Made by a program: the position numbers and the translations under genes. The notes below the pieces were generated by a model. That model saw only the letters and a list, made by a program, of their open reading frames with translations, had not been told where the DNA came from and did no database searches. From Agarophyton chilense (taxonomy: Eukaryota > Rhodophyta > Florideophyceae > Gracilariales > Gracilariaceae), in assembly GCA_030374765.1 (NCBI GenBank), contig JARGXX010000003.1, forward strand, positions 1,116,001-1,180,000: a stretch of 64,000 nt of DNA. Direction: 5' to 3'. Within the stretch, counting starts at the first letter, position 1, and each line of letters opens with the position of its first letter. Below are positions 1 to 64,000 of this stretch, in pieces.

Positions 1-1394
1 GCCGCCAGCTGCTGCAGCGCTTGCGAGCGGCTGTTGAGCATTGCACGCTCGAAATGGTACAGACGCACAAACTCGATTGGGTAGCGCTGCGCAAATGTGG
101 CGCCCGACAGCAACGACTTGTTGCGCTGTGCGCACTCGTTGCGCGCAACGTGCAGCAAGTCGTTGCCCTTCTCTTGCGCATCTGTATCCAGGCGGTTCCA
201 CGCGTACCACACGGTGTTCATGAGGTTTTGCTCGCCCACCTCGTGGTGCTCAAACAGCCCATACGGCAGCGCAACGGTGAAGTTGCGCGCGTTCCACACC
301 GACGCGTTCCAATTGGTGTAAAACTCAAAGTCCAGCATGTTCGAATGCGCGTCCAGCCTGCGGTTGGCGTCATAGTCTCGGGCAAACGGGTCGGCCAGCT
401 CGCGCAGAAACCAGGCGCGCTCAAACAGCGCCGGGTTGTTGGTCCACTGGCAGAATTTGGCGGGTGCGCACCACACGGCATCGGTGTGGCGAGTGCGCTC
501 GCAGGGCGAAAAGTAGCGAGGATAGCGTTCGGAGGCGTTCTGAACCCAGTGGTGCAGGTAACAGAACAGATTGCTCTGCTGGGTCAGCATTTGGGGCTCG
601 CGGTTCTCGTGCATGATGCGCGCGTGCAGCGGGGCGCCAGGACGCGCTCGATGACGGTAGCGTACGACATGGGCGACGGAGGTATTGAGCAGCGACAGAC
701 CGATGGACAGTTGGCGCGCAACAACGGCGGGGGGCTCGATAAGCGCCCAGTCCTTCTCCAACAGCAGCACGTAGCGGTGAGACGCGAGCTGCACCATACG
801 GCGAATGGCGAGCCCGAGCGGGAGGTTTTGATCGCTACGCTCGACGCGTGTATCGATGACGGTGCGCACGCGCTGCAACAACGGGAGGTGAGTGAGCACT
901 TGGTCTGTGGGCGACGCGACGCCGTTAAGAAAGACCAGCAGCTCGGAGGCGTGCGGCAGCAGGCCGTGCTGGAGCCAGGTACTGAGGGTGTGATTGAAGG
1001 TGTCAAACTCGTTGTGGAAGAGCACGAGCAGCGAGAGCGGAGGCGGCGCCACGACGGGCACAAGCGCAAGACGATCGACACCGTCATCATCCTCGAGCGG
1101 CTTCGCAGCGTCGGCGGCGGCGGCAACAAGCGCAGGTGCCTCAAGCGGCGGGACGTGCGGCGGCGGTACGCGCTCGTCATCGTCGAGCGACGGCAGCGGC
1201 GGCAACGCCACGCGCGGGTCATTGACGGTGCGCAGCGCAGCACGCGCGGCAAGGCCGACGGCGACGAAGACGGTGAGAAGCAGCAACAGTGGAAGCAGCA
1301 GCGGCAGCGGCCTCGACAGCGCGGCGACGACGGCGGCGACGGCGCGACGCGGGCGTCGAGCGAAGCGACGAGCCTTGCGCGCACGCCCGGCCAT
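1..1394 (-). CDS. Type II membrane glycosyltransferase-like protein, 3' end cut by window edge
   Basis: An open frame runs from an ATG at 1394 off the left edge, giving 464 codons without a stop. It starts MAGRARKARRFARR, a basic cytosolic tail, followed by a strong hydrophobic segment at about residues 17-42 rich in Leu and Val, which is the layout of a Golgi type II anchor. Downstream are LLVLFHNEFDTF (a GT-A like strand), then VLLLEKDWALIEPP, which sits where GT-A glycosyltransferases carry their metal-binding acidic motif. The later part is rich in Trp, Tyr, Phe and Cys, as in a folded lumenal domain. The family assignment is inferred from this layout; no specific activity can be named. 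The long plus-strand frame over the same bases is its exact codon-register mirror. Termination lies outside the window, so total length is unknown. Confidence 0.7.
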   Translation of the reverse strand, partial: MAGRARKARRFARRPRRAVAAVVAALSRPLPLLLPLLLLLTVFVAVGLAARAALRTVNDPRVALPPLPSLDDDERVPPPHVPPLEAPALVAAAADAAKPLEDDDGVDRLALVPVVAPPPLSLLVLFHNEFDTFNHTLSTWLQHGLLPHASELLVFLNGVASPTDQVLTHLPLLQRVRTVIDTRVERSDQNLPLGLAIRRMVQLASHRYVLLLEKDWALIEPPAVVARQLSIGLSLLNTSVAHVVRYRHRARPGAPLHARIMHENREPQMLTQQSNLFCYLHHWVQNASERYPRYFSPCERTRHTDAVWCAPAKFCQWTNNPALFERAWFLRELADPFARDYDANRRLDAHSNMLDFEFYTNWNASVWNARNFTVALPYGLFEHHEVGEQNLMNTVWYAWNRLDTDAQEKGNDLLHVARNECAQRNKSLLSGATFAQRYPIEFVRLYHFERAMLNSRSQALQQLA

Positions 1395-1759
1395 CGTCTC
1401 GCGGCTCTGTCCGCGCGCAGGGCACGCGTGCCGTCGCACGCGTCAAGCGCGGTTGAAGGGCGGCGCCAGCGTGGGGGCCGGCTCTCACGCCGCCACGCGT
1501 ACCACTCGCACACGTGTGCCGGTCGGTTACGATGCGCGAGACCAGCGGTAGCTCCACCGACTGCTCTCTCTTTGCTTGATGGTCGCCGTCGTCGTTGGTA
1601 CTCATCTACTGTCACATTCACTGTAATGCTGTTTGACACAGGAAGCAGCGCTCTGCGCTGCGCCTCGTGAGATATCGCTGAGGGGGGCGCGAGACTATCG
1701 CCCGCCGGCTGCATCGAGCAGCGCCCCGCCACTGTGCGTGCGCACCCTTGGAAGGAAGC
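1395..1759. other. Divergent intergenic region (365 bp)
   Basis: This separates the leftward glycosyltransferase-like gene from the rightward zinc-finger gene and must hold both promoters. I see no clear TATA box or repeat. GC content falls in the middle (about 1560-1640). Confidence 0.5.
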
Positions 1760-1989
1760 ATGACGTCGCCTCCTCCATCGCCACCGCCGCCGCTGCCGCC
1801 GCTGCCGCCGCTGCCACACGACGCCTTCCGGGAGGACGCGCTGCTCGCCGACGCGGTGGAAGAGCACCTGTCCGGCGCGCTGTTCCACGACGGGTGCTAC
1901 TGCTACCGCAGCGCGGAGGCGGAGCGCGCGCGTCTTCTCGGGCTGCCGGTGCGTTGCGGCGGCGGGCTGCCGTGCGCCTGCGGCCCCAT

Positions 1990-2027
<38 letters not shown>

Positions 2028-3220
2028 TGCTACCGGAGCTGTCCGAGCTGCCGGAGCTGCCGGAGCCGTGGTCGGCGCTCTCGCCGCCGCCAACGCCGCC
2101 GCCGCCAACGCCGCCGCCGCAGCCGTCGACGGCGGGCAAGCGCGCGCGCACGCCGTCGCCCTTGTCACAGCCGTTGCCGCCGTGCGCGCGCGCGTGCCAC
2201 TGCGCGTGCACTACGCTGCACGCGGCGGCGACAGCGGCGACAGCGGCCGCCGCGAAGGCGGCCGCCGCCGCCGCAGCCGCCGCCACCGCGTCCAAGCTGC
2301 GAAAGTGCTGCGGCGGCGACTGTCGCTGTCCGCCCGGCCTTTGTCGCTGCCCGCAGACCGCCGTGGCCACCGCGTACGCCTGCCAACAGACCACCGTGCG
2401 CTCGCTGTCCGACTCCATTGCGCGCTCGGTGGCCGCCGCCCTCTCGCTGCAGTCGTCGCTGCCGTACCCCACCACTGCAGCTGCCGCCGCTTCTTCCTCC
2501 TCGTGTTGCGCCGCCGCCGCCCCCGCCGCCCCCGCTTCTGCGTCGGCTGCTGCGCCCGACGCGCCCGACTTTTCCTTTGCCGCTCACCACGCTCCGTCGC
2601 CCGCGCAACACGCGTCCAACGCCTTGCAAAACGCTTCGCAACCAGCTGCCACGCTCGCGTGCTACTCGTCCAACCGTACCGCCTCCCAGTCCCAAGCCCC
2701 CTCCTCGCAGTCACGCCCGCGCCATCGCGTCTTTGCATGTGACCTCTGCTCCTCAACCTTCTTCTTCAAACAGAATCGAGACCGGCACGTAAACGAAGTT
2801 CACGTTGGACACCGTCCGTACAAATGTACCTATCAAGATTGTAAAGGTGCCTTCAAGAATCTTAGTGGACTCAAACAGCACGTGAAAACCGTCCATGAAA
2901 AGGCAAGGCCCTTCAAGTGCCATCGCTGTGACAGCGCCTTTGGGCAGCGAAATCATTTGCGTCAACACATTTTGGTCGTGCACGATAAGATTAAGATGTA
3001 CTCTTGTCATGTGTGCAACACGTCTTTTTCGAATGTCGGCAATCGCACCCAGCATATCAAACGTCGCCATCCTGAGCTAGTCGATCCCAAAACCAACTCC
3101 ATCACCAACAGAAGCACCACCGGTGAAACAAACACCAACAGCATCAGCAGCATCAAGGACGACGACAGCAAGACCAACCACAACATCAAAAAGCCCACCG
3201 CACCCCAAAACAAATTATAA
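1760..3220 (+). CDS. C2H2 zinc-finger protein with four C-terminal fingers
   Basis: This 486-residue protein starts at the ATG at 1760; an upstream in-frame TTG at 1748 is not a plausible eukaryotic start. The N-terminal two thirds are low complexity: Pro runs, Ala runs, and a Cys-rich patch near residue 200 (KCCGGDCRCPPGLCRCP). From about residue 327 there are four consecutive C2H2 fingers beginning CDLCSSTF, CTYQDCKGAF, CHRCDSAF and CHVCNTSF, each ending in a H-x3/4-H pair and joined by short linkers such as HEKARPF. A polar Asn/Thr/Ser tail of about 50 residues follows. Such tandem fingers normally bind DNA, so a nuclear transcription factor is the likely role; the target is unknown. A (CCG)12 run at 1991-2026 encodes part of the Pro tract. 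The gene is single-exon. Confidence 0.85.
1991..2026 (+). repeat. (CCG)12 trinucleotide run encoding polyproline
   Basis: Twelve perfect CCG units lie inside the zinc-finger gene and encode Pro. They are likely length-variable. Confidence 0.9.
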
Positions 3221-3364
3221 AACCGCTCGTATACGATTGTCGAGACGGGAGTTGTGTGCCTCCAATTCCATTACTACATGACACAGCCTACGCGCCCCTG
3301 TACATCACAAAAACACAACACCACACACACACACACTCTCTTCATATATAGACAAGTTTCGCGT

Positions 3365-4252
3365 TCAGTTGCTGAACAGCCGTAACACCAAAGGCGCACA
3401 AGCCGCAGTGGCGACGGCGGCCACACAATTCACAGCCTCGCCGCTCAGAATATCTGCCCCGCAAATGTGCTCGAAGCGATCCTGGTCCTTCGCACTCACC
3501 ACTGGCTTTTCTTTACACACCTTGCCCTCCACCTTGTCCAGCCAAGAAGCCTCTACCGCACAGCCGATCATCGAATCGAAAATGCTGCCCACGACGCCGC
3601 CAAGGATGCCGACCACGATCAGCGTCGCTTGCGATAGCTCCCAGCTCGGACCTGTAAGAAAAAAGGTAATCCCCACGATGAAACCGCCAAACGCGGATGC
3701 TAGCGTTCCCTCCCATGTGATGCCGCCGTTTGTGCCGCGTGGCACATGCCGCCAGGGCGCCAGGATCAACACTGGCAGCTTCCCAGGACCCGGCATAGCT
3801 ATACCTATCTCGGACGCAAACGTATCTCCACCACACGCAGCAAAGAAGAGCAGGAACGACAGCAAAAGCACGGAGGACTCAGGCTGTTGCATTGAAACAA
3901 TTGTGTCCACGCGGAACCAAAACGCGTACAAATCTGCGACCATGACCGCCGGCAACGTGCTGGCCAGCACTTGAAATGCATTGCGATTACCGTTGGGGCT
4001 CGAGTATCCATCCTCCACTTTGCGTTTGTACTCAGATTTGTACTTGGTGGCACGCGTGGCGGAAAGGTAGAATGCAAGGAGTGTGAGGCCGAATCGAACG
4101 GAGGCGGCGAAGGAGAAGAAGCCGACAAAGAGAACGGCGGCGGCACCAGAGGGAGATAATGATTTGCGACGGCGGCCGCGCACGGCCATGGTTACGGCGA
4201 AGAGGATGGCCGTGAGTACGCGCAGCGCTTCGTTTGCGGTGATCGGCGACAT
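3365..4252 (-). CDS. TMEM19/DUF92 family integral membrane protein
   Basis: This 295-residue protein starts at an ATG at 4252. It is hydrophobic throughout, with about six or seven membrane segments (for example residues 8-24, 34-52, 100-115, 125-140, 180-200, 208-225 and 275-292). Two family hallmarks are visible: ACGGDTFASEIG, and VPRGTNGGITWEGTLAS, the conserved GTNGG loop. Length matches TMEM19 (about 300-340). Eukaryotic TMEM19 is an uncharacterised membrane protein. The plant member VTE6 of the same family is a plastid-envelope phytyl-phosphate kinase in tocopherol synthesis, so a prenyl-phosphate kinase role is possible in an alga but unproven. The gene is convergent with the zinc-finger gene (144-bp gap) and divergent from the next gene. 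Confidence 0.85.
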   Translation of the reverse strand: MSPITANEALRVLTAILFAVTMAVRGRRRKSLSPSGAAAVLFVGFFSFAASVRFGLTLLAFYLSATRATKYKSEYKRKVEDGYSSPNGNRNAFQVLASTLPAVMVADLYAFWFRVDTIVSMQQPESSVLLLSFLLFFAACGGDTFASEIGIAMPGPGKLPVLILAPWRHVPRGTNGGITWEGTLASAFGGFIVGITFFLTGPSWELSQATLIVVGILGGVVGSIFDSMIGCAVEASWLDKVEGKVCKEKPVVSAKDQDRFEHICGADILSGEAVNCVAAVATAACAPLVLRLFSN

Positions 4253-4743
4253 TGCTCTGGGCTTATGCGTTTAGGGATCGAAGATGCTCTTGGGTTCTTC
4301 AGGGCTTAGGCGCAGTGTTCCGGGGGCGGTGGGTATTGGGCAGCAGGACCGTTGTGCGCTTCACTTCGCCATTCCCTCCAAACTATCCGAAAGCGCGAGA
4401 GTGCGGCTCAGGGGAACCTATTTCATCGCTTGCGCACGTCGGCCTGCGTCTGTCTCCGTCCTATACAGTAACCTTCTAACCTTACTGTATACATACTGCA
4501 TGTATGTACCGTAAGGGGACATCACCCTTCGTCGCCTGACTTCAGCTTTTGGTAAATAATTTTCCACAGCTTTGTAGCGTCGCTAACCTCTCCGAGCAAA
4601 TAGTCGTTCAGGATCAACCTCTTTCTTCGCAGCCTCGCAACTGCCATTCGAAATACGAGCACAGCTAGCGTACCGATAGGACGAGCAGTTTGAAAAGTGA
4701 TTTCGCAAGAGGTTTCGGACCGGCACTCCGCCAGCTTCACGCA
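4253..4743. promoter_or_regulatory. Divergent intergenic region with a perfect 10-bp inverted repeat
   Basis: This lies between TMEM19-like (-) and the U1-type zinc-finger gene (+). At 4462-4471 TATACAGTAA is mirrored exactly by TTACTGTATA at 4482-4491, with a 10-bp spacer. The repeat could be an operator for a dimeric factor or a hairpin; nothing shows which. Confidence 0.45.
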
Positions 4744-5625
4744 ATGATCAAGCGACTCAAATGGAACGTGCTCCACGCGGACGACGACGATAATCCTGGC
4801 GGCTTGTCTTCCTCTTCCTCCGACGAATCTGAACAGGATCTTCCACCAACGGCTGCGCTGCAGGTGCTAATCGAGAACGACCCGCAATTGAATGCATCAG
4901 GTCCCGCACACAGTGTTCTTCAGTCCGAGGTGCCACCTTTGTCATCTCACTGGCACTCCAAGAGCCGCAAGAGGAAGAAGGGTTCCGATGACAAGCACCA
5001 ACTAGAAAGCACTTCGGATGAAGAGAGCACTTTGACGTCTCACTCAGAAGATGCGGACGAGGAACATAACCAACAAATTGCTAACGTACCAAACGAACAG
5101 TCTACGGAACAGAGGGATGACGAGTTTTACGAATGGCAGGAATGTCTTATTTGCCCTGGTAAGAAGTTTTTCAATCAAGAAGATCTGAGTTCTCATCTTC
5201 AATCCAAAAAACATTTGAAAGCTATTCGCAAACAAAATGAGTTACGGAAACCGGCAGCGGGTAACACAGGAAAACAAAGATCTCAAACTGAGGAAAGTTC
5301 TGATGTGGATGACAAGAGAAACATTGGTGCAAAAAACCAACGCTCTTCAACGATGCGCCTCGACAAATCAAACGCCAAGTCAAACAATCGTGATGAGCGA
5401 GAGCCTCCTCAGGTGCTACATCCAAACAAAGAGGCTAGTGTGAACAATGGTGAAAACAATACTCATGAAGAACAAGAACGCGTAGCTGATGAGGAGGAAG
5501 CTAGAAAGCGAGCGACGAGGAAAAAGGAAGTGACAAAGCGCAAGCTGAGGTCACTGAAGCGACGCAAATGGGAAAAGAAGGTCAGAGATAGAACAGTAAA
5601 CGCAACACAGACAGAATGCAAATGA
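4744..5625 (+). CDS. Basic nuclear protein with one U1-type C2H2 zinc finger
   Basis: This 293-residue protein starts at the ATG at 4744 (MIKRLKWNVLHADDDDNP). The longer open frame upstream depends on a TTG. A single finger at about residues 131-160 has ECLICPGKKFF followed by LSSHLQSKKHLKAI, that is C-x2-C-x12-H-x5-H, the U1/matrin RNA-binding type. It is flanked by acidic Ser/Glu/Asp tracts and ends in a very basic helix with repeated Lys and Arg (residues 255-285). This layout resembles ribosome-biogenesis or RNA-processing factors of the nucleolus, but I do not recognise a specific orthologue. The protein is single-exon and the 3' neighbour TAF11 is convergent. Confidence 0.75.
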   Translation: MIKRLKWNVLHADDDDNPGGLSSSSSDESEQDLPPTAALQVLIENDPQLNASGPAHSVLQSEVPPLSSHWHSKSRKRKKGSDDKHQLESTSDEESTLTSHSEDADEEHNQQIANVPNEQSTEQRDDEFYEWQECLICPGKKFFNQEDLSSHLQSKKHLKAIRKQNELRKPAAGNTGKQRSQTEESSDVDDKRNIGAKNQRSSTMRLDKSNAKSNNRDEREPPQVLHPNKEASVNNGENNTHEEQERVADEEEARKRATRKKEVTKRKLRSLKRRKWEKKVRDRTVNATQTECK

Positions 5626-5892
5626 TAATCGCTGATTGTTGGTAAAGCAATTAGATGATGATGATATTGGGATTGACATCCTCTACTATCTATCATAGGA
5701 TAAACTTGACCAAATATTGGCCGGTCTTGTGCCCTGATATCTGCACTCACCTCGCAGCAAAATGGGTACGAAGATGTGATTTTGGCTCACATTCCCTAAT
5801 ATTTATCGTAGGGGAACTGCTCCCGAACTTTGTTACGCTCGCAATGAAAGCTCGACAAAAGTTCGTGCGGACCAAGGAAAGTGTGACCAGCA

Positions 5893-6486
5893 TTACCACA
5901 AAGACCCTTCTGACCAGTTTGCCGTGGAGGGTACAACACCTGCTCTCCGCAGTCGTCGATAGGCCTCTCTTATCTGTCTAGGAGTCAGTGCACCTGTTTC
6001 GCCGCGCTCTTTCCGCACTTCCAAAGCCGTTTCTACAACGTCTCCAACAAACAGCTTGGCAAGCCCCTTGATAGCGATGACGTATGGCTCCGAGACTTTC
6101 TGCATCATAGGATTTAGCGCTGTGAGCACTTTTCGTACTTTCGAACTCTTTAAATCGCTTCGGCGGTACTGTTCGTAGCGCCGCAACTGCGCGGGAGTAA
6201 GGTTCGACACTTGACTAAATTCAAATTCACGCATCTTCATAAGATCAAGGGGAGCATCCTCATCATCTGCTTCTGGCTCGGGGGCAGGGTTGCTCTTTTT
6301 TTTTAACGCTTCTTTCAATGGAGGTTCCGCACTTTCTGCTTCGTTTTTGTATTCATTTCCCTTCGTGGTAACGGCTTCGGGTTCATTAGCCTCACTACCA
6401 TGTTCGATGGGGTCGCTCTCATCTTCGATTTGCATGGAGCTGTCTTCGATAGGTCTCATAGTTTTGTCTATCTCAGGGCTCTGCAT
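5893..6486 (-). CDS. TAF11: TFIID subunit 11 (TAF11, histone-fold)
   Basis: This 197-residue protein starts at the ATG at 6486; the extra upstream residues in the open frame need a TTG. The N-terminal half is acidic and disordered. The C-terminal half is the TAF11 histone fold: LTPAQLRRYEQYRRSDLK, then a helix ending in VRKVLTAL, then IAIKGLAKLFVGDVVETAL, and finally LTPRQIREAYRRLRRAG. The family pattern of RYE-x-YRRS, GL-K-FVG-VVE-A and the P-x-IREA-RRL helix is fully kept. TAF11 pairs with TAF13 inside TFIID and helps TBP and TFIIA load on promoters in the nucleus. It is single-exon with no sign of decay. Ends converge with the zinc-finger gene. Confidence 0.93.
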   Translation of the reverse strand: MQSPEIDKTMRPIEDSSMQIEDESDPIEHGSEANEPEAVTTKGNEYKNEAESAEPPLKEALKKKSNPAPEPEADDEDAPLDLMKMREFEFSQVSNLTPAQLRRYEQYRRSDLKSSKVRKVLTALNPMMQKVSEPYVIAIKGLAKLFVGDVVETALEVRKERGETGALTPRQIREAYRRLRRAGVVPSTANWSEGSLW

Positions 6487-6988
6487 TCTGAGTAGTTCAA
6501 ACAGGCACAGCCGGAGCAAGTAGGTACTCCAGTTGTGTCGTTATTGGAAATGGTGATCATCTGTTGTTTTCCAGGAGCAAATGAGGAGCGGAGGGGTCGC
6601 ACCTTGGAGTATTGATCCTTTACAGAATATTGACAATTACAGTAAGGCATGTTCAGAAATGAATGCCAACGTTTATCATGAAGGTTTGTCGTGTTAAACG
6701 AACATGTGTGCGTCTACGATACCTCTCTGTTCACAACAACGAGTTTAAGAAAAGGGGGATATTATGAGGACCAAACGCTTGGTAAGTTTGTACGCAGCTT
6801 ATTAAGGTTTGACATTATGATTGCAGCCGAGATAAGTTACAACTGCCCCAATCTGCCAATTGTTTCCAAAAACTCACGATTCATGGATTTGGGACAGGAC
6901 AGTTGTTTTCATACTGAATTGTTTTACAAATACCCTTCGTACCATCCAGTCTCATCAAGACAAGATTTCCTAACTTTTCTAAGACGCC
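6487..6988. other. Intergenic, no gene seen (502 bp)
   Basis: AT-rich sequence lies between the TAF11 start and the GlnRS 3' end. It probably holds the TAF11 promoter and the GlnRS 3' UTR. No repeat or RNA gene was recognised. Confidence 0.5.
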
Positions 6989-9340
6989 TCAGCGCGAGTC
7001 CCGTAGTGAGACGGTCATGTTAAATATCATATTCTCAGACGTGCTGTCCGTATCTGCCGTAAAATATCCCGTTCGTTCAAATTGGTAAGTGTCACCAACT
7101 TTCGAGTCCTTGGCACTCTTCTCTATCAGAGAATTTTTCAAAACAATCTCGCTTTCTTTGTTCAAATCAGTCAGCCAATCGTCCTTTAGAAGTGAAGGGT
7201 CCGGGCTCTTGAAGAGAGTACTATACAGACGAGCCTCGAAGGGAATTGCGTTCTCCCCAACCCAATGGAGTACACCCTTTGGTTTTGTTGACTTGCCGTA
7301 GTCCATTTCGGCGATCAATTCCGCGACCTCTCCATTTTCTTTAACTACACCGGTAACCTTGATGGGGTAGGCATAGCGCAACATAGCGCTTTTGTTGGGC
7401 GCTAGACCATAATATCCTTTTTCGTCAGTCAATCTGAAATCAGTTCTCTCGATATAGACAGTCTTGGTTAACATCACTTCGCGTTTGCCCATTTCCTCCT
7501 TCTTCGGATGATTCGAGACACTCAGCCGTTCGTTTTCTTTGAAGTTGCTGATGGTTACCTTCAAGGGTCGAAGCACAGCCAACACCCTCTTGCAATTTGA
7601 ATCGTGATCCGTTCGAACCCAATGTTCTAAGACGTGCATACCAATCACGTTATTCGCTCTAGAAACGCCTATGGCATTGCAGAAACGATTGAGCGAGCTC
7701 GGTGAGTACCCACGACGTCTCATTCCAACCAAAGTCGGCATCCGTGGATCATCCCATCCGCGGACATATCCCTGCATTACCAGCAGCTTCAACTTTCGTT
7801 TTGACATAACCGTGTATTCGAGGTTGAGCCTCGACGATTCCCATACGAACGGTCGATAAAGGTCAAGCGCTTCTAACAGCCAGTAATATGAATCGCGCCT
7901 AATCTCGAATTCCAGGGTGCACAGAGAATGGGTAATCCATTCCAACGAGTCAACGATGCAGTGGGTGTAGTCGTATGAAGGATACACGCACCACTTGTCT
8001 CCGATATGAGGATGAGGGGCGTGGATGACTCGGTATGCAACTGGGTCACGCATGACCAAATTTGGATGGTTCATATCAATCTTCATTCGAAGAGTGGCTT
8101 CCCCTTCTGCGAACTTTGCCTTGCGCATGTCGTCAAATAGACGTATATTTTCCTCTACGCTTCTATCTCGCCAAGGTGAATCAGTGCCTTCCTTTCGGCC
8201 CTTCGATATCTCGTCTCCTGTCTGGTGACACACGTACGCCTTTCCCCGCTTGATAAGTTCAACAGCAAGATCGTACAGTTCTTCAAAGTACTCAGAGCTG
8301 TATGTGATGCGGACTGGTGTGTGCCCCATCCATGTCACCATTTCTATAATTCCCTCAATGTACTCGGTTTTTTCCACCGTTGGATTTGTGTCATCGAAGC
8401 GAAGAATACAATCTCCTCCCATTTTCTTGGCATATCCAAAATCGATAAACATAGCTTTCGCGTGACCAACATGTAGGTATCCGTTTGGCTCTGGAGGAAA
8501 CCTCGTCACCACTTTCCCGCCGGTTGCCTTTCGGTGCTTCTCGAGCAGTTCGGGTGTGTTCTCGGCGCTCGACAGCCCTCGGGCTTCGAATCTATTTGGC
8601 ACGCCTTCAAACGGATCAGCAATCTCCTCGGTTCCTTGCTCCGCCTTCTTCGCAACAGTTGCCTTTTTCGCTTTCGCCTTCTTAATTTTGGGTGGTTTGG
8701 CCAAGTCCGACTCAGTCTTAGGACCGAGAAGCTCTTCTACACCAGAACGTATGAGGTTATTAAGGACTTTTCCATCTGCAAATCGAAGTTTCTCCATTAC
8801 TCTTCTCTGCATCATGCCCGAATTGAAGCGGTATCGCTTTTCCATGAGTTCAGCTTTGTTTGCTTCGATTGCTTCATTAACAGCATCCTTAATGTCCTGA
8901 TATGAAACCACAACGCCCACACCAGCAGCATGCTCAAACTTTTCCTCATCGATAGGCACATCATCTAACTTGATTTTAGCATCTGGAACTGAGCCCCCCG
9001 CCGCCTTGTAGACAGCATTCAACCACGCAGCGGCAGCTTCTACGTGAGGAGAGTCATCTATCTTTCCAGTTCCAATGGCGCTGTAGAGAAGAGTACGTCC
9101 ATTCTTCCCAACGATTGAGTTGAGCTTTGTTGTTGCAGTATATAACAAGGCAGCTTTTTCCGCTCCATTCTCTGGATTTGGACTCAGTGAAGCGCAATTG
9201 AATGCATCGAGAAGAGTGCTGGTGGTCTTTTCACTCTTTCCAACTGTGTGAGCCAAACGTGTTTCGAGACCGTACTCTTCTAAAGTGGCAACTCGCGTCT
9301 GGGCTTCGGGAGAGATTTCGTTGACCGAGTTTGAAGGCAT
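6989..9340 (-). CDS. QARS: Glutaminyl-tRNA synthetase (cytosolic type)
   Basis: This 783-residue protein starts at an ATG at 9340. It charges tRNA-Gln with glutamine using ATP. Residues 1 to about 210 form the eukaryotic N-terminal appended domain, followed by a Lys/Ala-rich linker (KKAKAKKATVAKK). The class I catalytic core begins near residue 270, with the HIGH motif as PPEPNGYLHVGHAK (HVGH at 290-293) and the KMSKS motif as VMSKRKL (511-517). LRFDDTNP and YPSYDYTHCIVDSLE are typical GlnRS/GluRS core signatures. The C-terminal beta-barrel anticodon-binding part runs from about 570 to 783. All key motifs are intact, length matches eukaryotic GlnRS, and the ORF has no intron. Confidence 0.97.
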   Translation of the reverse strand: MPSNSVNEISPEAQTRVATLEEYGLETRLAHTVGKSEKTTSTLLDAFNCASLSPNPENGAEKAALLYTATTKLNSIVGKNGRTLLYSAIGTGKIDDSPHVEAAAAWLNAVYKAAGGSVPDAKIKLDDVPIDEEKFEHAAGVGVVVSYQDIKDAVNEAIEANKAELMEKRYRFNSGMMQRRVMEKLRFADGKVLNNLIRSGVEELLGPKTESDLAKPPKIKKAKAKKATVAKKAEQGTEEIADPFEGVPNRFEARGLSSAENTPELLEKHRKATGGKVVTRFPPEPNGYLHVGHAKAMFIDFGYAKKMGGDCILRFDDTNPTVEKTEYIEGIIEMVTWMGHTPVRITYSSEYFEELYDLAVELIKRGKAYVCHQTGDEISKGRKEGTDSPWRDRSVEENIRLFDDMRKAKFAEGEATLRMKIDMNHPNLVMRDPVAYRVIHAPHPHIGDKWCVYPSYDYTHCIVDSLEWITHSLCTLEFEIRRDSYYWLLEALDLYRPFVWESSRLNLEYTVMSKRKLKLLVMQGYVRGWDDPRMPTLVGMRRRGYSPSSLNRFCNAIGVSRANNVIGMHVLEHWVRTDHDSNCKRVLAVLRPLKVTISNFKENERLSVSNHPKKEEMGKREVMLTKTVYIERTDFRLTDEKGYYGLAPNKSAMLRYAYPIKVTGVVKENGEVAELIAEMDYGKSTKPKGVLHWVGENAIPFEARLYSTLFKSPDPSLLKDDWLTDLNKESEIVLKNSLIEKSAKDSKVGDTYQFERTGYFTADTDSTSENMIFNMTVSLRDSR

Positions 9341-9455
9341 TACGAAATTGTTGTATTGTTCACCGTCCTTTCTTTTCTTTCCTTTTGCTTAATGTCCGCG
9401 GAGCACCAATAGCGAGCAGTATGTCGAGAGGGCCAGGGGCATTCCAGGCGTTGTT

Positions 9456-9839
9456 ATGTACGACAGAACAAGTGCGAGAATGGGTCCAGGTTCGATGCAT
9501 GGCGATGCAAACGAAGTGGCGCACACGTGGGGATCAACAGACCGTCGTCGACACAGTGACGACGCATTGCTGGACTCCGAAATCACAACTAAGGGACAGG
9601 CGCCTCTTCTCGAAGGCTACTACAGTAGGCTGGCGTTTCCCACTGGGCTCTTTCGTGCCCTTGCATACCCACAGGGAGACCTCTCAGGGACCGATGAGCC
9701 CACCTGGGCACTGCAGCCGGACCAGCCCAGTAAAGCATTCGGCTCTACTCACCTGGTCTGGTCAGGTCATTGTGTACAACGCCGTTGCCCACCGTCCTTA
9801 ATGCCCAGGCGACAACCCAAGCTATTCGTTAGACCTTAG
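9456..9839 (+). CDS. Unrecognised small ORF divergent from GlnRS
   Basis: This 127-codon ORF starts at an ATG at 9456, 115 bp from the GlnRS start and pointing away from it. The product has no motif I recognise, no signal peptide and no clear membrane segment. A second frame starting at an ATG at 9421 is open over the same region (to 9801), which weakens both. It could be an exon of a spliced gene, an orphan gene, or chance. The following stretch up to 10140 contains no other candidate. Confidence 0.3.
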   Translation: MYDRTSARMGPGSMHGDANEVAHTWGSTDRRRHSDDALLDSEITTKGQAPLLEGYYSRLAFPTGLFRALAYPQGDLSGTDEPTWALQPDQPSKAFGSTHLVWSGHCVQRRCPPSLMPRRQPKLFVRP

Positions 9840-10140
9840 AGAGCTCTTCATCTTCACCCTCTTTCGTCTCATCTGATAGGTCTCCGAAGAACCGAACACT
9901 GGAATTCAAAATTCCAACCCGCCTGCTACAGTACAAATCATTATATCAGCATCCAAGCATTTCTCTCTCGCGGACTTGAGCGGTCTCGGACTTCAACCAT
10001 CAAAAGTTGTTTCACTGAAACTGCGAAAGTGTTCCGGTAAAGGCGGGGGGGAAAATCCGCCTTCCATTTTCCGTTTTTATACTATAACTTCACTCTATCA
10101 ATCTAAGCTCGGCCAAAAACGAACCACAACGCCGTGAAGC

Positions 10141-10869
10141 ATGTCTAACTGGGATGATGACGAGTGGGACGTGGATCCATCCCCTGCAGCACCTACAATA
10201 CCATCTGCATCGGCCTACTATGGTGGAGACGCTCTTGGCAACTGGGACGACGAGGACCAGTCGGAGGACGAAGAACCACAACTGAAGAAGCCTTCCGCCC
10301 CCATGAAACCCTCCAAAGCCCGCGCAAAGGCACTGAAAGAGAAAGAAGAGCAGGAACGACAACGCGAGATAGAAAAGGTTTTGGCACGTCAAAAAGAGTT
10401 AGATGAAATGGATGCAGTGCAACGAAAAATTCGCGAGCAGCAGATCGTAGAAGAAGCGGACTTTGAAAACGCCAAAGAACTCTTCATGGTTGGAGACGCC
10501 TCAGAGGGAATGGAACCACCCGCAGACCCTACAATAGAGAACTTTAAACCAGTAACAGATGCCGACTTTTCCAAGTTTGCGCAAATGATTGGCGAGCGGT
10601 GCTCAGTGCTGAACGACAATCCTAAAAGAACGGGGCGATATATGGACTTTGTTAAGGAGATGTTGCGAGTTGTGGTTAAAGGTCTCGGGCCAGACGACAC
10701 CAAAGACCTCTCAACCTTTGTTGGCGTGATAAGTAACGAAAAGAGAGACGAATTCAAGAAATCCAGAGGCTTCAAGAAGAAGACAAACAAAAAATCTCAC
10801 GTGCGAGTAGACAAGATGAATGACATGCGGAACGACGTATACGATGATTTTGCTGATGACTTTATGTAA
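10141..10869 (+). CDS. EIF3J: Translation initiation factor eIF3 subunit J
   Basis: This 242-residue protein starts MSNWDDDEWD, the acidic Trp-containing N-terminus typical of eIF3j/Hcr1. A Lys/Glu/Arg-rich coiled helix spans about residues 55-115 (ALKEKEEQERQREIEKVLAR). The conserved core holds LSTFVGVISNEKRDEFKK, and the protein ends in a basic stretch followed by the acidic tail YDDFADDFM, which matches the family's C-terminus that reaches into the ribosomal decoding centre. eIF3j binds the 40S subunit in the cytoplasm, regulates mRNA entry and aids recycling. Length is normal for the family (about 220-265). Single exon. Confidence 0.92.
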   Translation: MSNWDDDEWDVDPSPAAPTIPSASAYYGGDALGNWDDEDQSEDEEPQLKKPSAPMKPSKARAKALKEKEEQERQREIEKVLARQKELDEMDAVQRKIREQQIVEEADFENAKELFMVGDASEGMEPPADPTIENFKPVTDADFSKFAQMIGERCSVLNDNPKRTGRYMDFVKEMLRVVVKGLGPDDTKDLSTFVGVISNEKRDEFKKSRGFKKKTNKKSHVRVDKMNDMRNDVYDDFADDFM

Positions 10870-11215
10870 AACGACAATGAGCGCGCCGAGCGCACGTTGA
10901 GCAAAGCGGCCTTTCCGTGCTGGAGAGCTGGTGTTTTGTACGGTGAATGCGGCCATCAGTAGTGTTCTGAAGCTTTGTCTTGTGTTGCCAATTGCAGAAG
11001 TAAACGCGCTCAACTCTTGGGCTCACACACGACATGTGCACCGTGACGACAAGTTAGGTGCAGAGGACTGACTCTACCCTTAGAGAACGTAACATGGTAC
11101 GGCAATAGAAGAGCGCGCAAGAGGCCCCATTGCTTCCAATCCGTTTGCAAAGAGTTTTAAGATATCAAGCGTGTCCGTACATAATACAAACCAAGTAGAG
11201 GCAAATGATCACCGA
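10870..11215. other. Convergent intergenic, no gene seen
   Basis: This is 346 bp between the 3' ends of eIF3j and the CPSF6-like gene. It should carry both poly(A) regions. No repeat was recognised. Confidence 0.5.
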
Positions 11216-12209
11216 TCATCGTCTTGTAGACCGTTGTCTCCTCGAGTTGCGCCTGTCCGACGGCCCGTCAGCTTTATCGGCGGCCGAGGCTTGTTGGTTG
11301 GCGTTGGCACGCGCGCGCCTCCTGGAGCGACCACCTCTTCTGCGCGGTCTCCGTGGCGGAGGGTCGCCCTCTTCGGCACGACTCTTGACCGGGGGCTCAT
11401 CATGCTTTGGGGAGTCGGAGGCGCGTTCCCACTGCACGGAGTCGTAGTGGGCATGTCGGCGGCGTTTGGAGCTGCGATGGTCATCAGACCAGTCCGGTGA
11501 GTGAGATCTGGAGCGGCGCCGCGACGAAGAATTGAACGGAGAACGGTCGCGCGTGCGCTCTCTCCGGCGATCGCGATTGCGATCTCGGGTACGGTCTCTA
11601 TCGCGCTGTCGGTCGCGCTCCGGCGAGGCGCGACGAGGTGAGAGCGAGCGCTCGGGCGATCGATTGTGTTGCGTGTGCCTCTCATTGTGCATACGTTCGC
11701 GCAGACGCTCCTTGACCTCCTCGGGAATGTTGAGCTTTGCAGCGGTCTCAAATTCGTCGGAGGAGTCGCGGGGGGGTCTTCGCGCGGCGGGGCGACGGCG
11801 CGAGTCATCGGTATCGTGGTCCGGGCGGTAAACGAGGACGCGCTCGCCGTACTTGTTGATGATGAGCGTTTCGCGACCCTTTCCGCGGCGCGAACGCGAG
11901 CGGTCGGGATCGGGCTGCGGGGAGTGGCGGCGACGCGAGCGGGACGGGGAGACGGATCGAGGTGGTGTGCGACGCGGTGAGCGACGCGGTGAGCGACGCG
12001 GTGAGCGGGGGGGGGGAGAGGAGGCGCGATGGGGCGAGGATCGGTGCGGTGAATGGTCACTGGGGGGCGGGGAGTGGGTGGGGGACTTGGAGCGACGGGT
12101 GCGAGAGGACGGACGTGGGGAAGGGCGCGGGGAGGGTGGCTGATGGGTGTCGTGCGCGGCGGGGGGATGTTGCTGGTGATTGGAGCGGTCTGGGGCGGGC
12201 TTTGGGGCG

Positions 12210-12244
<35 letters not shown>

Positions 12245-12901
12245 CTGTTGTTGTTGTTTTTGTTGTTGTTGTTGTTGTTGTAGTTGTAGTTGTTGTTGTT
12301 GTTGTTGTAGCTGTTGTTGTTGTAGCTGTTGTTGTTGTTGTTGTTGTAGCTGGTTTTGTTGTTGTTGGTGGTGGTGATGGTGGTGCTTGTCTTGCTTTTG
12401 CTTGTGCTGGTGACGGTGGTTGTGGTGGCGCGGCTGGTGGGCGGGGTTGGGCGACATCCACATGAAGGGGGGCGGCATGAAGCGTGGCGGTGGCGGGGGG
12501 TGCATGGGGGGCGCCATGGCGGGCGGGAACATGGAGCGCGGCGGAAAGGGAGGCATATGGGGCGGCGCGAAGGGCGGCGGCGGCGACGGCGCGTTGCGCA
12601 GCGGCGACGGGTACAAAAAGGCGTCAACGTCGGGCGGACGCAGCACAACAACGGCGACGGGCGTAGACGGTGCGGCCGACGGCGGCGCCTGTTCCGCCAG
12701 CGCGGCGCGCAACGGCTCGGCCAACTCGGGCGCGGACAGCGCAACGACGACGCGTCCCAGGCTCTTTCCGCACGCAGCGTCGACGGCAAAGCGCACGTCG
12801 ACGACGGCGCGACGCGCGGCGGCGTGCGCGCGCGCCACCAGCGCCTCCACGTCGGCATCGGACGTCCACCAGGGCAGATTGCTCAGCGCCACGGCGGCCA
12901 T
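11216..12901 (-). CDS. CPSF6/CFIm68-like RRM and RS-domain protein
   Basis: This 561-residue protein starts at an ATG at 12901. Residues 4 to about 90 are an RRM whose first strand reads VALSNLPWWTSDADV, closely matching the GNL-WWTTDEDL strand of CPSF6/CPSF7. A Pro/Met-rich middle (about 105-150) follows, as in CFIm68, then a long Gln/His tract (about 165-225) and a C-terminal RS/RD domain with many Arg-Ser and Arg-Asp pairs (SRSRRGKGR, RQRDRDRTRDRNRDR). The architecture RRM, Pro-rich, RS is that of the large CFIm subunit, which with CFIm25 selects poly(A) sites in the nucleus. An SR-like splicing factor is the alternative. It is head to head with a LAMMER kinase, whose family phosphorylates RS domains. 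Confidence 0.75.
12211..12352 (-). repeat. CAG/CAA repeat encoding polyglutamine
   Basis: Read on the plus strand, (GCT)11 fills 12211-12243, followed by GTT-type units with interruptions to about 12352. On the coding strand these are CAG and CAA codons giving runs of 4-10 Gln broken by Leu, Lys or Asn. Confidence 0.9.
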
Positions 12902-13328
12902 GGCGGAGGCGGCCGCGACAGCGACGGCAACGAAGACGACGAAGACGACGAAGGGCGACGAAGACGACTACGACGGGCAAAACGCGACGCGGCAAGGCGC
13001 CACTGCGTCTGCGCGTTGCACGCGCTAGCTAGCCAGAGAGACTCGCTCGTCACGCCTCGCATGGCTTGGCGCTGTGGCGCGCGCACGCGCCGCCCTTTGC
13101 GATTTGAAGCTCTAACACGGTGGAACACGTGTGTGTGGCGCCGTCCGTCGTGGCCACGTGGCGCGGCACAGCGCGCATGCGCTCGCTCGCGAGGCCACGC
13201 GCGCCCGTCTCCTTCCCTTCGTCGCCGAACTGCCATCGTCGCCCCCCCGTTGCCCTCCGCATCTCTCCAGATATCTGCCGTCGTCGCCCATCGCCATCGT
13301 CTCTCTCTCGCCGTCGCCGTCGCCGCTC
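12902..13328. promoter_or_regulatory. Shared bidirectional promoter region of the RS protein and LAMMER kinase
   Basis: Only 427 bp separate the two start codons, so control sequences must be shared or interleaved. The sequence is GC-rich with Tyr/Ser-coding-like CT stretches near 13190-13320, probably the kinase 5' UTR. No TATA box is evident. Confidence 0.5.
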
Positions 13329-15017
13329 ATGATGTCGCGCCCCGCGTCGCAGTCCGTGGGCGCTAACGCCGTGCGTCGCGCGCGCACCCATTCTCTTGCG
13401 GCCGATGTTGCTGCCGCCGACGCCGACGCCGCGCCCGCCGCTGCGTACGCACTTCGCGCCCGGAAACGCGCCCGTCTTGTTCCCCCGCCCGACCCCCCTC
13501 CCTTGCTTGCCGCTGCTGCTGCCGCTGCTACCGCTGCTGCCGCTGCTGCTGCCGCCGCCGCCGCCGCCGCAGCTGGGCGCCCCTCCGCTAATCGACACCT
13601 CTCCTTCCCGGCCTTCCCGCTCGCGCGCGAGCGCAGATGCATCGAGCTCGTGCCTTCGCTTTCCGCCTCCGTTCTGTCCGCCCGCGCCCCTGCCTGTCCA
13701 CCTTGCGCGCTGCCCCTCCACGTCGATGCCGTTCATCCGCACCCCCCGCCCCCGCGTAAGCCGCCACAGCCCTACTGTCTGCCCTCTAGCGACGACGCCG
13801 ACGGCCATCTCATCTACAAGCTGGGCGACGGCTTGCTGCCCACTCCTAAATTCCCCAACGGCCGATACAAGATTCTTAGCGACCTCGGTGAGGGCACCTT
13901 CGGCAAGGTCGTCGAGTGCTGGGATCGCAACCGTTGCCAGCGCGTCGCCGTCAAAATCATCCGCAACGTCACAAAGTACCGTCAGGCTGCCCGCCTCGAG
14001 ATTGACGTCCTGCTCCACATCAAGACCCACGATCCGCGACAGCTCTACCACTGCGTCAAATTCTACTCGTGGTTCGACTACCAGTCGCATGTGTGCGTTG
14101 TCTTTGAGAAGCTCGGACCCTCTCTGTACGAACAGCTGCGCCGAAACCGCTTCAGACCCTTTCCGCTGCATCAGCTCCGCGCCTTCGCATTTCAACTGCT
14201 GCAAAGCGTCCACTTTGTTCATAACCTTACCCTCATCCACACCGACCTCAAGCCAGAAAACATTTTGCTAGCAGATCCCAAGCGCCCGAACGACATCAAG
14301 CTCATCGACTTTGGCAGCGCCACTTTCGAGTCACAACACCACTCTGCTGTTATTTCTACCAGACACTACCGAGCTCCAGAGGTCATTCTTGGCTTGGGCT
14401 GGACTTACCCCTGCGACTTGTGGAGCATTGGTTGCATTCTCGTCGAGCTCTACACCGGCCGCGCCCTGTTTCAAACCCACGAGAACCTTGAACATCTCGC
14501 CATGATGATGACCGTCTTGGGACCCATCCCAGATTCCATGATTCGCCGCGCCGATGGCTCTGGCCAAAAGTACTTCACGCGCGGAAAGGGAGGCCGAAAA
14601 GCGTTGAATTGGCCACAGGGCGCCTCCTCGAGGGAATCCGTTCGGTCCGTCAACAAGGTGCAAGCGCTGCATAACATCATCCGCGACCCGCACGCCCATG
14701 CCCCCTTCTTTGACCTCGTGCGCCGCCTCTTGCACTTTGAACCCAAAACTCGATGTACTTCGGCCGAGGCCTTGAGCCACCCTTTTTTCCATCATGACGT
14801 GCTTTGTGCCCCGCAGCATGTTTCTTCGAGCGCTGCTTGTACCCCTGTGCAGCGTTCGTCGGCCATGTCTACTGCCAAACGGAAACGACGTTCTTTAAAG
14901 AGGAAAGCGGCGCAGAATGTGAGCACAATCACGTCCAACGCATCTTCGTCCAGCTCCATTTGTGCTTCCAACCCTCTTGCGCTCTATCCAGATGCAGATG
15001 TGAATCGCAGCTCGTAA
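13329..15017 (+). CDS. LAMMER/CLK family dual-specificity protein kinase
   Basis: This 562-residue protein starts at the ATG at 13329; frames further upstream rely on a GTG. The N-terminus is low complexity with a long Ala run (about 61-82). The kinase domain spans about 180-530 and is complete: Gly loop GEGTFGKV (187-194), Lys209 in AVKII, Glu224, catalytic HTDLKPEN (304-311, the Thr being usual in CLKs), DFGSATF (327-333), and STRHYRAPEV (343-352). The LAMMER signature is EHLAMMMTVLGP (388-399), two residues away from the canonical EHLAMMERILGP. A basic KRKRRSLKRK tail suggests nuclear location. CLKs phosphorylate SR proteins and regulate splicing. Single exon, intact. Confidence 0.95.
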   Translation: MMSRPASQSVGANAVRRARTHSLAADVAAADADAAPAAAYALRARKRARLVPPPDPPPLLAAAAAAATAAAAAAAAAAAAAAGRPSANRHLSFPAFPLARERRCIELVPSLSASVLSARAPACPPCALPLHVDAVHPHPPPPRKPPQPYCLPSSDDADGHLIYKLGDGLLPTPKFPNGRYKILSDLGEGTFGKVVECWDRNRCQRVAVKIIRNVTKYRQAARLEIDVLLHIKTHDPRQLYHCVKFYSWFDYQSHVCVVFEKLGPSLYEQLRRNRFRPFPLHQLRAFAFQLLQSVHFVHNLTLIHTDLKPENILLADPKRPNDIKLIDFGSATFESQHHSAVISTRHYRAPEVILGLGWTYPCDLWSIGCILVELYTGRALFQTHENLEHLAMMMTVLGPIPDSMIRRADGSGQKYFTRGKGGRKALNWPQGASSRESVRSVNKVQALHNIIRDPHAHAPFFDLVRRLLHFEPKTRCTSAEALSHPFFHHDVLCAPQHVSSSAACTPVQRSSAMSTAKRKRRSLKRKAAQNVSTITSNASSSSSICASNPLALYPDADVNRSS

Positions 15018-16063
15018 TAGTGTCCATCATCATTCTTTGTAATTATGCCGTCTGTGGCCTGTCCTGTATAACATACCCACCGTTCTGAAACTAACATGAC
15101 ATCTGGTCTCATCTTTCGCCATCGTCGCCGTATTTCATGTTGCCACATGGACAAATCGTATCGTCCTCATCTTATTTTTGTTTACTGTGCGCGCTCACAC
15201 GTAACCGTAGTCCTTATCTAATAAAGATCCGAAGCCTGCATCGGGTTCCAATCGATCAAAGCTTGCAAACTTTCAAGCGGCTACTTGCCGGGTTTCCGTT
15301 TACGCCGCCGCATATTTGCTATCCGTGGCAGCGGCGTCCACTGAAAGCAATGGATTGGAAGAAACACTACAGCTAGCTAGAATGGCAATCAAATGTGTGA
15401 CGACAACGCATATCGTTACTAATCGATAACGAATCACAGGTTCGGGTAGATCGAATCAGTTATTTCCTTCACTCAACATCCAGTTTACTCATGCAGTGAT
15501 GGTGCACAGCCACATGTCAACAGTTGTTTCGGTTGAAAAGGCGGCGATTCGCCCAACTGGTGTCTGCTTCATGCGAACATGACCGTCTACGAAGAGCAAG
15601 GTGTTGCCTTCGTGTCTACTAGTTGCGCGGTTCATGTCAAATTTCAAAGATACTGGGCACCATATGTTCTAAGTTTCAACCGAAAAGTTATTAGATTTGG
15701 ATGGTGATATGTCGTAGAATTTGGGTCGTTTCAAGGGTCGTTTCAGGGCTACCCCATATTATCGAAGCCACCGTGCGAAGAATCGAATTGTACAGGGAGG
15801 AATTCACACGTCATGCCGGCTCAAAGTGCATCGTGAAACAGAACGGGATCGTAGCCCACAAAAAATACACCGCTATCCCCGTACTCTCTCAGTTCAAAAC
15901 CTACTAGACCAAGTTTCCGTCATCATCCGATGACCTCCTTTCATCCGCTCAGGGAATGCATACTGGGAACTGAACCACAGGATACATATTCGCAGGGGCC
16001 CTGACACTAGGCTAAAGAGAATACTTTTCACATCCCACAAGGTGTTGAACCAGAATGAGGCCT
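15018..16063. other. Convergent intergenic, no gene seen (1046 bp)
   Basis: This lies between the 3' ends of the LAMMER kinase and the kinesin. Only short open frames without recognisable content occur. No repeat or RNA gene was identified. Confidence 0.5.
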
Positions 16064-18649
16064 CTACGCATCGATTTTTGCAGATCTCTTCGCTGTTCCA
16101 ACATGGCAGTTGTTTACCTTCGCCGCAAACCGAAGAGAACACAGCGATTCGTTGAAGCTTTCGGCGGCGTGCGAGAGATTGACAAACATCAGTGCTTTCG
16201 AATCGCCTCCCAAAGAATCCTGAAGAAGGTGCGTAAGTTTCGAATTGCGGTATGGGATATGATCGGATTTCTTAGATAAAGCAGAAATCACATCCCCGAG
16301 CGCAGATAGACTCTTGTTGATATGTCTCGTCTCCCGTAATCTTTCCCCTTCCGCTTTGCTCTTTTCAAGTCTCTCAGAGCCTGCCAGATCAATAAGATTC
16401 AAGAGACCGTCCCGACATTCTCGGGTGCCAGAATTCTTCCCATGCACATATAAACGGAAAACTGAATGTGAACGGGAGCTTCTTTCGTTTGATCGAGTGG
16501 CAGCGGTAGCACGGTTCTTCATCGATTGAGCAATGAGCTTCTGAATGTGAGCCTCGTCTTTTACGCTTTCGACGCTGACGTCTGTAACTGAGCAGCTCTT
16601 CTTGTCCTGACTGTACACGATTCGATGCTCTCTCGCCTTGACGTTGGCACTCGCAGAACTGTCGACAAGTAGATCCCTGATTGACTCGTTATAGATTTCC
16701 AAAAATGAGGCTTTGAGATCAAAGGTCCATCCGTCCTTTTCCATGCTTCTGGCGGTTTCAAATACTTGTTGGATCGAACGCGGTATCATTCCAAGATTCG
16801 ATTTGCTACCGCTCCGTTCTCCAAGCATGGTGTAGGTCTTACCAGAGCCGGTTTGACCGTACGCAAAAATACAAACTCGGTATCCGTCAATGGCGCTTTG
16901 AACCAATTGTGAGATCTCTTCGAATACCGTGTCTTGGGTTGAGGTGGGGTCAAACACGCGATCGAATTTGAACGGATAGCTTTGAGCGGCGCCGGGTCTC
17001 GCTGAGGCTTCCTTTGGAGGATTCGCGACCACGCCCTGGCCTTTCTCGTTATAGGCAAACATTTCTTCGGGCGATGATTGCGCCTCTTTGGCAAGCGATG
17101 GTCGAACTCGACAGAAGACACGAATGTTGCCTTTCAGCTCTTGGATTGTGTTGTGGAGACGTCTACGCTCCGCTGCGTCCTCTCGGGCCTGTCGTTCAAG
17201 CTGGTCAATCTGTTTCTTGTGCTCTTCCCCAGCAAGATGTAATTGATCCGTCTCTGCCCTGGATCTTGTCAGGTCATGATGTAGCGCGTCGAGTTTGAGA
17301 TCGAGTGCCATTTTCTCTGAGTTAATGTTGGATATCTTTCTCTCCTGGAGGGCAACAGACTCTTTGAAATTGTCGAGCTCGTTACATCGAGCGGTTAAAT
17401 CTGCTTGTAGGGCTTCGTTCGTCTTCCTCAAGCTATCTCGCTGCTCCTCAAGATCGTGAAGCTGAGGTTTCAGCTCTTTCTTGAACGTTTCGAAGGATTC
17501 ATGAACTTCGTTTCTTCCAGCTTCGCTTACTGCCTTCTGACGCTCCAAATCCACACGAGCGGCCTCCAATTCCCCGACCTGGCCCTGCAACGCCTTGATT
17601 CGCTTTTTCAAAGTCTCCTCAACTTGAAGTCTTTCGGATTCGAGTTCATCACTTTCCCTCTTTGCTCTTCGAAGGGCGGCTTCAGCCGTAGATTGTTCTC
17701 CTTCGGCAACTTCCACGCGCCGCATTGCATCTTTCAGCTTCGAGGTGGTTGAATCCAGATTAGATTCCATACTCTTTTGTCTGTCCTTTGCTTCCCCTTC
17801 GATTTCACTTTTCTCTGCCTGTAGCTGATCAAGAGATTTTTGGAGATTGTCAAGTTTCTTTCGAAGATTCTCAGTCTCTTCATTGTCTTCTTTGGAATGT
17901 GATCGATTGGTCTCCACGTTTTGCAATTCTTCGCCGAGAGTCTGAACTTTCCGCTCCAACGATTGCACCCGTTTCCGTTCGACATCGAGCTCGTTTTGGA
18001 TCTCTCTGACCTGTATTTGCGCTGTCAAAAGCTGACTCTTGTATTCTACCTTCTCCTCCGCGAGTTCCAACAGCCTCCGTTCATATTCTGGTCTTACGGA
18101 CTCCAATTGCGAGATGGTTTGTAGAAGCTTTTCACTCGTCTCTCCCCCAACAGAGTCGTTGCTTTCCTTCAGAGATTGTACGGATTGGTCCACTCGCTCT
18201 AATATCGAAGTGAACTGAGTGATAACCGCTCCATCAGTGGAAGAAATGCCTTCACCTCGAGTGGCGTTGAGCCCTCTCGACCGACTACGGGATGCATTTG
18301 TTCTGTTAAAGGATAAAGTTTCTCTCCGCGAAGACTCCGCTCCGAGTCTGGACGCAGTTCGAGTGCCTGGTCGTGAGTTATCGGTAAAGCTTCGTTTCGC
18401 GGTGGCGGTCAAGCGCTTGTTGACTTGTTCAGCCGCTGGGGCGAGAGTAGATCGGGGGCGTCCAGTAGTTTGGCGGCGAGTTGATGGTGGCTTAGGTATT
18501 GAAGAGGAGTTTGTTGATTTCAGCAGCGGTTTCTTGATCATATTCTTCGATTGCGAAATCTTCAATGATCGTTGTGTCTGTGTATGTGGGCAGTTATCCT
18601 TCACTCCGGATGGGATTTCCTGCAGAGGGGCTCGCGATTTGGACTCCAT
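16064..18649 (-). CDS. Kinesin-14, C-terminal motor (Ncd/Kar3/KIFC type)
   Basis: This 861-residue protein starts at an ATG at 18649. Residues 1-140 are basic and disordered, probably a microtubule-binding tail. About 145-500 is a continuous heptad-rich coiled coil. The motor follows at the C-terminus, beginning at NIRVFCRVRPSL (508-519), directly after the TIQELKGN neck that marks kinesin-14. Nucleotide motifs are intact: P-loop GQTGSGKT (598-605), switch I SSRSH (724-728) and switch II DLAGSE (754-759). Kinesin-14s are minus-end-directed and dimeric and act in spindle assembly and microtubule bundling. Length and domain order are normal for the class. Single exon. Confidence 0.95.
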   Translation of the reverse strand: MESKSRAPLQEIPSGVKDNCPHTQTQRSLKISQSKNMIKKPLLKSTNSSSIPKPPSTRRQTTGRPRSTLAPAAEQVNKRLTATAKRSFTDNSRPGTRTASRLGAESSRRETLSFNRTNASRSRSRGLNATRGEGISSTDGAVITQFTSILERVDQSVQSLKESNDSVGGETSEKLLQTISQLESVRPEYERRLLELAEEKVEYKSQLLTAQIQVREIQNELDVERKRVQSLERKVQTLGEELQNVETNRSHSKEDNEETENLRKKLDNLQKSLDQLQAEKSEIEGEAKDRQKSMESNLDSTTSKLKDAMRRVEVAEGEQSTAEAALRRAKRESDELESERLQVEETLKKRIKALQGQVGELEAARVDLERQKAVSEAGRNEVHESFETFKKELKPQLHDLEEQRDSLRKTNEALQADLTARCNELDNFKESVALQERKISNINSEKMALDLKLDALHHDLTRSRAETDQLHLAGEEHKKQIDQLERQAREDAAERRRLHNTIQELKGNIRVFCRVRPSLAKEAQSSPEEMFAYNEKGQGVVANPPKEASARPGAAQSYPFKFDRVFDPTSTQDTVFEEISQLVQSAIDGYRVCIFAYGQTGSGKTYTMLGERSGSKSNLGMIPRSIQQVFETARSMEKDGWTFDLKASFLEIYNESIRDLLVDSSASANVKAREHRIVYSQDKKSCSVTDVSVESVKDEAHIQKLIAQSMKNRATAATRSNERSSRSHSVFRLYVHGKNSGTRECRDGLLNLIDLAGSERLEKSKAEGERLRETRHINKSLSALGDVISALSKKSDHIPYRNSKLTHLLQDSLGGDSKALMFVNLSHAAESFNESLCSLRFAAKVNNCHVGTAKRSAKIDA

Positions 18650-20907
18650 TTCACCGTTCGTCGAACCAAGTCTTCAGGTTAAGCGATGAAAAGAGTGGAA
18701 GCATCAAATGGATTGAGAAGACGACGAAGGCAACAAATAGGGCACGGCTGACGGTACTGAACTGGAGGGCAGCAGGCTGCGAATATGTCTGGGGCACTGT
18801 CGGATGGCGGAAGAGTTCAACCAGAAGCACAGCGGGGTTTTGGAGCGGTGGGGGCGAGGGATGTGCGGCAGTATTTCTCACTTGAAACAATCGTGAAACT
18901 GTTGCATTGACGGGTCCCCCTTGGCTGGCTGGGTACACTTTCGAACGGATATATTGTGAACCTGAAGAGGAGGGGTTCTCTGAACGGTAAAGAAGTTTTG
19001 CTTCGTATGCAAGGTGGCTAGTATGCCTTCCATGGCATAGCTCGCAACATTGATACCAATTTGATATCAGTTTTTTGAATCCCATGTTTGAATTTGAAAA
19101 ACGGTTGCAATCCGTTACTCATTTGCATGACGCTGCTTTGCCTCACGTTCAGTGCGAGGGAGGGTCACAGCACTGTAAAGCTTTGGAGAGATGGCTCGTT
19201 TCGCACCAGATCTGACAAGATTTCCCCGTATACCCGTTCTGTACAAAGTACATACCTTTTGGATCCCATTCGTCTTTCAACAGAGCAATTACATGCTGTA
19301 GACAATTCCTGTCACCATCAAGAACCTTTATGATAAATCCTTCTGCACTTTCTCCACTCTCAGTGGTGAAGCCTTCCGACTCTTAGTTGACACTGCGCCA
19401 GCTTCTGCGACGTCTAGTCTTGATGGGTCCACAACAAACCACAGTTATGAACTCATTGCAGCATGAACCACTCAGAGCCAATTGCAGACCTCAGAGTCGC
19501 TCATTTCCGGAGAGGGCACACTATAGAACCTTATAATCCCTGAGTTTAGAGGAACTGAGAATCCTGGCCACTCAGGAAAGAAAAAGGCTTCTTGAACTTG
19601 TGTAGCAAAGCTGGGACAATGGCCCATATCCACCAGATTCTGACAACACTTCTGACTCAAAAGACCTTCTTGCAGTCATGAACTCGAAAAATACATGCCC
19701 TAAAGAACACCAAAGTTTAAACTGCCCAGATATCCCCTACGCCCGATAAGCCACTGCCTTTCTTCAATTATTTAGACTTTTTGCCATCCCCAAGACCATC
19801 TCAGCTAGCTGTGTCTCGCACTAAAAGAAAATATCTATTCACCTTTTTCGAGCCTCACGTTTGAGCGATCTATGCGATAGATCGACATAGAAACCTCTTC
19901 TCATTACAATAAGGTAATTTCTGCCCTACCGCGTCCTGCAGTTAAAGAGCTCGAGAGCGTCATGGCGAAGACAGACGACTTCAGCGAGGGCGACACACTC
20001 TCCTACCTTACCTCTATTGGTATTCTGTCTGGGCTCGAGCGAACGAGTTTACGCCGGCGCGCTAGGTCTCGACCAGTTAAGAGCCTCAAAGTCGCTCGCT
20101 ACTTCAAAGCTGCGCTGAAACGTCTTTCGAACGATTTGCTTACCTAGTAAGTTCCAATTCTTCCCTTCGCTCATGATTGCTGGAAATTGGCTGTGTGGAG
20201 AAATGATGGGAATGGAAAAGGGATACGGAAGATGTACGGGTGTTTATTTCAGGAAATAAGCAAGTGACGCCAAGACTTTCCTTCATTGTCCTGCATGTTA
20301 GAAAATTTGAAGCAAGCTTTGCAATCATCAGAGCACTTTTTGCAGACGAAAACTTGTTCGTCTGCGATGACTGTTCACGGGTTTCTGTTCTCGCAACCTA
20401 GTTCAGAGCGCCCACAAAAGAGGTTGAGCGGTACGAAGACCTAGAGGTTGGTTTCGGAGCAGCAAGCGGGCCGAAAGGCCAAAAACCATCCTCGCTGGGC
20501 TGAATAGATTGTTTTAGAACCACACGAGACACATGCTGAAAGCTAAAGGTGGCCAAGTTTATTCCGAACATATGTTGTTTTTGTTGAGCAGAAGGAGTAC
20601 AACGGAGACGAGCATGTCCGTCCTGTAAAGGCCCACATTCTATTTGTGAACAAAAGACGATGTTTTGTCTCTGGGATAAGATGTAAAGTGCATTCGAATG
20701 AGCAAAGCCTTGGTAGCGCGATGGTTATTAGTCGTAGAGTCTCAACAGCGAAGAATACGGTACCGCGGTGGGGACCGACGCCGGTGGAACTCTCTAGATG
20801 CCCTTCCCTTTCAAAACACTTTCTGGGTTTCACGGGGAAAGCTAAAGGCTGATGATGACCTTACTCGGCATTTTTTAATGGACTGTAAAAAGCGGTACTA
20901 CTCATAA
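18650..20907. other. Gene-poor stretch, only a doubtful 61-codon ORF
   Basis: No recognisable gene is present. An ATG ORF at 19962-20147 (+) encodes 61 residues starting MAKTDDFSEGD, basic toward its end, with no known motif. A short stretch near 19370-19400 reads FRLLVDTAPAS, faintly like the retropepsin DTG motif, but has Ala for Gly and no supporting context. Confidence 0.4.
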
Positions 20908-22039
20908 CAAAGGCAAAAGCGGACGAATGCTTCAGTACTAGAAAACTACTCTCAAGAGAGTTGCACTCCAGCAAGCAACCTTTTCCGCCGGCAGAGTCCC
21001 TCCCTGCCAAACGCAGTCCGCCAGCTAGACAATCATCTTCTTAATTCCGTCGAGGCAGTTTTTCAGAAACATAATGTCCCGGTTAAACGGCAAGAAATAT
21101 CAAAATATTTTGTCACATTCGGTTCGTTTTCTCTGCACTCCAAGACTCACTTCCGCTTTCGAAAGAAGCAATAAGATCCTGTCGAAAAGCGGTACCTTAC
21201 TACTACTCTTTGCTGCTCACTCGACACCTTATTTTCGCTCTTGGATTTGATCAGAATAAATAAAACGAGCATATATGGAACAGCCGTAACACTGGCTATG
21301 GCATGGTTCGGATACCTCCGAGAGAGCTAATGAAACTATCTATTTGCATTACGAATATATTCCACTTCCAGAAGATTTTTTGCTACTCGTGTTTCAACAA
21401 AATTTCATCTCCGGCGTAACAATCAAGAAAGCAGAAAAACAAAAAGACCAGTTTACACTCCCTCGTAACCCAGATTTCATAGTACTTTTCGAGCAATACG
21501 AATCAACCCACTTTAGCCATCGCCTTTTCCCACTTTCGTACGCATCATATTTTTCAAGTACCAAGGCTGCTGCCAACGTTTTGGGAATACCTGGCCCAAT
21601 CACATCGCACTCCGCCAGAATTGGTGATGTTCCTCACGAATTTTTTCAGGGTGTCGACGCACAAATCATTGCTCTACATAGACGCTGGAGAATTTCAGAT
21701 TTACTGACCTACTACTTGCAAAACGAAAGACCTTTTTTTCATGGAAACATAATCGGCGATTCCAGCCAATTAAGAATAAATATCTATGCTGCTCGCCGGC
21801 AGCTTCTTTTCAACGATGCAAGGAACCAGTATACCACTGGCTTGCAAGAACTATACTTAATAGGATGGAATGGATGGAATACGCTGGGTGCGAAGAAAAA
21901 GGATCTCTCCTTTTTGGCCGGCGAGGATCTCATTCCTCACTTCCAAGCTCCCTCAGAGTCACCTCAGCACAACGAAGTGATGCCTGGGGAAGCACACATG
22001 TCCGAATGTATTAATGAAGTCCCCTTTCTGGAGTTCTAA
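20908..22039 (+). pseudogene. Tyrosine recombinase (phage-integrase family) pseudogene
   Basis: Three open segments in changing frames together cover a tyrosine recombinase. Segment one (20908-21174) is an uncharacterised N-terminal part. Segment two (about 21241-21340) has the first catalytic Arg box, TLAMAWFGYLRES, running into stop codons, with the sequel in the next frame (LMKL). Segment three (21344-22039, no ATG) has a KKAEKQKDQF strand turn, then the box II motif SHSARIG (His-x-x-Arg at 21608-21619), HRRWRISDLL, and the nucleophile candidate LTYYL (Tyr at 21710-21715). The spacing of H-x-x-R, RW and Y matches this superfamily. DIRS-like retroelements, Cryptons and algal plasmids all carry such enzymes; which source is not decidable here. 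Confidence 0.65.
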
Positions 22040-22508
22040 ACATTTGCTCTGGCACCACTTGGGGATAAATACTTAAACCCACAAAAAGTATCGGGGTGAG
22101 GGTCGGAGGAAAAGAAAAGAAAAGCAATCCACAACACTGGTGCCCCACAATGCGAGAGAAGGAGGTTGGTACCCGACACAGAATGACTCCGTCCCCGAGC
22201 AGAGGTGTGCGCGTATGGCGCATGCTCGAGGGTGAAAGCCAGTCGCAGTTAGATTTACAAGTCGAGCGGGAAGATGCTTGGGTTATGCTGGGTTATATTA
22301 TGACTTAGGTTGAACGGAAACATTACAAAAATGATTCGCGAACAGGAACAAAGATCCTTCAAGCCAATTGACAAGGTCACCTCCACGTCAAATGCAGTCA
22401 TCATACAAGGCCGCAAATGCGCGTCATGCTCTCGGGTGGCTTCAATAAAATATCATGCGAGTCGGACAAATTTTTTAGTTCTTATATTCACAGACGTCCC
22501 TCGCATTA
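22040..22508. other. Intergenic, no gene seen
   Basis: There are 469 bp between the recombinase pseudogene and the 3' end of the next gene, with no motif recognised. Confidence 0.5.
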
Positions 22509-23303
22509 CTATGTACCACTATGAATGAGGTCCAAAAGTCCTTTTGAAGTCAGAGCAGAGCTCCAGCCATTGCTTAGAGATGTATCCCAAGGCGGAGAAA
22601 ATAACGCTCTGCTCTTCACCATCCCTTCTGGCTTTTCATACACCCCCCGCAGCGACCTTCCGGAGGGAGCAACTCTTGTTATCTTCCCCACGGTTGTTCG
22701 TGAACCGGGAATTTGCTGCTCCCACTCCGCAGTCACCCGGGCCGCCCCTTCCTTTACCAACATGCCCGCAAACGTTCCCAACTCTCCCGACGCACCACAC
22801 CGCTGCCCCTCTTTTTCATCGACAATGAGCATGGAGCAAAGGGCGTCTTCGTCCCAAGCCAGGGAAATCTCTAAAGGAAGAGAAATACCTGGGGTGTCTT
22901 TCGTATCACCAGGAGTCTCTCTTCCATATAGGCTATTCAGCTGGAATGCATCATTCATCCCAGGAGAGGCCTCCATTTTGCAAACCTGAAGCCATGCTAT
23001 TTGCAATTCGGGGCTTGCGCGCATGAGATCGCAAAAACTTTCTGCTATTAGCGACCCCAGCCGCCTTGTCAGTATATTGACCGTCATCCGTTTCTCCTTT
23101 TCAGCGTTCCAGTTCTTTCCAAGACACTCGGGCACAACAAAGACCGCTCCAAACCACACGTCATCCTCCGATTTGATGAACTGGTCTTCGAAATGTTGAA
23201 CGTATGGGACGCGACTGGAGTGTATTTTGAACTGTTCCATACTTCGAACATAATACGCTGGGTGAGCTTGCGGAGCAACATTGTTCAAATTCGTGGATGA
23301 CAT
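22509..23303 (-). CDS. Unrecognised protein, 264 residues
   Basis: This intact ORF starts at an ATG at 23303 (MSSTNLNNVAPQAHPAYY). I do not recognise a family. The product is soluble, with no signal peptide or membrane segment, mildly acidic, and evenly mixed in composition, as expected of a globular protein. Notable segments are DDVWFGAVFVVPECLG (about 47-62), a Leu-rich helix at 77-95, and a Gly/Pro-containing loop GRETPGDTKDTPG (about 126-138). It lies alone between decayed mobile elements, with a recombinase pseudogene at its 3' side. It may be a lineage-specific host gene or an accessory gene once carried by an element. The even composition argues for real coding; function is unknown. 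Confidence 0.6.
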   Translation of the reverse strand: MSSTNLNNVAPQAHPAYYVRSMEQFKIHSSRVPYVQHFEDQFIKSEDDVWFGAVFVVPECLGKNWNAEKEKRMTVNILTRRLGSLIAESFCDLMRASPELQIAWLQVCKMEASPGMNDAFQLNSLYGRETPGDTKDTPGISLPLEISLAWDEDALCSMLIVDEKEGQRCGASGELGTFAGMLVKEGAARVTAEWEQQIPGSRTTVGKITRVAPSGRSLRGVYEKPEGMVKSRALFSPPWDTSLSNGWSSALTSKGLLDLIHSGT

Positions 23304-25611
23304 GTTTGGTAAGGTTGAAAGGTTGAAGATGTTTAACGTCTCAGTTCCGTGTGTATATAGTTGGAGGAGAACACTGAGACACTGAAGAAGAACTGATGCC
23401 TTCCATGGCTATTCGCACTCGTTTTATACGCGTTGTGAAGATTCTGAAGACGAATGCTGGGGATGTTCTCTCTCGCCACGAAGTCAAGTGAAGCGAGATT
23501 AATTGAAAGGGGTTTGCATTGTAGCACGGGGCGTACGAAGATGGGCCCGATAGACGAGCGCTTGAAGGAGATACACGCAACTGTGTCAACACCACGAGAG
23601 GCGCAAGTATTGCCAAATGCAAAATGGGGAATGTGTTTGGGGATATTCGATGCATACCTTTGACGTTGTGTGTGTGCTGCGCAGGGCAACTTTTTTGACA
23701 TTCAAAGTTTGATTGTCAGAAAAGGAGCCACTCAAGCGTTGAAATTGTGTTTTTTCTGTCAGCTAATTTGGTAATCAGACTAATAGTGAGCGAACTCTGT
23801 CGCGAAAGCATTCATTCTGAAGCCATGCTACTACCTGGCAATTAAAGCAATGAAGTAGTGCTAATGTGTGGTCCGCTGCGGTCAAAGGAACCGTACGGAA
23901 GTTGTCAGCCACGGCGCGTGTGGCTAGATAATGCTACGTAGATGATAAGTAAGAAGCAGAAAGCCTAACTCTCCTGTACTATTCTGTTTGGGAAACAATT
24001 ATGTACGGTGTAAACGAGCCTTCATAGCGCTCGTCCTGGCAGCTCTGTAGCTCAGTTAATGAAATCCTCGGATAGTAGTGCTAACAATCCCCGAATTATT
24101 TTGTGGGACTGAAAAAACGTAATGAGCAACATTTGTATAGTTCTTGAATGATCTATTGGATCGAGTGGCGAAATAGAATTTTGTCTCATCTTTACTTGTC
24201 ACAGTACAAGGTTCCACGAATGCCGAGATGCTTGTCGGGTTAATTAGAAATTTAAGAATCAGGCGCGCATGAATTGGGGTATGTCGCAAACAAGCGTTTC
24301 GCTTTTAATTATTGATATAACCTTCACTTTTGTGACACTTGTCTATTCACGGACGCTTAGGTGTTGAAAACTTGTTTCGGACTTTCGCCGCATCAGCACA
24401 GAAGAATTGAGAACATGCAAAGAATTCACCATCCACGTCGCGAATGCTGGCGAATACTGACAGCTTTTGGCTGGGTACACGCTCTCTGTTTATGATTCTG
24501 TCTGTTGATTTGATAGTACCTGTGTTGAATTATAGACCGAGAAAGTAGAACACTTTCCAACCAGAAATAGATATCCCTTTCAATTGCGAGCACATAGTAT
24601 TGTGTACATCTCTGCATGAAGCTCTTATAAGATTGCAATTACAGACTTTTCGTCTCCAAGAAGATTGCAATTAGACTGTTCTCGTTTCCAAGAAGATTGC
24701 AATTAGATATTTCTCGTCTCCAAAATTTTTGCAAGTACCTTAGCCCATAGAAGAGGTTGACAAAGAAAAACAGAATTTCCTCATTAAAATAAATATAGCA
24801 GAGGACAAAGGAGAAAAGAGTTCGTCGTTGAAGCATTATGGGTGTTTTGGGAAGAAAACTAAAAGAAATTTTTTATCGCATCACACCATGGGTACGAGAC
24901 AGATCTTGCTTGTCAAAAGTATGACATTCGTAAAGCGTTGCGCCTTCCTAGTGTCTATACGACCATTGGCCTCATATGAGGCCACAATTACAACAATGAT
25001 AATTTCTGTAAACTTCGTCAATTTCCTTAAATATCTGTGCTTAATGGTTTCAACACTCTATTCTTCTCTGGTGTCAACCTCAAAGATCACGAGCGATCGT
25101 CCACGACCTGTAAACAACATCATCCTTACTCCATTCTTTCATAAATTATGAAATATGTCATCATCTATGGATCTCGGACGTAAAGTGGGAAAAAGAGTAA
25201 ACACGCGCGCGCGTCTGGTCACATCAGAGAGAAACTGTAAACGCCCTTTCAGCACGCAATAAAAACGATAATGGTCAGCAAAAGTGTTACGTAAGTGGAC
25301 TTTATTGTCAATAATAGTCGGGGAAACACTTTTCTCCCCATAAACTTCGTGCTACCTGATCGAGAGAAACTAGGCAATCTCAAACTTTGCAATTGAAATC
25401 CAGAGATCATGTATTCGTTCAGAAAACTGCTCCAGAAGCCATTATTTCGAAAATAAAGATTAATGGTGCTTCAATTACAAACAAAGTTTCGATCCATGAA
25501 GAGTAGCATCCTGCCATGGATGTCGTTGACAGTTACACAAACATCCGTGTAGCCCTTTACTGTGACAAACAGTGACACACAATACAGCTTTATGAAAGTT
25601 CATTCGACCAA
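23304..25611. other. Gene-poor AT-rich stretch
   Basis: No gene was recognised. It contains a three-copy 32-bp tandem repeat (24629-24724) and a perfect 16-bp palindrome (24968-24983). A 107-codon ORF at 24828-25151 (+) has no recognisable feature and is treated as chance. Confidence 0.5.
24629..24724. repeat. Tandem repeat, three 32-bp units
   Basis: Units start at 24629, 24661 and 24693. Each begins AAGATTGCAATTA and ends in TCTCCAA or TTTCCAA, differing at a few central positions. No function is evident. Confidence 0.85.
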
Positions 25612-25750
25612 ATGGACGATGAAAAATGTGTCCTTGACTTTGAATGTACCAGTGCTAATGAATCAAAGAAAAGTCACGGGACCTGTTGTAGATTTTATCT
25701 TCGCCATTCATACACCCTCGAGACTTTTTTCATAGGACTTATTCATGTAG

Positions 25751-26770
25751 GTGTTTCCTGTAGCTCATTTGGAAAACATTGTTCGATCTATTAACTCTCA
25801 GCTGGAAGTTAAACGCTTAAAGCCGACTTCAGAAGGTGAAATCTTGAAGTTTTTCGGTTTGATGATGTTAACGACACGCTTTAAGTTTTCAAATAGAAGA
25901 TCGCTTTGGTATAAAGACACGTTTTCTAAATAAATTGAAGCTGCGCAGCTTGAAAAGATCATGTCACGAAATCGGTTTGAACATGTACGGCAATTTATCG
26001 TTTTCAGTGGCTCTGAAAACGATCAAAAATCAAAATAACGCAGGTGGTTATGCGTTTATGAGTTTATAAAAGGTATAAATTACCATTGAAAAGCGTTCGT
26101 AACTCCGTCACACACTTTGTGCGTGGACGAAAGTATGTCACGTTGGTATGGAATTGGAGGGAACTGGATTGAAATTGGCTTTCTACACTACACTGCTCTT
26201 GATAGAAAACCTGAAGACGGTTGTGGAATGAAAACAGTGTGTTGTAGAAAGATTGTAATTATTCTGAAAATAGAAATCACGATGGGAGCTACGCAACCAG
26301 TTATACAGCCATTTGAATCGGAACATGTACATGGAAGAGCTTTTTTAATGAGACTTGTTGAAAATTGGTTCGCAACTAATCGAATCGATTGTGCCTATTC
26401 ATATTTTGCATCTGTTGAGGCAGCCGAAAATCTTTTAAAAGGAGGAATGCGATTTATTGGGGTTTTAAAAACGGTTACCAGAAGGTTTCCTATGAAAAAT
26501 CTTTCTGAACTTACGATGACGGCACGAGGCCAGCACTTGTCATTGGTAGCGAAACTGCCTGAATTGGATCGAAAGATGATGTCTTTGCTCTGGGTGGACC
26601 GTGAGAGGAGATATTTTATCAGCACTTGTAGCAGTACCCAACGAAGAACTCCCATTTCTCGTGGAAGATGGAGGACAACTGATGGATTAACAAATAAAAT
26701 TCCGCTTTTTATTGCTATTCCAGAGAATTGCGAGGAGTACTATGCTTGTTGTTCAAGAATTGATAGGCTT
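25751..26770 (+). pseudogene. piggyBac-like transposase pseudogene, C-terminus missing
   Basis: One frame carries the DDE_Tnp_1_7 fold with stops at 25931, 26036 and near 26090. Visible family blocks are TSEGEILKFFGLMML, then MSRNRFEHVRQFIVFSG, the first catalytic region CVDESMSRWYG, RKPEDGCGMK, and FASVEAAENLLKGGMRFIGV followed by KTVTRRFP. Where the family has Asp-Ser-Tyr-Phe for the second catalytic Asp, this copy has Tyr-Ser-Tyr-Phe (codon TAT, at about 26395), so catalysis is lost. The sequence stops near CCSRID, before the His-Asn-Arg segment and the Cys-rich tail, where gypsy gag sequence begins. An upstream open frame (25612-25790) may hold the N-terminus. Clearly dead. Confidence 0.8.
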
Positions 26771-29700
26771 GTTAAAATCGTCATTAGAGACGTTAAAAAG
26801 AGAGCATACGGCTCTGGAGAATCGAAATCTAGACACGAATCGGATAGCCGAGACTGTTCGCACAATCCGAGAAGATCTAAATCAATTTCCAGAAGAGCAA
26901 GGAAATGCCACAGGGGCCTTACCAGCTGTACCGGTTACTGTTGGTGAGGCCTTCTCACGTGTAAACCTTCGCTTAGAGCGATTGGAGACTGTGGTGAATG
27001 CACCGTTGCAAATTCCGCACCCGGAAGTACAGGAGGTGGGACTTATTGTTGCTGATGCGCTGTCGCGCAATAACGATCCGAAGAAGTTGAAGGTACAGAG
27101 GTTATCTTCAAGACGCTCTAAATCGAGAAAAATCGCAAGAAGACATGACACCGATGAAGACGGCGATGATTCCGATTATAAGGATTCCTATAGTTCGGAT
27201 ACGGACGATCCCGAGAATGGAAGTTCATCTTCTGATAGTACCTCGAGCGAGGAGGACGCTCGCCGTTCGAGAAGGAAAAGAATTGGTAGCTCACTACCGT
27301 CCCGCAAGAAGGGACCGCCCTACAATAATCTGAAACCGCTTTCGTGTACGAACCCGCTTTACAGGAAGATTACGAAGTATCGTGTACATCGGACCAAGGT
27401 CTGAAAGAGGAAGCGAACAGGTCACGAGACAGTCAAAGTGAGAGATCACATTAAGCGTTTATAGATTGGTCTCGATGGTTTTACTTTTTCTGGGAAGGAT
27501 CCCATTCTCATATTTGAATTTCAAAATCGCTTTGTAGTCGAAGCCGACACGCTGGGGATGAGTGCAGCTCAAGCATTGTTGGAACTTGCACTCTTATTGG
27601 TTGGATTTTCATTGGAGCAATACCGTGCCGTGAGTGGTTCACTTACCATCGTTGAAGGTGGAGTCACCATTTGGGCCGAAACCATGCAGTACTTTCTGCG
27701 TAGTTACGCAACTTCTAATGCGATTCGTGAAGCTATTCTGAATCTCAGAGATATTACCCAGAAGCCTGGAGAAATGGAGGTTGAGTACAGTTCAAGACTG
27801 AATAATGCAGCTACACGCTGTGGAAATGTCCATTTTACGGACGAGAAGATGACACCTTTTGTCGATGGACTCGATCCGACTATCCAGTCATTGGTAGCCA
27901 GTCGTCGGGAGAACCACTCGAGAATCAGTTTTCTGGAATTATTGTAGTATGCACAGGCTGAAGGTGAAACCGTTCGCGCTCGTCGCGGAGGTAGAACAAG
28001 TCGTCTAAGGACAAACCCAGTTGCTAACAGGGATATAAAACGCCCTATCAAGAGAGGCAAGGTTTTGCATCTGGAGTCGCCAGAGGAATCACGAGTTTCG
28101 ACGTTTATGCCTCATGATGCCAGCTATATTGGAGAAGACGCAGTTAATTATATGGATGATCCAGAGGGGTCAGTGCCTACTACAAATTTTCCGTCAACTG
28201 ATTCCCTTGTGGAAGATGATATATTGACTATGGAGCCACGCCGTTATCCTTACAGAAGGAGTCCGATGATCCCGCCAGCGGTTGGATTTACTTCTCAGAA
28301 GCCTGGTTGGGTGGATAACCGTGGTACAGAACATCCATAGCTGAGGTTGAACAGGGACGGCGTGATACGTTATGGGTGCTATGGAAGACATCATTTGTTA
28401 TCAGAGTGCACTCTGCCCTTTACAAAGGTACATCGAATTGTCTCGAACTATAAAGCTCTCTCGGATCAAGAACGATCCCGTGTACCGGTACAATCATATT
28501 GAAAGTCCAAAGCTTGGGGACTTGCGGATATGGTACGCAGAACTCATGCGAAAGATCAGAACTCTGAAAGATCACAGGGTTCAGCCCCAGAAGTACAGAA
28601 GAACGCCGGTGTGGCGAGGGAGAAACCCGCGTCATCGGGAAATTAAGTGAGGGAGCCCTCAGGGGTTTGAGTGGATTCAAACCCACCATACCGATCGGGG
28701 TACCAACATTTCCCGGCTCCCGGGAATTTAAACCGAAGGTCCTACTGAGACCAGGAAGATCTTCAAATGTCGGAAACTATGTACAGTTTGACTGTATGTT
28801 GAAACATCCTTGCAGACGATATTTGTGCCCAAGTAGGAGGACGGGTCACGTCATGATTATGGCCCGAAGGAAATATAAGGTCTATGCCGACGTCAGCTCT
28901 TCTCAAGCGCTGTTATCGCGAAGACTCGCTTTATTGGATACGGTTGCAGGCCCGAATTTTATCAGGTTGTCTGAATTGCGCGAGGACGAGCGAGTTCGAA
29001 TACAACAGGGACAGATACCGGATATCCGGGATGCGAACAAGACACCGATAAAGTCTATTCGAACAATATGGCCGGTCGTTCGCTTGGGAAATCATGTTGT
29101 AATGTTAACGTTTATTGTTTGTATCACATTGGCTGCATCAGTTGTGCTGAGTTTTGACTACTGTGAAAAGTTTGTCGAATCGATTCGTCCGAAGAATCGG
29201 GAAGTGGAGCTGGACGAGGGCTCTACAGTTCCAATCGTGCGCAGACCTCTGCGGCGATCCGCTTCATTTGCACAATTACCACCGTCATTGGAATAAGAAG
29301 CCCCACTGGGCAGAACAACTCCGAAGATTTGGGTGTGTAAACTAACGGTGATACCACCAAAAAGTCAAACATGGGTATCAGTCGTTACTGAGAAGCACGG
29401 ACTTATCGTTATTCAGCACAACGCGGCACTGTATCACACTAGTGAATCGCTAGTCGCTAACGCCATTGCACAGGTGAGCCCGAAGATCCCTTTCAGGATA
29501 TTGGTGAGCAATGTTGGCTCTGAAGAGCGTCGCTTACACAAGCATCAGCTCTTGGGTATGGCGCTACCACACTTTCAGTTGTGATACCGACACACTTAAT
29601 GACGGCAGACGTCTTAGGAGTAACGCCCAAAGGCGAGCAGAAGTCGAGAGCTACAGAAGCGGTCGAGAACATGAAGAACATGAAGGAAGAGAATGTATAT

Positions 29701-29838
29701 GAAGAAGAGATGGAAGAAGCCCTCGAGGGCGTGAAGATGGAACAGGTTCCAGAGGAGTATAAAGCAAGATTGCGCAGATTGTTGCTGAAGTTCTCACATA
29801 TATGGAGTGGACACAGTTGCCAAATCGCGGCTACAGAA
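26740..29838 (+). mobile_element. Older Ty3/gypsy element, 5' part (gag and protease), split by the younger element
   Basis: Gag begins abruptly inside piggyBac sequence, without a 5' LTR. Coiled gag (27404 stop), a capsid-like part (27558-27947, containing YFLRSYATSNAIREAIL) and a decayed zinc knuckle near 28360 follow, then a protease region (28860-29296, LLDTVAGPNFI in place of a DTG motif) and the leader of reverse transcriptase (29581-29838). Multiple stops and frame changes show long decay. It is collinear with the younger element at protein level but clearly diverged. At 29838 its frame is interrupted by the younger LTR and resumes exactly at 41872 after one target-site copy. Confidence 0.85.
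29834..29838. repeat. Target-site duplication, left copy (CAGAA)
   Basis: These five bases are identical to 41872-41876 on the far side of the younger gypsy element. Removing one copy plus the element restores the older element's reading frame (A-T-E-H-P-I-D). Confidence 0.95.
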
Positions 29839-30760
29839 TGAAGTGCAACCCTCGTGAGGGCCGTTTTCCAGGACTTGGTTGTTTTTCCGCCTCGGGCGAT
29901 ACTTGTGAGATCTATGAGTAATACCGCTACTAGCGGGCTGGCGTAGCCAGGTGTATACGCGCTGTACGCGAAGTGCACCGGCGGCCGTGCGCCGTGGCCC
30001 CGACTCGGGTGTGACCTACCCACGTGTACCACGGGTGGCCCAGGACAGGTTGGCACAGCATAGCTGGATATTTCTCTATTTATTTAGCTTTATTACACTA
30101 GGTTAGGGAGCTCTTTACAGTATTCTACACTATATAGTGTCAGGGCGATCTCGCCCTGACACTCAGTAAACCTCCCCAACCAGGGTTCTTGGCTCTAAGT
30201 CTTTTTCCGCTTTCGCGAGTCTTCCACACTCTACGGAGGTGAAGCCGCGTTACTAACGGTAGACTTATCCACCCTGCGTCAACAGGAGACTCACCGCTGT
30301 TAGCGTGTATATCTTTCATACCACTGCCGTGTTCTCGCCCCAGTATTGGGTTTGCTACATATTTCTTTCGGCTCTCGTGGCCCATGCACCCGATCGCCCC
30401 CACTGGGTGGTCCCCCCTTTATCGCTTACCCACTCTCGTGGTAGTTCCCCCTTTTGCTTTGTGGTTGGGTATTCGTGCCGCTCGCGCGTTTGCCGCGCGC
30501 CGGCTTACCGTGTTTACCGCCACTCCTGTGGGTGCATTACTCGATCTCGAGACTTGCCCACTCCCGTGGAATACAGCTCATACCTGGTCTGCTCCCTTCT
30601 AGCATCCCGCACTCTCCCCGCTTGGCGTGCCGGTGAACCTCGGCCTTACACCCCGACTTAGTCGTGTTCACTCCGGAGAGGCTCCGTCGCCGTGCTACCC
30701 TCCTTGGAGGAAGACTCGGACATCTTCGTGTGTTTCCGCCGCCCTTGGCGTTGCACTACA
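29839..30760 (+). repeat. 5' LTR of younger gypsy element (922 bp)
   Basis: It begins TGAAGTGCAACC and ends GCACTACA, the TG...CA rule. It matches 40950-41871 over its whole length with no gaps. Confidence 0.97.
30128..30160 (+). promoter_or_regulatory. Candidate LTR core promoter: TATA palindrome plus hairpin
   Basis: CACTATATAGTG (30128-30139) is a perfect palindrome containing TATATA. It runs into GTCAGGGCGA / TCGCCCTGAC arms (30139-30160) with a 2-bp centre. Both are kept in the 3' LTR apart from one base. It is the best TATA candidate in the LTR; transcription has not been shown. Confidence 0.5.
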
Positions 30761-30780
30761 AACTGGTCTCCCGACTTAGA
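30761..30780 (+). other. Candidate primer binding site
   Basis: Two bases after the LTR, TGGTCTCCCGAC begins with the TGG expected opposite a tRNA CCA end. I could not match the rest to a specific tRNA. Confidence 0.45.
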
Positions 30781-30921
30781 AGGCTAGGGGGACCTGGTTT
30801 GGTTGTTTTTCACATTGCTGTGCTGTCTTCTCTCGTCGAGATCTGCTTTCCAATTTCTTGGTTTGGACCCACTTGGTGGAAGCTTTTTGTTGTCCTATTC
30901 TTATTGGTCAACGCTACAACC

Positions 30922-33052
30922 ATGTCACGACTCCCGTCGGAAGCGGAACCCGCGATCACGCGGAGCCGTTCCGTCAATGACGTGGTGCCTGCGGACCCTG
31001 GAAGGGTTCCCCCGCCGTTACCTCAAGCCGCTCCGAAAGGCAAGAGTAAGGGGTCGAACTCCTCCAAGAACAACAAGCTACCGCCTAAGGCATCGAAGAA
31101 TGGACCCAATTCTGGTGCTGGACCGGCCCCTGCCGTGGATGACCGGGCTCCTGCCGACGAAAAGGCCCAGAAAAACGAGTTCCACATCGACACCAACTCA
31201 AGTGTGAGGCAGCAGCTCCGCGTAATGCGGGAAGCGCACAATGCCTTCGTGGAAGAGTTCGAAGCCCTGCGTTCCAGGTGTGATGGCTCTTCTATGAAAG
31301 AAGTGGTTGACGACCTCCGCTTGTTGCGGGCGGACCTCAACACCCTGTTGGAATGTTTTGGTGGTCCCGCCGCTTACGTGGAAGGTGTCGAGACCCGATT
31401 CAATCGTGTTAGCGCCCGTCTCCAGACGTTAGAGCAAACCATCTTGATGAAAGACGTCCCGGAGAAGCCGGTGGCTGTGTCGCACCAAGCGAAACACGAG
31501 AGGAAAAGGGACGATACCCGCCGTCGGCGTGGAAAGCGTGACAGCGATGACTCGGACTCGTCGAACTCCTCACGGTCGTCGCGTGGCTCTCACCATTCAA
31601 ATGGGTCGGACTCGTCAGATTCGTCTTCTGTCGATGGCCATCGCAGGCGTTCATCCCGTTCTAAACGGTCGTCTGCCACCCAATGTGTGATCCGCGCCCG
31701 CGAGAAGGGAAGGAAACACTCCGGGTTGAAGGAGCTGAAATGCACCAATTCCCTGTACTAGAAGTTGGTTTCTTACCGATACTATCGGCTAGAGAACTCC
31801 TCTTTGGATCGCACGCCCCGTGGCACGGGTAGAGTGAAGGATTGCATAAAGCGAATGCAACTGTCCCTCAGGAACCAGAACTTTTCTGGAGAAGACCCCA
31901 TTTTGGTGTTGGATTTCCTTGCGAGGTTCGTCGCCGAAGCGGATATTCTCGGTATGACCGAAGGACAGGCGTTTATTGCACTCCCGTACTTTATGAAAAG
32001 GCCTCGCCGAGGATCAATACAACTCTGTAAGAGGTTCGTCTAGAGCCTCCGAAGGAGGGGTAACCTGCTGGCCAGAAGCAGTACAATACCTCTTGAGGTC
32101 CTACGCCACTAATCACGCGATTCAGTCGGCCATTCTCGCTCTTCGCGATACGCGCCAGAAGTCTGGAGAAACGGAAACCGAATTCTCGGTGCGCCTGAAC
32201 AAGGCTTTCCACCGTAGTGGGAACGTACAATCGGCCGGAGAGCGCTGCACCATGTTCATCGATGGACTGGACCCCGCCATCCGAACACTCATGGCCCGTT
32301 ACCGGGAAGACCGAAGAAAGACCACGTATCTGGAGTTGGTCCAACACGCGCAAGCGGAAGGTGACGCTTTAAGAGCTCGTGCCCCCGGACACAGGTCGCA
32401 AACCGCCAAGGCGTTGGTGATGGAAACGAAGTCGCCATCCCTATCGCTGGTTGCGATTGAGCGCCCCCAACAGGAGTACGACAACGTACACTTCGCCCGA
32501 AGCGATATCCATTCGGTCCCGACAACCGAACTACCGTCTACGATGGACGACTCATATGACACGGCCCAGGATGGACCCCTGCTGTACGCAGACTCTCCCC
32601 GTGTTCACGGACCTCGCATCCCGTATTCAAACGGTGCGCTCCGACAGAGTCGCCCTGGATGGAAGGATACCCGCCAAGCGGTGAAGTTCACGGATGCTCG
32701 CTCCGGTTTGCAGCCCTCACGCCCGGGACTCATATGCCACATATGCTACGAACACGGTCACATTTCACCGGACTGTATCTTCACCATGAGGGAAGTAGCC
32801 CGAGTAATCGGTAATTGTGAGGCGTTGACTCCAGTGGAAAAGCGGATTGTTCTGATGACGTCGTATCTTCGAGCGAAGATCGATTTTCCATGGAGTATTC
32901 CGGAGGCGAAACCGCGCAATGCATTGCTTTACCCTGCCGAGCAGGCTCCCGACCACCGCCCCGTTCCTTCAAACCCCGCCGCTGGCGCCCCATTGCTAGT
33001 AGTTCACGATTCTGAGGCCCCGCCCCAAGCGGATGGGACTCAGGAAAACTGA
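30922..33052 (+). pseudogene. gag: Gag of younger gypsy element
   Basis: It starts at the ATG at 30922 (MSRLPSEAEPAIT). An N-terminal Pro/Lys-rich disordered part leads to a coiled region, a Ser/Asp/Arg-rich tract, and a capsid-like domain (TMFIDGLDPAIRTLMARY). A CCHC zinc knuckle CHICYEHGHISPDC lies near 32738. Two lesions break it: a TAG at 31759 (the older copy has AGG there) and one extra A at 31996-31999, after which the frame moves by one and stays open to the TGA at 33050. The structural protein would package element RNA in cytoplasmic particles. Confidence 0.85.
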
Positions 33053-36000
33053 TTTCGGGAGTCTCCCCTTCGGGAGAGGCGTCCCCAACAGTGAGGTTGA
33101 CGACGTCCGAGGCGTCTCCGCCTCGCTCCCCGGTCACAATCCTCACGAGGAAACAGGCCGTCTCAGACGTGGACTCTGAACACTTTGGTGTTCTACGTCG
33201 ACCGTGGAAAGGTGTTCTTAACCGCCGGTTCCCGGATAGAGTCTTAGTAATGGCCATGCGCAATTACAAGGTGTATGCCGACCTTGGCCTTTCTACCCAG
33301 TTTATGGTTCGAGTCCTTACTGTTTTGGACAAAGGTTCTGGTCCGAATTTCATCGTGGAGTCGCTGCTGCCCCCGCCCTTGCGATCTCAGCTCCGCCTTG
33401 GCGTGGCGCCCGACGTCGCGGACGCGAATAACAACCCGTTGTCAACGGTTGGAACCGTCGCTCTCGTCGTTCGCTTGGGCTCCTTCGTGGTGAAACTCGA
33501 CTTTATTGTATGCCGGAAATTGGCTGCCCCCATCATCTTGGGAGGTGACTTCTGTGACAGTTTCGTTGATGCCATAAGGCCCCGCTTAAAGCGTGTTGAG
33601 ATGGAAGACGGCTCGTCGGTCCCGATTGTCCGTCGTCCGCTGCGGCGTGCCTCCAAGAAGCACGTACCGCTCCCTGCCGCGCCGGAACCTCCACCCGCTT
33701 CTCGGGAGTCTACCAAGCTCTGCGTGGCTGCGTCTGTCCGAATCCCGCCAGAGTCCCAAGTATGGGTGCGTGTCACTTCCCGTCAACACGGTTTACGAGT
33801 CATTCAGCCTCTCTCATCTCTGTACGGTGGATATCAACTCGCCGTGGCGAGTTGAGTCGCGCAGATTGTCCCAGACAAGCCGTTCACCGTGCTCGTTGCC
33901 AATCTGGGCTCCACCCCCCAGTCACTGGTGAAAAACCAAGTTATTGGATCGGTAATGCCTCACCCCACCGCGATGGTCCCCACTTGGCTGACCGCTACCG
34001 AAGTCTTCGGTCTCGTTCACTCTAAGGAGGGGGAGGAAGCTGCCGTCCAATCACCGAATGATTCGGAATCGCAACCTGCCGAAACAGAAAAGAAGCCCGT
34101 TCCGACGAGTTACGACAGGGTAGACCCCGTGAAAGAACTCGAGGAACTCGACCTCGGTCATGTACCGGAGTCACACCGTGAAAGTCTGCGTGAGATGTTA
34201 CGGGAGTTTACCACAATGTGGGATGGCTCTCTTGGTGAGATAAATACAACGGAACACCGGATAGATTTATTGCCGAACACCCGACCGGTGGCTCAACACC
34301 CTTACAGGGCAGACCCCAAGGCTCGAGAAGAGGAACAGTTCCAAGTGGACAAAATGCTCCGAGCTGGAGTGATCGAACCGGCTCAGTCGCCGTGGGCATC
34401 CCCAGTGGTACTGGCTCCGAAACCCGATGGGTCCTGGCGCTTTTGCATCGACTACCGTCGCTTGAATGATGTTACCGTCAAGGACGTGTATCCGATCCCA
34501 CGAATGGATGAGTACATCGACTCTCTCGGCACTGCTACCGTTTTCACGGCTTTGGACGCCAATTGGGGATATTGGCAGGTTCCCGTTAGGGAGGAGGACC
34601 AAGATAAGACTGCGTTTGTCTGTCACTCGGGACTCTACCGTTTCAAACGGATGCCTTTTGGTCTAACCAATGCTCCCGCTACCTTTCAGCGTGCTATCGA
34701 CATTTTGTTGGCCTGCTTTAAGTGGCGTACTTGCCTCGTCTATTTGGACGATATCATTGTATTCTCAGACAATCTGGATGACCATCTCACCCATGTCAGG
34801 GACATAATGACCACGCTACGTGATGCTGGAATAACCCTCAAACTGAGGAAATGTGAGTTCTTTACCGATACTGTGAAGTATCTCGGGCACATTATCCGTC
34901 CTGGACATTTAATGATCGAGGAAGCTCGAGTGAGGTCCCTTCGCAAGGCGAAAGAACCCGCTACCCAGACAGAACTGCGCTCCTTTCTAGGATTGGTCAA
35001 CGTCTACCGACGGTTTATCCCTAACTTCGCTGACATCGCGGCCCCCTTGCACGCGCTTCTGCGGAAAGGTCAACCACCTAAACTGGACCCCTTTACGTCC
35101 GCCCAGACGGATGCTTTTAACTCCCTTAGGGAGGCTGTCACATCAGCACCGATTCTATCGTTACCGAAACCCGGACTACCGTTTTCCGTGGACACGGACT
35201 CTAGCGACTACCAGGTAGGCTGTGCGCTCTTTCAAACTACTCCCGAAGGAGAATGCAAACCCATTGGGTACTGGTCATGCTCGCTCAATGTCCACGAGCG
35301 GAACTACTCCGTGTCGGAGAAGGAGTGCCTCGCAGTTGCGTGGGCCATCTCTACACTCCGCCCCTATCTCATGGGTGTGCACTTTACCGTTTACACGGAT
35401 CACTCGTCCCTACGATGGCTCATGAACATCTCGGAGCCGTCAGGCCGCTTAATGCGTTGGAGACTCCGCCTCGCGGAATATGACTTTGAAGTGATCTATA
35501 AGAAGGGCACTCAGAACGCGCAAGCGGACGCGCTCTCGCGTTTACCCACGAATGGGGAAGCTCTAGCCGTCGATGACGAGGATATACCTTGCTTCGTCGT
35601 AGACGATAGAACACCGGGGGACCCGGATTGGTTACACGATAAATGAAACGAAAGCCCGGAATCGGATGATGACATTAACGCATTGCTCGTCTCGGACGAT
35701 TCAGAGAAAACCCCGCCGGGTGATTTTGTGCCGATACCCCCGGAGGAGATGGTCAGAGAACAGCAGGATGACCCCTTCTGTACGAAGATTCGCGCCTGGC
35801 TTAATGGCGGTGCACAACTCCCTTTCGAGGTGAACGATCTTGGATACCTCGTCAGGACGGTTCAGTCATCCCCACAAGTCGTGGTGCCGCATACACTACA
35901 GTCTAGAGTTTTGCATCTATCGCACTATGCGACACTTGGTGGACACGCCGGTGGACGGAAGCTCTACCTCGCTTTGCGAAGGAGTTTCTACTGGCCCGCC

Positions 36001-38795
36001 ATGGCGGTGGATTGCTACGCAACGGCGCGGTTTTGTACCGAATGTGCTAAGAATCGGGTGAAACTTCGCAAGTACTCAACGAAGTTGAAACTATTCCCGG
36101 CACGGGCTCCTTTCGAGTTTGTCGCCATTGACATCCTCGGTAAGCTCCTCACCACACGACGTGGACATAAGTTTTTACTCGTTATCACGGATCGTTTCTC
36201 CAAACTGGTTCGGACCGTACCTCTACGGAAGATATCCGCTTTCACGGTTGCACAAGCATTTGTAACCCATTGGGTATTCGTCTACGGCCCGCCGGTTAAT
36301 CTTCTATCCGATAACGGAAAACAGTTCGCATCGCGATTCTTCGAGGACGTGTGCAGGATTCTTGACATCAAGAACCTGTTCACAACGACCTATCACCCCC
36401 AGTGTAATGGGCAAGTGGAGCGGTTTAACCGAACGCTATTAGCGTCTCTCCGTTCTTACGGGGCCGACCACCCAAAGACATGGGATTTATATACCGACGC
36501 CTTGACGTTCGCGTACAATACGCAGGTACACCGTACTACGGGCTTGACTCCATTCGAACTGGTCTTGTCCCGCCCTCCGCCCGCTGTCGCGTTAGAACCC
36601 CAGCCCACGCTGGATGCGTTCCCTTCCGTGAAGGATTATCGCCACAGGTGGAAAGAGTGGCTTACGAAGCTGATCCCGGTCGCCCGAAGCTCGATGGCTC
36701 GTGCCTAAGCCGCTTACAAGCGTGATTTCGACTCTCGCGTACGCGGTAAGGCCCCGCCAATCAAAGCCGGTGACTTCGTCTTCGTCCGTAAGGAGTACTG
36801 GAACCCTGAAAAAAAAAAGAAGCACAAGCTTTCTTCCGTCGCGGACGGTCCTTACAAGGTCATTTCGGTGAAAGACGACACCATGGTGGTGGAAATTGTC
36901 GACGCTCATGAGCGGATCTCCCGCGACCGCGTTGTACTCGCCCCGCCACCGACGTTGGAAGTAACCGAAATGGGTCAACAATCCCTCTCTGAGGATGATG
37001 GTGCTCGGCACACAACAGTGGCTCAGCCCACTGCCGTGGTTTCCAGACCTTCTGCGTTACCACACCCTACCCAAGGACTCTCTGACTTGCCGATCTTATC
37101 GGACCAAGGCCAGAATGGCTTCTCTTCTCTCACGCCATGGCGCGGTGTCTACCCCCGCCCGTTGGGCGTTTCAACCACTCCCCATGCCGCTCCGTCTCAG
37201 GAGGGGGAGGAGGCTCATAACTCTCGTCGAGAGACGGAAACCGCTTCGTCGCGTCATGAAAACCGTGGTGCACGGCCTCCTGGACACACCAGCAAGAACA
37301 ACGGTGATCCGGACGTCCCGTCTACCGACGTGCCATCTCCGCATTTGCGCGCTACAACCGTTGCTGAACCCTCTATGAGAAGCGCCACCGCATCTGCGTC
37401 TGATCGCACTCCCCACGGGGACTCTACTCGACAGGACGCACCACGTAGTGGAAACCCTCTTGCCGAAGCGAAACCGAAATCGTCGCAGGATGCTGTTCGC
37501 CCTCGCGATACTGGACCGGCTATGCCGTCGAGCGTTGACCCGCAGCCCATGGGTCACGGTTCGTCAACACCAGCTACGCTGGAAAACTTAGAGCACGCCC
37601 TCGCAGGCCCCTCTAGGCCAAATCGATCGGAAGTGGTCCCTCGTACTGTACGGCAGGACACACCGGCTAAGCCGGGCAAGCACACCGTAGCAGACGGGAG
37701 ATTCACACCCAGCACGCTTGATGCTGGTTCAGAACCCGCGCGCAGTGGCGGACGCACTCCGAGTGTCTCGGTTGACCCGGACAGCGTTGTCGAAGGCGCA
37801 CCGGTCACCCCGGAGAATGTGCCCGTCAAGGACGGAAGCACCTCGTCGCCGAGTGAAGTTGAACCCTCGAAAGGGATAGTTGAGGACGAACTCGCTCCCC
37901 GCAGGGGTTCCTCGCCGCGCACTTCGCCGCCCGTTGGTTAGGAAGGCACGGTTGACCCGGAGTCGCACGCCCGTCGCGGTACTTTGTCGCCCAAGCGAGC
38001 AGACATGCCGGCAGCGCCGTTGCACATGCCCTCACGTGAGGAGGCGGAACGCAGCACGGCGCGCAGTACTCCCAGCCATCAGCCGGATGTGTCACGTGAC
38101 CAGACGACACCCGGCTCGGGCGTTACGCCAATGAACGCCCAAGGCGGCTCACCCGGCAAGGCACGACGCCCTGTGATGAAACCGCCTCTCGCGTCAAGTC
38201 CAGCACCGTCGCGACGGATTTCACCCCGACGACTTGCGGAACGCGACCGCGAAACCCAGCCTTGGGATGATTCCGCGTTCCCCCGAAGGGTGGCCTCTGC
38301 ACGAGAACTCTCGGAAAGCATTCCGACCCAAAAACTGGGAGAGTTGCCCCACGGGAAGGCATCCGGCCGAAACCGTCGAACTGACGCTCTTCGTCATGAC
38401 GCCTTGGCGGAAGCAACCCGCCAAGCGGCCAAGGCAACCCGAAACCCGGTTCGATCCTCTACCCAGGGCATGGAAAGGCAACGCCAACCCATGGACCCCT
38501 CGGGGGAAGGGCATAGTAGCCCACACGCACCTGCGGACGTACACCGGTTTGGTCCGGTGACGCGTACACCGCAAGGGCGGGAAGTCTACGAGAAGGAGTT
38601 CGTGGTCGACCGCATGGTGGAGCACTCATACCATCCGGATGGTTATATTCAATACCTTGTCCGTTGGTACGGTTAAGGGCCCGAATGGGATTCGGATGAG
38701 CCGATGGAACAACTCTTACGTTTGAAGGTGGTGTCATATCACCTCAGAACGCGGACGGGAATCCCGGCATCGGTTTTTAAAGCCCAGGTGGGATA
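33016..38795 (+). pseudogene. pol: Pol of younger gypsy element: protease, RT, RNase H, integrase, linker, chromodomain
   Basis: It lies in the -1 frame relative to the end of gag and overlaps it by 37 bp. Protease: LDKGSGPNFI at 33325, where Lys replaces Thr of DTG. Reverse transcriptase: catalytic YLDD at 34741-34752. RNase H: SVDTDSSDYQ, KECLAV, YTDHSS and QADALSR are all present. Integrase: HHCC finger (SHYATLGGHAGG ... CTECAKN), D-D-E at VAIDILG, LLSDNGKQF and NGQVERFN, then the GPYKVIS motif. A disordered linker of about 550 residues leads to a chromodomain at 38592-38715 (EFVVDRMVEH ... YLVRWYG). Stops at 33853, 35644, 36706, 37939 and 38674 keep the frame. The last replaces a chromodomain Tyr. 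Confidence 0.9.
33043..33077 (+). promoter_or_regulatory. Candidate -1 frameshift signal at the gag-pol junction
   Basis: Gag ends with GGAAAAC followed by TGA (33043-33052). Twelve bases later a 6-bp stem TCTCCC / GGGAGA with loop CTTC lies at 33062-33077. Pol is open in the -1 frame from 33016. The heptamer is not a canonical X-XXY-YYZ site, so the mechanism is only suggested. Confidence 0.4.
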
Positions 38796-38976
38796 ACACC
38801 CACCTCGGTGGAAGAGAAAAGAGAAGTAGATTTGCTTGAGAACAGGCTAGTGAAGGAAGGTTTTGGGTTACACAAGTCACTTGGTTTTTATTCGAAGCTA
38901 TCGATGGAATACCGAGCACTCGGGATACTACTCTAAGTCACAAGGGAAAACTCCCCATCGGGGATCGCGTGCCCCG

Positions 38977-40914
38977 TCACGGGTTCGACTCACCGCCCCC
39001 GGGTTGGTTACCTCCCTGGAGGCGGGTGATCAAGGCCTCGCGCATCGTGGCAACATCGCCACTCGCTGCGTTGGTCCCCAGCCCCACCTGTCGCAGGAAC
39101 TGGGAGATCACGGCCGCTTGACCCGCCGGAGCGGAGCTCGCATCGCCTGGGGCGGACGCCCCACCACTTGGGAGATTCACCGGTGGAACCGGAGGTGGTC
39201 CAGCTACCGCGTACTGCAACCCAGCCCCCGCGGGGTTATCCAAATCCACGCAAGGCGGGGCTGGCGTCCCCGCGTTATAGGGACCTTCCGCTTCGGATCC
39301 CTCGACCTCCGCCTCGGCGTGCGCTTCCCCGTCGTCGGGTTCGTTGTCCATAATTGGATCGTCGCCGTCGTAGACGTGGTAATATCCATCCGCGTCCACG
39401 AAACCGATCGGATGCCCCTCGGGGATATGGCGTGGTGCAAACCGGAGTTCGTTCGCTTCCTCCGCGGAGATTTCGTGCCCTTCCCAAGGGTCAAAGTATA
39501 CGAAATCACCTCCCAAGGGAGTACGCCTTCCTGGTGACAGGTCCTGACCCCGGCTACCCACGGTGCGCCCGCTTTGTTCAATCGGAACGGTGGTCCAGTC
39601 CAACTGGTCGATGTAATCGAGAAGACCCGCCACTTCTTCGGCGTTGGTTACTCCACCAAGTGGGATGCTCAGGTCCAGGCTGCGAATCGCGGACCTCAAC
39701 CGGAACGGGAGGAACCACAGTCTGTACTGGTCATACACCTCCCAGAGGATGAACACCGCCGCGCCGACTGCCCATTCGGTAATCACCACGGACCACAGTC
39801 CGGACTCGGGATCCTCGATGAGGTACGAACCGTAATACGTGATGACTGGTGGCAGCTCGATGTAACAGCCCCGGCAGGCCTCGAGGTTCGACCACCACGG
39901 TGGAATGAGGACATAGCGACCCCGTCGGTCGGCCACGCGAAGGCGTTCGATCTCCAAGTTCTGATACGGGACCAAATACCCGAATCGGGATCGTGCTCGA
40001 CGCTCGAAGCGGATCAGGGCGAGGAAGTTGGCCCGCGCAAGTCGACGCATGTAGCGGAATTCTTCCCGGATACTCGGTCGCGTCCAGCACATGGCCTCTT
40101 GCCGTGCTATCGGGATGCCCCTCCACGAGAGTGTTTCCAAACCCGGCAGGCGGTCGACGTAACCAATCTCACCTTGAGTGCGGTAAAGCCAAATGTCGGT
40201 GCCGAGACCATCGGGGATGGGATATTCGAAAGGAGCTCGGCGAAGCCGTTGATGGCCAAGAAGGACGAAGGCCGCATAAGCGGAAGCCGAGGTTTCACTA
40301 CCCCGGCGCGCCAAAGCGTGGACCGGAACCGCTACGCGGCGTCGCCAATCCAACGAAGTTGTCGCCACGGCCGGAATATCGCCCGGAAGCATCCCGTTTC
40401 CATCGGTGTACATCGCTATGAGCGCTTCTTTTAACACCGCAATCGGGTGGAACCACGGCGAAAGCCGGAGAACGGACGCATGATGCCCCGGATGGCGCCC
40501 GACAAGCATGTCGTATGGCGGCCACCTTCTCGGGGGGAACATTCCGTACGGAGCAGCAGCCGCGTTCGCGATAGGAATCTGCGGCGCAGCCGATGACCCG
40601 CTTTGCGGAAGCGGACCGGACCGGAAGCCGGAGAAGTACCCCGCAGGGAGACGGTTGGGTTGATTGTTTTGGTTGCTCATCGGTGAGCGAATAGGCCGGA
40701 TGACCGGAAGAGGAGACCGGCGAAGCGAAAGACGATGCCGAGGAATCGGAGGACTGGCACGCAAGGATGCGGATTCGGTTGAGATGGAACGTTGAGAACG
40801 GTTGTTGCCAGGAGACTGGAGTTTTGCCGCACTGCGTTTGTTGGCATCGGATGTAGTGGATCCCAGCGAGCTGGTTGCACTCTTATGCATTCGTCTCGGC
40901 GCGTCGCCCACCAT
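38977..40914 (-). CDS. Antisense accessory ORF of the gypsy element, intact, unknown function
   Basis: This intact ORF of 645 codons lies opposite to gag-pol, convergent with pol and starting 35 bp from the 3' LTR. Two starts are possible: an ATG at 40914 or at 40680 (MSNQNNQPNRLP, 567 residues); the second fits the relative at 57.3-59.0 kb, which starts MSKHLAYVVN. I recognise no domain. The N-terminal 130 residues are disordered, then comes a Trp/Arg/Tyr-rich central region: IWLYRTQGEIGYVDRL, RSRFGYLVPYQNLEIERLR, ACRGCYIELPP, a possible membrane or buried helix at VVITEWAVGAAVFILWEVY, and TPLGGDFVYFDPWEGHEIS. The tail is acidic then Gly/Ala/Pro-rich. Two diverged relatives elsewhere keep these blocks in the same reading frame, which supports real coding. 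Transcription would need an antisense promoter in the 3' LTR. Confidence 0.8.
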   Translation of the reverse strand: MVGDAPRRMHKSATSSLGSTTSDANKRSAAKLQSPGNNRSQRSISTESASLRASPPIPRHRLSLRRSPLPVIRPIRSPMSNQNNQPNRLPAGYFSGFRSGPLPQSGSSAAPQIPIANAAAAPYGMFPPRRWPPYDMLVGRHPGHHASVLRLSPWFHPIAVLKEALIAMYTDGNGMLPGDIPAVATTSLDWRRRVAVPVHALARRGSETSASAYAAFVLLGHQRLRRAPFEYPIPDGLGTDIWLYRTQGEIGYVDRLPGLETLSWRGIPIARQEAMCWTRPSIREEFRYMRRLARANFLALIRFERRARSRFGYLVPYQNLEIERLRVADRRGRYVLIPPWWSNLEACRGCYIELPPVITYYGSYLIEDPESGLWSVVITEWAVGAAVFILWEVYDQYRLWFLPFRLRSAIRSLDLSIPLGGVTNAEEVAGLLDYIDQLDWTTVPIEQSGRTVGSRGQDLSPGRRTPLGGDFVYFDPWEGHEISAEEANELRFAPRHIPEGHPIGFVDADGYYHVYDGDDPIMDNEPDDGEAHAEAEVEGSEAEGPYNAGTPAPPCVDLDNPAGAGLQYAVAGPPPVPPVNLPSGGASAPGDASSAPAGQAAVISQFLRQVGLGTNAASGDVATMREALITRLQGGNQPGGGESNP

Positions 40915-40938
40915 CGCGAATGTCGTACTCGCGCCTCA

Positions 40939-40949
40939 GGAGGGGGATA
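40939..40949 (+). other. Polypurine tract of younger gypsy element
   Basis: GGAGGGGGATA directly precedes the 3' LTR. The last ten bases across the boundary, GGGGGATATG, recur at 59149-59158 in another element. Confidence 0.85.
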
Positions 40950-41871
40950 TGAAATGTAACCCTCGTGAGGGCCGTTTTCCAGGACTTGGTTGTTTTTCCG
41001 CCTCGGGCGATACTTGTGAGATCTATGAGTAATACCGCTACTAGCAGGCTGGCGTAGCCAGGTGTATACGCGTTGTTCGCGAAGTGCACCGGCGGCCGTG
41101 CGCCGTGGCCCCGATTCGGGTGTGACTTACCCACGTGTACCACGGGTGGCCCAGGACAGGTTGGCACAGCATAGCTGGATATTTCTTTATTTATTTAGCT
41201 TTAATACACTAGGTTAGGGAGCTCTTTACAGTATTCTACACTATATAGTGCCAGGGCGATCTCGCCCTGACACTCAGTAAACCTCCCCAACCAGGGTTCT
41301 TGGCTCTAAGTCTTTTTCCGCTTTCGCGAGTCTTCCACACTCTACGAAGGTGAAGCCGCGTTACTATAGGTAGAGTTATCCACCCTGCGTCAACAGGAGA
41401 CTCACCGCTGTTAGCGTGTATATCTTTCATACCACTGCCGTGTTCTCGCCCCAGTATTGGGTTTGCTACATATTTCTTTTGGCTCTCGTGGCCCATGCCC
41501 CCGATCGCCCCCACTGGGTGGTCCCCCCTTTATCGCTTACCCACTCTCGTGGTAGCTCCCCCTTTTGCTTTGTGGTTGGTTATTCGTGCCGCTCACGCGT
41601 GTGCCGCACGCCGGCTTACCGTGTTTACCGCCACTCCTGTGGGTGCATTACTCGATCTCGAGACTTGCCCACTCCCGTGGAATACAGCTCATACCTGGTC
41701 TGCTCCCTTCTAGCATCCCGCACTCTCCCCGCTTGGCGTGCCGGTGAACCTCGGCTTTACACCCCGACTTAGTCTTGTTCACTCCGGAGAGGCTCCGTCG
41801 CCGTGCTACCCTCTTTGGAGGAAGACTCGGACATCTACGTGTGTTTCCGCCGCCCTTGGCGTTGCACTACA
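40950..41871 (+). repeat. 3' LTR of younger gypsy element (922 bp)
   Basis: It begins TGAAATGTAACC and ends GCACTACA. It has the same length as the 5' LTR with about 25 substitutions and no indels by eye. Confidence 0.97.
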
Positions 41872-44520
41872 CAGAACATCCTATTGACGTTGTACCGGGT
41901 GCACGACCCATCGCTCAATTACCGTATCGGGCAGGCCCGCGAACTCGTCAGATCGAGCAAGACATCGTGGACTCCATGTGGGAGAAGGGAATCATTGAGC
42001 CAGATCAATCAGCTTGAGCATCCCTGGTGGTCCTTGCTCTCAAAAGGAGATAGTTCTTTACGTTTTTGCGTTGACTACAGAAAACTGAATGCAGTAACTG
42101 TGAGGGCTACGTACCCACTACCGCGTATGGATGAATGCATCGATAGTCTTGGAGAAGCCAATGTTTTTTCTACGCTTGACGAAAATTGGGGATACTGGCA
42201 GATACCAGTCGCCCCAGATGACCAAGATAAAACTACATTTGCGTGTCACGTAGGACTGTATCGCTTTAAGCAAATGCAATTTGGTTTCACCAATGCCCCT
42301 GCGACTTTTCAGCGTGCTATCGATATAGTGTTATCACAGTATAAGTGGAAAACATGTCTTGTTTACTTGGATCAAATCATCATTTTCAGTAAAAATATGG
42401 CAGACCATTTCGGGAATGTTGAGGGAATCCTCGAGAAGTTACAGCAACCTGGAACTACCTTGAACATCAAGAGGTTTGAATGGTACACGGACCAAGTGAA
42501 ATGCCTGGGACACAGGATAAAGCCAAGGAAACTGGAAATGGAAGAAGTGCAGGCCGCTGCGATTCGTGAGGCCAAACCTCCGCGAACGCAGACGCAATTG
42601 AAATCTTTTCTCGGACTTTGTAACGTCTACAGACGATTTGTGCCGCGCTATTCGCATACCGCTGCACCCCTTCATGCTTTATTGAAGAAGTGACAACCCT
42701 TTCAATTGAAGGAATTCGGAGAAGCCGAAACAGAAGCTATCGCAAAGCTAAAACACGTGCTGACCACAGCTCCTGTGTTATATCTTCCGAAAACGAATCT
42801 TCCTTACTCCATCGATACGGACGCTAGCGATTATCAGATAGGGTGTGCCCTTTTTCAAACGCACGAATACGGCATACGATATCCCATTGGATACTGTTCG
42901 ACAACACTGCACCACGCAGAAAAGAACTACTCTCTGTCAGAAAAGAAATAACTTGCCATGGTTCGGGATCTCACGATCCTCAGACCTTACCTATAGGGGG
43001 CTCACTTTTCGGTCAATACCGATCATTCATGCCTCAGATGGCTCATTTCCACTACCGACCCGTCGTAACGCTTAATGCGATGGCGTCTGCGCATTTCAGA
43101 TTTTGATTTCACAATCAACTACAAGAAGGGAACTTCAAACGTACACACTGAAGCGTTATCGCGACTCGAAACCTTAAGAGAAACCGAACTGGAAATCGAT
43201 GATGAGATACCATGTTTGGTAACGGAAAATTTGAGAACAAAAGATGAAGATCTAGAAGATCTAGAAGAAGAAAATTATCAAATGGAATTACTGGTAGCTC
43301 AGACTTCGGATACTGATCCATATGATCAACTCGAACGCATTTCTCTTGAAGAGATATTATATGAACAAGTCACAGATGCCTTCTGTGCGGCTATTCGCTA
43401 TCGTCTTAACGGGGGGAAGGTGTTGTCTTTTCCTCTCGACGATCGAGGAATCTTTTTTCTAACTGTTGAATCGTATGAGAAAATCGTGATGCCACACGCT
43501 CTCAAAAGCAGAGTACTGCATTTTGCACATTATTCGCAAATGTCTGGTCATCCAGGAGGTATGAATCTGTATCTAACCCTCAGAAGGGACTTTTATTGAC
43601 CAACCTTGGCAATGGATTGTCATGTGACAGCTAAGATGTGCGTAACGTGCGCCAGGAATAGAGTGAAGCTCTGGAAAAAGAAGAAGCCACTGAAGCTGTT
43701 CCCAGCAATCGCACCTCTACAGTATGTGAGTATTGGCATACTCGGGGAATGATCCACTCGAAGCGGGGAAACAGATACTTTTTTGGTAATAACTGATCGC
43801 TTCCCTGAGCTGGTTAAGACTGTTCCGCTGAAACGGATTACTGCTTCCATGATAGCACTAGCGTTCATCCACCATTGGGTTTATTACTACGGACCACCGG
43901 ATACTCTGCTCTCAGATAATGGCAATCAATTCGTTGCACGCTTCTTTCAAGATGTATGCAGGATACTTGGAGTTAAGAACATGTTCACCACGACGTATCA
44001 TCCGCAATGTAACGGGCAGGTGGAACGGTACAACCGTACAATACTCGCCGCAATTCGGCACTACATCGGAGAACACCCGAAGGACTGGGATCTGTACACA
44101 GGCACGCTTTGCTACGCATAAAATACGCAAGTGCATTCGACGACGAAGCTAACACCCTTTGAATTGGTAATACCTCGCCGACCAGCGGCTTTGCCAATCA
44201 ATGTAGATTCGGACAGAACCGAAGAAGAGACAATGCTGACGCCGGCTCAGTTTCACCTATGCTGGAGGAATGAGTTGCACAAACGCACTACACAGACTGC
44301 AAAAGAGATGGGAGAGGCCCAAGCGCGCTACAAGCGTAATAACGACGCGTCAATGCGACGGGCACTCCCGGATATCCTAGTCGGAGGACACATTTTCGTG
44401 AGAGTGGAAAGCAAAGATAGCCGGAAGATCGGAAAAGACAAGGAACGAAAACGCTGTCATATGTTAGCGCCGATCGCTACAGGACCGCATGAAGTTGTCG
44501 AATTCGACAAACCGGAGACG
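41872..44520 (+). mobile_element. pol: Older Ty3/gypsy element, 3' part (RT, RNase H, integrase)
   Basis: This continues the pol frame interrupted at 29838, after the CAGAA duplicate at 41872-41876. RT is recognisable from CVDYRKLNAVTV to FLGLCNVYRRFVP, but the catalytic YLDD reads YLDQ (42364-42375). RNase H (SIDTDASDYQ) and integrase (HHCC region near 43540-43660, LLSDNGNQF, NGQVERYN) follow with stops at 42691, 42949, 43597, 43750 and 44119. A GPHEVV motif near 44480 marks the end of integrase; homology to the younger element stops near 44510. No chromodomain, antisense ORF or 3' LTR follows, so the 3' end is deleted. Confidence 0.85.
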
Positions 44521-45773
44521 CACCCAACCGCATCTCCGCCTCGTTCGAACCGCAGTCAGCGCTTGCTCTCTCCGATCGCTTGCTTCACCCTCAACCTCAG
44601 TCTTCAGTGAGTCCCCTCGAAACTATGCATGCGTTCTATCTTCTCGATCAACGTGTTCTTCCTCCGTTTACCAACTTGTCAGACCCGTTTGGTATGTATT
44701 TTCGTCTATTTGCGCTGCGATAGTTGGCTTCAAACCCCGCTGTGTTCCTGGTTGCATACCAACAACGATCTGTCGTTTCTGGCCGCATTGGCTGCACGAG
44801 AGGGGTCCCAGCGCTATCAGAACATCATTAGCCACTTCATTGCGATGCCGGCCCGCAGTGGCTGTCGAATACTAACTCATATCGCGGATGATAACTATGT
44901 ATTTCACTCCTCTATACATCATAAGCGCCTACATTAACATTTCCATGCAATGGCTTTCACTCTTTCAACCACCCTTCCGTTCATCACGTCTGCAGCTGAC
45001 AACGTCCACAACACTGTTAGCTCGAATTCTCTCTTACCGCTGTACGGGTCATACAATCTTTTCTGTCATGGACCTCACATAACGTGCAGTTCTCTATGTG
45101 TGTTGCTCATTCATGTTTCATGCTGGTTTCCGACCCACGCGATGAAGTACGAAACGAAGATTTAAACGCACTTTTCGATTTTGTTGGAAGAACCTTGAGG
45201 TTAGCAGTCGTCACAGAAGGTGGGGTCAATCCGTATGGGGTGGATCTCCGTCAGAGTGGCCCTGCAGCGCGGACATAACTGCGAGGAACGTGGCGAGAAT
45301 GAGTCTGATCGCAGGCTGAGAAGAACCGTGGATGCTGAATCATCATCTTGATGATCAACGCAGGAGCTGATTTGCGGCGTTGAAAGCAACTTAACGGATG
45401 CTTTCTCTTCAATTAAGGATCGCTACATCTTTCGAACGCCAAAGCATTGTCCAGTGTACTAACCACGCAGTTGGGGGCGAGCCTCTAGCTGCAGAGCTGG
45501 CTAACTGGTAGAGCTCAGGGCTTGCTGTAGCGCTAACGATGTACCGTTTATTGCATTGGGTTAGATTGCTAGCAATTGCTATGCATGAAGTCCCAACATC
45601 AAGTTTGCCCCAAAATGCACTGCGTAGTTCTGAATTTTGGCTACTATCCCCTTGCCCTTCTCGCCTGCAGACGCCTTGAACCCTCTCATCTGGACAAAAG
45701 AGCAGAGAGCACCAAGTCCCCGAAGGCGTAATATTGAGGCGAGACGGGTAAGATCGGTGCTGGTCCAAACATT
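44521..45773. other. Unassigned stretch after the truncated gypsy element
   Basis: Several short open frames are present (44629-44937 and 45084-45278 on +). One reads SDPRDEVRNEDLNALFDFVG, which looks protein-like, but I cannot assign it. No 3' LTR was found. Confidence 0.4.
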
Positions 45774-46640
45774 GTAGGTGTGACGCACGAGTTTGAATAC
45801 CCCCCCGAAGCAATTCATCTTCCACATTGCACAACAAATCTCCTTCCCCCAAACCTGAGTGCCAAGAGAATAAATGATGCTGTTTCCAAAGTTCTCACCG
45901 AAGATCCTCAATCCATATACCGATTAGAATTGAAGAAACTTCAAAGCTTGAAACCCGATGTAATTGTCACACAAAGCTTATGTGCAGTCTGTGCTGTTCC
46001 GGAATAAAAAGTTCGTGATGTTTCGTGCACCTTCCCTTTTGATTGTTGCATCGTATCCTCGGATCTGCACACGTTACCCGAATTGTTCGATTTTGTTCTT
46101 TAAATCGGTCACGCCGTTGGAAACTCTAGCCAGGCTCGCGCACTTGTTGAGAACCTTAGATCTCGCTTAAGCCGAGTGAGTCAACTCGTTTCTTCGATCA
46201 CAAAGAAACCAAAAGTTGTTGTGATTGAATGGCCAAATCTTCCCTACGCTCCAGGCCATTGTGTTCCTGATATGATAGAAGCGGCTAATGGAGTCTGCAT
46301 TTTCGGAGAAAGTGGCCAGAAATCCAAACGGGTAACATGGGAGCACCTTCCCGCGCTTCAGATTGTTGTTATGATTTGTGCGTTTTGTGGTTATGACCTG
46401 GACCGTAATCAACAGGAATGCGACAAAGTCAGAGAAACCGCAGAATTGTGCTCCTTTGCAAAAGAAGCCCAAGTATACGCAACGAATGCCAGTGCGTTTT
46501 TCTCACGCCCTATAAATCGATTAATAGATGGAACAGAGCTCCTTGCAATTCTGCTTCATCTTACAGAGGAGTTACGGTCCGAGAGCGGCTGTGCTTCTCT
46601 GCTTCGAGAGGGGAACTTGATTGATGCTTCTGAACTTTGA
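45774..46640 (+). pseudogene. Cobalamin-binding-protein-like (BtuF/COG0614 type) pseudogene
   Basis: Three segments rebuild the back-half architecture of a bacterial-type periplasmic cobalamin or siderophore binding protein. The first (45774-46007) has VGVTHEFEYPPEA, IYRLELKKLQSLKPDVIVTQ and CAVCAVPE, the family's Cys-x-Val-Cys-Ala-Val turn. After a frameshift at about 46005 the middle part carries a TAA near 46096. The last part (46176-46640) has VVVIEWPNLPYAPGHCVPDMI, a degraded GKxS turn, CGYDLDRNQQE, and FFSRPINRLIDGTELLAILLH. The order and spacing match the family closely. The N-terminal SLLPSATE block is missing. Such genes in algae are of bacterial origin; the substrate of the former protein is inferred only. 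Confidence 0.7.
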
Positions 46641-47525
46641 GTGGAGACAATCCGGGCTTTCTTGCCATTTTTCTTAATGCTCGCTTTGTGTTCATATGCA
46701 CGTTTTGAGCGGGTGTGGGACAGAGCGAAAAACTGTTCGCAATCATCAAGAACTTTATGTCGCTCAACTTCTGATTGTAGCCTAAGAATGATGGGTTCTG
46801 ATGCGAGTTCTGATTTGTGCTCTGCAATCCCTGCGGATATGTAAATGAAAATTTATTCCACATGACAAGCAATTGTTTCTGATGGATTGGCAATCGTGTA
46901 CTTTCTTTTTTGAGTATGTATGAAAGGAAATAAGGTCTTCATACTGTTTATTGAGCGGGTAAACGTTTCGAATCGTCTGGTTGCCATCATTTCGAAAACA
47001 TGGACTTGTACTGAGGACAGTATAAATACATAGTTGGCAACTGCGAAGAAGGTAGAGAACAGAGCGCTCTTTACGCTACGCTGGGACGGCGACCTTCGTA
47101 CACATTTGCGACAGAATCTGTTGATTCCATCCGATGTTCAAATCGACAGTGATGGGGTATAGTGAGTCTTTTTGCAATTGTGCTAGTTGTCTGCATTCAT
47201 TATGTTTCGTGATTGTTGAGGCAAATCGGGTGAGTTCTTGAAAAACGTAAGATTTACTTTGACGTGATGTATTTACTAGTTTCATTAGCCTGGTTATCTC
47301 ATGTACTAAATGCATTTGGTTCTTTCAAACCTCTTTTGTTTCCAGAGACAATGTGCGAGTCGCTAGGAATCAGTGACTCCCAAAGTAGGGTTGTGCGAGC
47401 AGTTGGATTATAACAAAACACGACGCGCCTAACGCCACACAGTGCGCCGTGGCAGTATAAGGCCAGAAATCTGTGAATAACTTTGTCCTCATTATCATCT
47501 GCTCTTTGTTAGAGCGTTTCGTAAG
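46641..47525. other. Intergenic, no gene seen (885 bp)
   Basis: AT-rich, with short open frames only. No repeat or RNA gene was recognised. Confidence 0.5.
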
Positions 47526-47735
47526 TCATTTTATCATCAAGGTGCTGACGGCGGCACCAACGACAAAAACCCCTCCAATGGCGCCAATTATACACACAGT
47601 AACAATGGACCATGGCTGCAACTTGAACGGCCCCGCACCAGCGTTTGTAGTGGTAGAATGCAGGGAATATCTGTTCGAATAGTCGGAAACTTTACAGGCG
47701 CGACCTTTGGGGGGACCGGAAGAAGCCCTCCTCAT
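47526..47735 (-). CDS. Small single-span membrane protein, possibly Sec61-beta-like
   Basis: This 69-residue ORF starts at an ATG at 47735 (MRRASSGPPKGR). The first 40 residues are polar, basic and Ser/Thr-rich. Then AGAGPFKLQPWSIV leads into one C-terminal membrane segment (about residues 44-66) ending in Lys. A disordered N-terminus, a Pro-x-Lys-hydrophobic-x-Pro turn and a tail anchor are how Sec61-beta/Sbh1 subunits of the ER translocon look, and the length (60-100) fits. The match is by pattern, not by identity. An unrelated tail-anchored protein or chance is possible in this pseudogene-rich stretch. Confidence 0.4.
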   Translation of the reverse strand: MRRASSGPPKGRACKVSDYSNRYSLHSTTTNAGAGPFKLQPWSIVTVCIIGAIGGVFVVGAAVSTLMIK

Positions 47736-47792
47736 CGCTCGATACACTCTTAACGTAGTTTCTCCAAGATTCCTTTGAGTGTACCTTGTTAG

Positions 47793-48720
47793 TCATTCAT
47801 GTGTCATAAGATCTGAACATTGAGCATTTGAAATGCCCATTCGTTGAAAATCTCTGTTAAGTGAATCGGTGTTGTTAAAATGATAAACTGAGGAACCACT
47901 AGCAAAAGGGTATGGTGCGTAGCGCCCGAAAGTTGATCTTCTCTGCTTGTCAACAAAACGTAAGTTAGGACTAGTAATAGCCTTGAACAATTCATCTTCC
48001 AATGAACAAGATTTAGCGACACCGATGTTGCCTTCGACCTGCATGAATTGGGCAAATCGGCTCGGCTTGTCGGTCGTACACTCGGCAGTAGCACGATTTC
48101 TATTCGGAACCTTCAAAGTACCACTAAAGAACAAGCCGTGGGTCAGCTCATCCAGCACGGTAGTGGCCAGATCGTGATTCCTAGCAGGCGCACGAGTTCT
48201 GATATCCTAATGCCATGATACAGCCCTGTTAAAGAGCATATGTAAATGAAATTTGGTTGTATCGTCGATGGGATCCTCGCCCTGTAGCGACGCGACAGGA
48301 TCGGGGTTGTAAATGGAATCGTCGTCAATGCGGCGGTTGAGCCAAGGGTTTCGTCGCCCATGGACACCCAAGCAAAACAAAGACATACTCTGATATCACT
48401 TTCAACAAACTCGTCGGCCCACTTTCTGACGGAAAACTCGACGGAGAGTTTGATGGATGCAGGAGTCTTGGGGGCATAACTGATTAGAGAGTTGGACTTG
48501 TGGCCAACAACAAGGACAGGCGTTGGTGCATTGTTGCAGTGCTGGGTGTTTTGCCGATCAGTGGAGAGTAATTGGTGTTCCGGATCGACGCCGCGCACGT
48601 GCAGACCCATCAAGCGCAAAATTTGCACGTCAGATGTTGGTTGTTGGGGCGTAGTTAGGTATCGCGGCGCGACGGAACCGTCTGGTCGGCGCTCATAAGC
48701 ATATTATCGAGTGACAGTGT
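47793..48720 (-). pseudogene. Broken coding region of unknown family
   Basis: Minus-strand open frames at 48610-48143 and 48158-47793, plus a short third-frame stretch between them (about 48330-48180, containing DDDSIYNPDPVASLQGEDP), read like one protein whose frame has slipped. The last part has LDELTHGLFFSGTLKVPNRN. That weakly recalls the first cold-shock domain of Dis3/Rrp44 nucleases, but the following RNB motifs are absent. I do not assign a family. Confidence 0.3.
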
Positions 48721-49157
48721 GGAGAGGGATGTAGATTACATTCCGAGAGAGATTGAAGAGTTTTTGCATGCGCTGCTGACCGCCATTTTCAAGGTAGGAG
48801 TGGACTGTGTTGTGCAGTGAAGCGGCTGGGGAGTGAGTATAGTGGGCTTATGGGGAAGGGAAGAATGTTGCAGAGGGAATGTGCAGCAGCAGCAGCGACA
48901 GCAGCAGAGGCAGGGGGTGGGGAAGGAGAAGAGGTTTTAACAGCGGTGCGCGAGGGAGGCGGCGCGTCGCAATCGGTGCCCGGAGCGGGGAAGGCGGATA
49001 AAGGGGCCGAGTTTGGGGAAAGGAGGGGGGTGTGGAGGGGAATGCTCTTGGCGGACTGAAACGGAAGAAGCACAAGGGGTGGGATGGGGACGCGACGCGG
49101 AGCGGTGGAAAAGGCGTGACGAAGTTTGGGAGTGTAGGTCGTACGAAGTTCGTAAAA
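48721..49157. other. Low-complexity flank left of the copia element
   Basis: This contains a GCA-rich run (about 48885-48912) and G-rich sequence. It was contiguous with 53548 onward before the copia insertion. No gene was recognised. Confidence 0.5.
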
Positions 49158-49255
49158 TGACAGACCGTACAAGTTGCCTCCAGACCAAGGAATAGATAGT
49201 CCACCAGACGCCGACTTCAACCCAAGTAAAGTGAGAAATCTTGTGCACTCCGTCA
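49158..49255 (+). repeat. 5' LTR of copia element (98 bp)
   Basis: It begins TGACAGACCGTAC and ends CACTCCGTCA, and matches 53445-53542 with few differences. Confidence 0.93.
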
Positions 49256-49267
49256 GGTTATGGGCCC
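49256..49267 (+). other. Primer binding site complementary to the anticodon region of initiator tRNA-Met
   Basis: GGTTATGGGCCC lies directly after the LTR. Its complement GGGCCCATAACC is the anticodon stem-loop sequence of eukaryotic initiator tRNA-Met, containing the CAT anticodon. Drosophila copia is known to prime from an internal fragment of this tRNA. Confidence 0.75.
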
Positions 49268-49424
49268 TCACTCACAAATCGATCCCACATCCGCACGATC
49301 CCGCCTACTCCGCCGCCGCCAAGAGCAAGCACCATTCGTCGACATAACAGCGGACCTCCTAAGACTCGTGTACAAAGAACAAAAGTATACCTTACAAGGA
49401 GATAACACCACACACCATCACACC

Positions 49425-51152
49425 ATGGCGAACGACTCCAAATCCGAAATCCCACAACTCGAAAAAGCAAACTACGGACCTTGGCTCGTAGCGCTACGCG
49501 CCTACGCACGACGCAACGAGTGCCTAGATCATCTCACAAGCAACTTACCCAAACCACAGGCAGCTGCTGAACTCAAATCATTCAACAACAAGGAAGACCT
49601 GCTCGTCGGAAAAATACTATCCACGACTCCAACAGATATCCTAAACCTACTGATAACACCAGAAAGCGATCCATCACCACACGATCTCCTGCAGTACATA
49701 ACGAACCATTTTAACACGGCAAACCAAAACAACCACAAATACCTCAAACAAGAAGCGGAAGACACCATCTTCGAAACTGGGATGGACATTACGGAGTATC
49801 TCGAGAAGCATCTAGATATCAGAGCTCGTATGGTAGCCGCCAGATACCCGGGAATATCAGACCAAAGCCTCACAGTCTCTTTCATGATCGAGGGACTAAA
49901 ACACAATCCAGACACCGCACACATCGGCATCACCTTCTTCTCAACAAAACCCAGCACCCCACAAGAATTCGCCAGCCAATTCAAAATGATACACAAATAT
50001 GTACACACAGCATCCCTCACTTTCGGAATCTCTGCCCACGGCCTTACCGGAGACCACACACGTACTACTACCCAACGCCAACGGACTCATACCACCCCGC
50101 GGTACAGAGAGCGCCACGCGAACCCGTGCCAGCACCACATCGCCCTCGGCGTGCGCTCTCCACGCCATACAGACACTGAATGCCGAGACCCCAACCACCC
50201 GCGTCACAGAAACGAACGCGCACCAGCCCGCGGCCGGCGCCCACAACCGCGCGCTCGGGCTCTATATGTCGTAAACAACGACAACGAAAACCCCCTGCAA
50301 GAATTGCAATACGCCTCAGAGGACTCTGACAGCCATGGTAAGCTAATTTTGTATTCCGGAGCACACCCAACATATGTCCCAAGCCCTTCCGCATTACTAC
50401 ATCCCACACGCCAAACACTGCATACGAAAACAGCAACTAACCAGTCCGTGCCCTGTACGCACGCCGGCCAGAGCGCGATCCTCACCAGCAAGGGTAAAAA
50501 CCTCACACTACCCGCCGTGTGCACACCTCGAGTCCCCGACACCCTTCTGTCTGCCCACGACATCGCATTGCGGTCAGGCGCAGTAACCTTCGACCCCGTT
50601 AGAGCCTCCATCATTCAACTAAAGAAAGATAGGCTCCCAAAAGTTATTGGCGTCGCCCCATGGAACCCTAAACACAACGCCTACATCCTCTCGCGATCAC
50701 GAAAAACAGCAGTAGCCCGCACAAGCCGCACAATACCAATCTCGAAACGCTCTGCTCCCCCCAAAAAGCAAACGCATCTGCACACGAATCCAACCGCCAA
50801 CGACCAACCCCACCCACGAACAAAACTTTCCACCAAGAACATCCACAGCCACCACGGCCCATCCTCCTACCGATCAGCGAGGCGTGAACCACTAATCCAC
50901 AAACACTCCCCACCACCAGACCCGATCCACCGACCATCGCCATCCCAACTTATATACCACGACTGGCAGCTTCGGTTAAACCACGCGCCGACGCGAGCCA
51001 TAAAAGTTATGGCAAACAGGAAAATACTCCCTGGAAACCTCCGCAACCACCCGGCGCCCCTAGCCTGCGCATCCTGCGCATACGGCAAACAAACACCACG
51101 CCCACATCACCTCACCTCACACCACTATGCCCTTGGCTACTACTTCAGCTAG
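49425..51152 (+). pseudogene. gag-pol: Copia gag, protease and start of integrase
   Basis: It starts at the ATG at 49425 (MANDSKSEIPQLEK); the frame is open from an ATG at 49260 within the primer site. Gag carries the UBN2-like pattern LEKANYGPWLVALRAY and NHFNTANQ. The protease site reads LILYSGAHPTYV (near 50343), where the catalytic Asp of D-S-G is Tyr. The integrase N-terminal zinc region has HDWQLRLNH near 50965 and CASCAYGKQ near 51065. The frame ends at a stop at 51150 just before the DTCGP catalytic segment, which continues in the same frame. Confidence 0.85.
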
Positions 51153-52376
51153 GACACATGCGGCCCGATCAACCCTCCCTCTCGCCACGGAAACCGACAT
51201 TTCCTCAGCTTCATAGACAGCCACAGTAGATACCTCATCCTCTACTTCCTCAAATCACGCTCTGAAGTCCTTCCCTGCATCCGGGAACTCCTGACCACAC
51301 TCCACACCAGCGGCCCTCGTACTCCTGCAATATACCGCACCGACAATGCCAAGGAATTCCTATCAAAGAAGGCATCTCAAATGTACCGCACATACGGAAT
51401 AGAACATCGCACAACGACCCCACATCAACCCCAAGAAAACTCCATCGCGGAACGGATCAACCAAACACTCATGCGCGCTGCCCGCGCGAACTTACATCAC
51501 TCCCAACTCCCCGACAACTACTGGGAGGACGCCGTACGAGACGCAGCCTTCAAGTATAATATCATGTACCACCGCTCCATAGACAACTCCCCTGCAACCC
51601 TTTGGAACAACCGCCAGCCCAACCCCAGCCGCATATTTTCCTTCGGCCAACTAGGCCATACACCCATACACAAAGCACAAAAACAGAAACTCGAGCCCCG
51701 CGCCGACCCCGCTCGATATATGTATAGCATCTCCGACACAATGATAGTCGTACAGAACCTCCGCACAAATCAAACACAAAAAATGAGAGCCGTCGACTTC
51801 ATACCATACTACCCAGAATCCGATCCCAACGTCTCAAACCCCACAGTACGCAGGGCCCTCACAAAGAACCCCAACCCGCCAACCATAAGCCCTTTTACAC
51901 GCGACCCAACTTCCAGCAAAGATGCGGGACGATTCCCCGACGCAGAGGCATGGTCTGCAGCACACAACACCGAACTTCGAAAATTGGACGACAACGGCAC
52001 GATCAAATGGATACACAACTCCGATCTACCCACTACAGCCAAACCCATACCACTCAAAATGACATACCGGTACAAATGGTCTGAGCACGGCCAAGTCTTA
52101 GAACGCAAGGCCAGATGCACAGTGCGCGGCGACCGCATGCTCCCGGGCATTCACGACGACCCTTCCAACGTCGCCACCCACATGGCCGAGAAGACATCTA
52201 TTCGAGCCATCTTTGCGATAGCTGCACAAAACAAATGGCCTATCGAACACTTCGACATATCTTCGGCATACCTCCATGAAAATTACGACACCTCCTTCGC
52301 GGTATACGTCCGACAGCCCCCGCTATTCGATGGTACCTTCGCTCATCCAGGTAAATATGGACGCCTCATCGGTTAA
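51153..52376 (+). pseudogene. pol: Copia integrase core and first part of RT
   Basis: The integrase core has its three acidic residues: DTCGPINPP (51153), YRTDNAKEF (near 51333) and PQENSIAERINQ (near 51429). The RT start is visible as DAEAWSAAHNTELRKL and HFDISSAYLHENYD. The expected continuation to the Y-x-D-D active site is missing after YGTPPAAFIYANAL. Confidence 0.85.
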
Positions 52377-52424
52377 CTCTATGGCACACCACCAGCTGCT
52401 TTCATCTACGCCAATGCCCTTCGA

Positions 52425-53319
52425 AACTACCTCAAGATTCACGGCGACCGACACAGAGCTCATCACCGACCTTTACACCAAACTGTCCAAGAAGTACAAA
52501 ATTAAGCGCCTGGGCCACCCCACCAAATACCTGAACTGGATCGTCCATCGAACGGACAACGGAAACACACACATATCACAACCGCACGTTATACAGGACA
52601 TCTTTCAGACCAACAACATGAGCGCATGCAACACGAAACCAACCCCACTGCCAAACCAAAAAATGCTCCTCACAACACAAAACCGGCCACTCTCCTCACA
52701 GGATACAACCGAATACCGCCACACCTTAGGATCACTGCGCTATCTCGCCGATTCAACGCGGCCCGACATTACCTTTGCAACCAACTGCCTCGCCTGTGCC
52801 ATGCAAAATCCCACTAGGAGCGACCAGCAGAAATTAAAATGGCTCCTACGGTATCTCGCTGGTACCCGCAACCTCAGCATCCTATACACCAGCAACCAAC
52901 CCACAGAACACCCACTCTGCTCTTTCTCTGACGCAGACTACGCCAATGCAACCAAACGTCGCTCCTACAGCGGCTCTGTACATCTACTGTACGGATCCTC
53001 CATCTGCTGGTCTTCCAAGAAACAATCTATCACCGCACTCAGCACGTGCGAAGCTGAGTATATCGCCGCTTCTTCTACGGTCCAAGTCACCAACTGGCTT
53101 CCTCGCCTCCTCCAGGAAATCTGCATCGACCCAATAACACCATCTCCGCTTTTCATAGACAACTCCAGCACCCTCCAAATCATCGACAACACGGCGCCAA
53201 CAAAACGACGCAAACTTATCGATATCCGCCATCATTACATCACCAACAACAGACAGCGAGGAGTTGTCACCCCAACCCACGTCGAAAGCTCCCGAAACTC
53301 CCATTCACAAAGCCGCTAA
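52425..53319 (+). pseudogene. pol: Copia RT C-terminus and RNase H
   Basis: Another frame resumes at TATDTELITDLYTKLSKKY, the segment that normally follows the RT active site. It continues through RYLADSTRPDITFATN, the RNase H start FSDADYANATKRRSYSG, and KKQSITALSTCEAEYIAAS, to IDIRHHYI. RNase H acidic residues are present. Confidence 0.85.
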
Positions 53320-53400
53320 ACCGCGTGGCACACCACAACCATCTGAAGCGACTGCACATGACCACGTCCGCCCCCCCATCAGCGCATCAGCACCGGGGAC

Positions 53401-53542
53401 TGACAGACCGTACAAGACCTCATGCTGCTGCGCCCAGCCAACACTGACAGACCGTACACGTTGCCTCCAGACCAAGAAATAGATAGTCCACCAGACGCCG
53501 ACGTCGACCCAAGTAAAGTGAGACATCTTGTGCACTCCGTCA
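53401..53542 (+). repeat. 3' LTR of copia element with a partial tandem duplication of its start
   Basis: 53445-53542 matches the 98-bp 5' LTR. A further copy of its first 16 bases lies at 53401-53416, followed by 28 unrelated bases. Either the 3' LTR gained 44 bp or this is a remnant of strand-transfer slippage. Confidence 0.8.
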
Positions 53543-53740
53543 TAAAACAAAGTGCGTGCGCGGCTGTGAGCAGAAGGGGGAGCGGGAGGGCGAGTAGGAG
53601 GGCCCAAGAGGGGGGCGCAGGAGGGGAGGGCGGGCCAGGGGAGTACAGCGAGGAGCAACGGCAAGCGGCAGCGCACGCGTTTTGTTTAAACCGGGCGGTG
53701 CCAACACAGCGCGCGGCGCCCAACCGCTGCAACGCTCGTT

Positions 53741-54728
53741 TTACTCGATCTGCGCACGCGCTTGGAAAACGAAAAAATTCATCGCACCGCCGTGCCCGCC
53801 ATCCCCATCTTCGCCGCGCTCTGTGAGCGCCCCTTCCACGTCCTGAGCATCGCGTAGCTGCGTCCCCAACAGATTCATCTCCGTGCCGATGCGCGCGCCA
53901 AAAGCACATCATCGCTGGTTGTCCGTCGTCAGGTCTTGGAAGTAGTCCGCCACCACCGTGTGCAGTCCACCATTACCTTCCTCGCCAGCCACCAGCCCGC
54001 CACTCACAGAAGCGAAGCTCACGGTTTCAACATCGCCGCTGTTGCGATCCACTTTCAGTCGATATGGGCTTCCCTCGACGTTGCCACTAGCCAGCGTCTC
54101 GCCCATTTCCATCGCCACCTCGACTTACATCTTGTTCTGGTCCTTCGTCACCGGATCACGACTTCACGCCACAAACGACAAGTCCGACCAAATCATTTCC
54201 TGAATCTCCACTGCCATCGACACGCTTTCATTTTTCAGCCCGTAGCAACTGCGACTCAACGCTGCTCTCTTCGTCCATAGCGACCCCCAAACCTGTGCAA
54301 CAGCGCGCTTTAGCACCTTTGTAATTTGCACATCTAAGTTGGCAATCGAATCATACAACCCTGCCCCGCTCATATTCCCCAGATCTTCTGCATTGGCGCT
54401 CGATCGAACCATCACTCGGCTCTTTTTTTTCGAACTTCTGTTGGATCTTACTACACCACGTGTCTTCCAAAACGAACTTGCTTTCAATCCGTCCTCGCAA
54501 CGAGCTCGCCGCCTCCTCTATCCCAATCTTCCCTTCATACGCCCGCTCGTATGCCCCCAAAAGCTCACTATATTCCGTTTCATGTCGTTTGCGCATTTCC
54601 TGAAACATATCATGAGGCAGCACCATTCCGTTCGCCGCGGCGAACACTCCATCCCTGCATGTAACTGAAGGCTTGAGTTTGAGAACAACGCCAAGTGCGT
54701 TTGGCTGCCAGTTCGGCCAACCGAACAA
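53741..54728 (-). pseudogene. Alpha-glucan water dikinase (GWD/PWD) C-terminal pseudogene
   Basis: Minus-strand segments match the C-terminal nucleotide-binding half of glucan water dikinases, which phosphorylate starch-type glucans. Frame two (54728 to about 54490) has NGMVLPHDMFQEM and a following helix. Frame one (54487-54164) has VMVRSSANAEDLGNMSGAG and LYDSIANL, then VWGSLWTKRAALSR and IQEMIWSDLSFV. The next block (54118-53909) has GETLASGNVEGSPYRLKVD and FASVSGGL, and the last (53908-53741) has DAQDVEGAL and FFVFQARAQIE ending in TAA. A frameshift near 54490 and stops at 54164, about 54125 and 53909 kill the gene. The upstream catalytic His domain and N-terminal starch-binding domains are missing. 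Confidence 0.85.
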
Positions 54729-55980
54729 AGTTTTTTAAAATTGTGAGGGTATTCGGAGGGCAGATGGATTTGATTGTGTTACTATGACTGTAATTGGAGT
54801 GCATATGGCGCTGTTTCTGGTCTGCATGGCTTGGTCGCTGGAACAGAAACAAGTGTAGTGCAGTTGGAGCATCCTGGATAACGCAACGTCGGCACGAGAA
54901 CATACTTCCGCTTGCTCAATATTCACAGTCTCTACTCGTCCTCCGATGGTCATCCGCTCGCTTCCCTTTAGCAGCGACGACCTTTTCCCCGAGCGCAAAC
55001 GCACGCACCGTCCCCCGCAGCCCCAGCAGCAAAATGGGCAGTGCCAGCAGGCAGCCCGAGGACGATCCACTGTGCAACCTTTCTATTCGTTACGACCTGC
55101 CGTCTTGTTGTCTCGCTTCCTCGGTTCTACTTCCTTCTCTCTCCCTTGACTCAACCCCGCGCTTGAGTTCTCGCGAGACCGCGCCCTCTACTCGTCCGCG
55201 TTTTCGTTGCTTCACTCTGCGCCCTAACTTTTTTTCCATCCCATCCTACCTGCTGCATTTTTCCAGGCCTTTCCAAACAATTTCCCTTCCACTCCCAACT
55301 GCTGCGCCTCCCTTCCTAGGACTCCACGTGCTTGCGTCAACTTCCAAGCTCAAGCGCTTGAGTTTCGCACTGCCACGCTACCTCCCCCGAACTCGGCCAG
55401 TAATATTCTATTTTCCGTCAACGGTTTGCAACACTCCATCGTCTCTCACGGAATTTTCGACAGCTTGTTTCATCTTGTGACCCTGTGCTTCCACCCCTTA
55501 AGCCCTTCCTGCGCGCCCAGTCAACCGAACGATCATCATTTAGCTGCAGCAGCGTTCAAGCTGTAGCCGTCTTGCGCAGCCAAGCGCTTTCGAGGGGAAA
55601 AGCCCGTGCTTCAAATGGAGCGGTAGAAAGTCGTGGCAAACGCTCCTTAGCACTCCACGTACAAGAAGTGGAACTGGGAATCCAGGGTTAATGAAGAGAA
55701 GAGTCGGACGTCGTACTAAAGCATGGACCGTCAGCGTCGACTGCCTTTTTCTGCACGTCACTCGGAGTGCAGATGGATGTTTTTGTGTCAGAAACGTCGT
55801 CATATCGATCCCTCTCCTTCGTATAAGGGAAGAGTAAGAGGAGCTCGTGGCACGCTAAGGGCTATGATTTCTAAGGCGACGTTTCGAGAAATATGATAGC
55901 GAATGGATAACTCGGTGCGACAATGTCCTCAAATCCAATCCATATTTGGGGAGCAGTGAAGGGTTGTTGGATGTAGCGGT
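54729..55980. other. Unassigned stretch (1252 bp)
   Basis: A 228-codon plus-strand frame (54794-55480) is Ser/Pro/Leu-rich with no motif; it overlaps the minus-strand flank of the dikinase pseudogene and is treated as doubtful. Nothing else was recognised. Confidence 0.4.
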
Positions 55981-56804
55981 GTGACACGAGCTTTCTTTCA
56001 TGCGTCTTTATTTGAAGGAACTGGAAAGCATTTAGGAGATTATGATGTAGCAGATTCATACATTTCTATTCCCCATTATGTGCGTCATCCATTTCTATTC
56101 CTTGTTACACAGAATAAGAAGTGCATGAGGAGTGCGTTGAGCGACCGAATATGGCTATTAAATTCACTGCATTTACTACGAATTATGCCCATTCCAGCAA
56201 TTAATGTGGGTGCGTTTGCAAGAAGTGGAGAGCACACGGATGACGCTTTAGAAACCCTTTCTTTCTGGTCGATTTATGGTGTCCATTTGGAAGGCACGCT
56301 GATGTCAATATGAATGCACCTGGATGTTGGAACAGTCACGGTAGCCTCCAATTGCCATCCTACTTTGTAAAATATTACAATTCAAATCGAGCTTTATTGG
56401 AAGCTGCGCATAACCTTAATGCACACTCCAAGTGCATACACTTTTCTGAAAATTTTCTTTTACGGCCAATTCCGCAAAAATGGATTGAAGAGCGTAACTC
56501 TCCCTGAGAGCAGCAGGACTCAAGAAAAGAAGAAGTCTACAAAGAACACCGCAGTCGTAGAGACGCCATATGCAGACAGTATAACTGTATCGACTGATCC
56601 ATTTGCGGCGGATACCGAGCATTTGAGGACACCCCCAAAACATCCGGACACCCTAAATACGGGAGAGGAAAAGCCCAACGGGGCAAGCCTAAGGAGTACA
56701 ATGGCAACTGAAGTCGCGTTTTCGCCGCAAGGTCCGGAAAACCGAGAAGGAAGTCGGAAGCAGCGGCCAGACTGGTAAGATATAGGGAAACCAGACGACT
56801 GGCT
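55981..56804 (+). other. Open frames of unknown origin before a chromodomain remnant
   Basis: Frames at 55981-56313 and 56419-56778 lack recognisable domains. The second is polar and low complexity (SRTQEKKKSTKN) and could be the disordered linker of the same retroelement as the following chromodomain. Confidence 0.35.
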
Positions 56805-57075
56805 TTGAGAACGTCGGAGGTGGATGAGAAAACAGAACGTGATAACACGATTCCAAGCGCTACAGCAAACGCTACGGAACCTGTTGACAGCAGTGTCACC
56901 CCGACTGAGGTGTTGGAAACCGAGGAGATGAAATACATCATCGAACGCATTCTAGATCATGGATGGAATGCAAAGGACAACAGTTTACTCTTTAAAGTGC
57001 GTTCGTAGGGATATCAACCCGAAGATGATACATAGGAGCCCATACGCAATATACCACGATCACAAGTGCTCTCGT
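56805..57075 (+). pseudogene. Chromodomain remnant of a second gypsy element
   Basis: From 56928 the frame reads MKYIIERILDHGWNAKDN, then LLFKVR, a TAG, GYQPEDDT, another TAG, and EPIRNIPRSQVLS. This is the chromodomain pattern Y-I-hE-I-hxh, F-h-V-x-W-x-GY, D-x-T-W-E-P, with TAG at or beside both Trp positions. An acidic/Ser-Thr linker precedes it. It is followed by a convergent antisense-ORF relative 250 bp downstream, the same layout as in the younger gypsy element. Confidence 0.7.
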
Positions 57076-57327
57076 AATGCCGACGTGCTAAACTGGATGT
57101 CCCAGACAATATAGATGACGCTCTCGTTGGTTTGATTGTGTCAGTGGAGCCTGATCGAATCTGATCCCTACAGAAGTGTGAAGTAACTCCAGGAGAAGGA
57201 AGAATGAAGTGGAGGTCCACAAGAAGTTAGAAGTGAAGCAAGGAAGTTTTAGAAGATCAAAACGTTCTATTTTGTTATCTCAAGACCACCGCTCGTCGGT
57301 TTGTTACAGTGATCGCAGGCAAAAGAC

Positions 57328-58980
57328 TTAGGGATTCGGGTTATCCGAGTTAATACCCATCGAGGAGCGCAAGAGATTCAGCATCTGCTGTCGATTTCCT
57401 TGAACAAGGTGGGGAGGAATCTCAGCGTCTTCGAGAAACTGCCTCAGATTGCCAAGCTCGGCATCTTGGGAAGCCACTGCGGGTCGAACAGGCTCAGGCA
57501 CAGTGCTCTGCATCGCTACAGGGACCACTGGCTCCATGCAGTTGTCCTCACCCAAAGCGGGATTCTCGAGGATGATCTCTTCTGACTCTTCGTCGTAATT
57601 GATTTTTTGAATCTCTTCGACGAGTGCGTCTGCATTTTGAGCAGTTGGCTCGTGTATGTAACCATTCGGCTCGGTTGGAGGCATTGCTCGTGGAGTTCCA
57701 CGCAGAACTTTCGCGTGATCGCCTTCGATATGCTGGCTAGTCCAGGGGTCGTACCAGACAAAGTCACCGCCGGGACCGGTTCTGCCGCGTGAATAGTCGC
57801 GACGAGGACCTCCTCAAGCCTGCTGCTCAGAAGGAACAAGGGTCCAGTCAATCTGGTCAAGGGCATTCATCAGGCGCAAAAAATCTTCGTGATTGGCACG
57901 TGAGCCCAGGAAGAGCGACAGATCGAGTTCTCTCGCAAGTTGTGGAGCATTCGGGCTCATATACCACAAACAATATGTGTCGTACACATCCCAAAGGATG
58001 AACACGGCCATCCTCGCGATGAATTCACTGTAAACGACTACCCAATAACCGGAAAACGGATCATTCGCGAGTAATGAACCTAAGTAGGTGATTGAAGGAG
58101 GGGGCTCCACAGGACAGGCACGAGGACTCTAGACCTCACGCTAGTGTTGAGGAATCGGCACGTAGCGCCCGACGCGCGAGTTAGACCGAATACGGTCAAT
58201 TTCGAGCATCTGGTACGGAACTATGTATCCCAGTCGAGATCTGGTACGGCGTTACCACCTGGGGAATTCCCAATATGCGTAATCCCGTTTGTGGCGATAG
58301 CGTGATTCCGCACATAATTGAGGATTGTCGGAACAGAGGGCCACGTTTGATACTCCACGAACACCGCGCCACCTTTGGACATCCAAAGCCTCGAGGTTCT
58401 CGACATAGGAGTAGGCCTCGCCATTTGTTCTGGCACACCAGGTATCGAATTACCAATCCTTGTTGAGAGGCACCGAGTCGATAATGCGGCGTAGTCGCTA
58501 GTACACCAGACGGGTGAATCGTTGGGTCGCCTCGAGCAAGCTCTCGCTTCTGAAGCGACTGATCGCATTGTTTGGAAGGGCGCAATGGCTCAATCAATCT
58601 GTTTTAAACAACGAATGCCATGTGATACAATCGGGAAGGCGTCCGGCGACCACAGAATGATTCATCATAGCTTCATCGTGGACCGCAGCAGGGAAAAGCC
58701 AAGGCTCTCGCGCGTATAAAGCAGAGTGCTGCAGGGGTTTTCGGCCGACTAAGTCCGCGTAATAAGGGAACACATGGGTGGAGGATGAAGCAGGTTGCAG
58801 AACAGCTGCTGTCGAGGAAATGTATGGCGGGCCAGGATTGGAAGCCGATCGCGGCAAAAGGGCAGTTCTGGAGATTGGAGAGGAACCTCTACGCGTTGCA
58901 GAAGTCTGCTGAATCGGAGGGTTGTAGAGATCTTCATAGAACGTAGGTGGATTGACCACGTAAGCCAGATGCTTACTCAT
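57328..58980 (-). pseudogene. Second copy of the antisense accessory ORF, decayed
   Basis: It reads leftward from an ATG at 58980 (MSKHLAYVVNPPTFYED). Alignable blocks with the intact copy, in order: FPYYADLVGRKPLQHSALY, RSRLGYIVPYQMLEIDRIR, VVVYSEFIARMAVFILWDVYD (shown to its 20th residue VVVYSEFIARMAVFILWDVY), ALDQIDWTLVPSEQQA, GPGGDFVWYDPW, and a C-terminus ending NSDNPNP against ESNP. At least six stops interrupt it. It lies convergent with a chromodomain remnant and its start is about 175 bp from a polypurine tract, so element layout is conserved. Similarity to the intact copy is moderate, so the two families parted long ago. Confidence 0.8.
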
Positions 58981-59146
58981 CGCAAGATATTAGATACAAG
59001 AAAAGCTTGAAGGATGGAATAGCGAAATGATGGCCAGGTGGATTGGGGAAAAACAAGATTGTGATACGAAAAGAATAATCGGAACGTCCGAGAAGCGCGC
59101 TGCGCTCGCTTTTTCGGACAGTGCGTCGCGGGCGCTCCGTTCTTAA

Positions 59147-59158
59147 CGGGGGGATATG
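59147..59158 (+). other. Polypurine tract and start of the 3' LTR of the second element
   Basis: ACGGGGGGATATG covers this point; GGGGGATATG is identical to the polypurine/LTR junction at 40944-40951 area of the younger element. The LTR would start at TG (59157). Its end was not located. Confidence 0.55.
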
Positions 59159-59926
59159 TAGCATTCTAGATGCACCTGAGTTCGACCGTTCGAAATAGTA
59201 CTAAGTCGCGATACGGCATTCATAAGCTATTGCTTGGGCGATACTCGATTACGAGAAGTTTTGAGAAGAATTTCTTTATGGAAAGGTTTGGACAGGGGAA
59301 ATTTAATTAGAAAGTACTGTATTTAGTGTACACTGTAAGGTGCCATTACCAAATATTTTATTTGGTATTATTTAGATAATTGTGTAGTGGCACGCCACGT
59401 GTATGCATTACTGTTCAGTACTTGCTTTGCCTCTTGGAACATTAAAGAGTGCAAGGCCCATGTGAGAACGGCCACTGGCGAACCAACAACCAACCTAAAC
59501 ACCATCTTGGTGAGTCCTAGAAATCCTAAAGTGGTTCACCACGAAGGGGCACGTATAGAATCAGTTCTTAATCATTCTGAGCTATAGCTCTTGTTCCGAG
59601 GATACCCTCTACTCTTGCGCACATTTAACACCCTTTTTCTACAACTGTCTGTGTGTGTGTGTGTGTTGATTCTTTGTTGTTTTCTCTACTGATACCTGTT
59701 TATTTGTGTTATCACAAGGGTTGCCGAGTCAATATCGTGTACATTACGTACCGCCATATCTGGAAATCCGCCTCGTGAATACACGTAGTATCCCCATTTT
59801 TCAGTCACACCTGGTTGCTTTCCGCACACTCTCTTCTTACCTAAGAATCGTCGCTCGCAAGGCGACACCCGCTCTTCGCGGTTATATCTGTAGGTACCCA
59901 CTGCACCGATACCTCTACAGTCTTCA
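59159..59926. other. Probable LTR remnant and unassigned sequence
   Basis: The first part is probably the decayed 3' LTR of the second element; AT-rich sequence with TTATTTAGATAA near 59370 sits where the younger LTR has its TTATTTAGCT. A (GT)8 microsatellite lies at 59651-59666. No gene. Confidence 0.4.
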
Positions 59927-60313
59927 GTGGAATACCACAGTGCATACGCAAACACATTGAATCTTACACTGCATAATTTCTATTGTAATCTCAAAGACAG
60001 ATTAATAGATAACTACTGGGATGGTATTCCAACTATGAAAAGAAAATTTATGGAACAAGATAAAATAGAAAACCCGTATGTGGCTGGTACTGGCATTCCT
60101 TTAATGGAGACCAATCTCAAAAGAAGAAAATTAGATGGTTCTTTGGCGTCTCAAACACATGAAGGACGATGCAAAGTCTGAAAACCCCAATACAGATCAA
60201 AATTTGTTTTTTCAGAATGGAAAAAGCTTAATGATATGAATGTTTATATATATCACAGTGGAACCGGTTTTGATTGTTTTATAGATTATCTGCCTGACAT
60301 TCATCACATTTAG
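59927..60313 (+). pseudogene. piggyBac-like transposase C-terminal fragment with lost zinc ligands
   Basis: It reads NTLNLTLHNFYCNLKDRL, then a Lys/Arg-rich stretch, GRCKV, a TGA, KPQYRSKFVFSEWKK, VYIYHSGTGFDCFIDY and DIHHI before a TAG at 60311. The pattern resembles the piggyBac C-terminal cysteine-rich domain C-x2-C, C-x2-C, C-H, C-F-x2-H, except that Cys positions read stop, Phe, Trp and Tyr, each one base away from a Cys codon. It is a fragment; no catalytic part precedes it. Confidence 0.5.
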
Positions 60314-60495
60314 AGCAATAATTAGTCAACAACATTGATTCGTCTGTCAAAATTCGTTTTTATGGCTTTTTGGAGGCATTTTTTAAGGGTATAAAGCAAA
60401 ATTTCAAATTACGTTAAGTCCCGTACTAATTCAATCTGTGTTATTCAACTTGCTAGATGTATTATGGTCTCTGACGAAAGAATCTCTTTAGCAGA
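60314..60495. other. Short AT-rich spacer
   Basis: No feature was recognised between the transposase fragment and the reversed LTR. Confidence 0.5.
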
Positions 60496-61590
60496 TGTTG
60501 TAGGACAACGCTTGGAGCGGAGACACCACGAAGATGTTCGGCATCTTCCTCTCTTGAGAGACACGCCTTAGGCGGAGGAGACGCGTCCCAGCAGAGCACA
60601 AAAACAGAGCCACTCTGGAAAGGCACGATGGAGTCGGGTGTAAGACCGAGGCCAATCCGGCGGGATATACCTAGAGTGTTTAGGTGAGCACGGCACAGTC
60701 CGGGGTGTGACCAATCCTAGGCGGAGCGGTATCACGGCGATTGTCGGAAAAGGAGCCAGGAAACACTCGTATGAGGGGGACGAGCGGGGTGAGTGAGGCG
60801 GCCACTCATGAGACCGAAAAAAGAGAACAAGAGGAAAACGGGGCCGAAACCCTATACAGGGCCGAGACTACGACAAGTGTCGGCGATTAAATATGAACCC
60901 ACGGTGGTGGTAGCACTCTGGTCGACAGAGGGGTGGATGAACTAACGTGCAACGGGCACTCACGCAGTATGCGGTGAAGACACGCCGAAGGCAAAAATTT
61001 CAGAGCCAGGACTCTCTCCTTGGGATCTTCCAAGAGGGTGTTTACTGGGGAGCAGTGCTCAACATCCTAAGTAGTGTGGCGCGCAGCCCCTGAAAGTGGG
61101 CGCGCGACCGAAAAATAGACACTAAATAGCGATAGCGTAGCTAAATAAATACTAAAAAATACTAAATAATACTAACCATTAGGTATAATCCGGGCCACAT
61201 GTGGCACGCCTCGGAAGAAACCTCCTTGAAGGGCATTGCACTTCAGACGGGAGACGGTCTGTGTGTACCAACGGTACTGAGTCTGTCTAGAGAGTCCCCA
61301 CAGAGTGAAAAGTCTGTGACGGTCGTAAATAATTGGTAAAGATCTGGAACCTAGTACTGGGAAGGAAGCTGTGGCAAGTAGTGCCGCGTAACCTTTCCCG
61401 GAAAAAGCCAGATTCGGGTATAGAGTGAAAACATGTCCTTTTGTTATTACCTCTCCTTGGGAAGCCTTGTAGAGATTGTACACGCCTGCTTCTGGATAAC
61501 GCAGAAGTGGGAAGGCTGAATAAATCGTTACACATTCGGAGTGTCTGACCGGAATCAAGGGTGTCTAACCCCTAGTGACTATTGACATAC
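60496..61590 (-). repeat. Diverged gypsy LTR in reverse orientation
   Basis: Read on the minus strand, blocks match the 922-bp LTR in order: TATTTATTTAGCT, CAGTAAAC, CCTCGGTCTTACACCCGACT (younger LTR CCTCGGCCTTACACCCCGAC), ACATCTTCGTG and an end like GCGTTGTCCTACAACA. The terminus at 60496 is well placed; the other end is approximate. It could be a solo LTR or the 3' LTR of the element that carries the antisense-ORF copy at 62.9 kb. Confidence 0.65.
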
Positions 61591-62879
61591 GTTTTTGGTT
61601 GCGTTGATTGAAGAAGATTAAGAAGTTTAAGAAGTTTAAGAAGATTATTTCAAAATATTTATATCTCATTTCATCTATCAGGGCAGTTCAGAAACGGAAA
61701 AGGCTTTAATACGCCGAAGTTTACTGTAACGTCAAGCCCACATCGTCACACCAAAGATGGCGCCCACATTCACAATTAAGAACTCATAGAATCTTATCAA
61801 GGTGGAACCAGTTTTGATGCTTGTTCTTTTAGTTTTCTACGTAGGTTAGGTTTCATTTAAAACACTCACTAAGAAGTCAAGTGACATGAAGAATGTGGGG
61901 GTGTTCTACTCTAATTTCGGTCACTGGAGTGTCTATTGGACCGATGGCATCATATGAGGCTAATCAATATTTTTTGTACTTCAGCAGTAAATACGATCCA
62001 CAAGCTCTGCATAACTGTAATATAGAAAAGTGTACAGAAACGATACTGGATTTTTTTTGACGATGGAATAGAGGTATGAAACATGTGATCAGTTCGGGGA
62101 AGCAATGGCAACAGGTTTATTCCTATCGGGTCGACAAGGAGGGGCATCGAATGGCTAGCTGTTGCATGCGCGGTGGCGACAATGTGTTTAAAACGATCAA
62201 CAAATGGTATGAATATATCCATAAATATGGACGCGGGTGGGACTTCCTTTCAAAGGTATGATGCTTGTGTTTCAGAATAATGTGCGGTGAGTAGCAAACC
62301 AGAAAGAAATGCAGCGCTGCAAGAGCAGCTAAGATCCAACGCCAGCGCAGCTGAACACCACATTCCGAACGATGTCGCAAAGGGTTTGTACTTGCAAAAC
62401 GCGAAAATAGATTCACTGGGATAAGTTTCGAAAGGGAGAAAGTGGAAACGTCTCTCGGTCGCATTCTTATCTCCAAAATGTTGAGGCTGAAGACAGTCGC
62501 GTTGTTGCCGAGTTGATTGTTTCCCTCCTCTCTTGAATAGTGTGTGGCGCCGTGGGACTATTCTCGCCCGTCCAACTCATGTGTACATCGTTCAGAACAT
62601 AAGCCACTTTGGACACAAGCCACTTTGGCTTCTGTTCTGCAGACAAAGATTGGTTCGGCCTTAGTGACTTGGAAGTTGAGAGTTCCTTTTACAGAGCATC
62701 TTGAGCATGGATTCTCTCGATCTTCACTAAATGGATGACTTTCTGGAGCATACCCCAAACACGAGGACCATCCTCGTGAACGGTTGTTTGATTGAGTTTT
62801 CGAAATCCAAGTTGCTGAAGCACAATAGTGTAAGACATAAGGAATGTTAGCGCTCAACATGAGGATGAAAAGTGTAAAG
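61591..62879. other. Unassigned stretch (about 1.3 kb)
   Basis: Contains a short AAG/TTTAAG tandem repeat (about 61611-61648) and a block at 61931-61960 similar to 24952-24982. The expected N-terminal third of the antisense ORF is not recognisable here. Open frames at 62076-62261 and 62544-62738 have no motif. Confidence 0.4.
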
Positions 62880-64000
62880 CAATGTCCGTAAGCAACGTAC
62901 GCGAACGGTTCCCGTTCACGCAATCCTGCGGCGAAGGCGCGAGTCGGCGGAGGAGGCGCATTGTGTATTCGTCCGCATCGGCTACTCACGGATCAACCGG
63001 GCAAACTTTCAATAACCCATCCCCGACGAATTCGGCTTCGACCTACGGATATACCGGACTCAGGATGAGATCGGCTATTGTGACCGACTTGCGGCGTTGG
63101 AAACTTACGCATGGCGCGGTCAACCGCGAGTGCGTCAAGAAGCGATCTGCTGGGTCCGTCCGATCATTCGTGCCGAGTTCCGTCACCTTCGTCGTGAGTC
63201 CCGATATCGGTGGTTACAGAACTTCATCCGCGAGGAGCGTCGGGGCAGATCCCGCTTTGGGTTCTTTGTTCCTTATCAGAACACGGAGATAAACCGGATT
63301 AGTTCCTTCTATCAGTTCGGGCGATACGTTCCCCTGCTTGGGTGGTGGTCCTCCGTCGAGGTGTGCCGGGGATGTTACGCGGAGTTGCCTCCAGGATCCG
63401 CACTCCGGCTTATGGTCCGTGGTCCTAACCGAATGGGCAGTCCGCGCCGCGGCGTACGTCTTGTGAGAAGCCTACAACCAGTATCGACTGTGGTATCTTC
63501 CTCCGCGTTTGCGTGGTTACATCCGGCAGCTGGACCTTCAACTCCCTCTTGGAGGTGTCAGTAACACTGATGAAGCTCAGGAGCTCATCGACATCATTGG
63601 GCGTGTCGACTGGGCTGTCGTACCTGTCCGGCAGAGCGGCCGTGTTCAAGAAGCTGGTGGGGCTGATCGGTCTCCTGGGCGTCGCACGCCGTTGGCGGGA
63701 GATTTCATCTTCTTTAACCCATGGGAGCAGCAAGAGATCTCCGAGGCGGAGGCGTCGGCACTCCGGATGGCTCCGCGAGGCATAACATACGGGCACCCCG
63801 TGGGGTTTGTCAACTCGGATGACATCTACTACGCCTATGGCAGTGATGATCTCCCGGAGGAGGAGGACGAATACCGTGGCGAAGAGGTCATGGAAGACGT
63901 GGGAGACCCCGATGGGGCCGATATTACGGCGCAGTCGGCGCAGGGAGCGACTCACGCAGGTGCAGTGGTCGATCCAGTGGCGGCGGCGTTGCCAAACGAA
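62880..64000 (+). pseudogene. Third copy of the antisense accessory ORF, cut by the right edge
   Basis: The frame aligns with the intact copy from its residue about 195 onward: TVPVHAILRRRRESAEEAH, a TAA at a Tyr position, PIPDEFGFDLRIYRTQDEIG, FRHLRRESRYR, GRSRFGFFVPYQNTEINRI, EVCRGCYAELPP, then a deletion of about 11 residues, SGLWSVVLTEWAVRAAAYVL, a TGA at a Trp position, EAYNQYRLWYLP, QLPLGGVSNTDEAQ, TPLAGDFIFFNPWEQQEIS and an acidic tail open to the window end. GC content is higher than the surroundings. It belongs to an element oriented leftward; its pol should lie beyond the right edge. Confidence 0.8.

Follow-up and report, generated by a model that had tools for sequence, protein, structure and literature searches.

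The locus raises the question of why a retrotransposon should carry a long open reading frame (ORF) on the strand opposite to pol, beside its 3' LTR, and whether this frame is a gene at all. Antisense ORFs in LTR elements have been described from land plants and retroviruses. We analysed a 64,000-nt stretch of DNA (the window; coordinates are counted from its position 1) and found that the antisense ORF is real and coding. Our main reading, to which we give a probability of about 0.5, is that a group of chromodomain Ty3/gypsy elements of red algae has in it a conserved accessory gene, whose product would by analogy be a trans-acting regulator of the element, translated from an mRNA that arises in the 3' LTR.

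The insertion and its antisense reading frame

The features are given below; A to D are families of the antisense protein, A being that of the window.

29839..30760, + strand: 5' LTR, 922 bp, TG...CA, with the target-site duplication CAGAA at 29834-29838
30664..33052, + strand: gag region in two pieces of different frames (ORF pieces 30664-31761 and 32093-33052)
33889..35646, + strand: pol piece with reverse transcriptase (RT) and RNase H (Pfam RVT_1 1.3e-37, RT_RNaseH 3.6e-36)
35683..36708, + strand: pol piece with integrase (Pfam Integrase_H2C2 3.7e-12, rve 7.1e-11)
38599..38673, + strand: first part of the chromodomain, truncated by an in-frame stop (14.2 bits, below the cut-off)
38977..40914, - strand: antisense ORF, 645 codons, or 567 codons from an alternative ATG at 40680
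38980..39111, - strand: C-terminal tail of its product (44 residues), for which two helices are predicted; a similar tail is seen in proteins P0003, P0004 and P0005 and in family B
39403..40557, - strand: conserved, mostly helical core of 385 residues (residues 120-504; AlphaFold pLDDT 86.9, pTM 0.87)
40938..40949, + strand: purine tract adjoining the 3' LTR, read from the sequence and lying within the leader of the antisense ORF; we take it to be the polypurine tract
40950..41871, + strand: 3' LTR, 922 bp, with the duplication CAGAA at 41872-41876; putative location of the antisense promoter
57655..58869, - strand: second, decayed copy of the antisense-protein gene, family C, with seven stops
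62905..63979, + strand: third copy, in two frames near the window end; its identity is 50-56% with the window's protein and 55-59% with P0005

The element (29839-41871) is a complete insertion of 12,033 bp, seen whole in the window, with the same 5-bp target-site duplication on both sides. Its LTR pair has a K2P distance of 0.0277, in agreement with the divergence of about 2.7 percent given in the earlier note. Its domain order, RT-RNase H, integrase and chromodomain, is that of a Ty3/gypsy element with a chromodomain. The chromodomain (PF00385) scores below the cut-off in the window and in copy L041, and its earlier recognition is borne out by sister copy L003, where it is above the cut-off (28.3 bits vs 25.1). 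The available text of PMC12477816 describes chromodomain gypsy elements outside the chromoviruses in a brown alga. The window's pol is, by arithmetic, one frame with five stops, in pieces 33091-33855, 33889-35646, 35683-36708, 36868-37941 and 37984-38676, and the second gag piece has zinc-knuckle matches below the Pfam cut-off. The five pol stops and the gag in two frames fit the earlier statement that gag and pol are broken by six stops, although the exact figure of six was not recounted. In some other copies (for example on contigs C71 and C6), RT lies in open frames of 1926 codons and its match is free of stops.

Coordinates and strand bear out the intact antisense ORF of 645 or 567 codons that had been placed between pol and the 3' LTR, the position that defines the class aORF-3R. 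The distance from its first ATG to the first base of the 3' LTR (40950) is 35 bp, the spacing that the earlier note had given for the ORF. An upstream ATG is found besides the downstream one in families A, B and D and in P0005 and P0010, and no ATG precedes the downstream one in the family C copies L012 and L027, the alignment being loose there. We think that the 567-codon form is the common product and that the longer form is possible. Families A and D (L001, L041 and sister copies) have a palindrome, CCCTC-N1-2-GAGGG, close to the inner edge of the LTR; it precedes the projected start of the antisense ORF by 57-86 nt and is not present in the B and C copies that we looked at.

The window also holds other elements. 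Gag-like (27696-28511) and pol-like (41974-44199) pieces of another gypsy element, both on the + strand, flank the insertion. Since such pieces are found on both sides, an older, related element seems to have been the insertion site of the window's element, and the copy at 57655-58869 may be the decayed antisense ORF of that older element. At 49158-53542 there is an element that by eye looks Copia-type, with ORFs at 49260-51152, 51381-52376 and 52276-53319, bounded by 98-bp repeats (49158-49255 and 53445-53542) that are 95% identical.

Copies, orientation and coding

We searched the assembly (79.8 Mb, 135 contigs) for copies of the antisense-protein gene. There are at least five families in the genome, with well over 200 scored copies; the counts are lower bounds because only the best candidates were scored. 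Families A to D are 32-51% identical pairwise. Family A has at least 77 scored matches at 90-100% identity, out of 1992 candidates, and 30 of the 77 are stop-free by hand count. The P0004 query gave at least 67 matches; the 30 with DNA comprise 25 of family B, three of C, one of A and one of D, and at least four of the 67 are family A copies. Family D has at least 91 matches. With P0005 of Gracilariopsis chorda as query, we obtained at least 71 main matches, 57-71% identical to it, and in addition shorter matches within these copies. This Gracilariopsis-like group may be the youngest family, since 52 of its 71 main matches are without a stop (hand count). Beside two family B copies there are fragments (L023:3-386 and L026:3-296) that are 61% and 54% identical to A and perhaps belong to other families, and short tandem repeats, 86-89% identical, lie just beyond the ORF end in another family B copy (L039:4252-4480).

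Protein-database searches, in each of which the best 8,000 or so candidates were scored, gave at least nine relatives at 34-56% identity. The two named ones are from Gracilariaceae algae, P0005 from Gracilariopsis chorda (Florideophyceae) and P0010 from Agarophyton chilense. The gene occurs in many copies and, judged from these proteins, in more than one species. P0007 has its best identity with family D (52%), and the identity between P0005 and A is 49%; thus, going by sequence, at least two families look to predate the split between these algae or to have moved between them. Phycobilisome-linker genes (PF00427) are also present in the assembly, with 13 matches, of which seven lie on contig C39 and the other six on as many further contigs. 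Together with the two named relatives, they indicate that the host is probably a red alga near Gracilariaceae and not a land plant.

The antisense arrangement is general. We compared 235 ORF entries (A, P0004 and D queries) with the best 75-77 RT matches listed for each of three RT queries, and 119 entries had a listed RT within 8 kb. In 116 of these, RT is on the opposite strand, past the 3' end of the ORF. The other three have RT on the same strand and on the other side, and are probably pairs of neighbouring elements. Five loci are common to two lists (hand check); counted as distinct copies, 111 of 114 are antisense to RT. Little can be read from the 116 unpaired entries, as each RT list has only 75-77 places. 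The DNA of B (L039, L040) and D (L041) has the same arrangement.

Intactness of a single copy is weak evidence, as the earlier note had said, and we agree. The open run of the antisense frame, 652 codons, was reached in none of 500 dinucleotide shuffles of positions 38977-40948, in which the longest run over all frames had a median of 197 and a maximum of 479 codons. Constraint is seen between families, where pN is below pS throughout and third-position mismatches are in excess. Of the six frames compared in seven family pairs, that of the ORF has the best identity and 0-2 stops; each of the other five has 7-35, which rules out a plus-strand frame as the conserved one, the outcome that had been named as a refutation. 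The dN/dS values are 0.19-0.22 for B vs C and 0.32-0.41 for A vs B, C and D (D vs B and C gave no value); they are rough, because dS between families is near saturation (pS 0.67-0.76). For RT between families, pN is 0.19-0.30 with pS saturated, and for the antisense protein pN is 0.29-0.51, indicating that the latter evolves faster.

Within family A, the ratio of nonsynonymous to synonymous private variants against expectation is 0.93 for the ORF frame (29 rows, 587 variants; 12 stops, 20.5 expected). A value near 1 had been proposed as grounds for rejection. It was indeed obtained, but it does not refute coding, because RT of the same family gives 1.26 (19 rows, 357 variants; 15 stops, 16.4 expected). 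Inserted copies decay nearly neutrally, as RT does. Variants present in at least two copies give 0.79 for the ORF frame (115 variants) and 0.66 for RT (43), and those in at least three give 0.74 (36) and 0.30 (14). One plus-strand frame gives 0.63 in the last class; the within-family data therefore do not decide, as they fail to single out the ORF frame. Most of the family A rows were picked among the highest scores, a choice that favours intact copies; the duplicate of the window row, two RT rows with less than 90% coverage, and the L041 and L022 pieces of RT are excluded.

The protein and its possible role

The earlier note had recognised no domain and knew of no description of the family. 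We found no convincing Pfam, NCBIfam or PHROGs family and no PDB sequence match, and no description of the family was found in the literature. The structure prediction that had been suggested gave a confident, mostly helical core, and this AlphaFold model matches no entry of the PDB or viral fold libraries, so that the predicted shape is apparently new. The N-terminus of the product is predicted to be disordered and is followed by a core of about 370-385 residues, mostly helical; a short helical tail closes the chain, preceded in A, D and P0003 by a disordered acidic linker. The alignment has 30 invariant columns over 12 rows, several of which are copies of one family. The charge of the N-terminus is +17 in A, +4 in B, -1 in D and -19 in P0003; it is strongly basic in A only, and a common nuclear-localisation signal is thus unsupported.

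In family D the open frame starts about 15 bp, and its first ATG lies about 81 bp, from the apparent LTR edge beside a purine tract (judged by eye, no LTR pair being seen for D). Given this and the 35 bp in A, any transcript that has a leader has to start within the LTR or farther out. Most likely, the antisense mRNA would start inside the 3' LTR, read back over the polypurine tract and end facing pol. Its product would be soluble (we infer both solubility and location) and, by analogy, could act in trans on the element, either on LTR transcription or on escape from silencing.

The alternative that competes best with a regulator is a cofactor of replication or of the particle, a partner of Gag, integrase or element RNA, which we consider credible but rather unlikely. 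Such a partner would be in keeping with the presence of the protein in each family examined and with its divergence, which is about as fast as that of gag (32-39% identity, against 35-37% for the gag piece between A and B). By percent identity, not by a tree, the protein and RT also agree in pairing B with C and A with D, on the assumption that the interrupted pol (41974-44199) is that of the family C element. However, antisense coding uncouples the protein from Gag-Pol translation, which is unusual in a structural partner.

An enzyme of new fold, for example a nucleic-acid or chromatin modifier, is improbable. The core is large and compact in the model, its residues D121, R126 and E130 are listed as invariant over 18 aligned rows, and the available part of PMC12477816 reports algal DNA transposons with opposite-strand accessory genes encoding a ParB-like domain and a DNA methyltransferase. 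On the other hand, the protein has no known catalytic motif and no family or fold match in the libraries searched, and the invariant residues may be structural. We regard an envelope-like or movement protein as still more improbable, even though the stretch from pol to the 3' LTR is where env-like ORFs sit. In A, the highest Kyte-Doolittle mean over 19 residues (1.79) is just above 1.6, the usual cut-off for a membrane helix, but by the same hydropathy measure this segment is lower in B (1.22), D (0.93) and P0003 (1.48); the antisense orientation and the lack of a match in the viral fold library also argue against it.

It is very improbable that the relevant antisense product is the RNA, with the ORF being incidental: according to the available text of PMC7264820, other LTR elements have antisense transcripts that can feed silencing, but the protein-level constraint between families (pN below pS, the stop-poor ORF frame) and the invariant columns speak for a protein. 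A chance ORF, favoured by the 61% GC of the region, or a by-product of a conserved plus-strand frame, of which one is 33-50% identical between families, we regard as refuted by the shuffles and by the stop counts in alternative frames (27-35 per pair in that plus-strand frame), and relatives in other species also stand against it.

Comparison with known systems

Retand/Grande elements of land plants are known to have an antisense additional ORF in the interval from pol to the 3' LTR, and we class the red-algal ORF as a new case of this kind that is apparently unrelated to theirs. The analogy with plant gypsy elements drawn in the earlier note was right, since the position is that of the land-plant aORF-3R, which the available texts of PMC7264820 and PMC11963269 record in Retand, Grande (gene23), RIRE2 and PvRetro13. 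As far as these texts go, plant antisense ORFs in this place are transcribed, one product is nuclear, and Grande gene23 is transcribed from a promoter upstream of it; a regulatory role has been proposed, with no function established. The cases are alike, as far as the plant elements are described there, in being antisense to gag-pol, in the same place, in many copies and in several species. Retand, however, is described as a non-chromovirus plant lineage in which most clusters encode TRP28 (PF04195), whereas the red-algal element has a chromodomain and no sequence relation was found. TRP28 is absent among the Pfam matches of eight sequences at E up to 10 (weak matches being filtered, and the model assumed to be in the Pfam copy used).

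HTLV-1 and HTLV-2 encode the antisense proteins HBZ and APH-2, and the HTLV antisense promoter lies inside the 3' LTR (available texts of PMC7264820 and PMC11963269). The likeness is that of an accessory protein coded antisense, with a 3' LTR promoter that is seen in HTLV and would be expected here. Host, element class and protein differ, and neither bZIP nor any other Pfam match was found for our protein, so that this is an analogy only. The algal DNA transposons, as far as PMC12477816 is available, likewise have an accessory gene on the strand opposite to the transposase, but with ParB-like and DNA methyltransferase domains, neither of which was seen here. The ORF3s of bdelloid-rotifer LTR elements resemble our case as non-envelope extra ORFs common to several families; those in the available text of PMC5408684 are of DEDDy and GDSL types, and no such domain was found in the red-algal protein.

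With such a case described, annotators could recognise such genes, of which at least one (P0005) is now filed as a host hypothetical protein, and the compact, well-predicted protein is ready for structural work on what they do. The findings suggest that these red-algal elements use a helper protein made from the reversed reading of their own DNA. Tentatively, red-algal gypsy elements may have independently evolved an antisense trans-acting regulator with a new fold and a 3' LTR promoter that controls or unsilences the element, a possible further independent origin after the HTLV-type retroviruses and the plant Retand-type elements. In the red-algal case the protein is under between-family selection, and the case suggests that coding backwards beside the 3' LTR is a recurrent solution.
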